Below, one piece after another: positions 1 through 64,000 of a stretch of 64,000 nt of DNA. Every line of letters starts with the position of its first letter. The stretch's first letter is position 1. The stretch is taken from assembly GCF_905475395.1 (NCBI RefSeq), contig NC_058337.1:111718368-111782367 (forward strand). The letters run 5' to 3'. The notes below the pieces were generated by a model. It did no database searches and was not told the origin of the DNA. It saw only the letters and a program-made list of their open reading frames with translations. A program made the position numbers and the translations under genes. The stretch is from Chrysoperla carnea. Taxonomy: Eukaryota > Arthropoda > Insecta > Neuroptera > Chrysopidae.

Positions 1-660
1 TATACACATATTGATTTGAAATTTTGCACAGTCGTACAGGGTGATGGGTCACATTTCTTAAGATACTTAACCAAAATCAGAACTTTAAACTCAGCCAACT
101 ACAAATTGACAAATACGGCCGATTTTTAATATTTTTCCTAGCGTCAGAGATGGTTAGAGATATCGAAAAAAAAACTATTAGAAAAAGTTGGTTAGAATAT
201 TTTTTTATACTCATATACCGATTTTCATGACAAAATTGGCATTTTTAATTTTTCATTCTTTGGTCTTTACTCAAAATTATTTCAAGTTTATTGAAGTATT
301 TGAATACATAACATTATACACATTATCAATTTGTCCAGTTTTTTACATTCCATAGCACACTAGTTAAAAATTAAAAATAAACTTTTATAAATAGTGTGCT
401 TGGAATGAAAAAATTGGAGAAATTGATAATTTATAATAGTGTTATGTATTCAAATATTTCAATAAACTTGTAACAATTTTGAGTAAAGGCCAAACTAATG
501 AAAAAATTGAAAATGCGAATTTTGTCATGAAAATCGGTACATATGGATATAAAAAATATTCTAAGCAACTTTTTCTTAAAATTTTTTTTGGGTATTTATA
601 ACCGTCTACCTCTAAACAACGAAAAAATGAGGGAGATTTCATCTTAAATGTGACACACTG
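1..660. repeat. Foldback element, family F1, copy 1
   Basis: Two arms of roughly 200 bases read as reverse complements about a centre near 378. The left arm has TCCATAGCACACTAG and the right arm has TAGTGTGCTTGGAATG. The outer parts are also related: TTGCACAGTCGTACAGGG near the left end and ACATTTAAGATGAAAT (reverse strand) near the right. It fills the intron immediately before the last exon of ODC-like copy A. No transposase reading frame is visible, so it is a non-autonomous element. Related copies are at 1609-1930 and 25855-26115. Confidence 0.75.
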
Positions 661-780
661 TATATTTCAACAAAATTTTCAAAAAATTATTCACTGCTTA
701 CAGCTTTTAACAATATTTGAAGAAATTTATTAAAAGACAAGAGTGCCCCCAAATTACTACTTTTTAATTTTTTTCAACAG

Positions 781-1077
781 GATTTGGTAGATCCAGAAAT
801 GCATCCATCAACGATTTACGGACCAACTTGTTGGGGTGAAGATATCGTTGATAAATCAATATATTTACCACAGTTACAAATTAATGACTGGCTATATTTG
901 GAAAAATTCGGCGCTTACAAACAAGTAGTATTTACGACTTTTAATGGTTTTTCAATGCCAAAAATGTATGCAATTTGTAGTACAGCCAAATGGAATCTTT
1001 TCAAAACAGATTTTCCGAATTCTGTAAATAAAATTCATGAACATGGTGGTACCTGCATGATTATCAATAATAATTAA
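781..1077 (+). CDS. Ornithine-decarboxylase-like copy A, last exon only (partial)
   Basis: This is the final coding exon of a fold-type III PLP decarboxylase of the ODC family. It starts after a pyrimidine-rich acceptor ending TTTCAACAG and runs 297 bases to TAA, exactly the length of the last exons of copies B and C. It encodes 98 residues beginning DLVDPEMHPSTIYGPTCWGED and includes the family landmarks GPTC, NDW, FGAY and TFNGF. The Cys of GPTC corresponds to mouse C360, which reaches into the partner active site of the dimer. The next residue is Trp instead of the usual Asp (mouse D361). The C-terminus is more diverged than in B and C (ends GGTCMIINNN). An AATAAA at 1131-1136 is a likely polyadenylation signal. 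Earlier exons would lie left of the window, because 1-780 holds only intron and repeat. Whether copy A is intact cannot be judged here. Confidence 0.85.
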   Translation, partial: DLVDPEMHPSTIYGPTCWGEDIVDKSIYLPQLQINDWLYLEKFGAYKQVVFTTFNGFSMPKMYAICSTAKWNLFKTDFPNSVNKIHEHGGTCMIINNN

Positions 1078-1608
1078 GAAAATTGTAAATTATTTTATAT
1101 TAATTAATTACTTAATATATTTTATTCTATAATAAATGACGTAATAATACTAATTTAATCTAAACACCTAAATATCTCGTTTTGTCGTCAACCAATCGAA
1201 AAATAACTTACACAAAAATTGCAAAATTTAATGGGAAGCGTCTTATTCTGTCATCAGATTGGACTTAGTTCTTCGGGTTTCTTTAATATCCAGTTTAGAT
1301 CCTAAACGGTAAGAGATATAAAAGAACACTTTAAATTAGAAAGTTTATCCTTATAAGAAAAACTAGCAATTTTTGTTTAAAATATTTTTTCGATAATCCT
1401 CAGCTTCATTCTCGTCAGCTTCGTCATTATTGCATTTAATCGAAAGAAAACACGTTAACTACAGAAAAAAGCTTTAGCCACTAGGTCCAATCTGATGTCA
1501 GAACATGATATCCCCTCATCAAATTCTGTAACTTTTGTTTCAACTGCAAGTTATTTTCATTTTCTTGTTTAAACAAATATTAGAAGACATATCGGTCAAA
1601 TAGTCAAT

Positions 1609-1930
1609 AGGTCTTTACTCAAAATTATAACAAGTTTATTGAAGTATTTGAATACATAACATTAAATTATCAATTTGTCCAGTTTTTTACATTCCATAGC
1701 ACACTAGTTAAAAATTAAAAATAAACTTTTATAAATAGTGTGATTGGAATGAAAAAACTGGAGAAATTGATAATTTATAATAGTGTTATGTATTCAAATA
1801 TTTCAATAAACTTGTAACAATTTTGACTAAAGGCCAAAATAATGAAAAAATTGAAAATGCGAATTTTGTCATGAAAATCGGTATATGGATATAAAAAATA
1901 TTCTAAGCAACTTTTTCTTAAAATTTATAA
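1609..1930. repeat. Foldback element, family F1, copy 2
   Basis: Nearly base-for-base the core of the copy at 240-600, including the central AACTAGTGTGCTATGGAATG (reverse strand) and its mirrored arm. It lacks the outermost segments of copy 1, so it is a shorter or end-truncated member. No coding content. Confidence 0.75.
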
Positions 1931-2517
1931 GTAAATCGTCATAGTCGTATAAGTCACAAACAATTCGTGATACTTACTATTAGTTTACAAAAAAGGTAGG
2001 TAATTTAATTTTCTATAATAAAGACTATTACCATTTTTGGTCTAAAGTGTACGATTATAGAGATATAGCCTAAAACGGTTTTCCTTAAGATGGAGTCACT
2101 TCCCCCGCCTATTTTTGTAAGAATTTTGTGCATTTAGGTACATTCAGTATGTGATACTGAACCTATTTAAATAATAAAATAACTCCTGTAATTTAGTGCA
2201 TTATGGACAATAATAACTAGCCTGTAGTATATAGCATATTTTATATTAAATAAATATTACACTTGATTTTAATACATTCTCTATTTACAATATCGTCCGC
2301 GTCGTCTATAAATCTTAAATATTTAACAGGTAGTGAGATAATACATTAAATATTTAACAGGTAGTGCGAATACAATAACAAAATAATTTATATAAAACTA
2401 TGAAGGGGTTATGATTTACAAAATTAAAGAATATTTAACGCGCTAAATACTTGATGCATGTGCAGAACGCGCGAGAAAATCTCTCATCAAGCGACATTTG
2501 TTTCTCGTCTTCAACGA

Positions 2518-3181
2518 TTAGCCCAGAAAAGAAAGACAATAAAAAAGTCGATCTGCTTAAAAAATCCAAGTGAAGTTTTTTCACCGGGATTATCTTAATT
2601 TGGATGTAAGAAATTACCTAAGAAAAGTCCATTACAAAATCATGTGCGCAAAAAAAAAAAAAATTCTGGGTCAAAAGTCGTGAAAATAGGGTTTTTTTAA
2701 ATATTTCGTAAACTATTAAGTTTATCGCAGATTTAGTTCTTATAAAATTTTTTCGCGAGTGGCTTTTATGTAAAAATAGTTCGGTACAAAATATCCGTGG
2801 AAGCAATAGTTCTCAAGATATTTAGCTGAAAAAATATCCAAAAAATTATTAAAAAATAAAATGTTTAAAAAAAATATTTATAATATTTTAAAAAATTAAA
2901 AATTTTATTTTAATTTTATTAATTTATGAAATATTTTTGATATTTTTCGCGTAAAGTATGCGATTTACTCTAACTTTTCTCAGTGAAATATTTTGAAAAC
3001 TATTGCTTCTGCGGAAATTTGGTACAGAACCTTTTTTGTGTAAAAGTAACTCGCAAACAAATTTTATAATAACTAAAACTGCAATACGTAAACTTAATGG
3101 TTTACGATGTATATGAAAAGAACATATTTTCGCAACTTAGATTTTTTTATGCAGAGAAACCTTTATTTTCCTGGGCTAGGT
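2518..3181. repeat. Large imperfect inverted repeat (foldback element)
   Basis: The left end reads TTAGCCCAGAAAAG and the right end, on the reverse strand, CTAGCCCAGGAAAAT. Inner blocks also mirror: AAAAAATCCAAGT against AAAAAATCTAAGT, and GCAATAGTTCTCAAGATATTT against its complement near 2985-3006. Arms are some 300 bases with an AT-only centre near 2850-2940. Sequence between the matching blocks has decayed. A 13-base A run near 2650 interrupts the left arm. Confidence 0.7.
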
Positions 3182-3329
3182 ATCCAAAATTTTTTTTTTT
3201 TTCAATGAAAAAAAACCAATATTCCAATTAGAAAATAACAATTGTTTATAAGTTATATAAAAAATTTTTTGTTTATGTAAAATTGATACTTTTTATTTAT
3301 AGCTGGTGAGTTAATTGCATCAATGTGAC

Positions 3330-3917
3330 CAGGGCCGGATTTAAATTTCTGCCGCCCTGGGGCGCTGAAGAAAATGCCGCCCTATGACTGAAATTTTATT
3401 TTAATAGTTTTGATATCTTATTTAAAAAAATTAGAATAACTAATTAATTGCAGAAAATTTATTATGTATTACATATTATTTATTACTGTTCTTTTAAATT
3501 TAAATTAATTGGTGTTATTGGATAATTCTCCAATTTAAGGAAAATTCATTGATCAATTAAAGTTTCTGTTATCAAAAAGACATAGATAATTTGAAAATAT
3601 TTTTAATGCTTCAAAAAAACTATATTTCTGGAATTGATAAAATATCAAATTTTATTTTTGCAAACCTTTATGGAAATAAATTAATTAAACTATTTTAATA
3701 GTTTTCACTTAAATTTCCTATATTATAATATACAAAATTTTGATTTGATACATAATGCATAAATTATATTTCTTGAAAAATAAAATGTTTATTTAAAAGA
3801 ATTAGTTAATTATATATTGTATTGAAAATATTTTTTCACTTTCCAATTTTTGCCGCCCTAGAAAATTTGCCGCCCTGGGCACTAGCCCAGACTGCCCCTA
3901 GTGTAAATCCACCACTG
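3330..3917. mobile_element. Non-autonomous hAT-type transposon with intact 8-bp target duplication
   Basis: The element begins CAGGGCCGGATTTAAA and ends TAAATCCACCACTG, giving hAT-type terminal inverted repeats starting with CAG. It is flanked on both sides by the identical 8-mer AATGTGAC (3322-3329 and 3918-3925), the 8-bp target duplication expected of hAT transposases. Subterminal GCCGCCCT repeats occur at both ends. The roughly 590-base interior is AT-rich with no transposase frame, so it must have been moved in trans. Confidence 0.88.
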
Positions 3918-4224
3918 AATGTGACAGCGTGGTAGTCACGTAAAGCACGAATACATATAGCAACTGACTTTTATCAATATTTGATTTTTTTTTCTTTATT
4001 TGTACATTTAAACTCAAATATTTAAAATTATACGCTATATATTATGTTATTACGTAATATTATATCTTCTATTTTATTTATTTTTTATTTCCAACTTTTA
4101 GGAAGTGATTAAAAATTAATAGAAAGTTTCTACCATTTTCTTCTAATAAAAACTTTTTTCTCGTTTTTAAATTGTTAAAAACAATTTTAGATTTAGGGTT
4201 AAAATTATATATATATATATAGTA

Positions 4225-4465
4225 CCTTATTTTCAACTTTGATGATGAATTTTGTTATTACTTCTTGAATGTAGACGAAAAATGAGAATACAATTTTTCG
4301 ATATATGCCTTGGTTTTTGAAATATCGAAAGCTAAATAATTAAACGAAATTTTCAATTTTCGATATTTTGAAAAATACTCCAGATATCGAAAAATTTTAT
4401 TCTAAGTTTTCTTCTTATATGGTCAAATTATAACATAATTCACCATCAAAATTGAAAATAAAATT
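4225..4465. repeat. Foldback element of about 240 bases
   Basis: The left arm TATTTTCAACTTTGATGATG is mirrored by CACCATCAAAATTGAAAATA on the right. Matching ATTTTTCGATAT blocks sit nearer the centre at about 4345. A short (AT)n run precedes it. No open frame. Confidence 0.65.
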
Positions 4466-4594
4466 TTTTTTTAATTTGTGTCCCCACTACCGTTTTCAAC
4501 ATCCTTAATTAGTCGGGCACAACGGGTTTTATTTGTTTTACAATAATTTATTAAGATTTTAACTTTAATTTAAATAGTTTCTTTTTGTTTTAGA

Positions 4595-4700
4595 TTAAAA
4601 AAGTGTTAAATATGCCTACTTTTGTATTCATTTATTCATTAAAATACTCGGGCAACCCCCTCCCCTCCGCCCAAACTTTTCAGAACTGATTTAAACTTAG
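4595..4700. repeat. Short dispersed repeat, inverted partner at 8120-8215
   Basis: The blocks AAATATGCCTACTTTTG and CTCGGGCAACCCCC reappear in reverse orientation inside the third intron of ODC-like copy B (GGGGTTGCCCGATTATT followed by AAAAGTAGGCATATTT). They are two members of one unclassified family. Confidence 0.55.
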
Positions 4701-5149
4701 TCCAAATTCAAAAAGTCTCATGACCGCACTCTTACTTTAAAAATAACTATAAAAATACCATTCAAATTTAAAATGGCGACCGGAAAATTCAATTTTTGTT
4801 AAATATACTGATTTTGAATCTCGATAAGATAAAACACGAATAAGCAAATACATTCGGAAAATGATATTGTTTTGGAGGTTTTCGAAGTTTCTGAATCCAA
4901 ATCTGAAATTAAAAATGTGAAAAATAAAATGGTGGCTGGAAAATTCAGTTTTTAGACAAAAAAACCTATTTTCACAAAAAAAAAATAAGCCAGATATTTC
5001 TTTTTTCTTTAAAAGTTTTTTTTACATATGTTTAAAATTTAATTTTTGTCTTTATATTACAAAATTATATTAAATATTATAATATTCATTAAGTTTAAAA
5101 CGGTGTTCTATATTACATGCTATACTGGTCCATGGGTACAATTCTTTCC

Positions 5150-5545
5150 CCTAGGTATATCTTAAATAATTAATTGCATTGCTTACATTTTAATTAAATT
5201 ACTCTATATAAGGTAATAAAATTTATGACGTTATTGAATGTATAAACTGTGCATATATTGAATTGCTTTCAGATATTTTCTGCTTTTTTCTTGCACGCGA
5301 ATTTTTTTATAAGATACGAGAAATTCTCGGAAAAATTTTCTTTAATATTATATAACAATTTGTTAGAGCTATTATTAGGATGTATAGAAACTTGTTTGAG
5401 GTTTATAATAGTTTTTTCATTTGTTTCTCGTACAGTTTCATTGTAGTTTGGTGCAATTGTATTATTCTGTGATTCGCGTTGCTCAAAAGTTCCTTTATTA
5501 ATTGATTTCTTTCAATTTTTTTGGTGTCTTTAAAGTTAAATAAAA
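5150..5545 (+). promoter_or_regulatory. Duplicated 5' flank of ODC-like copy B (promoter and 5' UTR region)
   Basis: This stretch is closely similar to 11630-12061 upstream of copy C, so the promoter region was duplicated with the gene. A TATATAAG at 5205-5212 could be a TATA box, which would put the start of transcription near 5235-5240. The corresponding place in copy C reads ACTATAATAAGG and is weaker. The last bases before the start codon, GTTAAATAAAAATG, are the same in both copies. No long ATG-initiated frame precedes the gene. Confidence 0.45.
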
Positions 5546-8500
5546 ATGAACGCTAATTGTATGAACCCGGAAAGTCGAAATGTGGTACAAATGATTATCG
5601 ATAAATTCGAAGAGAAAGATGCATTCCATTTAATTAACATAGATGATCTTGTAAATAAATACACAGAATTCCAAGAAGTTTTACCTAAAGTATTCCCATT
5701 TTATGGTAAGAAAAATTTTTAAATTATTATTACGAAATATTCTTGTTAAAATTAAAGAAGAATTGTTGATATTTTCATTTTATTTTCTTAAAATAAAGCA
5801 TCACCCGTACTAAAAATAACTCAAGAGTATGGCTATCGAATTATTGAATTATATATTGATTATGCAGTTTGAGATACTATAAGAATTTTCAGAGACCTAA
5901 ATTTTTGAAAATAAGGGAGAATAATCGTATTTCTTAACTTCAAAAAGCCAATGTATCAATTTTATTTACTTTTGTTTTAAATTTTCAAACTCAAAGGAAC
6001 AAAAAATATTTGTTTTAACAAATTATTATTAATTTTTTCACTATTATTCAAATGATATTTTCGTCTATTTGTACTTCGGTATAATAAATAACTAATAAAT
6101 AAATAATTAATTTCCGAAATCAAATTTTTTCTTGTTAATAAAAATTATCATTTATAAATATAAATAATAAATTATTATATATATAAATAATAAATATATT
6201 ATATAATTAATTTAATTTTATGACAATAAAATTAAGTTAATACACGCAAATATAAAAATCATAAATTTATTTGATTTGCACAAAAATGAATAAAAACTCC
6301 ATGAAATTAACATAATTTGTAAGTTTGGTACAGAAATTTATATGGACGTTTTCAGCAACTCTGTATAGTACGATTTAGGATAACATAATAGGCACAATTA
6401 TAAAAATCAAATAACTTCTATAATTACTTAAAAATATTTTATAAAATTTGCTCTTGAAACGTTTAGAAAAATATCAATATGATTATCCTTCCTAGGAAAT
6501 AAATACAAAAAATGTCATAGGCTCCACCTTCCCCGGCTGGTATTCTATAAATTCTAAAATATTTCTATAGTTGCAATTCATACCTTGAAGAGATGCATGC
6601 TGTTCTCTGTCCTGACCTTCCAACCCTTCCGGGCTACACTTCTGCCTACGGCCCTGATATCGCCCAACCTTTGTAATTAAATATAGATACGTTTGGTAAT
6701 TTTGATTTTTTTTAATCAATGTGTAATTCATACCACCTGTTCTAATTGGACTTTTAAAAGATTTTCCTTTTTTTGTAGCTGTGAAATGCAACAATGATGT
6801 AGTGATATTAAAAGTACTGGCAGCTTTGGGTATTGGATTCGATTGCGCTACAAAAAATGAAATTCAAACTATGCTATCGCTAGGTGTTTCACCAGATAAA
6901 ATTATCTATTCACATCCAATTAAACAAGAGCCACATCTTCAATATGCTGCCTCCGTAAATGTGGGAATGATGACATTTGATTGTATACCTGAGTTACATA
7001 AAATTAAGCAATATTATCCATCTGCAAAATTACTAATACGATTTAGCTGTGATGACGAAAAATGTGTGCATAAGTTTGGCGACAAATATGGCTGTAGTCC
7101 TGATAATGGTAATTATAGCTTTATCATTTCTTTTTCAGATATCTTATAAAGTTGCAAACAGACACGAAGGCGAACACCAAAGAACGAAAATACCAAACAT
7201 CATATAACATCACAAGGTGAATAAAATCGATTCGAACATTGATACTCTGGAATTTTTTCATTGTTATTTGGTGTGTGCCTCTTAGTGTCTGGTCGTAGAA
7301 TAATAAGAGAGTTTACTTGCGTGTGCCAGAAAAAACCCGAATACGGTAGATAGTTCTAGCAAAAAGTAGAACCAAGTATTCCATCACACTTATACGCTAT
7401 AAACATAGCCTTTTCGAATTCAAGTAATAAAATATATGTTCAATTCTATTTACAGAAGCATTTGAGCTATTTTGCGTCGCCCAATCATTAAAATTAAATG
7501 TTGTCGGAGTATCATTTCATGTTGGAAGTATTTCTCGAGACTATAACACGTACACATATGCAATAAAGAGGTCGCAAAAGTTATTTGCATTAGGGAAATC
7601 GATGGGATTTAATATGGTTCTATTGGATATTGGAGGTGGTTTTCCTGGTTACAATCAAAATGAGTTTCGGAAAATTGGAAGGATTGTTAATGATTCATTG
7701 GAAACATATTTTTCTTGTGAAAACATACAAGTTATAGCAGAACCTGGCCGGTATTTTGTTGAATCAGCTGTAACTGCGGCATGTCGAATAACTTGTATGA
7801 AAAAACGAGCAGAAAATATTTCGTATTACTTAAATGATGGATTATGTGGGTCATTGGCATTTTCTAACTTTTATAGTGACCCGTATGAGTTTAAAATTTT
7901 AAAAGTAGGTTAATTTTTATTTCTAAGGTCTATTTTCTTCATTTATTGCTAACCGAGAAATGAATCGATACCACTTTAAATATCAATACAAATTAGAAAA
8001 AAAAATTTCTCAAAAACATAAAAATACCAAAAAATACTAGAAATTCAGAGCAATTTTTCCTAGTTTTTTATGTTTTCTGGCCAATTTCGGGTAAAAAGGT
8101 TTGATTTTTTTATATGAAGTTGCCTAAGTCTAAATCAATTCTGAAAATTTTAGGGGGGTTGCCCGATTATTTAAATAAATAAATGACTCCAAAAGTAGGC
8201 ATATTTAACATTGGTCTTATGGGAAAACGATAGAATGGATTATATATTTTCATAGGCGCTAGGCTTGTACTACCTTAACAGTGAAATTAATTTTACGATT
8301 ATATAACTAACATTATATATTTTAACAGGACTTAAAAGACATGAAATTATACTCATCAATAATTTATGGGCCAACTTGTTGGGGTGAAGATATTGTAGAT
8401 AAATCAATACATTTGCCACAGCTACAAATAAATGATTGGTTATACTTGGATAATTTTGGTGCTTACAAACAAGGATTTGTAACAACCTTCAATGGTTTTT

Positions 8501-8625
8501 CAAGTCCAAAGATGTATGCAATATGTAGCACACAGAAATGGAAACTTTTCAAAGCGGATTTTCCAATTTCTAAGTATAAAATTCAAAAAGATGGTACCTG
8601 TATAATTATCGATAATAATTTATAA
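5546..8625 (+). CDS. Ornithine-decarboxylase-like protein, copy B (complete, 4 exons)
   Basis: Exons 5546-5705, 6779-7108, 7456-7904 and 8329-8625 join in frame to 411 residues, close to animal ODC length minus its C-terminal degron. The fold is an N-terminal PLP-binding barrel followed by a beta domain, acting as a cytosolic dimer. Visible motifs: FPFYAVKCN with PLP lysine K56; FDCATKNEIQ; SFHVGS with H185 and phosphate-binding S188; LDIGGGFPG (loop 223-225); EPGRY 259-263; GPTC with C330; FGAY; TFNGF. Departures: W331 replaces the substrate-binding Asp (mouse D361). Ungapped alignment puts Y303 at mouse D332, with an Asp two residues later. C294 replaces mouse Y323. PLP chemistry looks possible, but ornithine binding is doubtful. 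The gene could be a decarboxylase for another amino acid or a non-catalytic regulator, though unlike antizyme inhibitor it keeps the lysine. AATAAA at 8774-8779 is a likely poly(A) signal. Confidence 0.92.
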
Positions 8626-8818
8626 AGAAAAGTTATTTTATTCATTAACATTAATTTTTTCATGACTGTATATACAAAAAGCTGAAGCTTAAAATGTCAA
8701 GTGTGTGATACTGTTTATTGCTAATTTATTTTAAGTAAACAAACATAATTGTAAAATTTTAATTATTTTTTATAATAAAAATATAAAATAGTCAACGACA
8801 TTTAAAATATTTCTTTTT

Positions 8819-9410
8819 ATACCATGTATATATGAAATATATATCAAGGTATACTAAGTTTAGTCCCAAATTTGTTACGCTTAAAAATATTGATGCTACG
8901 AACAAAATTATGTTATAGATGTTCATGAAATCCATTTCTAGTTGTCCTTTGGACTGTCCGCCCGTCTGTCTGTCAGTCGACACGATAACTCAAAAACGAA
9001 AAAATATCACAAGCTGTAATTTTTATAGCGTGCTTGGGACATAAAAGGTGAGTCAAGCTCGTAAACATAGGTCAATTGGGTCTTGGGTCCATAGGACCCA
9101 TCTTGTAAACCGTTAGAGATAGAACAAAAGTTTAAATGTAAAAAATGCTCCTCTAAAAACAACTTTTGTTTGAGACATTTTTTCGTAAACAACACTGTTT
9201 ACCCGTGAGAGTGCAAATTCTATAATATTTATTATATGGAAATATCAGTAAGTGTCTATGATATGTATGTATGTGTGGATATCTAAGAGTGACTATCTTT
9301 CTTTACTTATATGAAGTAAAAAAACAAACGATTGCGGAATTAACACTGTCTATACATGGTATTTCAACAATTAACTCAATCAATTGATTGTTTTCACTTG
9401 TTTAATGGTA
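8819..9410 (+). mobile_element. Interspersed repeat family M, copy 1
   Basis: Starts ATACCATGTATA and carries the inverse TATACATGGTAT at 9351-9362. It then continues with a short conserved tail (CAACAATTAACTCAAT) seen in the other copies. The body has a GTCTGTCTGTCAG block and the shared phrases TTTAGTCCCAAATTTGT, CAAAAGTTTAAATGTAAAAA and CACTGTTTACCCGTGAG. Other copies are at 26171-26800 and 38435-38950, with a 3' fragment at 10219-10300. No transposase is visible. Confidence 0.75.
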
Positions 9411-9625
9411 AATGTGCATCAAATAAGAAAGAATCTTATTTAATATACAGAGATATTAAATTTCGATAATTTGAATTCAGCATGCTTTTGTAAGCAGCCT
9501 CTCATTTTCCCCAAATTTATTTCCCATTAAATATAGGTACTTCCCTAAATATGGCGTTTAAAATCAAACATTCAGAGCAATGGTGCATGTATCATTGCTC
9601 TATATGAACCAGACGGATCAAGAAG

Positions 9626-9688
9626 AAGCAACCGGTTTGAACCAACCGGTTCAAGAAAAGCAACCGGTTTGAACCAACCGGTTGAAGA
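9626..9688. repeat. Two tandem copies of a palindrome-rich unit of about 31 bases
   Basis: The block AAGCAACCGGTTTGAACC, followed by AACCGGTTCAAGAA, occurs twice head to tail. Within each unit AACCGGTT is a perfect palindrome, so the tract has four AACCGGTT sites. GC content is well above the surroundings. Confidence 0.75.
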
Positions 9689-9934
9689 AGCCGAGATATG
9701 GAGGGGTGGAAAAATATTAATAATATTATAATTCCATTATATGTAATAATCTTTTTTACATGAGTTACTGCGATTAACAATTTTTAACATACTAGATGGA
9801 ATAAGATCTGGTATAAGATCTGGATGGTACAAGAGTATAAAGAAAAAGTTGATTTTAAGCAGTGTTTGCAATTTACAGTTTTTTTGGCTGAATATTTGAT
9901 TCTTTTCTTTTTAAGATTAGGTTGGTTAAAATAC

Positions 9935-10440
9935 GTCAGACACCTAAGAGCGGTTACGGTATTTGCTTTGAAAAGTGCGTATTCCCAAAAATTACTGATT
10001 TTAAAATTATTTTAAGAAAATTTTCTTTAAATCATTTTTCATGTCTTTTTAGCCACATAAATTAGATTTGCTGAACAATTTTCACGTAGCCAGCACATCG
10101 CCACATCACTTCACACACCATTTCAGTGGGACTGTAACTTTTATATGATTCCTAGAATGTAATTTTGTATATTTTAAATTTATACGTTACATATATTATG
10201 TATGTGTTTGTTTGTTTATCTTTCTTAACTTATATGACGTAAAAAAACAAACGAACGCGTAATCAACACTGTCTCTACATGGTATTTCAACAAATAACTC
10301 CCGAATTTTCCCGTTGCTAGCTAACACCGCGCCATACATTATTATAATAAAAAAAAAAACCTATTCAATCATTTTAGCGGGACTGTAAATTTTTCCTATA
10401 ATGTAATTTTAATTTCCCAGAAGGTTGCTTTATTAGCGCG
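9935..10440 (+). mobile_element. Decayed composite element related to the one at 38185-39014
   Basis: CACCTAAGAGCGGTTACGG at the left resembles the terminal CACCTGAGAGCGATTGCG of the 38 kb element. Bases 10219-10300 match the 3' end of family M. AATGTAATTTTAATTTCCCA with GGTTGC and GCGCGG near 10395-10440 mirrors the other terminal region. An internal duplication (GGGACTGTAA followed by AATGTAATTTT) occurs near 10125 and 10375. The order of pieces suggests one old, rearranged copy. Confidence 0.5.
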
Positions 10441-11629
10441 GATCTTGTGTTTAATATTATATATATTGTGGAAACCCACCCACGTACAAAATAGTCTACG
10501 AGTACAAAACAGTCTACTAGTCAAGTTTACTAGTACGCGATGTCTTATATAAACACTGACGGAAAAAAATTATCTAATTATAGATAATTCTCAAGATCTT
10601 AACCCTGCCCCATAGTCTGCTCTTTTTTTTTACTCCTTGCATACAAAATTTTTACCATTTTCTTCTAATCTATAAAAACTTTATTGATCTTGAAATAACT
10701 GTTTTTTATTTAAAATTGATAAATTGCATTACCCTTAGCAATTTTGAAAAGATAATTATTAATTACCTGGAAATCTACTGCATTTAAAATTAAAATAAAG
10801 ATATAAATCTTTCCGGCAAAACATTTCAATCGATAGGGGAAAACATTTAGTTCAGAAGAGATAAAACCGACTTTACAAATCTGTAAGCTTTATAGTGTCT
10901 ATATAGCGTATTTTAAAAAATTTGAAATTAAATAATATAAGCTTGGAAATTTTTTCAAAAATTTGTTTCTAACCCAAAATTATCAAGATGAGGTTCAGTA
11001 TCTTGAAATAAATAAAGTGTTAAATTTATATACAATGCCAGATTGGATATGCAAGCGAACATATATACTGTAGTATATTATACAGGGTGTGTACTTAAGC
11101 TGGCTACATATGGAAAACTTTTTTATTATAAGGTTTACGAAAATAAGTTATTCTTTATAAAAATCTCTGCTTTCGAAAATATTAACATTCAGCTATTTAC
11201 TCTTGACAACGAATGTACAGAGTGTCTAAAAATTGAAAGAGTTCGACAGGAATATTAATGGCCGTATAGATTTTTAGACCATTTAGAACAGATAATAAGA
11301 GAAACAGTTTAAGAAATCACTTCCGAGATATGTAGGAATGTATTTAAAGAATTTTGAAATAACAATTTCATGTATGGAATATAATAAAACTTTTTACAAT
11401 AAAATGTAAATCACTAAAGATCAAATATTTTAATAAACAATTAAATTGCCTATAAAAAGTTACTGCACCATATTTGAAAAAAAGGAAAAAACCTTTATTT
11501 TCGGATTCAGCAGAAAAAACTACGCTGAAAATCATAAGTCGTTTTCGTGGTACTCAATCGGCCACGAAAACCGGTTCAGCTGCCAGAGTAATCTTCATAG
11601 AGCTAATTAGCCCAGGTTATAAACCTTTC

Positions 11630-12061
11630 CCCTATATCTAAAATGCGTAATTACATTGCTTACATTTTAATTAAATTACTATAATAAGGTGGTTAAATTT
11701 ATGACGTTATTGGATGTATAAACTGTGCATATATTGAATTGTTTTCAAATATTTTCTGCTTTTTTTACACGCCAATTTTTTATTAGGTTTGAGAAATTTC
11801 CGGAAACATTTTCTTTAGTATTATATCAATTTTTTAAAGCTATTATTAGGATGTATAGAAAATTATTTAAGATTTTTAAATGTATTAATGTTAGTAGTAT
11901 CTCGTAAACCGTTCAGTTAATAATAAAGTTATTTTTTTTCATTTGATTCTCGTACAGTTTAATTGTAGTTTAGTGCATTTTTATATTATTCTGTGACTCG
12001 CGTTGACAAAAGATTTTTTTATCATTTGCAATTTTCTTGGTGTTTCCAAAGTTAAATAAAA
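11630..12061 (+). promoter_or_regulatory. Duplicated 5' flank of ODC-like copy C
   Basis: Counterpart of 5150-5545. Shared blocks include TTACATTTTAATTAAATTAC, AATTTATGACGTTATTG, GTGCATATATTGAATTG and ATTATTAGGATGTATAGAAA. A short extra segment near 11875-11935 distinguishes it from copy B. The TATA-like stretch is weaker than in copy B, which may mean different expression. Confidence 0.45.
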
Positions 12062-15000
12062 ATGAACGCTAAATGTATGCAACCGAAAATACGAAATATG
12101 GTACAATTGATTATCGATAAATTCGAAGAGAAAGATGCATTCCACTTAACTAACATAGATGATCTTGTAAATAAATACACAGAATTCCAAGAAGTTTTAC
12201 CTAAAGTTTTTCCATTTTATGGTAAGAAAAATTTTAAAATTATTATTACGAAATATTCTTGTTAAAATTAAAGAAGAATTGCTGATAAATTCATTTTATT
12301 TTCTTAAAATAAAGCGTCATCCGCACTAAAAATAACTCAAGAGTGTGACCATCGAATCGAATTATATATTAATTGGACAGTTTGGGTTAACTATAAGTAT
12401 TTACAGAAAAATAAATTTTTGAAAATTAGGGAGAATAATCGTATTTCTTAATTTCAAAAAGCCAGTGTATCAATCTTATTTATTTTTGTTTTAAATTTTC
12501 AAACTCAAAGGAACAAAAAATATCATTTTTAATAAATTATTATTAATTTTTTCACTATTATTAAAATGTTATTTTCATCTTTTTGTGTCTCTGCGTCACA
12601 AAATCTGCACAGAGCAAATATTTGGTGATATACATGTGATATATACATGTATATATCTATTTTTAACTATTTTTAACAAATTTTAGAAATTTTAAACCTT
12701 AGAAACCTTAGAATTTTTACTGAATTAATAAACATATATAATTAACTAGTGCAGATTTTGTGACGCAGAGATACTTCGATATTATAAATAACGCATTAAT
12801 TTCCAAAATCAAACTTTTTCTTGTTGATAATAAAATTAAGTTAATAATACGCAGATATAATAATCATAAATTTTATTGTTTATTTGATTTGCACATAATA
12901 TGAATAAAAACTGAATGAAATAAACATAATTTGTATGTTTAGTACAGAAATTTTAATGTATCTACGTTTTCAGCAACTCTGTATTGGTACGATTAAGGAA
13001 GCATGATTCAATTTAAAATTAATAAGTAATAGTTTTAAAAAAAATAGCTATTATAACTAGTTGTTCTAAAAAGTAGTTATTAAGTTCCAAAAAAAAATAA
13101 TAATAATAGAGTGAATCAGAAAATTATTTTATCGTAAAAAAGCGTGGGATGCCAGATTTCAATTATTGTAAATATGTTATTGACAGATATTGGTAAAAGT
13201 AGAGTCATTACAAAATATCTTAAATAATGCACCTCACGTTTTGTTACGATTAAATTATTTTTTAATTAATCATTCTATTTTTTTTATTTATAGAAATTAT
13301 TTTCTACTTTTTAGTTCTGCTAGTAACAAAACCATGTATTTTTGTTTTATTAATCTACTACTTATTTCCTACTTTTTATACTACTACCATCAACCCACCC
13401 CCTGCCCCCACCCGTCTTGAATTTCTCTTGTTAATATAGATACGTTTGGTAATTTCGATTTTTTTTATATTAAATGTCACCCATACAATCTGGTCTAATT
13501 GGACTTTTAAAATACTCAACTTTTTTTTCGTAGCTGTAAAATGCAACAATGATGCAGTGATATTAAAAGTTCTGGTAACTTTGGGTATGGGTTTCGATTG
13601 TGCCACAAAAAATGAAATCCAAACTATGTTATCGCTAGGTGTTTCACCCGATAAAATTATCTATTCACATCCAATTAAACAAGAGTCACATCTTCAATAT
13701 GCTGCCTCCGTGAATGTGGGAATGATGACATTTGATTGTATACCTGAGTTACATAAAATTAAGCAATTTTATCCATCCGCAAAATTATTAATACGACTTA
13801 GCTGTGATGACGAAACTAGTCTGCATAAGTTTGGCGACAAATATGGCTGCAATCCTGATATTGGTAATTATATCTTTATTACTTACTTCTCTTTTAGATA
13901 TCTTATACAGTTACAATCAGGCACGAAGGCCAACACCAAACAACACCAAACAACAACGAAAATGACATACGTCAAATAACATCGCAAGGTGAATAAATGT
14001 TTTTCATTGTAGTTTGATATGTGCCTTCGTGTCTGCCCACAGCACAATAGGTGAATTTACAATAAAAAGTAAAACTTAATATTAAATGACACTTATATGC
14101 TATAAACATAGCCTGTCCGAATTCGAGTAATGAAATATATTTTCAATTCTATTTACAGAAGCATTTGAGCTACTTTGCGTCGCACATTCATTAAAATTAA
14201 ATGTTGTCGGAATATCATTTCATGTTGGAGGCAATTGTCGAGACTATAACTCGTACACATATGCAATAAAGAGATCACAAAAGTTATTTGCATTAGGGAA
14301 ATCGATGGGATTTAATATGGTTCTATTGGATATTGGAGGTGGTTTTCCTGGTTCCGATCAAATCGAGTTTCGAAAACTTGGAAGGATTGTTAATGATTCA
14401 TTAGAAACATATTTTTCTTCTGAAAACGTACAAATTATGGCAGAGCCTGGTCGGTATTTTGTTGAATCAGCTGTAACTGCAGCATGTCGAATAACTTGTG
14501 TGAAAAAACGGGCAGAAAATATTTCGTATTACTTGAATGATGGACTATGTGGGTCATTTGCATTTACTAACTTTGTTAATGGCCCATTTGAATTTAAAAT
14601 TTTAAAAGTAAGTAAATTCCGTTTATATTCTTGTTCATAAGGTCTATTTTCTTCATTTATTGATAACCATAAAATGAATCGATACTACTTTCAATAACGA
14701 AATGTTTTGAATCTTCTTTTTGTTTTTGATAACATTTCGAATCCACCCCCCTCCCCATGGTCACGAAGTGTATACCTCTAAAAAGATTTTTTCCTAATTG
14801 GGGTACTGAATTAAAGTATAATACAGTGGACCCCCGGTAATCCGGCAAACGTTTTGCAAGACAGTCGGACTATCGAATTTGTCGGATTATTGAGTACTGC
14901 CTAAGACCCCCTATAGTCCGGAATTTTTTACAAAAGAGTACCTTGTTATCCGACAAATCACACATGCAATTATAAGATTCTATATGTTATACTCTGAAGT

Positions 15001-15903
15001 ACAAATCATATTTCAATACAAAAACAGTAGTCGGATTACGGGGGGCGCCGGATTAGCCAGGGGGCCGGATTACCGGGAGTCCACTGTGTATAAATTATAA
15101 TTATCTAATAATAATACAATTAACATTCTACCACATACATAATATCTTAAGGGTATATAAAAACATGTTTGGAATTTATTAAAACAATGATATTTTCTTT
15201 TTTATTTAAAATGGTAATTTTATTTTTCCATTCCTTTTAAATTAACTTAGTTATCATTAAGTCAAGGTTATGGCATAATCCAAGAGCTGGAAACACATTT
15301 AGAGCACGAATTTGATGCAGCTAGTCATTGCCAGAAAGTAGAGCTGAAAAGGGCCCGTACGAAAATCAAATTTTGGGGCCCCATTCGAAAGTCTTTCGTT
15401 AAAATAATATTATGGAAAAGCATAGTAAAAATACAGTTTTTATTCACATTCTAAACTAAACAACAATTTTTATATTTCATGTTGAATCAAAAATATTTTT
15501 CAACGCTTATTTTACCTTGAGCAGTACTTTGAAAACTTCTTTTAAAAACAGTCATTAATAGTGAATTTGGTTTAACTTTTATTTAATTAGCGTTATATTT
15601 TAACAGGACTTAACAGACTCGGAATTATACTCATCAATAATTTATGGACCAACTTGTTGGGGTGAAGATATCGTAGATAAATCAATACATTTACCTCAGT
15701 TACAAATAAATGATTGGTTATACTTGGAAAATTTTGGTGCTTACAAACAGGTGTTTGTAACAACTTTCAATGGTTTTTCAAAACCAAAGACGTATGTAAT
15801 CTGTAGTACAAAAAACTGGAATCTTTTCAAAGCGAAATTTCCAATTTCTGAGTATAAAATTCAAAAAGATGGTACCTGTATGATTATCGATAATAATTTA
15901 TAA
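12062..15903 (+). CDS. Ornithine-decarboxylase-like protein, copy C (complete, 4 exons)
   Basis: Exons 12062-12221, 13534-13863, 14159-14607 and 15607-15903 have exactly the same lengths and phases as copy B and give 411 residues. K56 (AVKCN), H185, the GGG loop, EPGRY, C330 and the FGAY and TFNGF motifs are present. As in A and B, Trp (W331) follows GPTC. In addition, the phosphate-binding Ser of HVGS is Gly (HVGGNC). The region equivalent to mouse D332 reads TNFVNGPFEF, with no Asp at all, and Cys replaces mouse Y323. The frame is intact with no stops and exon identity to B is high, so it is probably expressed, though with an even less ODC-like pocket. Introns 1 and 3 and the 3' UTR carry transposons absent from copy B. 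AATAAA at 16365-16370 is a likely poly(A) signal. Confidence 0.92.
12588..12771. mobile_element. MITE of about 184 bases in intron 1 of copy C
   Basis: Perfect terminal inverted repeats: TCTCTGCGTCACAAAATC at the left is mirrored by GATTTTGTGACGCAGAGA at the right. Copy B has the uninterrupted site (TTTGTACTTCG) where copy C has TTTGTG, the element, then TACTTCG. This is consistent with a TA target duplication whose left TA has mutated to TG, as for Tc1/mariner-type elements. Confidence 0.85.
14824..15086. mobile_element. pogo/Tigger-like MITE in intron 3 of copy C
   Basis: Begins CAGTGGACCCCCGGTAATCC and ends GGATTACCGGGAGTCCACTG, the terminal signature of pogo/Tigger-type elements of the Tc1/mariner superfamily. 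TA dinucleotides are at 14822-14823 and 15089-15090. Internal sequence repeats GTCCGG and TCGGATTA motifs. Roughly 260 bases, no transposase. Absent from copy B intron 3. Confidence 0.82.
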
Positions 15904-15945
15904 GGAAATTATTTTATTTATTAACATTAATTTTTTATGACTGTA

Positions 15946-16101
15946 TTCGCGACTCCAAGAAACTATGGGTGACACTTTAATGGCGGTTGAAGAAGGTGTT
16001 AACATCTATCTTCATGGTACAAACAAACTAAAATCATAGAACATTTAATCTATTTTGTATATAAATCAGTAGAGGTCAGCTTAATATTTTGGAGTCACGA
16101 A
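15946..16101. mobile_element. MITE in the 3' UTR region of copy C (first of two)
   Basis: Ends are TTCGCGACTCCAA and TTGGAGTCACGAA, near-perfect inverted repeats. Removing 15946-16101 restores the sequence found after copy B (GACTGTATATACAAAAAG), so this is an insertion into a duplicated 3' UTR. Flanking TA dinucleotides suggest a TA target. Confidence 0.82.
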
Positions 16102-16119
16102 TATACAAAAAGCTGAAGT

Positions 16120-16298
16120 AAGAACATATATATAAAGACGTGAAACCTCCTATGCCGAGTGAAAACAAAACACAGCCTGGTGCGCAGTACAAAGTACGCA
16201 TCGACCGAAGATAAGACCTCGCCCAGATAGACGCCTTTTTTTCTGGTACCCTCTCCACTATAAGGAAGTTTCACGTCCTTTTATATATATCTGTTCTT
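16120..16298. mobile_element. MITE in the 3' UTR region of copy C (second of two)
   Basis: AAGAACATATATATAAAG plus ACGTGAAACCTCC at the left is mirrored by GGAAGTTTCACGTCC plus the complement of AAGAACAGATATATAT at the right. It interrupts the sequence that in copy B reads AGCTGAAGCTTAAAATGTC. The interior is comparatively GC-rich. The short frame at 16076-16258 on the minus strand is accidental. Confidence 0.78.
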
Positions 16299-18627
16299 GA
16301 GCTTGAGCTTAAAATGTCAAATGTGTGATACTGCTATATTTCAAACGTGTAAAATTTTATTTTTAATAAAAAAAATATATAATACTACCAATATCTTCTT
16401 ACCTGTTATTCGGTCCAACCTTTCTAGCTCCAAACCTTGAAAGTTTCTTCGCTTTTATGTTTTCTATCACATTTCAAGGGCTGGAATCCCAACGTAAACC
16501 GACTTTGTCGTCGCATATCTAGAAGGCCTTTCGACCCCTCATCACTATCTTGGATCTTTCCAACTGTGAAATAAATTTGACACCCCCAAAGGGTCTTTCA
16601 ATGTTGCTCATCAGTCTGACTGCCTCTTTTATTTAACAGATTTCCGCCAGTAGTATACTGCAACTAAATTCTTCAGTCCAAACCACTCTTAAATGTCGAG
16701 CATCATTGAGTAAATACCTACGCACCCTAGCTCCCGCTAGAGTTACAAATGGCATTGACATTTTAGTTTGCAACTAAAATACGTAACTCAGAAAAAGAAC
16801 ATAATATTAATCTTGTATCTCGTAAACGAAAAGATCTCAGAAATTCTTCAACAACGAATAACTAGCCTGAAAAACTTGAAATGACTAGTGCATGGAAGAT
16901 AAAGAAAACAAAAATTTTCATAAAAATAAATTTAATTCTTAATTTTCATAAACAATGTGTTTCATTTTTTAGGTTTATGATAGTACACAAATATTAAAGC
17001 TTTGAAGACTAAATTTTTTTTAGACTCAAAAAAACAAAATTACTTTATTGAGTACTGTTTAACGATTCAATTGAATTTAATATAACACTTTTTTATCTTT
17101 GGCAGAATTAGGTATGTTTTTTTTAAATAAAAGAGTCTGCTCAAACCCTGTATAGTATATTAGAAGTTAATGCTGAGGGCACTTGAGAAAGTGGTTCGTC
17201 TTTAGTACAAGTGGGCTGAAGTACAATGTATTTCCGCTCAAACTTGACGATTTCCTTCTTCAAAATCAGATGAAGAATGACAGAATGGAAAGATAAAGCA
17301 GAATGTTTACCGTGTGTTTGTGATAACTTTTCGGAACAATAAGGTATCCTTCAGAACATAAAAGTATACTTTATTGTGATTTTTTTTATACCGTAGCTTC
17401 AAACCAGCTAAAATGACCCTGTTTTATATCCATTGAGTCATTCGCAGGAACTAACTCTCGTCTACTGTTAAAATATATTTTAGAATTTTTTTAATCATCT
17501 GTATCACAGTGAATATTCGACTCTAAATCTCCGTTCGGGTCTTTTTGCAAAAAAGAAAACATACCTACTATTTTCAAATTCCAGAAAATCGTATACTTTT
17601 CTTCGTATACATAAATTTTTTTTTTATAAAATACCAATAAAAAATTATCAATTTAAATGACAAAAAAGTAAATTTTTATTCTTTACAAAAATATTTTATA
17701 ATCAAAAATAAATTATTATTGCTAATTAATTACGTTTTTCTAATTAAAATCAACACTCGTTACGATTAAAAGAAAATAAAAGATTAAATATTCTTGCGTT
17801 CCAAGAAGCCAAGGATGAATTTTATAGATCTTAATGTTAAATTGCATCATTTTTTTTTATAATCTAACAAAGTGCATCGATAGTATAACGAAGACTGAAT
17901 CAGTAAGACCAAAACAAATTCATTTTCGTGGAAAAGGTAAGAAATTAATCACTTTTATCGGTAATATGTTGTGGATTGTAGAAGAATAAAAGAAGATAAA
18001 ATAAATCGATAGTGAACTAAAAAATTGGTTTTTAATTTTCGATTTCTTGTAATATTAAAATCGATTAGAAAAATTGATTTAAAAAAAAGAAATAATCGAT
18101 TTTGTTAATAATAAAACAGACGAACTGTTAATAACCATTGCAAATAATACACATTAAAACAGTAAACAACATTTATAAAATCCAAAAAGGTTCAGATAAA
18201 CACGTTTAAACAGTAGACAAAGAAACCAATGTCTACAAAGGTCAATTTCCGTAAAATTCAATGCTTTTTCTTAGTTGATCAAAACTCCGTTACACAAATG
18301 ATATTCCCTGCAAAACCATCACAAAATGTCGGCTCAATATACTGACTTATGAAATTCATCATGGATTCTAGGCTAAATGCGTTCAACTGAAAATTGATAC
18401 TACTTATATAATAATTCAAATATATATATAAAACTTATTTGCATAAAATATTGATATTGATAAAATGCTGCAATATTTTTACAAAAACTTTGTAAATTGT
18501 TTTTTTAATCAAAATCGAAAGAGAATAAGATAGACAACAAAGTTCTATATTAAAATTACATGAACTTGGATTTATATTTTACTTCAAATAAATCGATATG
18601 GAATGGCAAATCATACAGAATGAAATT

Positions 18628-18880
18628 ACACTTAGGAGCGATCGCCATTTTATCTCTCAGCTATCAGAGCACAAAAGAGAAGGGTGGACTCTTGACCTCA
18701 GTACATGTTGCAGGGCGACAGTTTTAGAATTTTTGGATCCGAAACCTTGGATCTATCAATCCTAGGTGAAATTCCAACGAAGAAGCTATGGAACTCTCCT
18801 TCGGGTGACAGATTATTCTCAAGGAGGGCACAGAAGATAACATGATCTATGTGCTAGGGTATCATTTGCGGTACCCCTCT
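18628..18880 (+). mobile_element. Retroelement 3'-end fragment, family R copy 1
   Basis: Phrases such as GGATCCGAAACCTTGGAT, CAATCCTAGG, TTCTCAAGGAGGGCAC and GGTACCCCTCTAATG recur in the same order, in reverse orientation, at 30955-31345. That copy ends in an (ATT)n tract, the tail style of non-LTR retrotransposons and their SINEs. GC content exceeds the surroundings. No reverse transcriptase frame is present. Confidence 0.65.
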
Positions 18881-19120
18881 AATGTATTATATGTAAATAT
18901 AAGTATATCGAGACTTCTTGCTACTTTATCTTATTCTCTTTAGTATACGTTAATTTTAAATGCTAAAACTATCAACATTGAATTCTTCTAATAAATGTTC
19001 TCAGAACATTTTTTCTGGCAGTTTTTAATTAATATTAATATTCATAAAATGTATTGTCTATTCTTGAATACAATTGTATTTTTAAAAATCAGTTCAAATA
19101 TTTAATTCTATAATAAGGAA

Positions 19121-19573
19121 AATGTACCCTTTCAAGAGTACCCTACCCATGAAATACTAATTAATTAGTGTGATGATTTAAAAAAAAATTGGACTTTTGA
19201 AAACCCTTCGTTGATTAATTAAATTATTTTGTACACGTTTAACGAATTTTACGTACCGCAAAATTTTTGAAATTACGTTTTTTTAAATTTGTTTACTCTA
19301 CTAGATTACGTTCTGTAATCACACAAAAAAAATCCTAAATATAGTGGACATTCCTTGGCAATTTCATGCGTTTCTAGAGTTACTAGGGTAGTTCCTTTCT
19401 AAGGTACCCTACCCATGAAATACTAATTGTTAAGCGTGACGATCTAAAAAATATTAGGACTTTTGAAAATCCTTCGTTGATTTATTTATTTTGTATAGGT
19501 TTAACAAATTTGTACGCATTGAAAAATTTTTAAAGTTAGTTTTTTTGATTTGTTTACTCTAATAAATTCCTCT
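19121..19573. repeat. Direct duplication, unit about 266 bases
   Basis: GTACCCTACCCATGAAATACTAATT, with later blocks GGACTTTTGAAAA, CCTTCGTTGATT and TTGTTTACTCTA, occurs at 19121-19314 and again at 19387-19573 in the same orientation. The copies are well diverged. Nature unknown. Confidence 0.65.
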
Positions 19574-19883
19574 TAAGTGGGAAAAAATTTTAAATAATTT
19601 GATAAAATCGATAAGGTATCCATCCAATTACATCAATCTGTAAACCCGAGTCGGCATTCTATGCAGAGACACACAATTTTATGTAAAGAGTGTGCAAGAA
19701 ACGTAAAATTTGATTCGTTCAATCTCCTAACACAAAGCTGCCATCCTCCCTTAGCGCAAGTCTAATTATATAAATAAGTATATATATTAATATATTGTAA
19801 TCACTTAAATAAATGCAATCGAAATCTTAGGCGTGTTTTAGGCACATTAAAAAAAATATTTTGATAATATCAAATAACAAGTA

Positions 19884-22800
19884 TTATTGCTGTTTACAGC
19901 CATCTTTCGCACGTGATTTTTTTGCTTTCTTCTCTAAAGAAGCAGTGCGACGTTGACCTTGAATCGGCATATATGGAGGGACAGGACTAGATTCATCATC
20001 TGAAATATCTATTTAAAAAAATTTTTTAAGTAACAATACAACCAATTAAAACATTATTTTAGCATTCAAATTAAGATGAGCATTTCTGTGGGCTGTATTA
20101 TGCATTTTGTTAAAATATATCCCCTTAAGGTTAACTAGAGTACATGTGACGATTAAGTTTATTGCTTAATTATACTTGTGGTGTACACTTTTTACCTGTT
20201 TTATTTGAATGGTGATCGAAAAACAACACAATTTGGGCAGTGTTTCTTTTAGTTACCTGTTTCATTTGTGTTGTCTTGAGATACGATATTTTATGCTATT
20301 TTTCATCTTTTTTATTTATCTTTCCTCTTATTATTTGTTTGATTTAATTTTTATTTTTTATTTTTGCTTATCATTTTTACTTAATTTGATTTTTTGTTTG
20401 TTTCAGGTTGTCATTTGGTAAAATTTTTTATTTTTTCAACTTATTTTCTTGTATTTTTATTTGTTTCTTTTCACTTGTTTTTATTTTTATTTCTGTGTTT
20501 TTTATTTTATATTTACAACTTTTTTTATCTTATATTTTATTTTCAGGCTTAATCCCTTGGTTTTTTTGATATATTCATAACGATAATCCTATCTTAGGAT
20601 TAAAACTTAATATTTTTAGGTGAAAGCAGGCAGTTACATTGTTTTAGAGGGTGTAACATAAAGATTTATTATTATTATAATCGGGTAAATAATTTTATTT
20701 TAATTTTAAGGGTAATATTTTATTATTATTTGTTTCAGGTTGATGCGGTCTTTTTCGGATTTTTTAATTTTAAGACTTTTTAATTTTAAGAGGTTTAATG
20801 CTACTGAAGAGGATTGCCAAAGCAATCGAAACCGGTCTAGCTAATTAATAATTTTATAATCTAGCTAAATATTTTTATTGTGGGTCCTTAAGGTAGTACC
20901 AGCATGAAATCACTTTTCGACAGATTTGGCCGAATTTTTTTTCTCGGGTTTATAATAGCTTTATTTATGAATTCCTAAAATTTCATAATTTTTGACCGTT
21001 TAGATCGCGAGATATTTAAAGACAAAGTTCGCGATTTTGAGGGTCATGTCCCATTTAAAGCATGTAAAATATCCGGTCTCTCCAACTATTTTTTATGATA
21101 TTATTATATATTGAAGAAAAAGTAGAAAAAAATGTTTATACAATACAATTCTAAAAAAAAAATTTAGAAATTAATTTTCACTTTCGAGATATTAATTTTG
21201 ACGTAAATTGATCGAAATTGGGACGTTGGCATAATTATTTCCCATTTTAAACGGTCAAAATTTCTGAAACTTTGGGAATTAATAGTAAGCATTATTAAAT
21301 TCTTAAATTTAATTTTTCGTTAAATTCTGTCGAAAAAAAAATTGTACCATTGCTTTAACATAGAAACTGCAAATACCATGCTGGAACATCGTTAAGGGGA
21401 TATATTTTAACAAAATGCATTATTTTAGCAATTTTAATTTGCCAGTTGGACATCTTTCTTCCACAAATGGTCAAATCTCTCACAAAGATCTCAAAGTATC
21501 GCATATAGCCAAAAGTCAGTTAATAAAATGAACAAAAGAAGTGATGAAGTTCATTAAAAATGGCGCGGTGAAGCGTCGAGTAGACACTATGTCTCTTTGC
21601 CCATTATATTTCTCTCACATCGACACAACGGTACTGTTCGCTCTAGTATTTGGATTCTTGTTAAATTATATTCCTCTGGCGGAAAAATTTCTCTTCGTTG
21701 CGCAAGTAAAATCATAAGAACTTATGGAATCTTTTTTTTTTAAATGTGGAGCATTGTACTTAAATAGCAATATTAAGAATGCCTTTTCATTTTTTTACTT
21801 TCTTCGGTTCAAAGAACATCGAACATAAATTTGCAAGTCAAATACAGCCTTGTTTATCCTCCGGAATCGCATTGACTTAATACGATTCAAAATTTTGCTA
21901 TAGACATTGTTATCTTATTGTCTTTTCCGAACAAATTTAATAGAAAACTGGTCAGAATTTAACTACTATCTCGATAAATTTAAATTTTTTGACAATTCAA
22001 TCAAAATGTTAAAAAAAAATGTATGTTACTAACCTGCGGGTGACGGTAATGAATTAATTGGACTGGTTGCAGCAAAATTCCCTGAATCATGTGGTGACGT
22101 TGAATTTGAATGTATTCGTCGATTATAGGTCGGATCAATTGCCATTGCAATATTGAATTGTTGCTGTGTCCCTACATTAGGTGTACTTGCTGTACTTGGT
22201 TGTAAACCACTTTCTGGAGAATCACAATACCAAGAGCCTTTCGATGATCGTGAACTAGATGTCTTAAGATCTAACTGACCAGGTCGCATCATATGCATGG
22301 GAGATGATAACCGTGGATCGATGATCCCAGAGTCATTGCTTTTATTCGGTGAAGAGACACCAGTTTTTCGTATTTCAGTTTGATAGCTTTTTGTGGGACT
22401 TGTCTTTAATGGAGATTTTGAATTTGTCTCCTGAATGTTATCAATTGGATAACTGTAGTTAACATCATCTTCTATAGTGTCTAGGTTATAAGAATGCGCA
22501 TATTTTGAACGCCCATTTACTGGATATGATTCAGAGGTTGTAGGAGACGATGTCTGTTGTTTCAGTACATCAGTTTGACTTATTAAATCAACGGGATCCG
22601 AGTATGAGTCTTCTTGATTTAAATTTGGTGGATCAGGATTTATTGTTTGAATTTTATTCATTTCTTGTTGCTGTTGCAGTTGTTTTTTAGCAAGCGAACG
22701 CTGTTTTGCTCGTTCACGAGCTCTGCGAGCTTTAGCTCTTTCCTAATAAAAAAAATTTATTGTTCAATAACTGTTCAGTAATCATTTGTTTAAAAAAAAC

Positions 22801-25800
22801 TTACCCTTTCTTGTAGCACTCGGGCTAACTCTTTATCCTGTGCCTCAATTGCCATTAGACGATCTTTAGAGAATTGTGAAATTTCATTAGCATCCTGTTC
22901 TTGAAGTTGCCTGGCAAGCTCCTAAAAAAATTCAACACTTTACACATTTAAACTAAGTTTTGTAAAATAAGAATTATTTCTTTAAAAAATTATCTCGTAT
23001 TAAGTTCGAGCATCTGTTGAATATTCGACGCACCAATCTACGAGTGTTACTCTAGTCATGTGTAAATAAAAATCATGCACCAGAATAACACCCGCCAATC
23101 GACAAGTCAAAACATCTCACACTCACAAATCTTATTCTACAACCTTATCTAGCTTTGGATAAATTCTAAAGTATAATAATTTAACGAAAGGTTTACCGCA
23201 TCTTTTTCCTCTTGTAAACGTTTCTCTTCCACCTCATCAAGTGGAATTCCAACTTCATCTGATAGCGCTACATGACTTAATATTTCAGTTAACTCTGCTT
23301 CTGGATTATTTGGATCTATAATATTTTCATAACTATTACTCATTTTCTTAACTCGGGGTAATGGAACATTTTGATATGCCGCTGTTGTAGACTGTTGTAA
23401 ATTTTCATCAATCGAATACTGTTCTGGTATTATTGTGGGTATGCGTGGATTAAAATTTGATTGTTTAGGCGTGTTTGGCAGTGGTATAAGTTGTCCTTGT
23501 CTTCGTGGCGAGGATGTTGTTGATAATACTACTTCTGGTGGATAAGATTTTTGTGGACTTATATTATTATTATTTGTTAAATTAAGTGATTGTTGACAGT
23601 TTTTTGAGACTGATTGTTGAATATTTTGTAACACAGGTTGTTGTTGAGCCAAAGCTTCTTCTTTTAAACGTAATTGTTTAAGCCGGTCTTGTTCCTAAAA
23701 ATAAAAATAAACTCTAATTAGGCACACCATGATCTTAGATTTAGATTAAATTTCAAAATGACAATAAGAATAAGAGCACAATACGGTGATATTTAAATAG
23801 CTTACCAGAAGACGTCTAGCAATTTGCTTGTCATGTTCTTCTAGTAACTTTCGTTTAATTTCCTCTTCTTTTTCTAGTCGTTCAGCAATTTGAGCAGCTA
23901 CTCGTGCATCTTTTTCTTCCCTACAATATAGAAAATTATTAAAAATTAAAATTAAAACCAATAAAGTTTGGTACATACTGTTCGCGAACCATTTGTTGAT
24001 ATAAGGCTGCTTGATATTCTGCTTGACGCTCTTCACGTAATTGTTCAGTGAGTGCACACGGAAAATCTTCGCGAACTTGAGCATTTCTATTTTTATTGCC
24101 AGATAAATGTTGATCGACTAAAATGAAAACAAAAGTCATTTAATGTAAAGTAATTTTTAAAAAAATGGTCATGATTTCTGAACTATGGGATTTACCCCAC
24201 TTACTGTATTAAGACCTTTGTATTCGATTTTAAAAATAATATTGTAGCTTCCTAATACCTTTGAAAAACCTAGGAAGCAATTATTTAATTTATATACCGA
24301 AATCAAAAATAAATTTTGATATTAATTTGAAAATTGAAATAATTTTAGTAATTACAACACATTTTTCAAGGCTATTACAAATTTTTAATTTCATCCCGAA
24401 TTTGTCACGCTAAAACATCAAGGTCAAAAAATTACTAATATTTGATTCTAACAATCTTAGCTGGCTGAACAGTGGATGAAGTTTTTCGCGGCTCAAATTC
24501 ACAATTATGAAAGACTATACATTTTAACGTCATTAGAGGTAGCATTTTTCGACAAATAAAATTGATTTTCGTATTTTCCTAATATACCTAATTCTAGGTG
24601 GTATATCAAAAAATTTTGTTTTAATAATAACGTGTTTTTGGATACTAATTACCCTCAAGTTTGATTTTATTCAATATCGAAAATCAATGTTTTTAAATTT
24701 AATCTGTACTTAGCGATTTATTCGCTTTTCATAGCCGAATATTCCTCTTTCAGAGATGTCAGTTGCAAGACACCTTGAAAATCTTAATAGATCCGGTAAA
24801 ATCCGTCATTGAGCATGAATAATTTTCGCATTGAAAATTTTTGCAGGATCCCGTTAAAAGAATGCTAATGAAAGTAAAAGTGCAGGTTGACGGTGGGTAA
24901 CTTGGTAGGCTATTGTTTAAACTAATCTTTTTTAAGCAAATAAATAATATTGACCAAATCGCTTCGGAAAAAAATTGATTAAATAATTGAGATCAAATAA
25001 AGAAAAAATGTTCTAAGATATTTTTCTCTAAACCCTCAATTTTCGAGTAAACAATTCGTAAAATTTGAAAAAACGCTATTTTTACGATTTTTATTCCTCA
25101 AAAAGTGGATGAAAAAATCAGATTTTCAATATGTATAAAATTTTTATTTGTAGTGTAAAGCTAACTCAACAACATCCCTAAAAAATTCTTGGCCTAATTG
25201 TATTTTAAGTACTTTATTGTCAATTGCTAAGAGAGCACGCGAAAAACCAACCAAAAATAACGACTTTCTGTTCTATACATGCTCTAAGGTGGGTTTTTCA
25301 CCAATCACCTCGAAATAAAGTGTTGTAAAAATAGTTTTTCCAATTTTCCGGAGGGTGTTTCCGTCTTTCTATGAGGGGTTTTATATATCCGTCTTTCTAG
25401 ATTAAAAATCAACAAACTTACGCTAAAAACCTGAAACATTTAACCTACATTTTGTAAAAAATAATAAGCGAAATTAGAAAATAAATGGAGCTATTGCACA
25501 AGCTGATACGAATAAATTATATATGCATATTTTTTTTTAAATAATAGAATAATCATTTTTAATTGAATTACTTACTATGATGAATTATGAGAAAAACAAC
25601 GAAACTTACTTTCTTCATTTTGTAAGCGATATGCTAATGCACCATCTTCACGTACTAACCATTCACGGCATACTGTAATGTAAACAAATTCATTCATTTA
25701 TCATATTATTCATGCTTAGTCAAAACAATCATTTTATAAATTAGAATAAATTAAATATGAAAATAAGAATAGAATAATCTAAAAATATGAAAATAAGAAC

Positions 25801-28198
25801 GAAACGAATTTCGAAAAATAAATTCAGAATTAATACAATGGAACTGCGATAACTTGAAACTGTCAGATATGTGTATAAAAAAATTTTCTAAGAAACTTTT
25901 TTTCGGTATTTCTAACCATCTCTGACGCTAGACAAAATATTTAGAATCAACCCTATTTGCCCATTTGTAGTAGGCTGAGTTTAGTTTTCGGTTAAGTAAC
26001 CTAAAAAAACCTGACACATCATTCTGTAAGACTGTGCAAAATTTCAAATCGATATTCCTCTAAATAACGAAAATATGGGGGTGTCTTCATTTTAAATGCG
26101 ACACACTGTACATAGATCTTTTTTAAACTTCAAAAAGTTTCTTTAAAGAATAAAACATGGATTGGTTTTTATACCATGTATATATGAAATATATACCAAG
26201 GTATACTAATTTTATAACGCTAAGAAATATTGATGATACGAACAAAATTTTGATATAGGTGTTCATATAATCATCTAATTAGTCTATTTCCGGTTGTCCG
26301 TCCGTCTGTCGAAAAAGAGATATCAAGGCTAAAAGCTTTTTAAGGCGTGCTTAGGACGTAAAGAGTGAGTTTAAGTTCGTAAATGAACAACATAGGTCAA
26401 CTGGATCTTGTTAACCGTTAGAGATAGAACAAAAGTTTAAATATAAAAAATGTTCTTTATAAAACAATTAACAACTTTTGTTTGAAACTTTTTTTGTAAA
26501 TATCACTGTTTACCCGCGAGGACGCAAATTAGGACTTTGGTGCCCAGTTTCTCCATAACTATAAAATATAGGGAGTTGAAAATTTACAGGTAACTTCAAC
26601 TATTGGTCTTGAAAAACATTCTTGAAAAAAACAATTATTATCGAAAAATTTCTAGAAAATATTTTTGAAAAACCAAATAAATGACGACCGAAAGGCCGCC
26701 ATAATTGTGTTGGTTTTTAAACTCTTCTAATTAATAAAACATAATACAAGCACTGACATTCAACATACCAGCGTATTTCAACAGTTAGCTCAGTCAATTG
26801 TTTTTAAATTTCTTTTATTTTGAATGTCAAGAGTGCTAAATTTCATTAAGATTCAAACACAAAGGACATATGCATGATTAAAAGAGGGGGTATAGAGATT
26901 AAGTCTGAAATAAATATGTAATCTGTCTTTTTACCAAATTTTATCCGAGGCAATTTCGACAGAAGTGTAAAATATCGTGAAGGTGTAAGGTATAATAAAC
27001 ATCCAAACTGACTTTTAACGTTTCTAATATTTAAGTTTGATATGGTGACAAAATCGCAAAAAATTCTAAGAAACGAACAAATTTTCGTACTTGTTTTAAG
27101 TAGCATTTGAAAGAATGAAATCTATTACAAATAGCAGATGACTTTCCAAGGTACACTTTTTTATATTGAAATTTAGCAATACATGTTTTGTTTCAATTTA
27201 AAAATATGTAATTTAGTACCCATTTCCGGTAGTTTGGACGGTTAAAAAAACTTACAAATAAATTATTATTATAAAATAGTTTTAGGGTTCCGTAGACAAA
27301 AATCGAGCTAAGGTCCTATTTTCAATTTTCACTCCTAACAACACTCTTCTCACCTGACCAAATTATAAATTTGTGCACTGTGGCCCAAGTCTAAAGTATG
27401 TCTAAGGACTCTCTTGCGTCTAAATCTATTGCGGTAAAAGTACGATATCCCCTTTTAACGGGGACCGAGGCAACAGAAACTAAATGCCCCTATCTGAAGA
27501 TCCTTTAAACGCTAAACGCACAAATATACGGTTCCTAATTATTAAATTTTTTTCGTCAGCCCGATTCAATAATATGTGCAACAGGCTAAGGAAGCATTGT
27601 AGTAACAACGCTTTACAGAATCTTATTTTATCGGCTTTAACTTTCTTTGAAAGGGTTAATTCTAAATTTTGAGAGAGATTAAATATATTTTTCATCACAA
27701 TTACAAAAGTTTATTATTCGAATATAATAAACCAAAAATTATACCCATTTATTAGTTAAAAATAAAATAATTTTACTTAATTATGTTAAATTTAGCCCGT
27801 AGATAAAAAATGCTTTCGTTTTTATTTTTATCTCATTATTAAAAGTGCTTATTATTTTTTTTATTATAAATTCCTCAAGTATTATTAATCAAACGCCACT
27901 GGCATCATTCTACTAAAATGAACATGTTAAATTACTTAGAATTCAACATACAGAATAATTATTTTTCCATTCTTCTAATTTATGGAAAAATTAACTATAC
28001 AAAAACACGCATTCGTTCAATTAAAAATAGACAAAAAAAAAGTAAATTCCTGTTGCTCCCATATTTACAATGTAGACTCATTTTTTTGTTTGTTTATAAA
28101 TACATGAGATTACACTAACCTTCATTTACTCTTCCAGATTTTGGTAAGCCATCTCGATCAGGTTTGGTACTAGGCATTTCACTTAATGAAAAATTCAT
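19884..28198 (-). CDS. CCDC50: CCDC50 (Ymer)-like coiled-coil protein, 8 exons
   Basis: Exons in transcript order: 28120-28198, 25610-25672, 23979-24117, 23806-23920, 23197-23694, 22805-22921, 22034-22742 and 19884-20008. All junctions keep frame and give 614 residues. Residues 20-135 (NEVCREWLVREDGALAYRLQ, then QVRED, RQAEYQAAL and KDARVAAQIAERLEKEEEIK) match the CCDC50 N-terminal domain: charged amphipathic helices with repeated motifs of the kind that bind ubiquitin. In vertebrates CCDC50 is a cytosolic ubiquitin-binding effector of EGF-receptor and NF-kB signalling and autophagy. A further helical block of similar type lies at about 285-360 (ELARQLQEQDANEISQF). The rest (about 140-285 and 360-573) is Ser/Pro/Asn/Gln-rich and probably disordered. 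The last exon encodes a short basic tail (PPYMPIQGQRRTASLEKK). Start is the first in-frame ATG; a second ATG seven codons later is an alternative. Longer than human CCDC50 because of the linkers. Several introns carry repeats. Confidence 0.9.
20098..21426. mobile_element. Long element with about 30-base inverted ends in the last CCDC50 intron
   Basis: TATGCATTTTGTTAAAATAT followed by ATCCCCTTAA at the left is mirrored near 21396-21426. An inner pair, CCTTAAGGTAGTACCAGCATG near 20886 against the reverse of CATGCTGGAACATCGTTAAGG near 21378, suggests a nested or two-part structure. The interior 20280-20560 is extremely T-rich. No transposase is recognisable. Confidence 0.6.
25855..26115 (-). repeat. 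Family F1 fragment in CCDC50 intron 1
   Basis: In reverse orientation this matches the left end of the element at 1-200: TTGAAATTTTGCACAGTC, AGCGTCAGAGATGGTTAGA and the neighbouring CTCAGCC and TACAAAT blocks appear in the same order. The terminal ACAGTGTGTCGCATTTAAAA matches the other end of copy 1. The central hairpin is missing. Confidence 0.72.
26171..26800 (+). mobile_element. Interspersed repeat family M, copy 2, in CCDC50 intron 1
   Basis: Starts ATACCATGTATATATGAAAT and keeps the GTCCGTCCGTCTGTC, GATAGAACAAAAGTTTAAAT and CACTGTTTACCCGCGAGG blocks. The right end is decayed (ACATACCAGCGTATTTCAAC), but the tail AGTTAGCTCAGTCAATTG is recognisable. An extra segment of about 200 bases (26530-26740) is not seen in the other copies. 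Confidence 0.7.
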
Positions 28199-30207
28199 TT
28201 TCAAAAGAAAACACTACACACGCATATAAAATTAATTTTTTTTAAGTGTAAGCCATACATGAAAATGAAAAAACAAAAAAAAAAACTTTTTAACTCTTTG
28301 TTTTGTCACGTCAGAACACAACACCTGCTCTACTGTCAACGAAAGATGAACTAAAAACAGGTTACAAAGTATAATAAAATAAAAGTATAATAATCAGTTT
28401 CAGTAGGAAAGAGATAGTTGAATTTTCTAAAAAGTCTAAACGATTTTATTTGATTAATTGAATTGTCGATTGGAATTTAAATCTTGTAGAATTTAGAATG
28501 AAAATTGTATACAAATTCTTTATGTTTTTCTTATTAATTTCTATTTATGAAAATGTAAATTTAATTCAAACTTCTCTGAATAATAGATAGGTAGAGGCAT
28601 TTTAACTTTGCCAGGCAGACACGTATTTAGATACCTTTTTAGAATCCAAAAAATGTTAACAACTGATTATGGATTACAATAGAACTTTGATAACCAACAA
28701 AATTATGTTATAAACATTGTGGTATCACTTTAAGCGATTCATTAGCTAAATAAAGATTATTAGCCTGTACTCATCGATTTCGCTGAACAATTTCAAATTT
28801 AAAAACAAATAGGACCACATAGTATTCTTCGCCTCTTCGAGTCTCAGTTTATCTGCCCTTTACCCCTAAACCTCCATTCCTTGCACAACATGGCATCTTT
28901 CGATATGTTAATCAACAATAGAGAATATTCATGTATTTGTTTTATATTTTTAATTCATTGTTTACACCGTTATAACAAAGTAAAAAATATAAATACTGCT
29001 TAAAAATGCTGTATTTAAGTGTAAAAAAATATTTAAAATACATTATAATTTTGAGATATTTAAACGCAGTTTTTGGCGCCCTCTGTTGATGACGTATAAG
29101 TACGTAAACTGTCAATTTTTGACAATTCAATGTATAATTTACACTTTAAAAAAATGAATTTACAACATAGAATTTACACACATTATTATTAAGTTTTCTA
29201 ATAAAAAGCCTTAGAATAGTATAATTTAATGAAATACCATATAAAATGTAAGTAATTAATATCATACAGTATGTCAACAATTTGACAAGCCCGTACTTTG
29301 ATGTCACGTCCGTATAAAAATTTGAATTTCCGTTTTAGAAATTTTTAAATGCCCTCACTGAATTTGTACTTTTATTAATTATTTTTAAGTAATTAAAAAG
29401 ATATTAATTACTAAAATAATGGTTTAGTTGAAATGTCCAGTCATTAAAGTTACGGAAGAAAAATATTTGAACCAAATTTAAATTTCATGAATATTCCCTA
29501 TTGATAATTATTGAAAACAAATATAATCATGTCTGTAAATTTCAAATTTTAATTAAAATAAAACAAAGACATGACACGAGTATACGATGTAACTCTGTAA
29601 TTGTCTTACTTTGTTATTGTTTTTTAATGTTTGGTAATTGTTTTTTACTTTAGTAGAAATTCTCTGTTTAGGTGTAGAAGATTTGGCAATTATGGGGCTT
29701 AAATTAGGGTGAAATTTTAATTAAAATAAAACAAAGACATAACACGAGTATACGATGTAGCTCTGTAATTGCCTTACTTTGTTATTGTTTTTTAATGTTT
29801 GGTAATTGTTTTTTATTTTAGTAGAAATTCTCTGTTTAGGTGTAGAAGATTTGGCAATTATGGGGCTTAAATTAGGGTTGTTGAAATCAATGAATAAAAG
29901 ATTCGAAAACAAAATTTTATAAATTTGTGAAGTGCTAAATAAATTAAATAATGTTAAATTTTAAGCATTGGAATGCAGGAATACTTCTTAATACACCCCT
30001 GTTACATTTATCTCATTAAATAAACTTTATAACCATAAAATATTTTTGGTTTTATTTTCACCAGTAGATGGAACTCAAGTATGGTAAGGAAATATGTCAA
30101 TGAACGTCTTCAGATAGTGAAAATAAATTTTGCCATGTAAACAAAAAAAAGTAAGCAACAGTGTAATTAAATAAATATAAAAAATAAAGGATATTTTTGT
30201 AAATGAA
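28199..30207. promoter_or_regulatory. Divergent intergenic region between CCDC50 and GOLIM4
   Basis: The two genes are transcribed away from each other with about 2 kb between start codons, so both promoters and 5' UTRs must lie here unless there are distant first exons. I see no coding frame and no certain core promoter. It contains the 168-base tandem duplication at 29544-29879. Confidence 0.5.
29544..29879. repeat. Tandem duplication, two adjacent units of 168 bases
   Basis: Units 29544-29711 and 29712-29879 abut directly and differ at only a few positions. Landmarks are CACGAGTATACGATGTA, TTTTTAATGTTTGGTAATTG and GAAGATTTGGCAATTATGGG. The high similarity implies a recent duplication. It lies about 330 bases upstream of the GOLIM4 start codon. 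Confidence 0.92.
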
Positions 30208-33200
30208 ATGACGGCTCCACGGTTATCACGAGGTAGTAGAGGACGATTTTTTTTATATATCGCTAGTTTATTAGGTTTATTCGGTTTAATGGCTATATAT
30301 CACAACACGTTGACACAATTGGATGCTGTCAAAAAATCAAATGACATTTGTCAACAACATCAAGATTCGCTGACAGCTCAATTACAAGGTAATTTCATTT
30401 TCAAAATTTCAATCCTCCAAGTCTAATCTTCCTATTTCTATTAGTTATATTCGATTATAAAAATCGGCTGGAAAAATCATTGCAATCGGAGAAAGCGGAA
30501 CATAAACAAACACGTATCGAGCTACAAAAACGTGCCGATAATGAAAAAACGAACTGTGAAAAGAATGCAATGGAAGCGAATATGCGATACAGTAGTTTAC
30601 AACAACAGTTTAAAATTTTACAGGTATTTTAGCTTTCAATAAATTCTTAAAATTGTTGTTTTTTATGCAAATTTAATTTTATAGTCAACTCATGAAGATT
30701 TAAAGAAGCAATCCAGTGTAATTCAAAAAGAAAAATTGAATGAAATAAATACTTTGCAATCGAAAGTGAAAGAAATACAAGAGCAGCTTAAACAAAAAGA
30801 AAGAACATTTGAGAATTTAAAGGTAATATTTATTTTATCACAAACTTACAAGGATTTTTATTTTCTTTGGAATAACCCAATGACCATTTAAAGCTATATT
30901 TAATTATTTAATGATAATATGACCGTTAATAATAATAATAATAATAATAAAACATTAGAGGGATACCGCATATGGGACCCTAGTATCTAGATCAAGGGGT
31001 TATTTGTGCCCTGCTTGAGAACAACGTGTCATTCGAAGGTGAGACGTCTCCAGGTAAAAGGTGCTGTTTTAAGCAGATGAAGCTATAGGATTCTGTTGAG
31101 GACAGATGCTACGTCCACAGCTTCTCCGCCAGATTTTCTCCCAGGATTGATGATTACTCGGGTAAAAGATGCTATTTTAAGCAGATGAAGGTATAGGATT
31201 CTGTTGAGGCCAGACACTATGCAGAAAGCCCAAAACTTTTCCGCCAGGATTGGTGAATCTAAGGTTTCGGACTCAAACATTCTGAACCTAACGTCCTGTA
31301 GATTTCTGCAGGTGCATAATATTGACCTGCATAATATATAGAAATATCTTAAATCTGGCACACTTTTTTCAATAATCGTTTCTCGTCTATCAGATAAGTA
31401 TTTTTAACAGTTCAGTGATAGTTTTAAGCCGCACAAAATGGCAATACAATCATACGGCAGAGGAAAATATAATTTTTACAGACTATGAAACATCCAGAAA
31501 ATCGGGTGGAAATCAGTCAATTTTATATAAAATCGGTTTTATTTCTGAAAAAATTTATTACTATTTTAAGAAGAAAATCGTTGAAATTTGTTAATATGCT
31601 TATTGCTTATTTTTATATTTTTTCAGTCTGAATTGATAGCCGTACAAACGGAAAAGCAAAAATTACAAGAATTGCTCGATAAGACTAATGGCGGACAAGA
31701 ACACAACGAGAGTGAATTAAATCGATTGCTCAAAGCCAACATACAATTGCAACGAGAAAATGATCAACTCAAGGTATTTATATTTTTTATCAAGTTTCTC
31801 AAATAGATCAATGTAAAATATTTGTACTTGCTACTAAGGCAAGAGGCAGAGGCGGATTTCCATAAGGCAAAGTAGGCCCGTGCCTACAAACGCGAAGCCA
31901 CAAAGAGACACGCCCGTGAAAGTTCTTAAACAAACATAAAATTGATTGTGTAAGTATGAAAAAAATTACCGTCCGTTAATATTGACATTTGTAAAGTTAT
32001 TTAAATGTATGACAGTCTAATTCATATAATTTAGGCAGAAAGAGAACTTTTGGAACTCTCAATAGTCAGCGAATATGAAAAGGTCACAAAGAGGATACGG
32101 AAGAGAAAGCTCACAGCAGATGAATCTGCCGAAGACATAAGTTCTTCATTATCTGATCGGGAAACATTCAGAATTTTAGCATATCTAGGAATTATAGATA
32201 GACTCGTGGTTTAAGCAATTTGATCAATTTGAACATTGAAAATGTTCAAAATAGAGCAAGTATATTAGCAACAATGTATTCTGATGACTTAAAAAAGTAT
32301 TTAACAACGATAGCTCGAGCGGGAGAACTGCCTTGAAGAATAAACGCCATTTTACATGTTCTAAGAAATAACGAACTTGAAACTAAAGAACTGAAAAAAA
32401 GGTCTCTGTTCTTGATTTTTATTACGGGGTGCGCTAATTTTTGAAGCTGCCTACGGGTGTAAAATTTCTTGATCCGCCTCTGGTCGGATTAAATACATTC
32501 TTTTTAAAAGAGATGAGATAATTATTGTTAGAATTAATTATATTAATCTATTTATTTAATTATTTTTTAACATAAACACGTGATGTTCTCAGTGTGCACA
32601 AGTTACTCACTTGTTGCAAAATGAATTGTTGCAACTACACGTCTTCCTCTTTTAAATAAGATTGAAGAATGAAAACCATTTATTCTATTTCACCCGTAGC
32701 GATATTTTTACTATCTTTGTAATTGTATTAGATTAGTAATGAAATTTTTTTGTTAACAGGCAAATTGTAATCGAAACTCTCCATTAGACGGCGCCGCGCG
32801 TCAAGAAATTGTAAGTAATAATTTTCATGGATTAAATTATGAACCAAATGCAAATCGATACTTTGTAAGTGAAGTAAATATTGGAAATGGTCTTTATCAA
32901 ATACTTAGTAATAAAAATAATGAAAGTAATACTTTGGTTAAGGTTCAATCGGAACACGTGGGCGATCAACCAAGTGCAGCTGCTCTTCAAGAAACGAATA
33001 AAGCAGAAGTTGATAACAATCGTAACGACGATAATATGCATGTTATTCCACAACCAAATATCGATACAAACTCAAACTCCAAAAAATCATCATCAACCAC
33101 GACAACAACAACACCAAGAACAGGCGGAGGAAACAATCAAAAAGTAGGAATTCAGCCTCTAGGACAACCAACTCCAACAATTAAAAAACCAACAAAAGAA

Positions 33201-36200
33201 ACGATTGTAAATAATAATCCCGATAACGTTTTAGCAGCACCAAATACCGTTAATGATGAGAAAAAAATTAAAATACCTCCAGGTGTAGTTCCCCTTAATC
33301 CACATGTACTTGGCGAACAGAATAATGTGAATTCAATAGATTTAGGTAACAAAAATGGTGATATTGAACCAAACCGATATCGTAATAATATTTTAGAGTC
33401 TCGAAATAATTTTGATGATAATAATTTGCAAAAACCATTAAAGAAACCAAATATCAATGAAAATGAACAAATTGTGAATCAAGAAAATGGTGCTATGGAA
33501 GTATTGGATCCACCTGTAAATAAAATTGATGATCCATTTAATATGTTAGACAATCAGAATGATGGTTTTGTGGGTGATAATCAAAATTTAGATGATGATA
33601 AACAAAATGAGAAACCTGCCCCAAAACATATTGACTCGTTGGTGAAAAATAATTTACAACATCCTATGCCTGGTGGAGGATTACGTGGTATGCATTATGA
33701 TGCTGCCGAAGGTGGTGACTATGATAAACATGATGAGAAAGGTGGTGATTTACGTTTGGAGGAAGCTGAACCGGAAGGAGAGGAAGATGGTAAACATTAG
33801 TAGAAATTTTGTGAAGCATGTTAAAATTCTTGTTCTAATTTGCATGAACTGTTGTAGTTTTGTTATGTTAAGTTTTATTAGTTTGTTCCATTTACACAAA
33901 AAGGTTTATATTTAAGGCTGTGGCCCTTTGAGTCGTATCATATGTCAGGTTAGAGTGGCTGTCCTGGGGTGGGACAAACTTAGATCATAGGGTCCGCTGT
34001 GATACCGAAAAATGATTGGCCCATCTCCGGCCACTACTTCATGAACCATTTGGAGCTGTTTAAGAACAGCAGAAGTATTTGACGTCAACGAACTTCAGGT
34101 TGGAAAATTGGAAAGAGCTGGGCAATGGCAGAGGTGAAATATCGTTTCTTTCTCCTCCCCACTGTGGCAGGTTCTGCAGTGGTTGTGATACACTGCCAGG
34201 CCCAGGGGCTCATTGTGCCTACCGCCTAGCTAGTATCCTGTAACTTAGATTAGAGGTCCTTGAAAGCGATATAAGATTACCGGAACGCCTACGATTGAAT
34301 TAAGACCATATCTGTCCTGTAGTATCACAATAATAGATTTTTTATAATTCCCTGATGGGAATTCCCGCGACATATTCCAATTAATTACACAAAGCCATTA
34401 ATAATTTATCTAATTCTCTCGATATCGTCTCTTGTTTTCTTTGACTCCTTGAGTAAAACTAGGGAAATTAGGTCAGGAAAATGTGGATTATTTTTAAAGA
34501 AGTTGAAACATGTCTTAATTGAAATTTTCAACAACAACAAAAAGAAAAATCGAATTACATTCCATGCAAAATGCTGTGAACTCTTAATAATTTAATTCAT
34601 AATATTATTGTATTTTTTCGTGTGGCCTTTTTTAGTTTTGAAGAAAGTATGCAGTTGTATCTATAAATATATTAAAATGCACAATCCTTTCATTCTAAAA
34701 AATAAGACTCATTGGGATACAAAACCATTTTTAGCCCGAAGCACAAATGGAACAAACTTTAAACTTAATATTTTTATTTTAATATTGCTCGAAGTTCTTT
34801 CCTATGTTTGTTTAATTTTAATTTATTTTATTTATTTATTATTAAATTTGTAATTTTAATTAGTTGATTTTGATTATTGTGTTATAGTTTGGTAGTGGCT
34901 ATTTTATGCTCAATATTTTTTAAATAATACTTTCATGAATCTCATATTTTTTCACTCCACAATAAAATTACACCTTTTCTGCTACATAATGTTTTTAATA
35001 TTGTTCTCATTTCGACTGAAGAAAAGAGTTTGAAAATTTTAATAATAGGTCCTTTTGTCCTAAATTTGAAAAAAATTTTTATACGTTTCATTTGTATCTG
35101 ATTTACACCAAAAAGCTATTATTTAAAAAAAAAAAAACAACACACTATTTGCATTATGCATTATGCATTTTCAAAAATCAATTCAAATTTGCTTCGAAAA
35201 CAATGTAGATTGTCATGGCGTCTTGAATGACATCACGACTTGGTATTTAATCATTTTTATGTATGCAAGTTAAGCAGTGGTAATCAATGAACCTGCTTCG
35301 TTCTATTAAAATGTAATGTGATTTACATTGCGTTTGTTATGGCGTGACGTAGTACTTTCAATACTTTCTGATTGGTGTTTGCTGTCACGTGACTGAAAGT
35401 ATAATTTTACTTATTTTATTTTATAAAAATAATAATAATCCTTATTTTTTATGAAAAATAATTTGGTGTTTTGTTATCTACATATCATGATTAATCATTA
35501 GAAACTATTATCCAACCGATTTATTCTTAGTGGACAAAAGCCTATTGTAATGAATTTTCTTTAACTAATCGCATGGTAGTATATTTTTTTTAACAGTTAC
35601 TCTTAAAATCAAAAGTTAGAACAATCGTTTATGTTGTATTTCAGTTTGATGTAATTTGACTGTGGAGTACTGTGAATGTAATTTTTATTCAAATATATAT
35701 ATATATGTTAAGTTGGTATGTTGAACACCTTTAAAGAGTAATTATTAAACTCATAATTGTTGATTTTTTACTCGATTTTGGTTTAGAAAAATTGTTAAGT
35801 TTTTTTCATGCCAGAAAGCTCTATACATTAGAAACCAAATTCAGTTGGACTTGACGATGCTTAGTAAATATCAAGGAGTTTATGGTTTGGCGGTGGTCGG
35901 TAGGATTTCAGGCGATACTGTAGAAAATATTCGACCTGTTTTGAGTTCAATTATACTAAATTTGACCCAGACAAGTGAAACTTACAAAATTTAAAAAACC
36001 TCCGATTTATTTTTCGGATACGGAACCCCAAACTCGCACTTGAAACATATCTAAAAACACTCTCCAATAAATTGCTTTTTTCTTCAGAGCTTTCTCCAAA
36101 CTGAATTGACTTTGAGGATCATGGCTTTTTTTAGTTGTTCCAGGTAAGGAACCCTAAACTCGCACTTGAAACATAGCTTAGAACACTCTCCATTAAATTG

Positions 36201-36868
36201 AAGAACCATTTCTCGGATTGATTTATGGTAATTTCTATATAAATTCTATAAAAATATCTTCTAATTAGGTCAAATATCAGTTTGACTTTCATAATTTTCA
36301 ATTATCTGTACGAATTTCTAAAATATTAGGTAAATTAAAATGGAAAATCAAGAAATATAACAGAATTTGATAGTATGAACATAAAATTAACCTTGAAGGT
36401 AAATGTGGTTTCATAATTTTTGCTTGGTGGTGGTCGAAACAAAAAAAATGATACGAACCATATATTTATGGCTGCTATAAACGTTTGGTCTTTAAATTAA
36501 CTTTGACAAAAATTAATTAAAGACAAAACTTTACTTCACCATTGTCCCTCCTCTCAGATATTACTTTTCTGTACTCGCTTGAAAGATGAAAACTTTGGAT
36601 ATAAAATTTGAATGTAAATTTTATGATTTTTATGTCTAAAAATGGAAATATTACAGAGAATTTCGAAATTATCGGTGTTTTTTATTTTTAGTTTGTAGCT
36701 AATTGGAATGTAAATAAAGTTGCAATTAATTCTTATTTGGTTGTGGTTTCATATTAATGGCTTAATATTTTAATAAAATTTTTACTATAATTGAATATTT
36801 CAGATGGTGACGACGATTATAACGGACATTTAGATCCACGACAAAAGGATCCAGCTGTAAGAAATTAA
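30208..36868 (+). CDS. GOLIM4: GOLIM4 (GPP130)-like Golgi integral membrane protein, 6 exons
   Basis: Exons 30208-30388, 30445-30623, 30685-30822, 31627-31773, 32760-33789 and 36804-36868 join in frame to 579 residues. The short basic N-terminus is followed by one hydrophobic segment (about 14-31, FFLYIASLLGLFGLMAIY), a type II signal-anchor. Then come CQQHQDSLTAQLQ and RLEKSLQ, closely matching the start of the luminal coiled coil of vertebrate GOLIM4, and heptad-rich helix to about residue 215. Exon 5 encodes a low-complexity luminal region rich in Asn, Asp, Pro and Glu. The last exon ends YNGHLDPRQKDPAVRN. In vertebrates the protein cycles between cis-Golgi and endosomes and helps Golgi retrieval. 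If the donor at 33790 is not used, the frame stops at 33800 (EDGKH end). Strong GTAAGT donors also lie inside exon 5 (32812 and near 32868), but the frame runs through them. Intron 4 holds hAT debris and intron 3 a retroelement. Confidence 0.9.
30955..31345 (-). mobile_element. Retroelement fragment family R copy 2, with (ATT)n tail, in GOLIM4 intron 3
   Basis: Read on the minus strand it ends GGTATCCCTCTAATG followed directly by an (ATT)n tract (30930-30950 on the plus strand is (AAT)n), the hallmark of a non-LTR element inserted by target-primed reverse transcription. It contains an internal direct duplication: TTTTAAGCAGATGAAG followed by ATAGGATTCTGTTGAGG occurs near 31070 and 31175. Partner copy at 18628-18880. 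Confidence 0.7.
31847..32482 (+). mobile_element. hAT-type transposon remnant with transposase fragment, in GOLIM4 intron 4
   Basis: The ends CAGAGGCGGATTT and GATCCGCCTCTG are inverted repeats of hAT type. I found no matching 8-bp flank (left GCAAGAGG, right GTCGGATT), so the target duplication is lost or one end is rearranged. Inside, 32035-32214 reads in one frame to TAA: KRKLTADESAEDISSSLSDR then ETFRILAYLGIIDRL. This resembles the segment before the catalytic region of hAT transposases annotated as ZMYM-like or '52 kDa repressor'-like. Further matching sequence follows in broken frames. A dead element. Confidence 0.75.
33905..34335. repeat. GC-richer repeat-like block in GOLIM4 intron 5, probable retroelement debris
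   Basis: Composition changes sharply here from AT-rich intron to balanced sequence (blocks such as GGCTGTCCTGGGGTGGGAC, GATTGGCCCATCTCCGGCC, CCCCACTGTGGCAGG), then returns at about 34340. The minus-strand phrase GGTATCACAGCGGACC resembles 3' regions of insect non-LTR elements, from memory only. No continuous frame. Confidence 0.4.
36010..36203. repeat. Two direct copies of a 65-base unit, period about 128
   Basis: GGAACCCCAAACTCGCACTT followed by GAAACATATC and CACTCTCCAATAAATTG (36018-36073) recurs as GGAACCCTAAACTCGCACTT, GAAACATAGC and CACTCTCCATTAAATTG (36146-36202). The ACGGAACCCTAA-type core also appears inverted near 27286 (TTAGGGTTCCGTAGAC), so this belongs to a dispersed family. Confidence 0.65.
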
Positions 36869-38184
36869 ACAATTTAGAGAAATTATATTTTTTAATAATT
36901 TAAGGGCTCAAGGGCAATTTGTACATATTAATGCTAAAAAAAAAATATTGTATATCTGATATATATATTATATATAAATAATTCCATTTTGGATATTTTT
37001 TATTGAAATCGAAAAACATTTTTTTACAAATTTTGAAAAATCAATGTATTACAATGACACTACGTGTTCGTGCCACAATAATTATTATAAAGTTATAGAG
37101 AAGCACGCTATGGGTGCTGTTGTATTTGTTATTTCTTGTAAATATAAGAATTTCCAAGAATTCTAAATTCGCGCATGGTTATGTTATTTTTTCATCGTCA
37201 AACAAAATTATTTTGATCTCGATTTAGTTTATTCTTTGTGTAAAAAAAAGTTAAACAAAGTTAAAATTATATGGTGTTCTAATTAGATTGATGATTTACT
37301 TTAAAAGAGCCAACTCAAGGTTGAACCATTTTCGAGTTACGATGGAAGAAAGTTTCAAGTACTTGCCAACATCTGCTTCTTTTAACTTTAAAAAACAAAA
37401 ACACTTACCAACATATTCTGAATCAATTTACGCAAAAAATTCATTTTTAGAACTCATCACACCCCCCTGTGTTCCCCTTCATGTACTTGCCAAGACTATT
37501 TTCTTCCATTTATTGTTTTTTATTGCATTTAACAAGAATTAAGTCAAAATTAAAACACCTGCGTCTCAATACACACCCCTTCATCAAATTGAAAAGAGCT
37601 GACGATCTTCAAACGTTTGAAAAAGGGTCCCGAGACTTGCAACGCCTACGGGCCTCGATATGGTTAATCAGGCCCTGATAGCTAGGTACAAGAGACATGT
37701 GCATTAAAGTTATAAAAATTTTCTTATGCTCAACTTCCAAATAACAGTTCTTGAAATGGAGATGTTGAACAAAACAATTTATTTCGGATTAAAATTGGAC
37801 AGACTATAGTAAAAAAATGCACAAATAAATGTCGGAGACTTCTAATTGGGTTTCATTCGAAGTACATAATTGACATAAAGTTTTCGGACTTTAAATTAAA
37901 TTAATCATATTCCAGTGTAAAAAGTGTGTTCACGAATGGATTTCAAAAGAGAATTACTATTAATTAATATTCTTGGTAATCTTATTCAAGCAATGATGCG
38001 ATCAAGGTAGATTTTGTTAATTTTTAACATTTATATCTGATCTGTTATTGGCTATGGTTATTTATATAGCTGGTCTGTAAGTTTTGGAAGTCTGATCGAA
38101 AATTTTTCTTTTTATTATAGTACGAGAATTTTCAATGTTATTATTCTTTTCGTTATATGAAATTATAGGTAGGGTTGAAGTTTT
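36869..38184. other. Sequence downstream of GOLIM4, no gene seen
   Basis: Presumably includes the GOLIM4 3' UTR. I could not single out one poly(A) signal. A short (AT)n run is at 36958-36976. The overlapping small open frames at 37288-37678 have no recognisable product. Confidence 0.5.
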
Positions 38185-39014
38185 GCACCTGAGAGCGATT
38201 GCGTTAACTAACGCGGGAAAGCAACCGAATTTCTGTCTGGGAAATTAAAATTACATTCTTTGATTATAATTGCCTCATATTAAATTAAAACGATATTAAA
38301 ATTATTTGAAAAAGTTTTATTTTAATTATTAGAATAGTTTCTGGCACGATGTTAAAATAAAGCATAATAGCAAAACTGTCTAGAAATTAAACATTTATTT
38401 TGCTAAAAATCACATCACATTAAATATGATTTGTATACCATGTATATATGAAATATACATAGTATATTAAATTTAGTCCCAAGTTTGTAACGCTTAAAAA
38501 TATTGATGCTACGAACAAAATTTTGCTATAGCTGTTCATAGAATCACCTAATTAGTCCATTTCCGGTTGTCTGTCTGTCGTCTGTCAGTCTGTCATCACG
38601 ATTACTCAAAAACGAAAAAAGATATCAAGCTGAAATTTTGATAGCGTGCTGAGGACGTAAAAAGTGAGGTCAAGTTAGTAAATGAGCAACATAGGTCAAT
38701 TGGGTCTTGCGTTAGAGATAGAACAAAAGTTTAAATGTAAAAAATGTTTCTTATAAAAAAATAAACAACTTGTGTCTGAAACATTTTTTTGTAAACATCA
38801 CTGTTTACCCGTGAGAGCGCAAATAGTATGTATGATATGGCTATATCAGTTACATATGTATGACATGTATGCATGTGTAATGTGATAGAGTAATCAACAC
38901 TGTCTATACATGGTATTTCAACAGTTAACTCAGTTAATTGTTTGTTTTCACTTGTTTTTAATTAAATTGTCTTAAAATGATTTTAAAATAGTAAACGCAA
39001 TCACTCTTAGGTGC
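38185..39014 (+). mobile_element. Composite transposable element with inverted ends, containing a full family M module
   Basis: The left end GCACCTGAGAGCGATTGCG with TTAACTA is mirrored by TAGTAAACGCAATCACTCTTAGGTGC at the right. Between them lies family M copy 3 (38435-38916, from ATACCATGTATA to TATACATGGTAT), plus the shared tail and the subterminal block CCCAGACAGAAAT (reverse strand). No target duplication and no transposase frame seen. This is the best-preserved version of the arrangement decayed at 9935-10440. Confidence 0.65.
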
Positions 39015-40012
39015 CAGCCAGACATATTTTAGCCCTAAATAATTTCAATAAAAAAATAAATATCAAAAATTTTGCGATCTTGACATACCTTTTTCGTGAC
39101 GTTGCCAGCTTTCTATCAGTATCCCATTAGTATCCTCGTTGAATACACTATTAATTAATATTTAAATTCATTAGCTTTAAATTTTGATAGATGTCCATTA
39201 AAATCTCAATTTTCTTTTCATAAGTAAAAATACATGAGTTATGATTTATTTTTTTAATGTATACATTTTTCTCCGTAACTGTGGCTATCAACCATAAAAT
39301 TGATTATGTGATAATAAATATGAGTTGTTTTGAGTAATGAACTCAATAATTAGAAAACACATTTTGTACTATACTATTATACCATTAAATGGTTCACCAT
39401 TTTTATTAATAAGTTTTAAAAATTACACCATTTTACTATTTTTTTTGAAATCGTAAAATTTATTTTAATTGTTCAGTATTAATATCATTAATTTTGTGTT
39501 AAATATCCATTATTGTTGTGTGAGTAAAGATCATAGATGTTTATATTCGAACTAGACAGCAAATTTTTCTATTTCAGTTGTTACGTTTTTTAAGTATTTT
39601 TAAATATAAAACTAATAAAGCTCAAATCATAAGCGTATTGTTATTCTAAAATGTTCTGTTTCATTTTGAACTGCCAAAACAGAATTAAACAGCACAATAG
39701 AGATCTAATTTCAACATAAATATAAATGTATCTTTACATTAACATGGATTAAAAAATTTTGTTCAATATTCGAAAATGTATAAATATTAATTGATATTGT
39801 AATTTGGTAAATAATTTTTTTTAAATAAATGATGCAACCATTTCAAGCACAAATTATTATTGTTTTAATTGTTTATTTTGATGTACGATTTCCTTTTTGA
39901 AAACATCAAACATTATTTTTCCTACAAATGTTTTTATTTGTGAAAAAACTTTTTCGTTTCACACCAAATGACGTTTACTGGTAATATGCATTTTTGCCTC
40001 TTAAAAAAACCT
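39015..40012. other. AT-rich stretch left of the tRNA gene, nothing recognised
   Basis: No credible coding frame, tandem repeat or inverted repeat was found by eye. Confidence 0.5.
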
Positions 40013-40020
40013 AAAAAAAA
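40013..40020 (-). terminator. RNA polymerase III terminator for tRNA-Leu
   Basis: Eight consecutive T residues on the transcribed (minus) strand begin seven bases after the discriminator base of the tRNA, as expected for Pol III termination. Confidence 0.85.
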
Positions 40021-40026
40021 TGTGAT

Positions 40027-40110
40027 TGTCAGGTGTGGGGTTCGAACCCACGCTCCCGTTTGGGAACCAGAGCTTAAATCTGGCGCCTTAGACCGCTCGG
40101 CCAACCTGAC
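40027..40110 (-). tRNA. tRNA-Leu, anticodon UAA
   Basis: On the minus strand the gene runs from GTCAGGTTGGCCGAGCGG to CCCCACACCTGAC plus discriminator A. The acceptor stem GTCAGGT/ACCTGAC pairs fully. The A box is GGCCGAGCGGTC and the B box GGGTTCGAACCC. The anticodon stem CCAGA/TCTGG encloses TTTAAGC, so the anticodon is TAA. The long variable arm (CCCAAACGGGA region) is typical of a class II leucine tRNA. There is no intron. Box and stem conservation indicate a functional gene. Confidence 0.97.
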
Positions 40111-40212
40111 TGATGATATCACGTGTTAATATTTCAGTCTTTTCACTGTTGAAGAATTAAGTATATTACAGAAAATACAAAACACAAACAAATTGATAAG
40201 AAACATTTAACG

Positions 40213-40566
40213 ATGTTAAAAATTAATGCTATTATGCAGGCTCGTGCTCGCGGTGGTTGGGGGGGGGTGGTGATTGGAAGTTCAGATCATCGCAATATTT
40301 TATACTCTTCATACATCTGGGTTGACGAAGATCAACTTTGCCGGACAGGACGTCAAAAAATCACTCAATATATGCATGTGTTTCTAAATATCTACCAAAT
40401 GCTTTACGATTTGGCAATTTTGCCTGGTACAACAGCGACGAATGAACGCTCCTTTTCAACTTTGCATCGTCTCAAAACATACCTTAAATCGCTCAATATA
40501 CATCGCGACATTGAGGTCGATGCGCAGAGTTTGGTAAAAGTTTTTTTCTGTACCTCGCAGAACTAA
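40213..40566 (+). pseudogene. hAT transposase C-terminal fragment
   Basis: The frame contains YQMLYDLAILPGTTATNERS followed by FSTLHRLKTYLKSLN, the hallmark of the hAT C-terminal dimerisation region (usual pattern: P-V-S-T-A-x-x-E-R-S-F-S-x-L-x-x-I/L-K), and a typical tail (HRDIEVDAQSLVKVF). Residues before this (RARGGWGGVV) are unlike the family, so the homology starts around 40300. It is an isolated fragment of at most 100 residues with no RNase H-like catalytic part. An odd run of nine G residues at 40260-40268 precedes it. Confidence 0.85.
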
Positions 40567-43500
40567 CTAATTGAAAAATAGTGATTGAATAATATATCAC
40601 ATTTTGACAGAATAAAATAAAGAAGTTTCTTGATTTTATTGACTTTATAATCTAACATGAAGAACAAAAGTTTGAACACCTCTTCCCGTTTTTGGATAAT
40701 TTCTAATGTAAATGACGGAAATAATCAATTAGTATGCATCAGTTTATATGATAAATTACCGTTAATTGGGTACCTCAAACCAAAGCCAATAGAAATCAAT
40801 AAGCTGAAATAATGGTACTCAAATGTCAACAATTTTTTATGGAGATTTTTTCGAGTTTTTTTTTTTAAATATTTTTATAAGATCTTTGTTTAAAAGGATT
40901 TTATTATCTAAATTCATAATATTTTCCCCAAGCTTTGTACATCCATGCTTTCATATTCATCGAAATCGAAAGGATTTTGTACTGTTTTGAGTTATTTGAA
41001 ATCTAATTGGTTGGAAATGATTCCTTTTTTTGCGTCGTGTGGTATGTAAATGACCGCAATTATTTTAAAATGTGATACATTAATTTAAATCTTACCTTTA
41101 ACGTCTAGGACTTATTACACTTACTCAGTTAGTTTGTGTGGATTATGGAAAGAGTAATGGAATCTAGGAAAAATTATTTATAGAGCTGGTATATATATAA
41201 TTCACATCTCTTTATTTTTAAATATAATCCAATGATACAGAAGGATGATAGAGCATAAACATAATATTTAGACTTTGTACATTATTTATTTTAGCAGAAC
41301 TAAATTTTATCTGCTTATACTAAAAATGAGTAACTTACGTTTGTTTTTTTTTTTTACTTAAAAATTAAATATTCTTCAATTTCAGTGACTTTCTCATATC
41401 CAAAATTTTTTTTTTGTTCACTATTTTTAATATGTTACACATTTAAGCAATCAATAATCAATTTGTTTTTTCATTTGTACAGAAATTATTTTTAATTTGT
41501 GCAAAACATCAAATCTTTTTTATTTTTTTTGATTAATAACAGTTTTGTGCCGAACGGAAGACTTATCGTCCATCTATGATTTTTTTCATTTAAAATCAAA
41601 TCAAAATTATTTTGAGATTAAAAAATTTACATTGATTAACTAAAAAAATGGGATCCAAACTCATAATCACAATAAATTGAAATTCTCTCTAATTCCTAGA
41701 TCAATTTTTTATAAACATGTATTTCAGCTACAATGCAGTTATCGTTTTTATTGATACTCTACCTAATGAGTGACAGCAAAACCCAATAAGAATCAATCAG
41801 ATCCAATAAAAAACCTTGATTGGTTATTTCCAGTTATTAACAGTCCATCAATAGCAAAGTTGGTCTGTCACAAGCTAAAGATCACTCGAATAGTAGCCTT
41901 TTGAACAGTTATTCTTCAGTGAATCAGGTATTCCCAATTTTTTGGTAGATCAGTATAAAACAAAACAAAACCAAAAATTATCGGAAAATATCAAACAATT
42001 TTTCCTTTTTCTTTTTTGTTCAATGGGGGCTCTAAGAGAGTATTTTTTTGTTTAATCTTAATGGTTTTTTTGGATGGAGCAGTTTTAAAATAAGTGTATA
42101 CATATTTATAAAACTCCATTTATTATTACAAATGAGAATGAATGGCTAAAAACTAGAATTTTTTGTTTAAAAGAATATATCATAGATGTTTAAACTAAAC
42201 TAAGATAGCTAACACCAGCTGAAAAACGTATGTTGTACAAAATTTACAATATGGCGAAACAGTTTATTATTTTTAGAAAAAATTGTGTTGCTTAAAGTTT
42301 ATTCTAAAAAGTTTGAGACGTTATTTAAGAATTTTTAAGTGCTTAAGAGCACTTAAAAGAGGGCTGTGAAAAACAAAATACATTATTGGAAATTTGTTGT
42401 CAAAATTTTAATCTAAAATATGAAGCCGAACAATATGATTTTTTATGTGATCCATTTGTATCTCAAAAACGGTGAGTTTTAAGAAAAAAATGTCACGAGA
42501 CAAGGTGCAATATCTGTTTTCTCAAATTTCATACTTTTTCAGCAGAATTATCTTGAGAGAATTTCTAAGCGCCGGCGCATGGTAAAAGCACACCATCTGT
42601 TCAATATGGCTTTGTTCTACTTACTCATACGAACATTTTGAGACTGATTCCATACAAATTTTCCATAGAATTGCAACCTTAAATGCCTCATTTCCGACAG
42701 TATTTAAATCATATAAGCACAACATATTTCAACAATGGGCTAACTATCTATATTTATGCGTAAACATCTATGGAATATATATTTTTATATATATAATATA
42801 TATTTTTTTATATATTATGTGTAATGCTTTATACATTAGAGGGACGAAATTTTTATTGAATCACTATATATAAATTCTTGATAATAAAATGACAAATTCT
42901 ATGTTATCATATTTATTAATTAATTAATTTAATAACTATGTTATTTTTAATTAATTACAATTAACAGTAAATATATATACCAAACATTTTTTATTTATTT
43001 TATTTACTTTTATTGAGAGACAAACTTGTAAAATTGTATTGAGCACATGATTTATTAAATACTGATATAGTTAGATGTTCTCTTTGGTTCTTGAAAGCCA
43101 CAATATGTCACTTAAATTACGAACACGATTTATTATTTCAAAACAAATAATAAGACATACAAAATTAACGATTGTTACAATTCATTTAACCATTTCAAAA
43201 CTAGTAAATATGTTGCGATTGTTAAATGAAAGAATTTGTTTAGATTTTAATCGACTTTGCATCTAGATTTGAAAAATTGGATTGCGCATCGAAAAATTGA
43301 GATAATTTTGCATCGAATGGTTCGTTTGCATGAAATATTTAACATAGAGATTTTTGTATAAAGGGGTGCTATTTATTCATCCAGTTAGAATATTGTAGTC
43401 AGTGCAAATCCTTTTTTCTGGATTTTTAACTATGCTAGAGGTTTATGGTCCGTGTTAACTATCAATTCGATCTGTAAGAATAATTTTGAAAAAATATTTG

Positions 43501-46500
43501 CAAGTGTTAATGAATTTAACTTCACTCCAGCCCAAACTTATACCAATAGCTAGTTAGATTGACAGATAATATAATTTTTGATTTCTAATTTCAAAATATT
43601 GTAAAATAAATAAATGTTAAATTCAGTTTGTAAACCGTAAAATAAAAGTAAACAATTTTGAAAATATGGAAATACAGTCGTAAATATTTAGTCTATGTTG
43701 GTAATATTTTAAAATATAATCGACAATAATTTAGTCTAATTATGGATTCTTATATTTCTCTTTCGATACACGCATTCCAATTCTTTTTAAATAAAGATAC
43801 AAACGTAACTTTCAATGAAATTACACATTTTCGGGTTACGAAGTCATTTTTATCAATTTAAAGACTTAGTAATTAAAATAAAGTCATTCCGATTAGAAAT
43901 TTTTTCTTAAGTTGGTAACTTATTCCTTAATTATTGTTCCTGTAAAAATCTGTTAGATTGAATTATTTACGAACAAAATTATATTAATAATTTTTTCAAT
44001 GTAAATAAATTTTAAGAATTGGTGAAAGGGTTTGTCTATAAAATGAACAAATCGTGTAATCGTGGATGTTGTATTAAAAGTTGTAGAATAGATTTAAAAA
44101 AAATATTATTGCAAATTTTCTTGAAATAATATTTTTTCCGCTGATTAATATCAAAAGTAGCATCATTTTCGTTTTTTTTTTTTTTTAAAAACTAATCACA
44201 AAAAACTTTTAATCATAAAAGATAATAATATCATTTTTTTAAAATTACTTACTATAAAAATATAAGAGAGACAGAGAGAGATAAACGTCTTACAAAAAAA
44301 AAAACAAGAGAAAAAACTCTGCTACCATCTCGAATAAAACACAAAAAGACACAACACAAAATGATATTTTGGCAACGTTTTTTTATACAGCAAAATATTA
44401 TTCGAGAGGTATTTTATTCTTTTATAAATAACATAAAACATAATTCTAGTAATATATATAGCACACGTAGCACCAAATTGCTGAAACTGAACCAATAAAT
44501 TCGAGAGAAAAAAACTAGGTGACGCACGCGACTTGTAGCACATTATTCGAACTTCTTTGTTTTATTTTTATTCGGTATTTTTATCAGTATTAAAAAAATA
44601 TTTTTTATATTATAAGTAAGTAGTAGACTAAATTTTTTATTATCTATAATCTAAAACGCATACAAATACGTATACGTATTTTTCTTACGGATGCGTATAA
44701 TAATTATAAAATTGATTCACATTTGATCATCACACACGCAAAAAAAAATACATTCAAAATAATTGCATTCGTTCATAATAGCAATTACTCGTAAAAATTT
44801 TGCCAATATTATTTAGAGAGCAGCTTTTTTTTTTTTTTTTTTTTTTCAAAATACAATTTTGTGTACATAGACCGGTGGAAAAAAAGAGAAATTATTTTTC
44901 CATAAATATAAAATCAACTTTCTGAATTTGAAATCGAATAAAACATTGTCTCGTGTCTTCTTGTTTAAATGAAAAACGTGAAATAATTCCAAGTCTGTAG
45001 ATCTTATTATTAAGCAGAAAGTATTTCACCTCTTTCCTGCGATCATATCAGAGACGGATTTAGGCTCAGGTCCGTGATTTGAGGGGCACCCAAAATTCAA
45101 AAAGTTACTAATGAGTACGAAATTACATCGAAGAAGGCGAAAGATCGTACTTATTGTAATGTTATGCAATCATCAATTGCTTAACTTTTTGAAAATAGTA
45201 ATATAAGCCTAATTGAAATTTGTTAACTAGCGCAGCAAAACTTAAAATATTTGTATCTATTTTTAGATCCAAAAGAGTTCAATTCTTGGAGACTAAATTG
45301 ATAATAATGTATTAGTTTATAATTAAATCATTCAGACTTGCTGCGAGTTAGCTTGCACGAAAAAAACTAAAATCATATACAGGAAATTCGAAAAAAAAGT
45401 AGTGCTAACTATTTAACGGATGGAAAAATTCATCAAACTGAATAATTAATTTTTCTACTTCTATAATTTTTAATCAAAAGAATTTCGGTGAAAATAATAT
45501 AAATTATTTAGGCGTAAATTGATTTTTTATTTAAAAAAAAACTTTTCCCAATTTCTTAACCGATCAATGTATTTATGGATTGAATGAGGAAAATTGTATT
45601 GCATATGGAGAGAGGAAAATGGATGTACACAATGAAATGGATATTTTTTTGTTTTATTATTAAATATATGATAGTCTCTAAAACGTAATATCTAAAAATG
45701 TTTTTCTTATATAAGCCGATATGTTCCTTTAAAACTATTTTTTGTTTGTTTTGTTTAAATATATAGTACCTCTAAAAATTTACGTCTATCATGTTTCTTT
45801 TTTAGCTATCCTCGTACGTACAATTTGAAACACTGCTACTGAATGTCCCTAAAAATTACTTTTTAAAAAATGGCAATATAATTGTTGGTTTACGTTCATT
45901 CTTTTATTTTTTTAATAATTATTTACATCTTTTTAATTTCTTTATTAAAATATAATACGCGACGAACACGGGTACTCGGCTACACTTTGACGTGCGTGTA
46001 GGATGATGATTTTCTTTTTAAATTAGTAAAAAAAGCTATGGTTTTTTAAAGAATTTTAAGGTGTTTAGTGGGGCGGTGTGTATGTAGCAACATCTTTGGT
46101 AAAAGTGAGACACTGTAAAGTAGATGTAATATCGAACGTTATCTCTTACGTCACAAAATAGGTAGTTAATTTTAATCTACATTTACAGCGCTCTAGTTTA
46201 AAAGTGTATTAGATTTCAAGCTGAAAATTGTTATGTAAGAAAAATAAGTGGTTGAATTTTATGGTTATCTAAATATTTACAAAACTAAAATCAAAGGTAT
46301 TCATTTTCTAAAGATCTTTTCACCAAGATTAAATCCAAATTCAAATAAATTAGCTAATTCTTCATAGTTTCTTAATATGAATTACTTTATTAAAGGCATA
46401 GTTGAATTGTGAGAATCATGAAACGATTTGTGATTTCTTTCTACTCTGAATTAAATAGTTTAGAAACGAATAACTCACATTCCATAATATTCTACTTTAT

Positions 46501-48768
46501 GATCATAAAGATACAAATGAATGAGTTCTAATATATGTTTTGGTCCTTTGAGCTGGATTAATTAATTAATTCTGTTAAAACATACAGTTATTTTCAATTT
46601 GTATCTCGAAAGAAATCAAGAGCACAATACTTTTGTTAGTGGATTCATTTCTAGTAAAATTTTCTTAAAAATGATCATACCTATCATAGAACTGTCAGTA
46701 GCAAAAAGTTTCATTTAGAATAATTTAATAATAAAAAATAAATAACTAAGAAAAAACAATTGTTCTCAATTCGCTTTGTTCATACTTTTTACGTAATTTT
46801 GTTTGATTTATTTGAGTATTTTTAATTTAAAAAAAAAATTGAAAAACATATCCATCTTTTTTTTAAAGACTAAATTACAAATTATTAAAAAATATTTTTG
46901 TTTTTAAATATACTACATCATCTTATTTGTGTGATCTCTACTCTACAGTGGTTTTTTGATTCTTTACTTCACTTAAAAAATATAAATATAAATATTTATA
47001 TAAAATATGCACCTAAAAATATTTGTATCTTGAAAGTATTTAGATACAAAATAGCACAAATAAAAAATAATTCAAAAAATAATAATTAAAATACGTATAA
47101 TTCTAAAATAATTCATTTTGTAAACATTTTTTTTTACATAAAAATTGTTTTGGGCATCGAAAAATAAGGATTTATTATTTTTGGATGCCTATAATATATT
47201 TTTAATCATTATTTTGCGCAAATTATACACATTTTTTAAAATGAGTCATGGATTTTGTGCTTGAATATCACTGAAAAAATATATACAAGTATAGGAGATT
47301 TCATGCTAGCCATTTTTGACATTTGATAATACACACTTATGTGAAAATATTTTCTAAAAGTTTAAAGAATCTTTTTTTTATGTAGGCAAAGCATTTGTAT
47401 TATTTTGACTGTTTAGAATTGAATATTGTCTCAAAAATATTCAGGTCCTGCGAGCCGGACTATAAACAACTTTCTGTAAATATTGTTTTCCGAAATTCTA
47501 CGCATCACAAAGCATACAGTTTTAATGTGGCATTTGTCAATGTGAAATTTCCATTTGTATATAAATTTTTTTAAGAGTATTTATTTCATTTAGAAAATTA
47601 CGTCGAATTATTATGGCACAACAGTTTTACGTTTAAATAATTTACGTACTGATAAATTAACTTTTCTTAAAACACACAACTCCAATTAATAATCAAATTC
47701 AAATTTTAGATTCCTAATGTAATCGAATATAATAGTCAAAAATTTGTAATTGCATATAATGACCGACATTATGTTACGTTAATTTAAATTTAAGTCAATG
47801 ACAGTAATAACTATTCATAAAATTTTGCATGCTTTCAAATTATTCCAAAAACTTTATATAAATTTTAATACACCATCATGTTTCAAAATACATTTTGGTC
47901 CTTCGAGCCAGATTATTACTAAGTATTATTAAAACTAAAATGAATAACTGTGATTATTAATTTTTACAGGAAATCAAAACTGTTTTACCATACCAGAAAA
48001 TCAAAAACACGATTTACAATACAAAAATTATTCGTGTAATGAGAGTCATAATTTACGGAAATACTCGCCTATCTTGAAATATTTAATTAGATACCAAAAA
48101 AAAAAAGAGAATATACAAACATATTTAAAAATATTCTTATTAAATAAGGTGGGAAAATCTAAAAATTAAACTTAAATAATAAAGCTATAATCTCTTGTAG
48201 CTTAACAAAAATTTGTTGAAATCAATGTGCGTGTTTCTTTTCTTATAAAACTATTTTACGCACCATTTGAGATTCTATTTTTTTCTTGTTCGCGTCAGTC
48301 ATTGTTTACTGGCTAATAACAATATGCCCCTCCCAACTGTGGGACATCACGTACATTTTAAAAAATCGCGGCTAATAAAATATTTATTCAGATTCAATAC
48401 CTGAGAGAGAAAATTTCATACTTTTTACTTCTTCGATTTTTTAAACAAGAAAATATCAATATCGATTTTTCTTAATTTATTAACCACTGTAGAATAGCGT
48501 GTAGCTGCCCATTTTTAAAATCAATAAATTAATTAGAAATTAATTAATAGTCATATGTTGCACACTTTGATTGCAGATAAAATTCATCTTACACGGTTGA
48601 TACGATGAACTGATTGTTTCTTTTTTTTTTTTACATTATATAAAGATAAGTTCCAGCAGGATTTCTTGTTTGTTGCGTAATAAGATGTTTTGGTTGACGA
48701 TTTTGAAATTCGGTGAGCGATCATTGTTGGTTGTTGTGTGATGGGGGAATTTGTTGTATATTTAAATA
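40567..48768. other. Gene-poor AT-rich region, probably containing the Rbfox1 3' UTR
   Basis: No coding frame, RNA gene or clear transposon in 8.2 kb. The right-hand part directly follows the Rbfox1 stop codon on the minus strand. Rbfox mRNAs often have long 3' UTRs, so some of this is likely transcribed. Notable items: AT microsatellite at 42775-42815, a T run at 44825-44846, a possible hAT-type end (CAGAGACGGATTTAGG at 45050-45065) with no partner, and three TTGGTCCTTYGAGC-like motifs near 46539, 47444 and 47895. Confidence 0.5.
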
Positions 48769-51700
48769 TTAATAAGGAGCAAATCTATTATACGCACTTC
48801 GATATACTTGAGCCTAAAAGAAAAGAAAATTTTTTTAGTCTAATAGCTTAAGCGGAAAAGTGAAATCAATATTGTGTAAATAAATGATGGCTAGATGATA
48901 TTTATTTTTTTAAACCGTAATTTTAGGAGGCCTGACATTAACAGCTGTCAAAAAATGATATACGTCGGGAACAAGAGATCTTGGGATTGCATTCAAGGCT
49001 GTATGCCTGCTGTCCACGATTGCCAATTGAACGTTCGCATATAGATCTAAAGGTTGTCTTTAATCTTTTGAGTATTTGTCGAAACAACACGACTTATTTT
49101 TCATTATGAAACGATATAACAATTCACACGGCACAGCATAGAATGGCTTAGTTTGAACATGGTTCTATTAAATACTGGTTTTCACGGCAAAAGTTGCAAA
49201 ACTTAGATAGAAAATTCAAATTCTTTGAGAGATTTTTTGCTTCATACCAGAATTAAATAAATAAATATATATAGTTAATATGTATTTGACTAAAAATGGC
49301 GACTAAATCAGTGCCAAAATTGAATTACTAGGTTTCTAACAGTGGTTGTATTTGTTTCCTAATACATATTTAGAGACCTGAAATTTTAATTTAAAGACTA
49401 TAAAATGACGTGTGCCATTGCCCCTCTCTTTTAATTAATGCGTAATGAAGGTAACTCGATGAGAAGAGGGTAAAGGCAATTAAATTCTCCACTAAGTTCT
49501 TTGGTTTGGAATATTTCACTGTGTTTTGAAAATTAATTTTGGAGAAAATAAATAAAATTAAAAAAGAGATTTTTACCCCATATCCTGCCATTGGTCCAAT
49601 TCCATGTCCTAAATATGGATCAGCATACTCACGGCCGTATCTAAAAACGAAAATAAGCAATTATTAAAGTTTATAACAATAAATAAAAAATTCAGGAAAA
49701 TCAGGAATAAAATGATAAACCAACAGGATAATCTGAAATAAGAAACAAAATGATGAACGAGGATAATTGAAGAAAAATTTTTATGTATATTAAAGGAAAC
49801 AAATACGGGCGTTATTCGAAATATGAAAACGTAGTAGAGGAATTTCGGAATTGATGAAAGAAAAATCAACAGGAAAATTTGATATAAAAAACAAATTGAT
49901 GGCTGATTGTGGATGAATGAAAAAAAATTGATATTTTATGAACTGAAAGAAATGAAACAAATGGTATTTCGTTCTTATTTTTTTTCAATACAAAAATAGG
50001 AAACAAATGGATGTCTTCAAACGTCAAATATGAAACTTTTTAAATAAGAAAAATTAATATCTGATTTTGGATAAATGGTAAGAAGAAAATGGTATGAGCT
50101 GAAAAAATTGGAACAAATGGGAGCCTGGGAGTCGAATTCTAGACTCACCCGACAGCCGCATAACCAGCAACTGGTTGTGCAGCGGCAGCGGCAGCTCCAT
50201 AGCGCGCGGCTACAGCCGTATACGTCGCCGCAGCAGCATATGTTGCCTGTTGGGCATTTGATAGAGGTGTTTTTAATAATGGTGTCGCAGCAGCAGCAGC
50301 GGCAGCCTGTAAACAATAAACAAGAACATGCAGAGCGTTGCAGCCAGTAAAATAGATACGTCTGTTGTTTCTTTTCGTATCTCTAGAGGTATGGTCATCA
50401 TAGCCATTAATTTTAACATTCTCATTTTCATTATTCATTCAATTAATTATTAATATTAAATTTGTTGTTTTTATTCATTTAATTTAAAAAATAGCCCAAT
50501 CAATAGCAAAATTTATCATATCCGTCTCCTCTCAAGAGATTTGAGAATCAACAAAACAAAAATACGATAAAAATAATATTTGTTGTATAAATATGACATA
50601 TGTGACTGGTTTGGAGAGGATTTGTGAAAAATCCTGACTGTGCAGTTTTTCCCATCCACAATAATCCTTTTAAACTTCATTAAAGCATGCAGTGCAAATG
50701 GGTGTTTTTAAATAAATGGTCAATAACTAAGAAGATGGTAATAAACTACAGTATACAGTTTGGAAACCATCCCGTTAGGGATTTATAACATATGAAGTAA
50801 GTAGAGTTCTTATGATCATTCTTATGTATAAAACAAAGATACAATGAACTGTGAATGATGCACGAGTAATCATTTCAATTTGATCTGTAGTTGTATATGT
50901 GTATACAAGAACACAGACGATCACTTGAAGTTGTACACATACGATACAGCATGCATCACTCATAGTACATTCCCTCTTTGTTTTATACATAAGAACGTCC
51001 ATAAGAACTCTTCTTACTTCATACATTATAAATGCCTAACAATATGGTTTCCAAACTATATAAAATTTTCTGAATTAGAAATTACATATATAGTTTTCTG
51101 AATTTGAAGATTGATTGCGACAATGTGTGAAATAGAAGGCACGTTTTGCTTTATCCCGAGTATGTTAAAACAATATACAAAATAATTTTTCGATAAGACA
51201 GCGGATACTTCACAAATCCGAAACAGTGTACACAGTTTCTGATACTCGTAGATCCGAGCCACCTTCTTGATCATTGATTTTTTTAATTAAAGAACAGTCT
51301 GTACTCTATATGAATGTTTCTGACAAAGAGGTTGTTCGCATTGATTAGGCTAACATAATTAATTAGTACTTTTTTGACTGAAAAATATAAACAGTAAGAA
51401 CTTAGAACATTTCAAATCATTATTTACAAGCAAAGGAAATACTAGATCACTAATATTGAAGTAAAAATCAAGCCTTTATAGAAAATTGACATTAATAAAA
51501 ATTTATTCATTGTACAAGATTAGAAGAAAAAATTTAAGAAATAATGTTATTTTGAAAATCTTTAAATAAATTAATTGATTAGCGGATGATATTTTCGGTG
51601 ATTTTTAACGCAGATTCCTAAATCATAAAGAAACTGGAAATTTTATGAAGAATAACGCCTATAAATAAAAATCAAAAATAAAACCTCACTGAAAGTTCCG

Positions 51701-54700
51701 TCTCAAAAATCTAAATTTATTTGATATTGTTTAGAAAAGACGATGTTACCGTTGGAGCTATTTAAAAAAAACGCCGTCTCATACAGACCATTTGCGTAAA
51801 CTTGCGTTTCTTGACCTACCGATATCGTGATGAAAAGCTTAGTTTAAATAGTAATATATATACGAATATTGCTCTCATGACTTCAATTATCACAATAAAC
51901 GTCACCGTCTGAATCATACTTGATATCGTTAGTAGAGCTTAACGATAAGAACGATTATAGGAATTCGGCTACACGTTTATTTTTCTCCCCGTTAAATGAC
52001 CTTTAAATTCACTCCCCTGAGTTGCGAGATCTTGGAAAGGTTGGGTTGTTGATTCTACTCATTCTTCGGATTACTGAATTTTAGAGATTTGGAGAGTATT
52101 CGGACGCCATCTCTACTATATTAAATATTACTTCCTCTATATTTCTTTGAGAACGAAAAATTCTTCTTACCATTTTCATTAACTGGAAGAACTGGTTTTC
52201 CCTTTCGATGCATAGAAATATTACAAAGAAAGCGAGCCAATGACTCAAATAAATTGCATTGTGCATTACGAAAACTCCAATAATTTACAGAAATTTTAGC
52301 GATTTGAATTACAACTTAAGCCATATTGTACGAAAACTTAGACCTAAAAACTGCATCATACGAGAAAGACAAGACTGACGTATGCTTATGTTTTCAGGAA
52401 CTCGATCGATAATTGATTTTAATAATCCATAAAATTAAAGCAGGGTACCTTACGACAAAAAAGAAAATACTCTTCTTTCCTCTCTAGCTCCAAGCTTAGA
52501 ATGGAGTATCTAAAATTTGGTATATCAATTTGGAAAACATAAGAATACTTCAGATTTGTATTTTGATAATAAACTTTTGGCCTTATGGTCCTGTGAAAGT
52601 TTTAATTGAACAAAGCAAACAAAATTGTTATAAATAAATGCAGCATAATAACGTATAAACTGCTCTAATCTAAAATTTTACGAATAGAATAATGTTGTTA
52701 TTAGTAACGAATCTTTGGATTTGAAGCTTGTACAAAATTAGATATCTTTAAAGTTTCAATACTTCGATGAAAAACATTTAATCTACAGAAAAGAAGCCTG
52801 CAGATATTAAAAATAAGCCATCAAAAATAAAAAACGCTACAAAAAGCTTTTATAAGGTTTTTTGCTGGTGTAGAATATGACAAATATTCTAATTTTAAGT
52901 ATCTCGAAAACTATTAACATTTTAACCCTTCAGAACGGTTGAAATAGGAACGGCGTAAACGGGGTAAAAAGATTCTCTCCTGCTTTTTAAAAAATTTTTC
53001 AAAATTTCAACTTGACTACTTGAAAATTGTTTTACCTTCACAAAATTTCATGGTTTACAGAATAGTGAATAAAATTTTTTTTAACTCAAAATATGCAGAT
53101 AAAAAAATTAACAGGTATGAGGGTTTTTCTCATTACTTCAGTAAAATTGGTTAAAAAAACCAATTCGGATGGTTTCGTTATTGATAAATGGTAAGTAACC
53201 TGGTGATCTAAATTGAAACTACTGAAAAAGTGGCCCACTTCCTTTTTTAATTAGTACGAATTTTTTGAATATTTTGATTGGCCTTTAAAAATGTTAAGTA
53301 CAAGTATTGCCATCTGGTAGTTTAAATTTAATCTATTAAAATCGGACCCACTTCTTGTTGTTATTTTATACTTCTATTAGGTTTTTCGAATTTAATTGAG
53401 TATATTGTCATTGCATGGATAAAGACAAAGTAACCGGCTATATTTGTGAAGGTTTTCTGCAATTTCGTACACTTGCTATCAAAAGACAGTTATACCCGCA
53501 AACTTAAGAATTTCTAAACTATCATATACATTTTTATACAAATAGTAATGGTTCCTAAGAAGAACCATGTGGGTTGTATTTGATAATCTTATATTATTTA
53601 CAGCGTCTGGTACTCAATCGAAACCCTTAAAAAAACTTTTTGTAGATATTTTATAAATTTTCGGTGACATTTTTCCTAAATCTACAGCCAACTAGAACAA
53701 ATTATATGAAGTTAATGGAAAAACACACAATATAAACGCAATTCATTATTTTGAAACCCTTTCCAAAATATTTTCATTACAAAACTGTCACTAATTAGTA
53801 AATAAACTGATTTATTAATTTTCTTGAACAGTAAACAAATGCTATAACTTGAAGTATTTTGCAAGCAAATAAAATTCAAAATCATTTTTTTATTACCTCG
53901 GTAGGAGATTGATCAGCCTGTAACAAGAAAAAGCTTCTAAAAGATAATCTTATGTTCTTTTGGGAAGCGAAAATTATGACACATTTTTTATTATATTATC
54001 TCGCGTTTTATAAAATGGAAATTTTGATTTAAGAGGAATAAAATCTATCTGTAATATTATTTTTGTATTGGAATTTAGACGTAGTAGTAGCTCTTTGAAA
54101 ATAGACAATATTTTTGTTTATAGGTTAGAAATATTTTGGTTCAGGATGCGATATTAGAAAAGTAAATTCTCATCTGTTAGTAGAACGATTATTTCACAAA
54201 TTCGAGTTCTAAAATTCGATTAAATTATAAATTATTATGTGAAGCAATATGAATGTTTTTGTCCCCGGCGGGGATCGAACCGAAGGTCTCTTGCCTTTTT
54301 TCACAAAAACCAGATGGTGAAACATAACCTTAAAATGATAAATCTGCCTTTTCCTTACTACATTTTACTAACAGATAGAATATTTATAAGATCGAATCCA
54401 AGACCATTCCTAGAAAGAGTTTGAGTAATTATAAAATATATGCAATTTTTTTTTTTATATCGTATTATATTAGTCTTAAAGCCTTACATTTTGAAGCCAA
54501 TCAATCTATTATTTAAGCAAAGCGGGAAGCAAAAAACAATTCTTATCAATATTTTAAAATTTATATACTAATTTAGATAAGAGAAGACAGTTTTGAAAGG
54601 CTTATAGTCCAGTAGTGGCATAAATAACTTAAGGATCAAAATTTTGTTAATAAACTTCATATTTTTAAAGCTTTTCTGTAACTTGTAAACTATGTAGCAG

Positions 54701-57178
54701 TGCCGTTAGAAATTTCCTTCTTTTCAACTATGAAACTGAGAGTAATAGTATTAGCCTATTGTGTGTTTTGAAAGTGAGTAAATTTTCCATTCTGTTGGAG
54801 CCAAAGCCGCCCGCTTTGAAAACGCAGAATAGGCTTATGATTGAGGACGCGGTGTTGGCTACACTTTAGAAATTTTCAGTTTTTCTGAAATGACTCACTA
54901 AAATTACCCTTGGTCGTAGACCTAATAGACATTTTGTAAGATAAATGTATGCCCCTACTAGACTATTAAGAAAAGGTACAGAGATGTAGCTACCACGCTA
55001 AACGTAGACAAATTTATATTTGTCTTTTTAATTTAATCGCGGTAATGCAGATATTATACCGGCGTGAAAACATACCGATTCCTTCAAGCAACGAAAAGGC
55101 CACTTATTAATTCTTTATTTGGAGAGTCTAACTAGGGGGGTTTGCCAATTACATTCCCAGGAAATTAGACCTGATTCCTGCGTTGTGTAGTAAGGCAAAT
55201 CCATGATATGTGCTTTATCGACGTAAGATAGCTTAAATTCAAACAATTAAACCGTCAAATATTTGCTATTGGGTTAACGGTTTACTATGACAAATACCGT
55301 GTAAATTAGGCTTTTTTTAAAATACTACAATATAAATTTGTATAGCGTGGTAGCGAAAATTTATTTCTCGGAAGATTTTTAAAATTGAAATTATAGAAGA
55401 TTTTTTGTTTTTAATATTCTTTGAAGTGATTAAAAATATTTGTTAATTCCACCAATTAACGGAAGTTCCTGTTTAGAAATTGAATTGACAAATTAACAAA
55501 AATAAAATTATTTCTGCTGTAAATCTCGTAAAACCATTGGATAAACAAGAGAATTTTCAGTAGGATATCGATGACTTTTCGATTCTATTTTCTATCGACA
55601 GTAAACTAAATAAATTGGAAATATATTCTTACTAAAAATTTTCCTTACCTGAAGTCTATAGTTTGGATCCGCTGTTGCTGCATGTGCTGCTAGGAACGGG
55701 TCATAATAAACACTAAACATAAAAAGAAAAAAATTTTAATACTTCCAAAGTGTTTTTAAAAATAACGTTTTTTTTTTACATTAATTTATACAATTTTAAA
55801 ATTTATAAAAAATAATAAAATTCAGTTAGTTTTTAGTAGTTTGGGTAATTAATTTATTTACTAATTATTACAAAAATAATTTTACTTACATAAAATAATT
55901 AAATGAAACAAATGCAATGATTTTAAAATATATACAACGTGTTTACTAAATAAGTAGCATTTTATTTTGATGAAATATTTTTTTAAGTCGGTATTACTTG
56001 AATCATGAACCAAAGCACCCCGCAATATTAGACAGGAAAATGGCTTGCTGTGAAACTTTTTCTAATCCAACCTAAAATGTTCTTTGGATTATTCTGATTA
56101 AAAGCTCTCAAGACCACAAAAAATTTTGAACGAGTAATTTTCGAGCTACGGGTGATCAAGCTACACATACGTTATAGTTATATAGCTCAAAAATTACTCA
56201 ATAAAAAATTTTGTGACCGAAGAACATTTTGGGGGCGATTTGAAAAAGTTTCACAGAAAGCCATTTTCCTGATCATATAGGCACTATAAATATATGTGTG
56301 GCTTTGATCGCCCGTAGCTAGAAAACTACTCGTTCAAAATTTTTGTGGCCATGAGAGTTTTTGATCAGAATGCTTTGTGTTTCCAAAAATGCATTTCAAT
56401 ATCCATGAAACTCTGAAGAAAACAATTTCGATTTTACCGATCGCGAAAAGTAGAAAAAAAAGAATCTCCTGAATAAAAGTTTCAGTGGCCTTGATGCTCA
56501 AAATTAAAAGCTTTGGAGATAGAATCAATGTCTAAATAAAACGTGGGATCTAATTCGATGAGATGAGAAGCCACATCGAATAAGTCATTAACAAGGAAAT
56601 TAGAACACTCTCCTTAACATGTAGAATTGTCCTTCCTAATTTTCATTTCCCCCATTCTTTTATTAAACTGAAAGTCGGGAATTTTTACAGTTGTTTTTTA
56701 GCGGTTATTGGCATAGGTGGTTTCTTTACTTAAAGATAACTAGGTTCTATCCAAACCTAGAACTAGGACAATATTAATGTCCTTCTTCAAGGAAGATAAG
56801 GGTTCTAGAAATACAGAAACTAAAACCGAATTCAAATAGAACAACCTAACTGCCGAAACATTTCGAATACATCAGGTCCAAAAATGAATCATCAAAATAT
56901 ATTGCTTATTATCTACTAACACAGAGTATATTAAAAGATTTTCAATTAAAAAAAGAGATAAAATACAGAAATATATATATTAAAAAGAAATAGTTAAGTA
57001 AAGAAAGTAAGTATTAAGTAGAGTAGTGGGTGTGTTACTCACGGTGTGTATCCATGCAGCGCACTTGCAGCGGCCGCGGTGAGGGGTGTGGGGTGTCGTG
57101 CAAACGCAGCGGCCGCAGCTGGAAACGCGGCTCGTGCGCGACCACGTTGTATCGCTACGCCTCGCAACGCTGCCGCAG
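48769..57178 (-). CDS. Rbfox1: Rbfox1 (A2bp1) splicing factor, C-terminal exons (5' part outside window)
   Basis: Exons in transcript order: 57043-57178, 55649-55712, 50149-50306, 49577-49640 and 48769-48813. All have good acceptors and donors (GTGAGT, GTAAGG, GTGAGT, GTAAAA) and keep frame. They encode 154 residues to TAA: AAALRGVAIQRGRARAAFP, a poly-Ala region, ASALHGYTPVYYDPFLAAH, TPLLKTPLSNAQQATYAAA, QPVAGYAAVG, REYADPYLGHGIGPMAGYG and AQVYRSAYNRFAPY. The Tyr/Ala-rich tail and the YNRFAPY terminus are diagnostic of Rbfox. The protein is a nuclear regulator of alternative splicing that binds (U)GCAUG RNA through one RRM. The RRM exons lie beyond 64,000. The tail mediates protein assembly and nuclear localisation in the family. 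UGCAUG motifs adjoin several of these exons, suggesting self-regulation. Confidence 0.93.
50751..51062. repeat. Foldback hairpin element in an Rbfox1 intron
   Basis: TACAGTTTGGAAACCAT at the left is mirrored by ATGGTTTCCAAACTATA at the right. The arms continue inward through AGAGTTCTTATG, CATTCTTATGTATAAAACAA and GAATGATGCA with few mismatches. Arms are about 150 bases with almost no loop. Transcribed as part of the Rbfox1 pre-mRNA, it would fold into a long duplex. Confidence 0.85.
54262..54300 (-). repeat. tRNA-like B-box fragment, possible SINE relic
   Basis: The minus strand reads CTTCGGTTCGATCCCCGCCG, containing the Pol III B-box consensus GGTTCGATCCC. The T-stem halves do not pair properly, and I cannot find a convincing A box or cloverleaf around it. 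It is therefore at best a remnant of a tRNA-derived element. Confidence 0.35.
56030..56345. repeat. Overlapping inverted repeats in an Rbfox1 intron
   Basis: AGGAAAATGGCTTGCTGTGAAAC (56034 on) is mirrored by GTTTCACAGAAAGCCATTTT (56251-56270). Separately, TTTTGAACGAGTAATTTTCG with GAGCTACGGGTGATCAAGC is mirrored both at about 56185-56215 and at 56300-56345. The arms interleave, so alternative hairpins are possible. Nature unknown. Confidence 0.6.
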
Positions 57179-58804
57179 CTATATAGGTAAACAAACACAA
57201 CAGGCACATGCTGGTTAATATTTTTTTTTAAGTTCAACACAAACACATTCTTTTGTTTTTTTTTTTCGATTAAATAAATAATTTAAAAAATTCACCGCTA
57301 ACTTGCTAAATAATCTGTTTACAATATTTACAACAATAACAGCAGCGTACCAAAAAATACTTTGCCCGACAAAATTTATAGCACAAACTGTGTAAGTGAG
57401 ATCAATTAATTACTTTACACGTGGCAGAATATTTTCTAAGTTAATTAATTTTTTTATTGCTCTTAAATAATACTGAACCAATCATTTGAAATATTCAATA
57501 GGTTTTTACTTGAAGCTAATACATTTTTGGTTGGAACATCGAATTTCCTTACGAATACATCAATCGAAAAACTTCATTTTTTATATAACAATAATTCAGC
57601 TGAAGTTCATTTTGACTCCATCGATTACGCATCGATGCTCGTCTATATCTATAAGAATGCGCAATTTCTGGTCAGTAAATTTCAGTTTTAGATTCGAGAA
57701 ATAAAATTTAGAAGGAATGTAATGTAACTGAATAAAAATGAAACCCGAAGAACTAGGTCCAATCTGAAGTCAGAACATGATCTCCTTTCATTAAATTCTG
57801 CAACTTTTATTAAGGTTATGGCCCACCTTTTGTAACTACTACCCAAGCATAGTGAAATACTACGATTGAACTTCCATTTGTTAAGCTATAAAGCTTCAAC
57901 TCTCCAATTTCTTGAGTCTAAGTGAAAGGAACGAAATTCATCTGGTAGATAAACTGGTATACAAAGGAAAATTAACGCACCTTTGTAGAAGCACAGTCTT
58001 TTTACGACATTTGAATTGCATAATGAATTAGTTTGACTGCGAACAGTCCTAAACAAAGCAAGAAAAGAATCCTAACGAGACCTAAAACGAGTGAGAAGCA
58101 AAATATTCATCAGTTTATCGATCGGTAAATACGGTTAGAAGAATTAAGCAGGAAGTTGGGGGGAAAACATTCTTTTGGAAAACGATATTTTTATGCAATC
58201 GAAAATTTGGGAGTAGGTAATTCTCTCCTTTCTTATGGATAGGAGCTTTAGATAAACGCAATGCTTTAAATAAAGGTTAAAGACACCAAACAGGAAAGTA
58301 TCGCAGATAATTAAGACTACAGTGCATCAAATTCGTTACTCGTCAAGCAATGTGTTCGAGCATGTAATATTCTCTAAAAACCACTCGAATGAGCAAATGG
58401 CAATTTTAAACTTTAAAAAATAATTAAATTATAAAACGTAAAAACGCCAGAAAATTTCAAAAATGTTAATAAAGTATTATAAGAGCAATAATTCCAAAAT
58501 TATCCACAAGACGAAGAAAAAAGTGATTGTTTTAGTAACATTATTTTCATTCTTGTTCAAGACAAATAAATACAAAAAATACATTTTTAATCAATCAAAA
58601 AATTTGATTATTTTGTTAGTAAAAAAAATAAATTAAATAAAATAAAGAAAAATCACACAATCATAAAAAGTAGTTGTTAAGGGTTAATTTTAATGTAAAA
58701 TGAGATTAAAAAAATCCACATTCCACAAAAAGTGCTTGAAATATTTTTGCTTGTGTATAACCATGTTATGTAACATGGTTAAATTGTTTTGAATGTTACT
58801 ATAC

Positions 58805-58967
58805 CTCCGTCGGGCAGTTCGTGGTGTTAACACCAATTGTGGTGCTGTTGTTGCTGTTGCAGCTGTTCCCGGGGTAGTTGCAGTTGCTGGGGATGCCCCC
58901 ATTGCCCATGGCCACGCCATTGTTGGCAGCCGATATCCAGGCAATGTACACAAATTAGCGGCCAATT
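58805..58967 (-). other. Rbfox1: Candidate alternative Rbfox1 exon (163 nt, frame-shifting)
   Basis: A GC-rich island (the flanks are very AT-rich) bounded by an acceptor AATTATTTAG and a donor CGGAG|GTATAG on the minus strand. With that acceptor, one frame is open throughout, starting LAANLCTLPGYRLP and passing through an Ala/Thr-rich part to LVLTPRTARR. The length is not a multiple of three. Spliced between exon 60965-60985 and exon 57043-57178 it would shift the C-terminal frame and meet a stop in exon 55649-55712. It could be an alternative or poison exon, an alternative first exon, or not an exon at all. Confidence 0.4.
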
Positions 58968-60964
58968 CTAAATTATTTGTTTAATTAACAAAGTGTATTT
59001 TTGTCTATATACGATTGAAACGCCAGAGAGATCCTAGTTGAACTAAAAGGATTGGTCACTTTAAAAATATTCTTTCATTTTTACACAAAGTTTCACTTAA
59101 TAAAACCTTTTTTTCTGCATATTTATATAGCTAGTGCTTTATTATTTGGATCGTTTGTTTCCATGATGCACAAAATGTGCAAGCATAACGAATTATCCAC
59201 TTATTCGAAGAAATGATTTGACAATTTCTTTTTGCAATATTTTTCAAATCCACCACAAAATTAACAGCTATATTAAAATCTAAAAATATATATAATGACC
59301 AATCCTGTTAGTTACTTTGCCGACCACCATCACGGGCGTATGAAAATCTGGTTTCATCCATTTATTTTTAAATTTTTTCTTTAAAGTATTATTTTGTTTA
59401 TAATGTTTGAAGTAATTATTTCGTTTTTATTTTAATTTACACAATAATTTTCCAAAAAAAGAGACCAAACTGAAATGGAACAGTTAATAAGCCGGTATTG
59501 GAGAAGTTGGGAAACAGCATAGATTTTAATGCAATTTTTTTAACGTGTTTATAGCACCTAAAGGAACATTCAGCCAACTTAACCTAATCATCCTAGCGAG
59601 AGGCGCACATGTACTCCAAAATTTTTTTAAATGCTTATTTTGACTTAAAATTGTCATCTAGTAGGTATTTTTGGTTGTTGAATACGAATCCTATGTCGGC
59701 TTATACGGATTTTTAAAGAGATGTCCAACTAATTAATAGCGGGGAAACAGTGGTAGATTAAGCAGTAGGCGGAATAGGAAACTAACCACATTGGTTAAGG
59801 GGGCCGGGGAAAGATCAAAATAGAAAAAGTCTTTGTAGGAGAAAATTGATTTACGAAGAGTTAAAAAAACGACGCTGTATGATTTTTACAACCCGACGAA
59901 AATTGCATTGCCTATGGAACCCGGGCATGGGCTAATCCAGCATTGGCATAGAAGAAGAAAAGAAGATATGTTCAACCAATGTACACGACTGATGATACAC
60001 AATTTAATCACCCCCTCCCGTATGTATAGTTTGATAACTCCCACATCTAAGTGTATCTGTTTTTGTGAAATAATATGATGATTATGTATTATTTTTTTGT
60101 TTTCTTTACAAATAAAGACAAAAAAATATTTTTTTAAATATCTTTACCCAATTAAATCAATTATCGTTTTATAATGGCATCCTCTACATTCTAAAGTGAC
60201 ACTTACTCGTTTGATGAGTTCGATTGGCCTGTGAATGCACATATCATTCTATTTTTCCCATAGTCACATCTCCCGAATTAGGTCTCAGATCGAAATTCGA
60301 TCAAGAGCTTTTCGATTTGTCTTGATAAGCTTAATTTACTGGTATAATTTTCTGTTATCAATAATAGAACACCCTGTATAGGAATTCGGAATAGGAAATT
60401 GAGGAGTCCAGGACGGCTCACACGTCTCACAAAAAATGACAATTGGTAAAAAAGGTTGATTAACTTTTTTCTTAGAAATTATTGTATAAATGTATAAAAA
60501 TCATCCGTAAATCGAAAGAATATAAAATATTCAGCCTCTGTCTACAAACTACCATTCCATAAAAACAAAAAACAAAATAAAAAGTTTATAAAAAAAAGCT
60601 GTACCCATTATAAAAGCGTGTGTACAAGAGATATTAATTAGACATCCTTTCGATTAACGAATATTCTAAAAAAAAACATATTAGTTACAATCTAAAATTT
60701 TAAATCTAAAATATAAAAGCCTTGATAAAAATACCACCCATATATCTAAAAAAAATTAGGTGTGTATATTAAAAAAATTTCCATACAACAAAATAAAAGC
60801 AATGAATGTTTTGTTTCTGGTTTTTTTAGACACAAACATTGAAAAAATTTACTTATGAAAGCATGAGACTAGACGACAAAATGACATTAATAATCTAAAA
60901 AGACTTAAAATTACTAAGAAACTTTTGGTTTTTTTTTCAAATAAATAAACGAAACAACACCTAC

Positions 60965-60985
60965 CCTCTGGCCATTGAACGCAGA
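60965..60985 (-). other. Rbfox1: Probable 21-nt Rbfox1 microexon
   Basis: On the minus strand a long pyrimidine tract and TATTTTGCAG precede 21 bases ending CAGAGG before GTAGGT. Joined to exon 57043-57178 it reads (V)CVQWPE then AAALRGVAIQ in the established frame: one base is carried in and one out. The residues agree with my recollection of the stretch before ALRGVAIQ in insect Rbfox proteins. Confidence 0.65.
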
Positions 60986-61599
60986 CTGCAAAATATAGAA
61001 AAAAACAAAAATAAAAAATTAGTAACTTCGAAAAAATTAAACTTTCTACTTAAATTTAAAAATATGTTTTAGCTACCCAAAGTATTTTTTTTGGAAAATG
61101 ATTTACTATTAAAAATGTTTGTTTAACATTGACAGAATAAGTTGAAAAATTTCTATACAACAAACTTAGCGAGCTCTTTTTTTCTTTAATAAAAATTTTC
61201 ACAAAAAGCCAAATATTATACTACAATACAATTATGTAATTAAAAATTAACTCGACAAACGAAAAAAAAATAAAACTTATTTTCAAAGAACAAAGCAAAC
61301 AAAAAATGATAAATATTTAAAATACGAATTTGAATATTATGGCAAATATTGATATACGGAAATTAGTTTTTCTGAGAAAAAGGGAAAGTTTGATTTTCTT
61401 TTTAAGTATTTTATTATGTGTATGCTTAAATCTTGGGGGGATAAAAGGTTTATGAAGATTCAGAAACTTTTTAATAAAAAAAAATTCTTATATATATATA
61501 TCTATTATGGGTTCAAAAATAGACTAAAATCTATAGAATGTCCAACGAAATGGAGTTGATAAGAAACGTTTTGTAGTCAATTTTACGACAAAACGTTAT

Positions 61600-61773
61600 A
61601 GACTACAAGCCCCATTTTTCGGGTGAAATGACCCACCAGGAAGAATCATGTTGAAAAAGATGCTTTTATATGTAAAAGTAAGTTTAAGCACCATGGCGTC
61701 AGTTTTGCACCATGGTTCCATGATTCCTGATGGGCCATTTCACCCGAACAATTTTAGCATAGGCTTGCAGTCC
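61600..61773. repeat. Foldback element of about 170 bases in an Rbfox1 intron
   Basis: GACTACAAGCC and CGGGTGAAATGACCCACCAG at the left are mirrored by CTGATGGGCCATTTCACCCG and GGCTTGCAGTCC at the right. The centre includes mirrored CACCATGG motifs. No coding content. Confidence 0.75.
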
Positions 61774-62901
61774 ATTTAATCTTTATACAAATTCCTAAGA
61801 CAAATTTTGGATCAGATTACGGGGTGTTCGAATTCCATTCTTACTTGTCGACCCAATTCAAGAACATCCCATACATTTAATTCACTGTTGAAAGATTAAT
61901 TCCGTTCTTTCATTTCGAAAGAGAACTAAATGATCCCTATGATCCCTCAAAACTTAACCTCAAAGGAATGGATTAATATATACTATTAGTGGGTAAAGTG
62001 AGAAGAAATAAATGCGTGTTTATGGTGTTTTCTGTTAAGATTGTTTGTAAGAGAAACAATTTGGAAAAATTCCACTGTATGAAAAAATTGAGCAAAACAT
62101 AGAAAATACTTTTAGAAAACAAGGTTCTTTAGACTAAAATTTTTTTGACGAATTTAATGATAACTAAGAATTTAGAATAATAGTTAAAAATAACAAGGGT
62201 GGAATTTCATGACAACCGATGGAGCCATGCCTCATAACAAGATGAACATTTGGGAACATCATACAGTGTTCTTTGGTCTCTGTCGGTTGTACAGTCCCAA
62301 TGGCGTAACAATAGGGTAGTGTCGTCTAAATATTTGGTTTTAGTTTTACAAAAATGCAAAACTAATACCAAGACTTTCTGAGAATGCAGTGTTGTTAGAA
62401 GAGTTCGCTGAAGGTTATATTCTTCGAGGGTTTCGCGGTGTGTTTGTTACGCCACTGAATTATTACTATATGTATTCGAATAACAGGCATAAATAACAAA
62501 ACGATTAGTTCATTCAATGACGTCTAAAGTTGACACATGCAGTTTCGTCTACAAGCGTTCAGTATCAGTCATTAGTTTTTCTTACTTTCCAACAAATGTA
62601 AGAAATTATTTCATCCAAGAAATCAATTTCAGAAAATAATTTTCAAACAACGATTAGACGGACCTTCGAATTCTCGAAATATACAAAGATTTTTTGCACT
62701 ACTTAAACAATCAAGACAACAATCACGATCAAAAAATTTAAAAGGTAAGAGACCAAAATAGTAGAGGCGATACGCGATAAATATTGAGTTTCAATATTGC
62801 ATTTTGTGAATCTAGATTACCCTTTTGCACAGTATTTGTAAACCAGAAAGAATTAATTTAGCTCTTATTTAACAGAAATAATAGTTTTTTATTGGCTACA
62901 C

Positions 62902-62956
62902 CTGTGCAAAGTGGGAATCCACGCCGGCAAAATGCAGTATTTTTGTACCGCCTGTA
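62902..62956 (-). other. Rbfox1: Candidate 55-nt Rbfox1 exon
   Basis: Strong acceptor (TGTGTTTTTATTTTTAG) and a donor at CACAG|GTGTAG. About half GC in an AT-rich setting. In the frame that continues into the 21-nt exon it reads YRRYKNTAFCRRGFPLCT with no stop. Together with the 23-nt candidate just upstream it makes 78 bases, so including or skipping the pair keeps the frame. Confidence 0.4.
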
Positions 62957-63053
62957 CTAAAAATAAAAACACACAGAAATTAAAAGAAAGATTTGTTTTT
63001 AAATAAAAAAGATATCAATTATATAATAAAAAATTATATATACGAACTCTCAC

Positions 63054-63076
63054 CCAAAGTAGGGACAGGTCCATTC
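63054..63076 (-). other. Rbfox1: Candidate 23-nt Rbfox1 microexon
   Basis: A pyrimidine-rich acceptor (GTTTTTCTGACTAG) precedes 23 bases followed by GTGAGAGT. Joined to the 55-nt candidate in the frame above it reads MDLSLLW. The size is in the microexon range typical of neuronal transcripts. Support is splice-site quality and frame only. Confidence 0.35.
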
Positions 63077-63584
63077 CTAGTCAGAAAAACTAAACGCATA
63101 AAAAATAAAACGCTCAGAATATTTATATCCAAAAAATGTCAAAGAACATAAATTTTAATTCTACGGTATCCTAATTTAATAAAGTGGAAATATAATTTGA
63201 CTTTTTTTTGAAAAAAAAGAGCCACAAAAAGATTTTTGACAATCTACAAAATACTACTACAAACGAAAAAAGCAAAATAAAAAAAGGTTTTCATCTAGCA
63301 GAAATTAAAATAATTCAAATTTTATTCTGTGGGCATTTTGTAAGATTTTGAGTTGCCCGAAAATCTAAGTTAAATTTTTCGTTAATTTTAAAACAGAATG
63401 TCTACTTATTGGAGCTTCATTCTAAAAACTTAAGAAACCAAAAGAAATGGGAGGAATTTAAACACAGTTTTACGTAGTTTAGAAATCAAAAAAATTATAA
63501 ATCAAAATTTCTTCTAATTGTCTGTTAAGAGATCGACGAAACATTAAGAAATTTTTGTAATCGTTCCTGACAACTACTAGTCGT

Positions 63585-63808
63585 TTGGCGTCTAGTTTTG
63601 TTGAGCACGGGACAGAAAGGGATTTTCAAAATGCCGTTCGTCAACCAAATCGTTTCAATGAATTGGTTGAAGCGGTCAGAGAGAGCGTTGCCCAGAACCC
63701 AAAAGTGAGATACCGCCCGAGATGCTTGAAAAGGTTATGGAAAACTTTTTTGTTTTCGCCAATATAGACTTACACTTGATTGATGATGTATTCGCCAGAC
63801 GATTTTAA
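63585..63808 (+). pseudogene. mariner/IS630-type transposase C-terminal relic
   Basis: The first part reads RDFQNAVRQPNRFNELVEAV then RESVAQNP. After a one-base frameshift near 63704 the next frame reads EIPPEMLEKVMENFFVFANI and ends at TAA (63806-63808). The I-P-P-E-M-L-E-K-V-M-E-N pattern is the usual end of the DDE domain in many insect mariner/Tc-like transposases. The catalytic DDE part is not recognisable upstream. A dead fragment. Confidence 0.75.
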
Positions 63809-64000
63809 AGTTATAAATCACGGCACTTATGATTGACAATCTAAACTATCGATATTTCCTGATTAAGCAGACATGTTCAAACAATAAAAGGTTAGACGTA
63901 GTTGTGATTTGTGACCGAGGACTTATTTGTGAAATTGAGTACGAGTGAGTTATAAAAAAAACCCGCAATGAGAAAATGGTTTTGGGCAACCAAATGTAGT

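What the first reader, a model, noticed from the sequence alone, without database searches (positions are those of the whole stretch)
781..15903. ODC-like tandem array keeps the PLP site but lacks both acidic ornithine-binding residues
Seen: B and C have the PLP lysine (AVKCN), active-site His, GGG loop, EPGRY and the cross-dimer Cys, in intact 411-residue frames. All three copies have Trp directly after the Cys (GPTCW). Known: in animal ODC that position (mouse D361) and mouse D332 together hold the delta-amino group of ornithine. Aligned without gaps, the D332 position is Tyr in B and Val in C, and mouse Y323 is Cys. Copy C also lost the phosphate-binding Ser. Inferred: the family has changed substrate (perhaps a bulkier or uncharged amino acid) or become a regulator. 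Because the Trp is shared by all three, the change predates the duplications.
Basis: partly seen in the sequence, partly recalled or inferred. Interest (0 to 1): 0.75.

Follow-up and report, generated by a model that had tools for sequence, protein, structure and literature searches.

The report
Lacewing ODC copies with altered pocket
A green lacewing carries a small family of intact ornithine-decarboxylase-like genes that keep nearly all of the cofactor and reaction machinery but have lost the residues that recognise ornithine, which suggests a decarboxylase with a different, still unknown substrate.

Summary
The genome is Chrysoperla carnea. Copies A, B and C are intact four-exon, 411-aa genes; only exon 4 of A lies in the window. 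All carry GPTCW. Two further full-length copies (D, E) and a fragment (F) elsewhere share the Trp. The genome also has a canonical-looking ODC (GPTCDG, YGSF...LYDH) and an antizyme-domain match. Across the five full copies, 17 of 18 cofactor, catalytic and structural sites are identical to human ODC (the exception is S200 in C), while human Y323, Y331, D332 and D361 became C, F, A/Y/V/V/C and W. Pairwise dN/dS is 0.19-0.33, so these genes are constrained. Best reading: active PLP decarboxylases that no longer use ornithine and probably take an uncharged or hydrophobic amino acid. Precedents: mouse Gm853 (leucine decarboxylase) and the Entamoeba ODC-like enzyme. Substrate, expression, structure and spread to other insects are untested. 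A separate cluster (G, H, I) shows two more fates of ODC duplicates: other altered active sites (H, I) and a full-length likely pseudoenzyme without the PLP lysine (G).

The parts
781..1077 (+). Copy A, exon 4 (exons 1-3 lie upstream of the window, within G000:C1:111715705-111718302); Trp361 codon at 832-834
   Evidence: Gene model, GT-AG junctions, 411-aa open frame; PF00278
5546..5705 (+). Copy B exon 1 (start ATG)
6779..7108 (+). Copy B exon 2 (PLP lysine K69, D88, E94, R154)
   Evidence: Pfam PF02784
7456..7904 (+). Copy B exon 3 (H197, S200, GGG, EPGR, C323, F331, Y332)
   Evidence: Pfam PF02784
8329..8625 (+). Copy B exon 4 (GPTC-W, D364, Y389, F397, stop); Trp361 codon at 8380-8382
   Evidence: genome-wide PF00278 match
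12062..12221 (+). Copy C exon 1
13534..13863 (+). Copy C exon 2 (PLP lysine)
   Evidence: genome-wide PF02784 match
14159..14607 (+). Copy C exon 3 (S200 to Gly; C323, F331, V332)
   Evidence: PF02784 match
15607..15903 (+). Copy C exon 4 (GPTC-W, stop); Trp361 codon at 15658-15660
   Evidence: PF00278 match

Best explanation
The array is part of a subfamily of ODC paralogues, found here in one lacewing genome, that are working PLP-dependent, fold-type III decarboxylase dimers whose side-chain pocket no longer accepts ornithine. The amino acid forms the usual aldimine with PLP on K69; H197, R277, E274, the GGG loop and Y389 hold the cofactor and C360 from the partner subunit takes part in product formation (shown here only as conserved residues). 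The far end of the pocket, where D332 and D361 bind the terminal amine of ornithine, is rebuilt by Trp361, Cys323, Phe331 and a variable, mostly hydrophobic residue 332, so it should favour an uncharged, hydrophobic amino acid such as leucine, giving a monoamine and CO2 (inferred). The loop at 322-333 differs between copies, so the copies may differ in specificity (inferred). A separate canonical-type ODC covers polyamine synthesis (inferred from sequence).
For: Intact genes A, B, C, D, E with GT-AG junctions. dN/dS 0.19-0.33 in 10 of 10 pairs, upper bootstrap 95% bound at most 0.50. PLP set 12 of 12 kept (C 11 of 12) and 17 of 18 non-substrate sites identical to human in all five; substrate-contact sites changed: CF[A/Y/V/V/C]CW against YYDCD in the canonical gene. 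Four of the five residues listed as important for dimerization (K169, R277, D364, Y389) are kept (list in PMC5518511). A canonical-type ODC and an antizyme-domain match exist elsewhere. Of 12 sites that are human=canonical but have 3 or more states among A-E, 4 fall in the 322-333 loop (11 of 198 such sites; P 0.002, test chosen after seeing the data). Precedents: mouse Gm853, an ODC paralogue that decarboxylates leucine and not ornithine or lysine (PMC6313458); Entamoeba ODC-like enzyme with changed 323, 332 and 361, weak on ornithine and without activity on arginine and lysine, whose authors suggest a new specificity (PMC2217671).
Against: No activity, expression or structural data. Mouse Gm853 uses leucine while keeping both Asp positions (PMC7671201; PMC5518511), so residues do not map simply onto substrate. 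D332, lost here, is also listed among the residues that stabilise PLP and the dimer (PMC5518511). Acids lie one or two residues after position 332 in A, B, D and E and could bend into the pocket. Trp is bulky and could simply block the pocket. The looser test of loop variability (any variable site, 6 of 57) gives P 0.06. Copy C has lost S200, a PLP-site residue.
Confidence: 0.62

Rival explanations
1. The proteins are catalytically silent regulators, antizyme inhibitors or partners of the canonical ODC, that merely resemble the enzyme.
For: ODC homologues are reported to have repeatedly become inactive, likely regulatory forms (Ivanov 2010: not held; seen only as a reference title and as described in PMC5518511). 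An antizyme-domain match is present. Position 332 varies among the copies and D332 also serves PLP and dimer (PMC5518511).
Against: AZIN1 carries S277, S331, E332 and D389 and does not bind PLP (PMC6313458); 277 and 389 are intact in the five copies and 331 stays aromatic. Y323 and D361, which AZIs are reported to keep (PMC3543441), are the ones changed here. K69 and C360 are intact here; PMC6738921 says AZIN1 and AZIN2 lack residues such as K69 and C360, while PMC3543441 says the Cys is mostly conserved in AZIs, so that point is disputed. In the antizyme-binding element (117-140) 8 of 24 sites are identical to human in all five copies together, against 13 of 24 in the single canonical lacewing ODC (not a like-for-like count). 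Of seven main antizyme-contact sites the Trp copies keep one and the canonical gene two. Insect antizyme contacts are not known to me.
Confidence: 0.2
2. They still decarboxylate ornithine or another basic amino acid, using the Asp/Glu one or two residues after position 332 in a reshaped loop.
For: A, B, D and E carry E, D, D and E two columns after 332. The Entamoeba enzyme keeps some ornithine activity with 323, 332 and 361 changed (PMC2217671; PMC3543441).
Against: Copy C has Gly there. D361 is Trp in all copies and Y323 is Cys. A canonical-type ODC already exists in the genome. Five of five prokaryotic homologues confirmed have D or E at 361, a small, pattern-limited sample.
Confidence: 0.12
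3. Decaying duplicates: pseudogenes or relaxed copies.
For: Fragment F lacks exons 1-2 and has G199 to Arg. Copy C lost S200. dN/dS is somewhat higher among the younger copies B, C, D (0.24-0.33).
Against: Five open frames of 401-413 aa with GT-AG junctions at dS up to 0.77, and dN/dS clearly below 1 in all 10 pairs.
Confidence: 0.04

Closest known systems
Animal ornithine decarboxylase (EC 4.1.1.17; fold-type III, PF02784+PF00278)
   Same: 41.5-43.1% identity to human ODC over 369 aligned sites; 18 of 20 critical residues kept (C: 17); the best PDB matches are ODC chains
   Different: Y323C, Y331F, D332 lost, D361W; 401-413 aa against 486 aa in the lacewing canonical gene, which has a longer C-terminal tail
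Mouse Gm853/ODCrp leucine decarboxylase
   Same: ODC paralogue in an animal; keeps the cofactor site; does not use ornithine or lysine (PMC6313458; PMC7671201; PMC5518511; passages only)
   Different: Gm853 keeps the Asp after the catalytic Cys (C338-D339), whereas the lacewing copies have Trp
Entamoeba histolytica ODC-like enzyme
   Same: PLP residues largely kept while ornithine-contact residues 323, 331, 332 and 361 are changed (H, F, E, N in PMC3543441; PMC2217671, lists the changes slightly differently)
   Different: 323, 332 and 361 become polar or acidic there, in the lacewing uncharged; weak ornithine activity reported (PMC2217671); the lacewing genes form an expanded family
Antizyme inhibitors AZIN1/AZIN2
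   Same: ODC paralogues with altered position 332
   Different: AZIs are reported to keep Y323 and D361 and AZIN1 has changed 277, 331 and 389; here 277 and 389 are kept and 323 and 361 are changed
PBCV-1 arginine decarboxylase (2NV9, 2NVA)
   Same: ODC relative with a substrate change and D332 replaced (by Glu; described in PMC2217671)
   Different: Retains an acid at 332 for a basic substrate; the lacewing copies have none at 332 or 361

Membership tests
Ornithine decarboxylase (functional, EC 4.1.1.17) | PF02784 and PF00278 domains; K69, H197, GGG, EPGR, C360, Y389 | tested here: met
   Domains exon by exon; residues
Ornithine decarboxylase (functional, EC 4.1.1.17) | Ornithine-contact residues Y323, Y331, D332, C360, D361 | tested here: not met
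   Only C360 is identical; C, F, variable, C, W; list from PMC3543441
Ornithine decarboxylase (functional, EC 4.1.1.17) | Ornithine decarboxylation | not testable with these tools
   Needs an assay
Antizyme inhibitor (AZIN) | Changed PLP-site residues as in AZIN1 (277, 389) | tested here: not met
   R277 and Y389 kept in A-E; AZIN1 residues from passages of PMC6313458
Antizyme inhibitor (AZIN) | Binds antizyme more tightly than ODC | not testable with these tools
   Antizyme-domain match present; binding element weakly conserved relative to human
Leucine decarboxylase (Gm853 type) | Orthology to Gm853 | not tested
   No Gm853 sequence was available; it was not in the tree
Leucine decarboxylase (Gm853 type) | Activity on leucine | not testable with these tools
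   Needs an assay

The most novel reading that the evidence does not exclude
The lacewing copies are a new animal amino-acid decarboxylase family that turns a hydrophobic amino acid (leucine first, then valine, isoleucine, methionine or phenylalanine) into a volatile monoamine, possibly a precursor of amides in the defensive or signalling secretions of green lacewings, with each copy tuned by its own 322-333 loop. The link to lacewing amides such as N-(3-methylbutyl)acetamide is recalled, not read; the open papers seen name that amide only for Bactrocera fruit flies (listing, passages).
Probability: 0.3. Interest if true: 0.68.

Novelty: new variant of a known kind. Interest (0 to 1): 0.5.

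Why it matters
It gives a clean natural experiment on how an ODC-fold enzyme may change substrate: one canonical-type gene and five intact relatives in the same genome that differ where ornithine is gripped. In the passages read here only one animal ODC paralogue (mouse Gm853) is said to use a hydrophobic amino acid, and it does so while keeping both acids, so the lacewing set would show a second solution. It also warns against annotating such genes as ODC or antizyme inhibitor from similarity alone.

Tried and rejected
Viral contigs with copy B as a single-protein query (close relatives only): one pattern match, no relative. Prokaryotic genomes with alignment A1: 33 pattern matches, five confirmed relatives, all D or E at 361, none Trp; a wider prokaryotic control failed because the centre must be a G handle and was not pursued. 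NCBIfam gives only matches far below cut-off for B and H. A literature link between lacewing secretions and leucine-derived amides was sought (paper not held) and 29 and not found for lacewings. Searches for insect or lacewing ODC duplications (4 papers; 49: 2; 50: 12 listed of 829; 51: 2; by title and start of abstract only) listed nothing on this family; the library holds open-licence papers only, so this is weak evidence that it is not in print. A single omega from a codon model was tried, but iqtree printed none and the omega=1 run was not read, so only pairwise NG86 values are used. One search used mis-set exon ends for B and is superseded. Pseudogene readings of A-E were rejected on open frames, splice sites and dN/dS.

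Structure prediction was not used: its rule asks for proteins that the DNA gives letter for letter, and a spliced four-exon protein is not that; single exons would not show the dimer pocket.
Full report
Where it is. The window is G000:C1:111718368-111782367 in an assembly of 337 contigs and 559,487,470 bases. Scaffold lengths (139,979,878; 100.74, 77.48 and 76.43 Mb) match the published Chrysoperla carnea assembly, whose longest scaffold is 139,979,878 bp and which has 337 scaffolds (PMC10116181, passages). Two chromosomes and the total differ slightly (94.12 against 94.41 Mb, 38.56 against 38.62 Mb, 559.49 against 560.25 Mb), so this may be another version of that assembly or one with stretches left out.

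The genes. ODC-family domains were sought in the whole genome (PF00278, 10 matches; PF02784, 18 matches) and with copy B (34 matches, which I assign to ten loci; the tool calls its counts lower bounds). Gene models were built by hand from conserved exon frames and GT-AG sites. A, B and C have 411 aa each, D (C1:130143211-130146412) 413 and E (C5:69925790-69930862) 401. F (C5:69979314-69980561) has exons 3 and 4 only, with 97-98% DNA identity to E over three aligned blocks; no exon 1 or 2 was found. The canonical ODC (C1:50816-48365, minus strand) has 486 aa with YGSFNNILYDH and GPTCDG. A further cluster at C5:15972614-15988498 holds G, H and I. One antizyme-domain match (PF02100, E 1.5e-13) lies at C5:66.22 Mb.

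The active site. The nine full-length lacewing proteins were aligned with human ODC 32-418. Of the 20 residues listed as most critical for ODC (PMC5518511, passages), the canonical lacewing gene keeps 20, A, B, D and E 18 and C 17; H and I keep 15, G 11. In A-E the two lost by all are D332 and D361, described there as the residues that interact with the substrate (D332 also with PLP and the dimer); C has also lost S200. Of the five human residues reported to contact ornithine, Y323, Y331, D332, C360, D361 (PMC3543441, passages), A-E read CFACW, CFYCW, CFVCW, CFVCW, CFCCW. Of the other 18 sites 17 are identical to human in all five copies, against 123 of 369 sites overall (P 4.6e-8), and 17 of 18 are invariant within the clade against 228 of 369 (P 0.0017).

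Alignment caution. In the phmmer alignment (alignments of five of 47 matched sequences shown) B is shifted by one residue, with Ser at D332; MAFFT places a one-residue gap at 335. Neither alignment gives an acid at 332 or 361, but an Asp or Glu lies one or two positions downstream in four of five copies.

Selection and history. Pairwise NG86 dN/dS among A-E is 0.19-0.33 in all 10 pairs, with bootstrap 95% upper limits of at most 0.50. dS is 0.19-0.24 among B, C, D, 0.64 between A and E, and 0.69-0.77 between {A,E} and {B,C,D}. The Trp clade has 100% ultrafast-bootstrap support; its position relative to G/H/I and to the canonical ODC is unresolved (42 and 37%). The Trp is in all five and in F, so it predates these duplications.

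Interpretation. Catalysis needs K69-PLP, the cofactor ligands and C360, nearly all unchanged; substrate choice depends on D332, D361 and their neighbours, all changed. This looks like a substrate change and unlike AZIN1, which has S277, S331, E332, D389 (PMC6313458, passages), while AZIs are said mostly to keep Y323 and D361 (PMC3543441). Papers disagree on C360 in AZIs, so I do not lean on it. The direction of change (Trp, Cys, Phe, Ala/Tyr/Val/Cys) points to an uncharged or hydrophobic side chain, which is inference. Mouse Gm853 shows that an ODC paralogue can be a leucine decarboxylase, yet it keeps the Asp after the catalytic Cys (PMC7671201, passages). The Entamoeba ODC-like enzyme, changed at the same sites, was weak on ornithine and showed no activity on arginine and lysine (PMC2217671, passages). 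Isoamylamine and isobutylamine rise in encysting Entamoeba invadens (PMC3360610, passages), but the passages assign no enzyme.

Results against. The loop-variability test was chosen after seeing the data (P 0.002 for sites with three or more states; P 0.06 for any variable site). Copy C lost S200. The phylogenetic spread is unknown because no other insect genome was searched. The prokaryotic control is five sequences. Expression and structure were not tested.

Verdict. Confidence 0.62 for an active decarboxylase with a changed substrate, about 0.3 for a hydrophobic amino acid in a volatile-amine role.

Noticed in passing
G000:C5:15980288-15983138 and 15986533-15988498 (copies H and I, both in L030): Two intact ODC paralogues (427 and 424 aa; dN 0.108, dS 0.439) that keep K69, H197, GGG and D332 but have R277Q, S200C, D88E, C360 to M/I and D361E (GCTMES/GCTIES, EFGQY): a second kind of altered active site.
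   Followed up: partly
G000:C5:15972614-15978085 (copy G, in L029): A full-length 416-aa frame with GT-AG junctions that has lost the PLP lysine (Arg), H197, S200, two of the GGG glycines, R154 and Y389: a likely pseudoenzyme and a better candidate regulator than the Trp copies.
   Followed up: partly
G000:C5:69979314-69980561 (copy F, in L035): Recent partial duplicate of copy E (97-98% identical DNA) with exons 3 and 4 only, G199 to Arg and a frame that runs on past E's stop.
   Followed up: partly
window 200-584 and 1610-1926: Two AT-rich elements flanking copy A exon 4, 95% alike over 236 nt, each with inner inverted repeats of 55-59 nt (89-92% complementary), looking like a small non-autonomous transposon.
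   Followed up: partly
window 23749-24117 (-): ORF with a CCDC50_N match (PF15295, 26.7 bits against a cut-off of 27), so the array seems to sit beside ordinary host genes; the neighbouring ORFs at 22032-22742 and 23152-23694 matched no family.
   Followed up: partly
window 40153-40563 (+): hAT transposase C-terminal fragment (PF05699, 25.6 bits against a cut-off of 21.4).
   Followed up: partly
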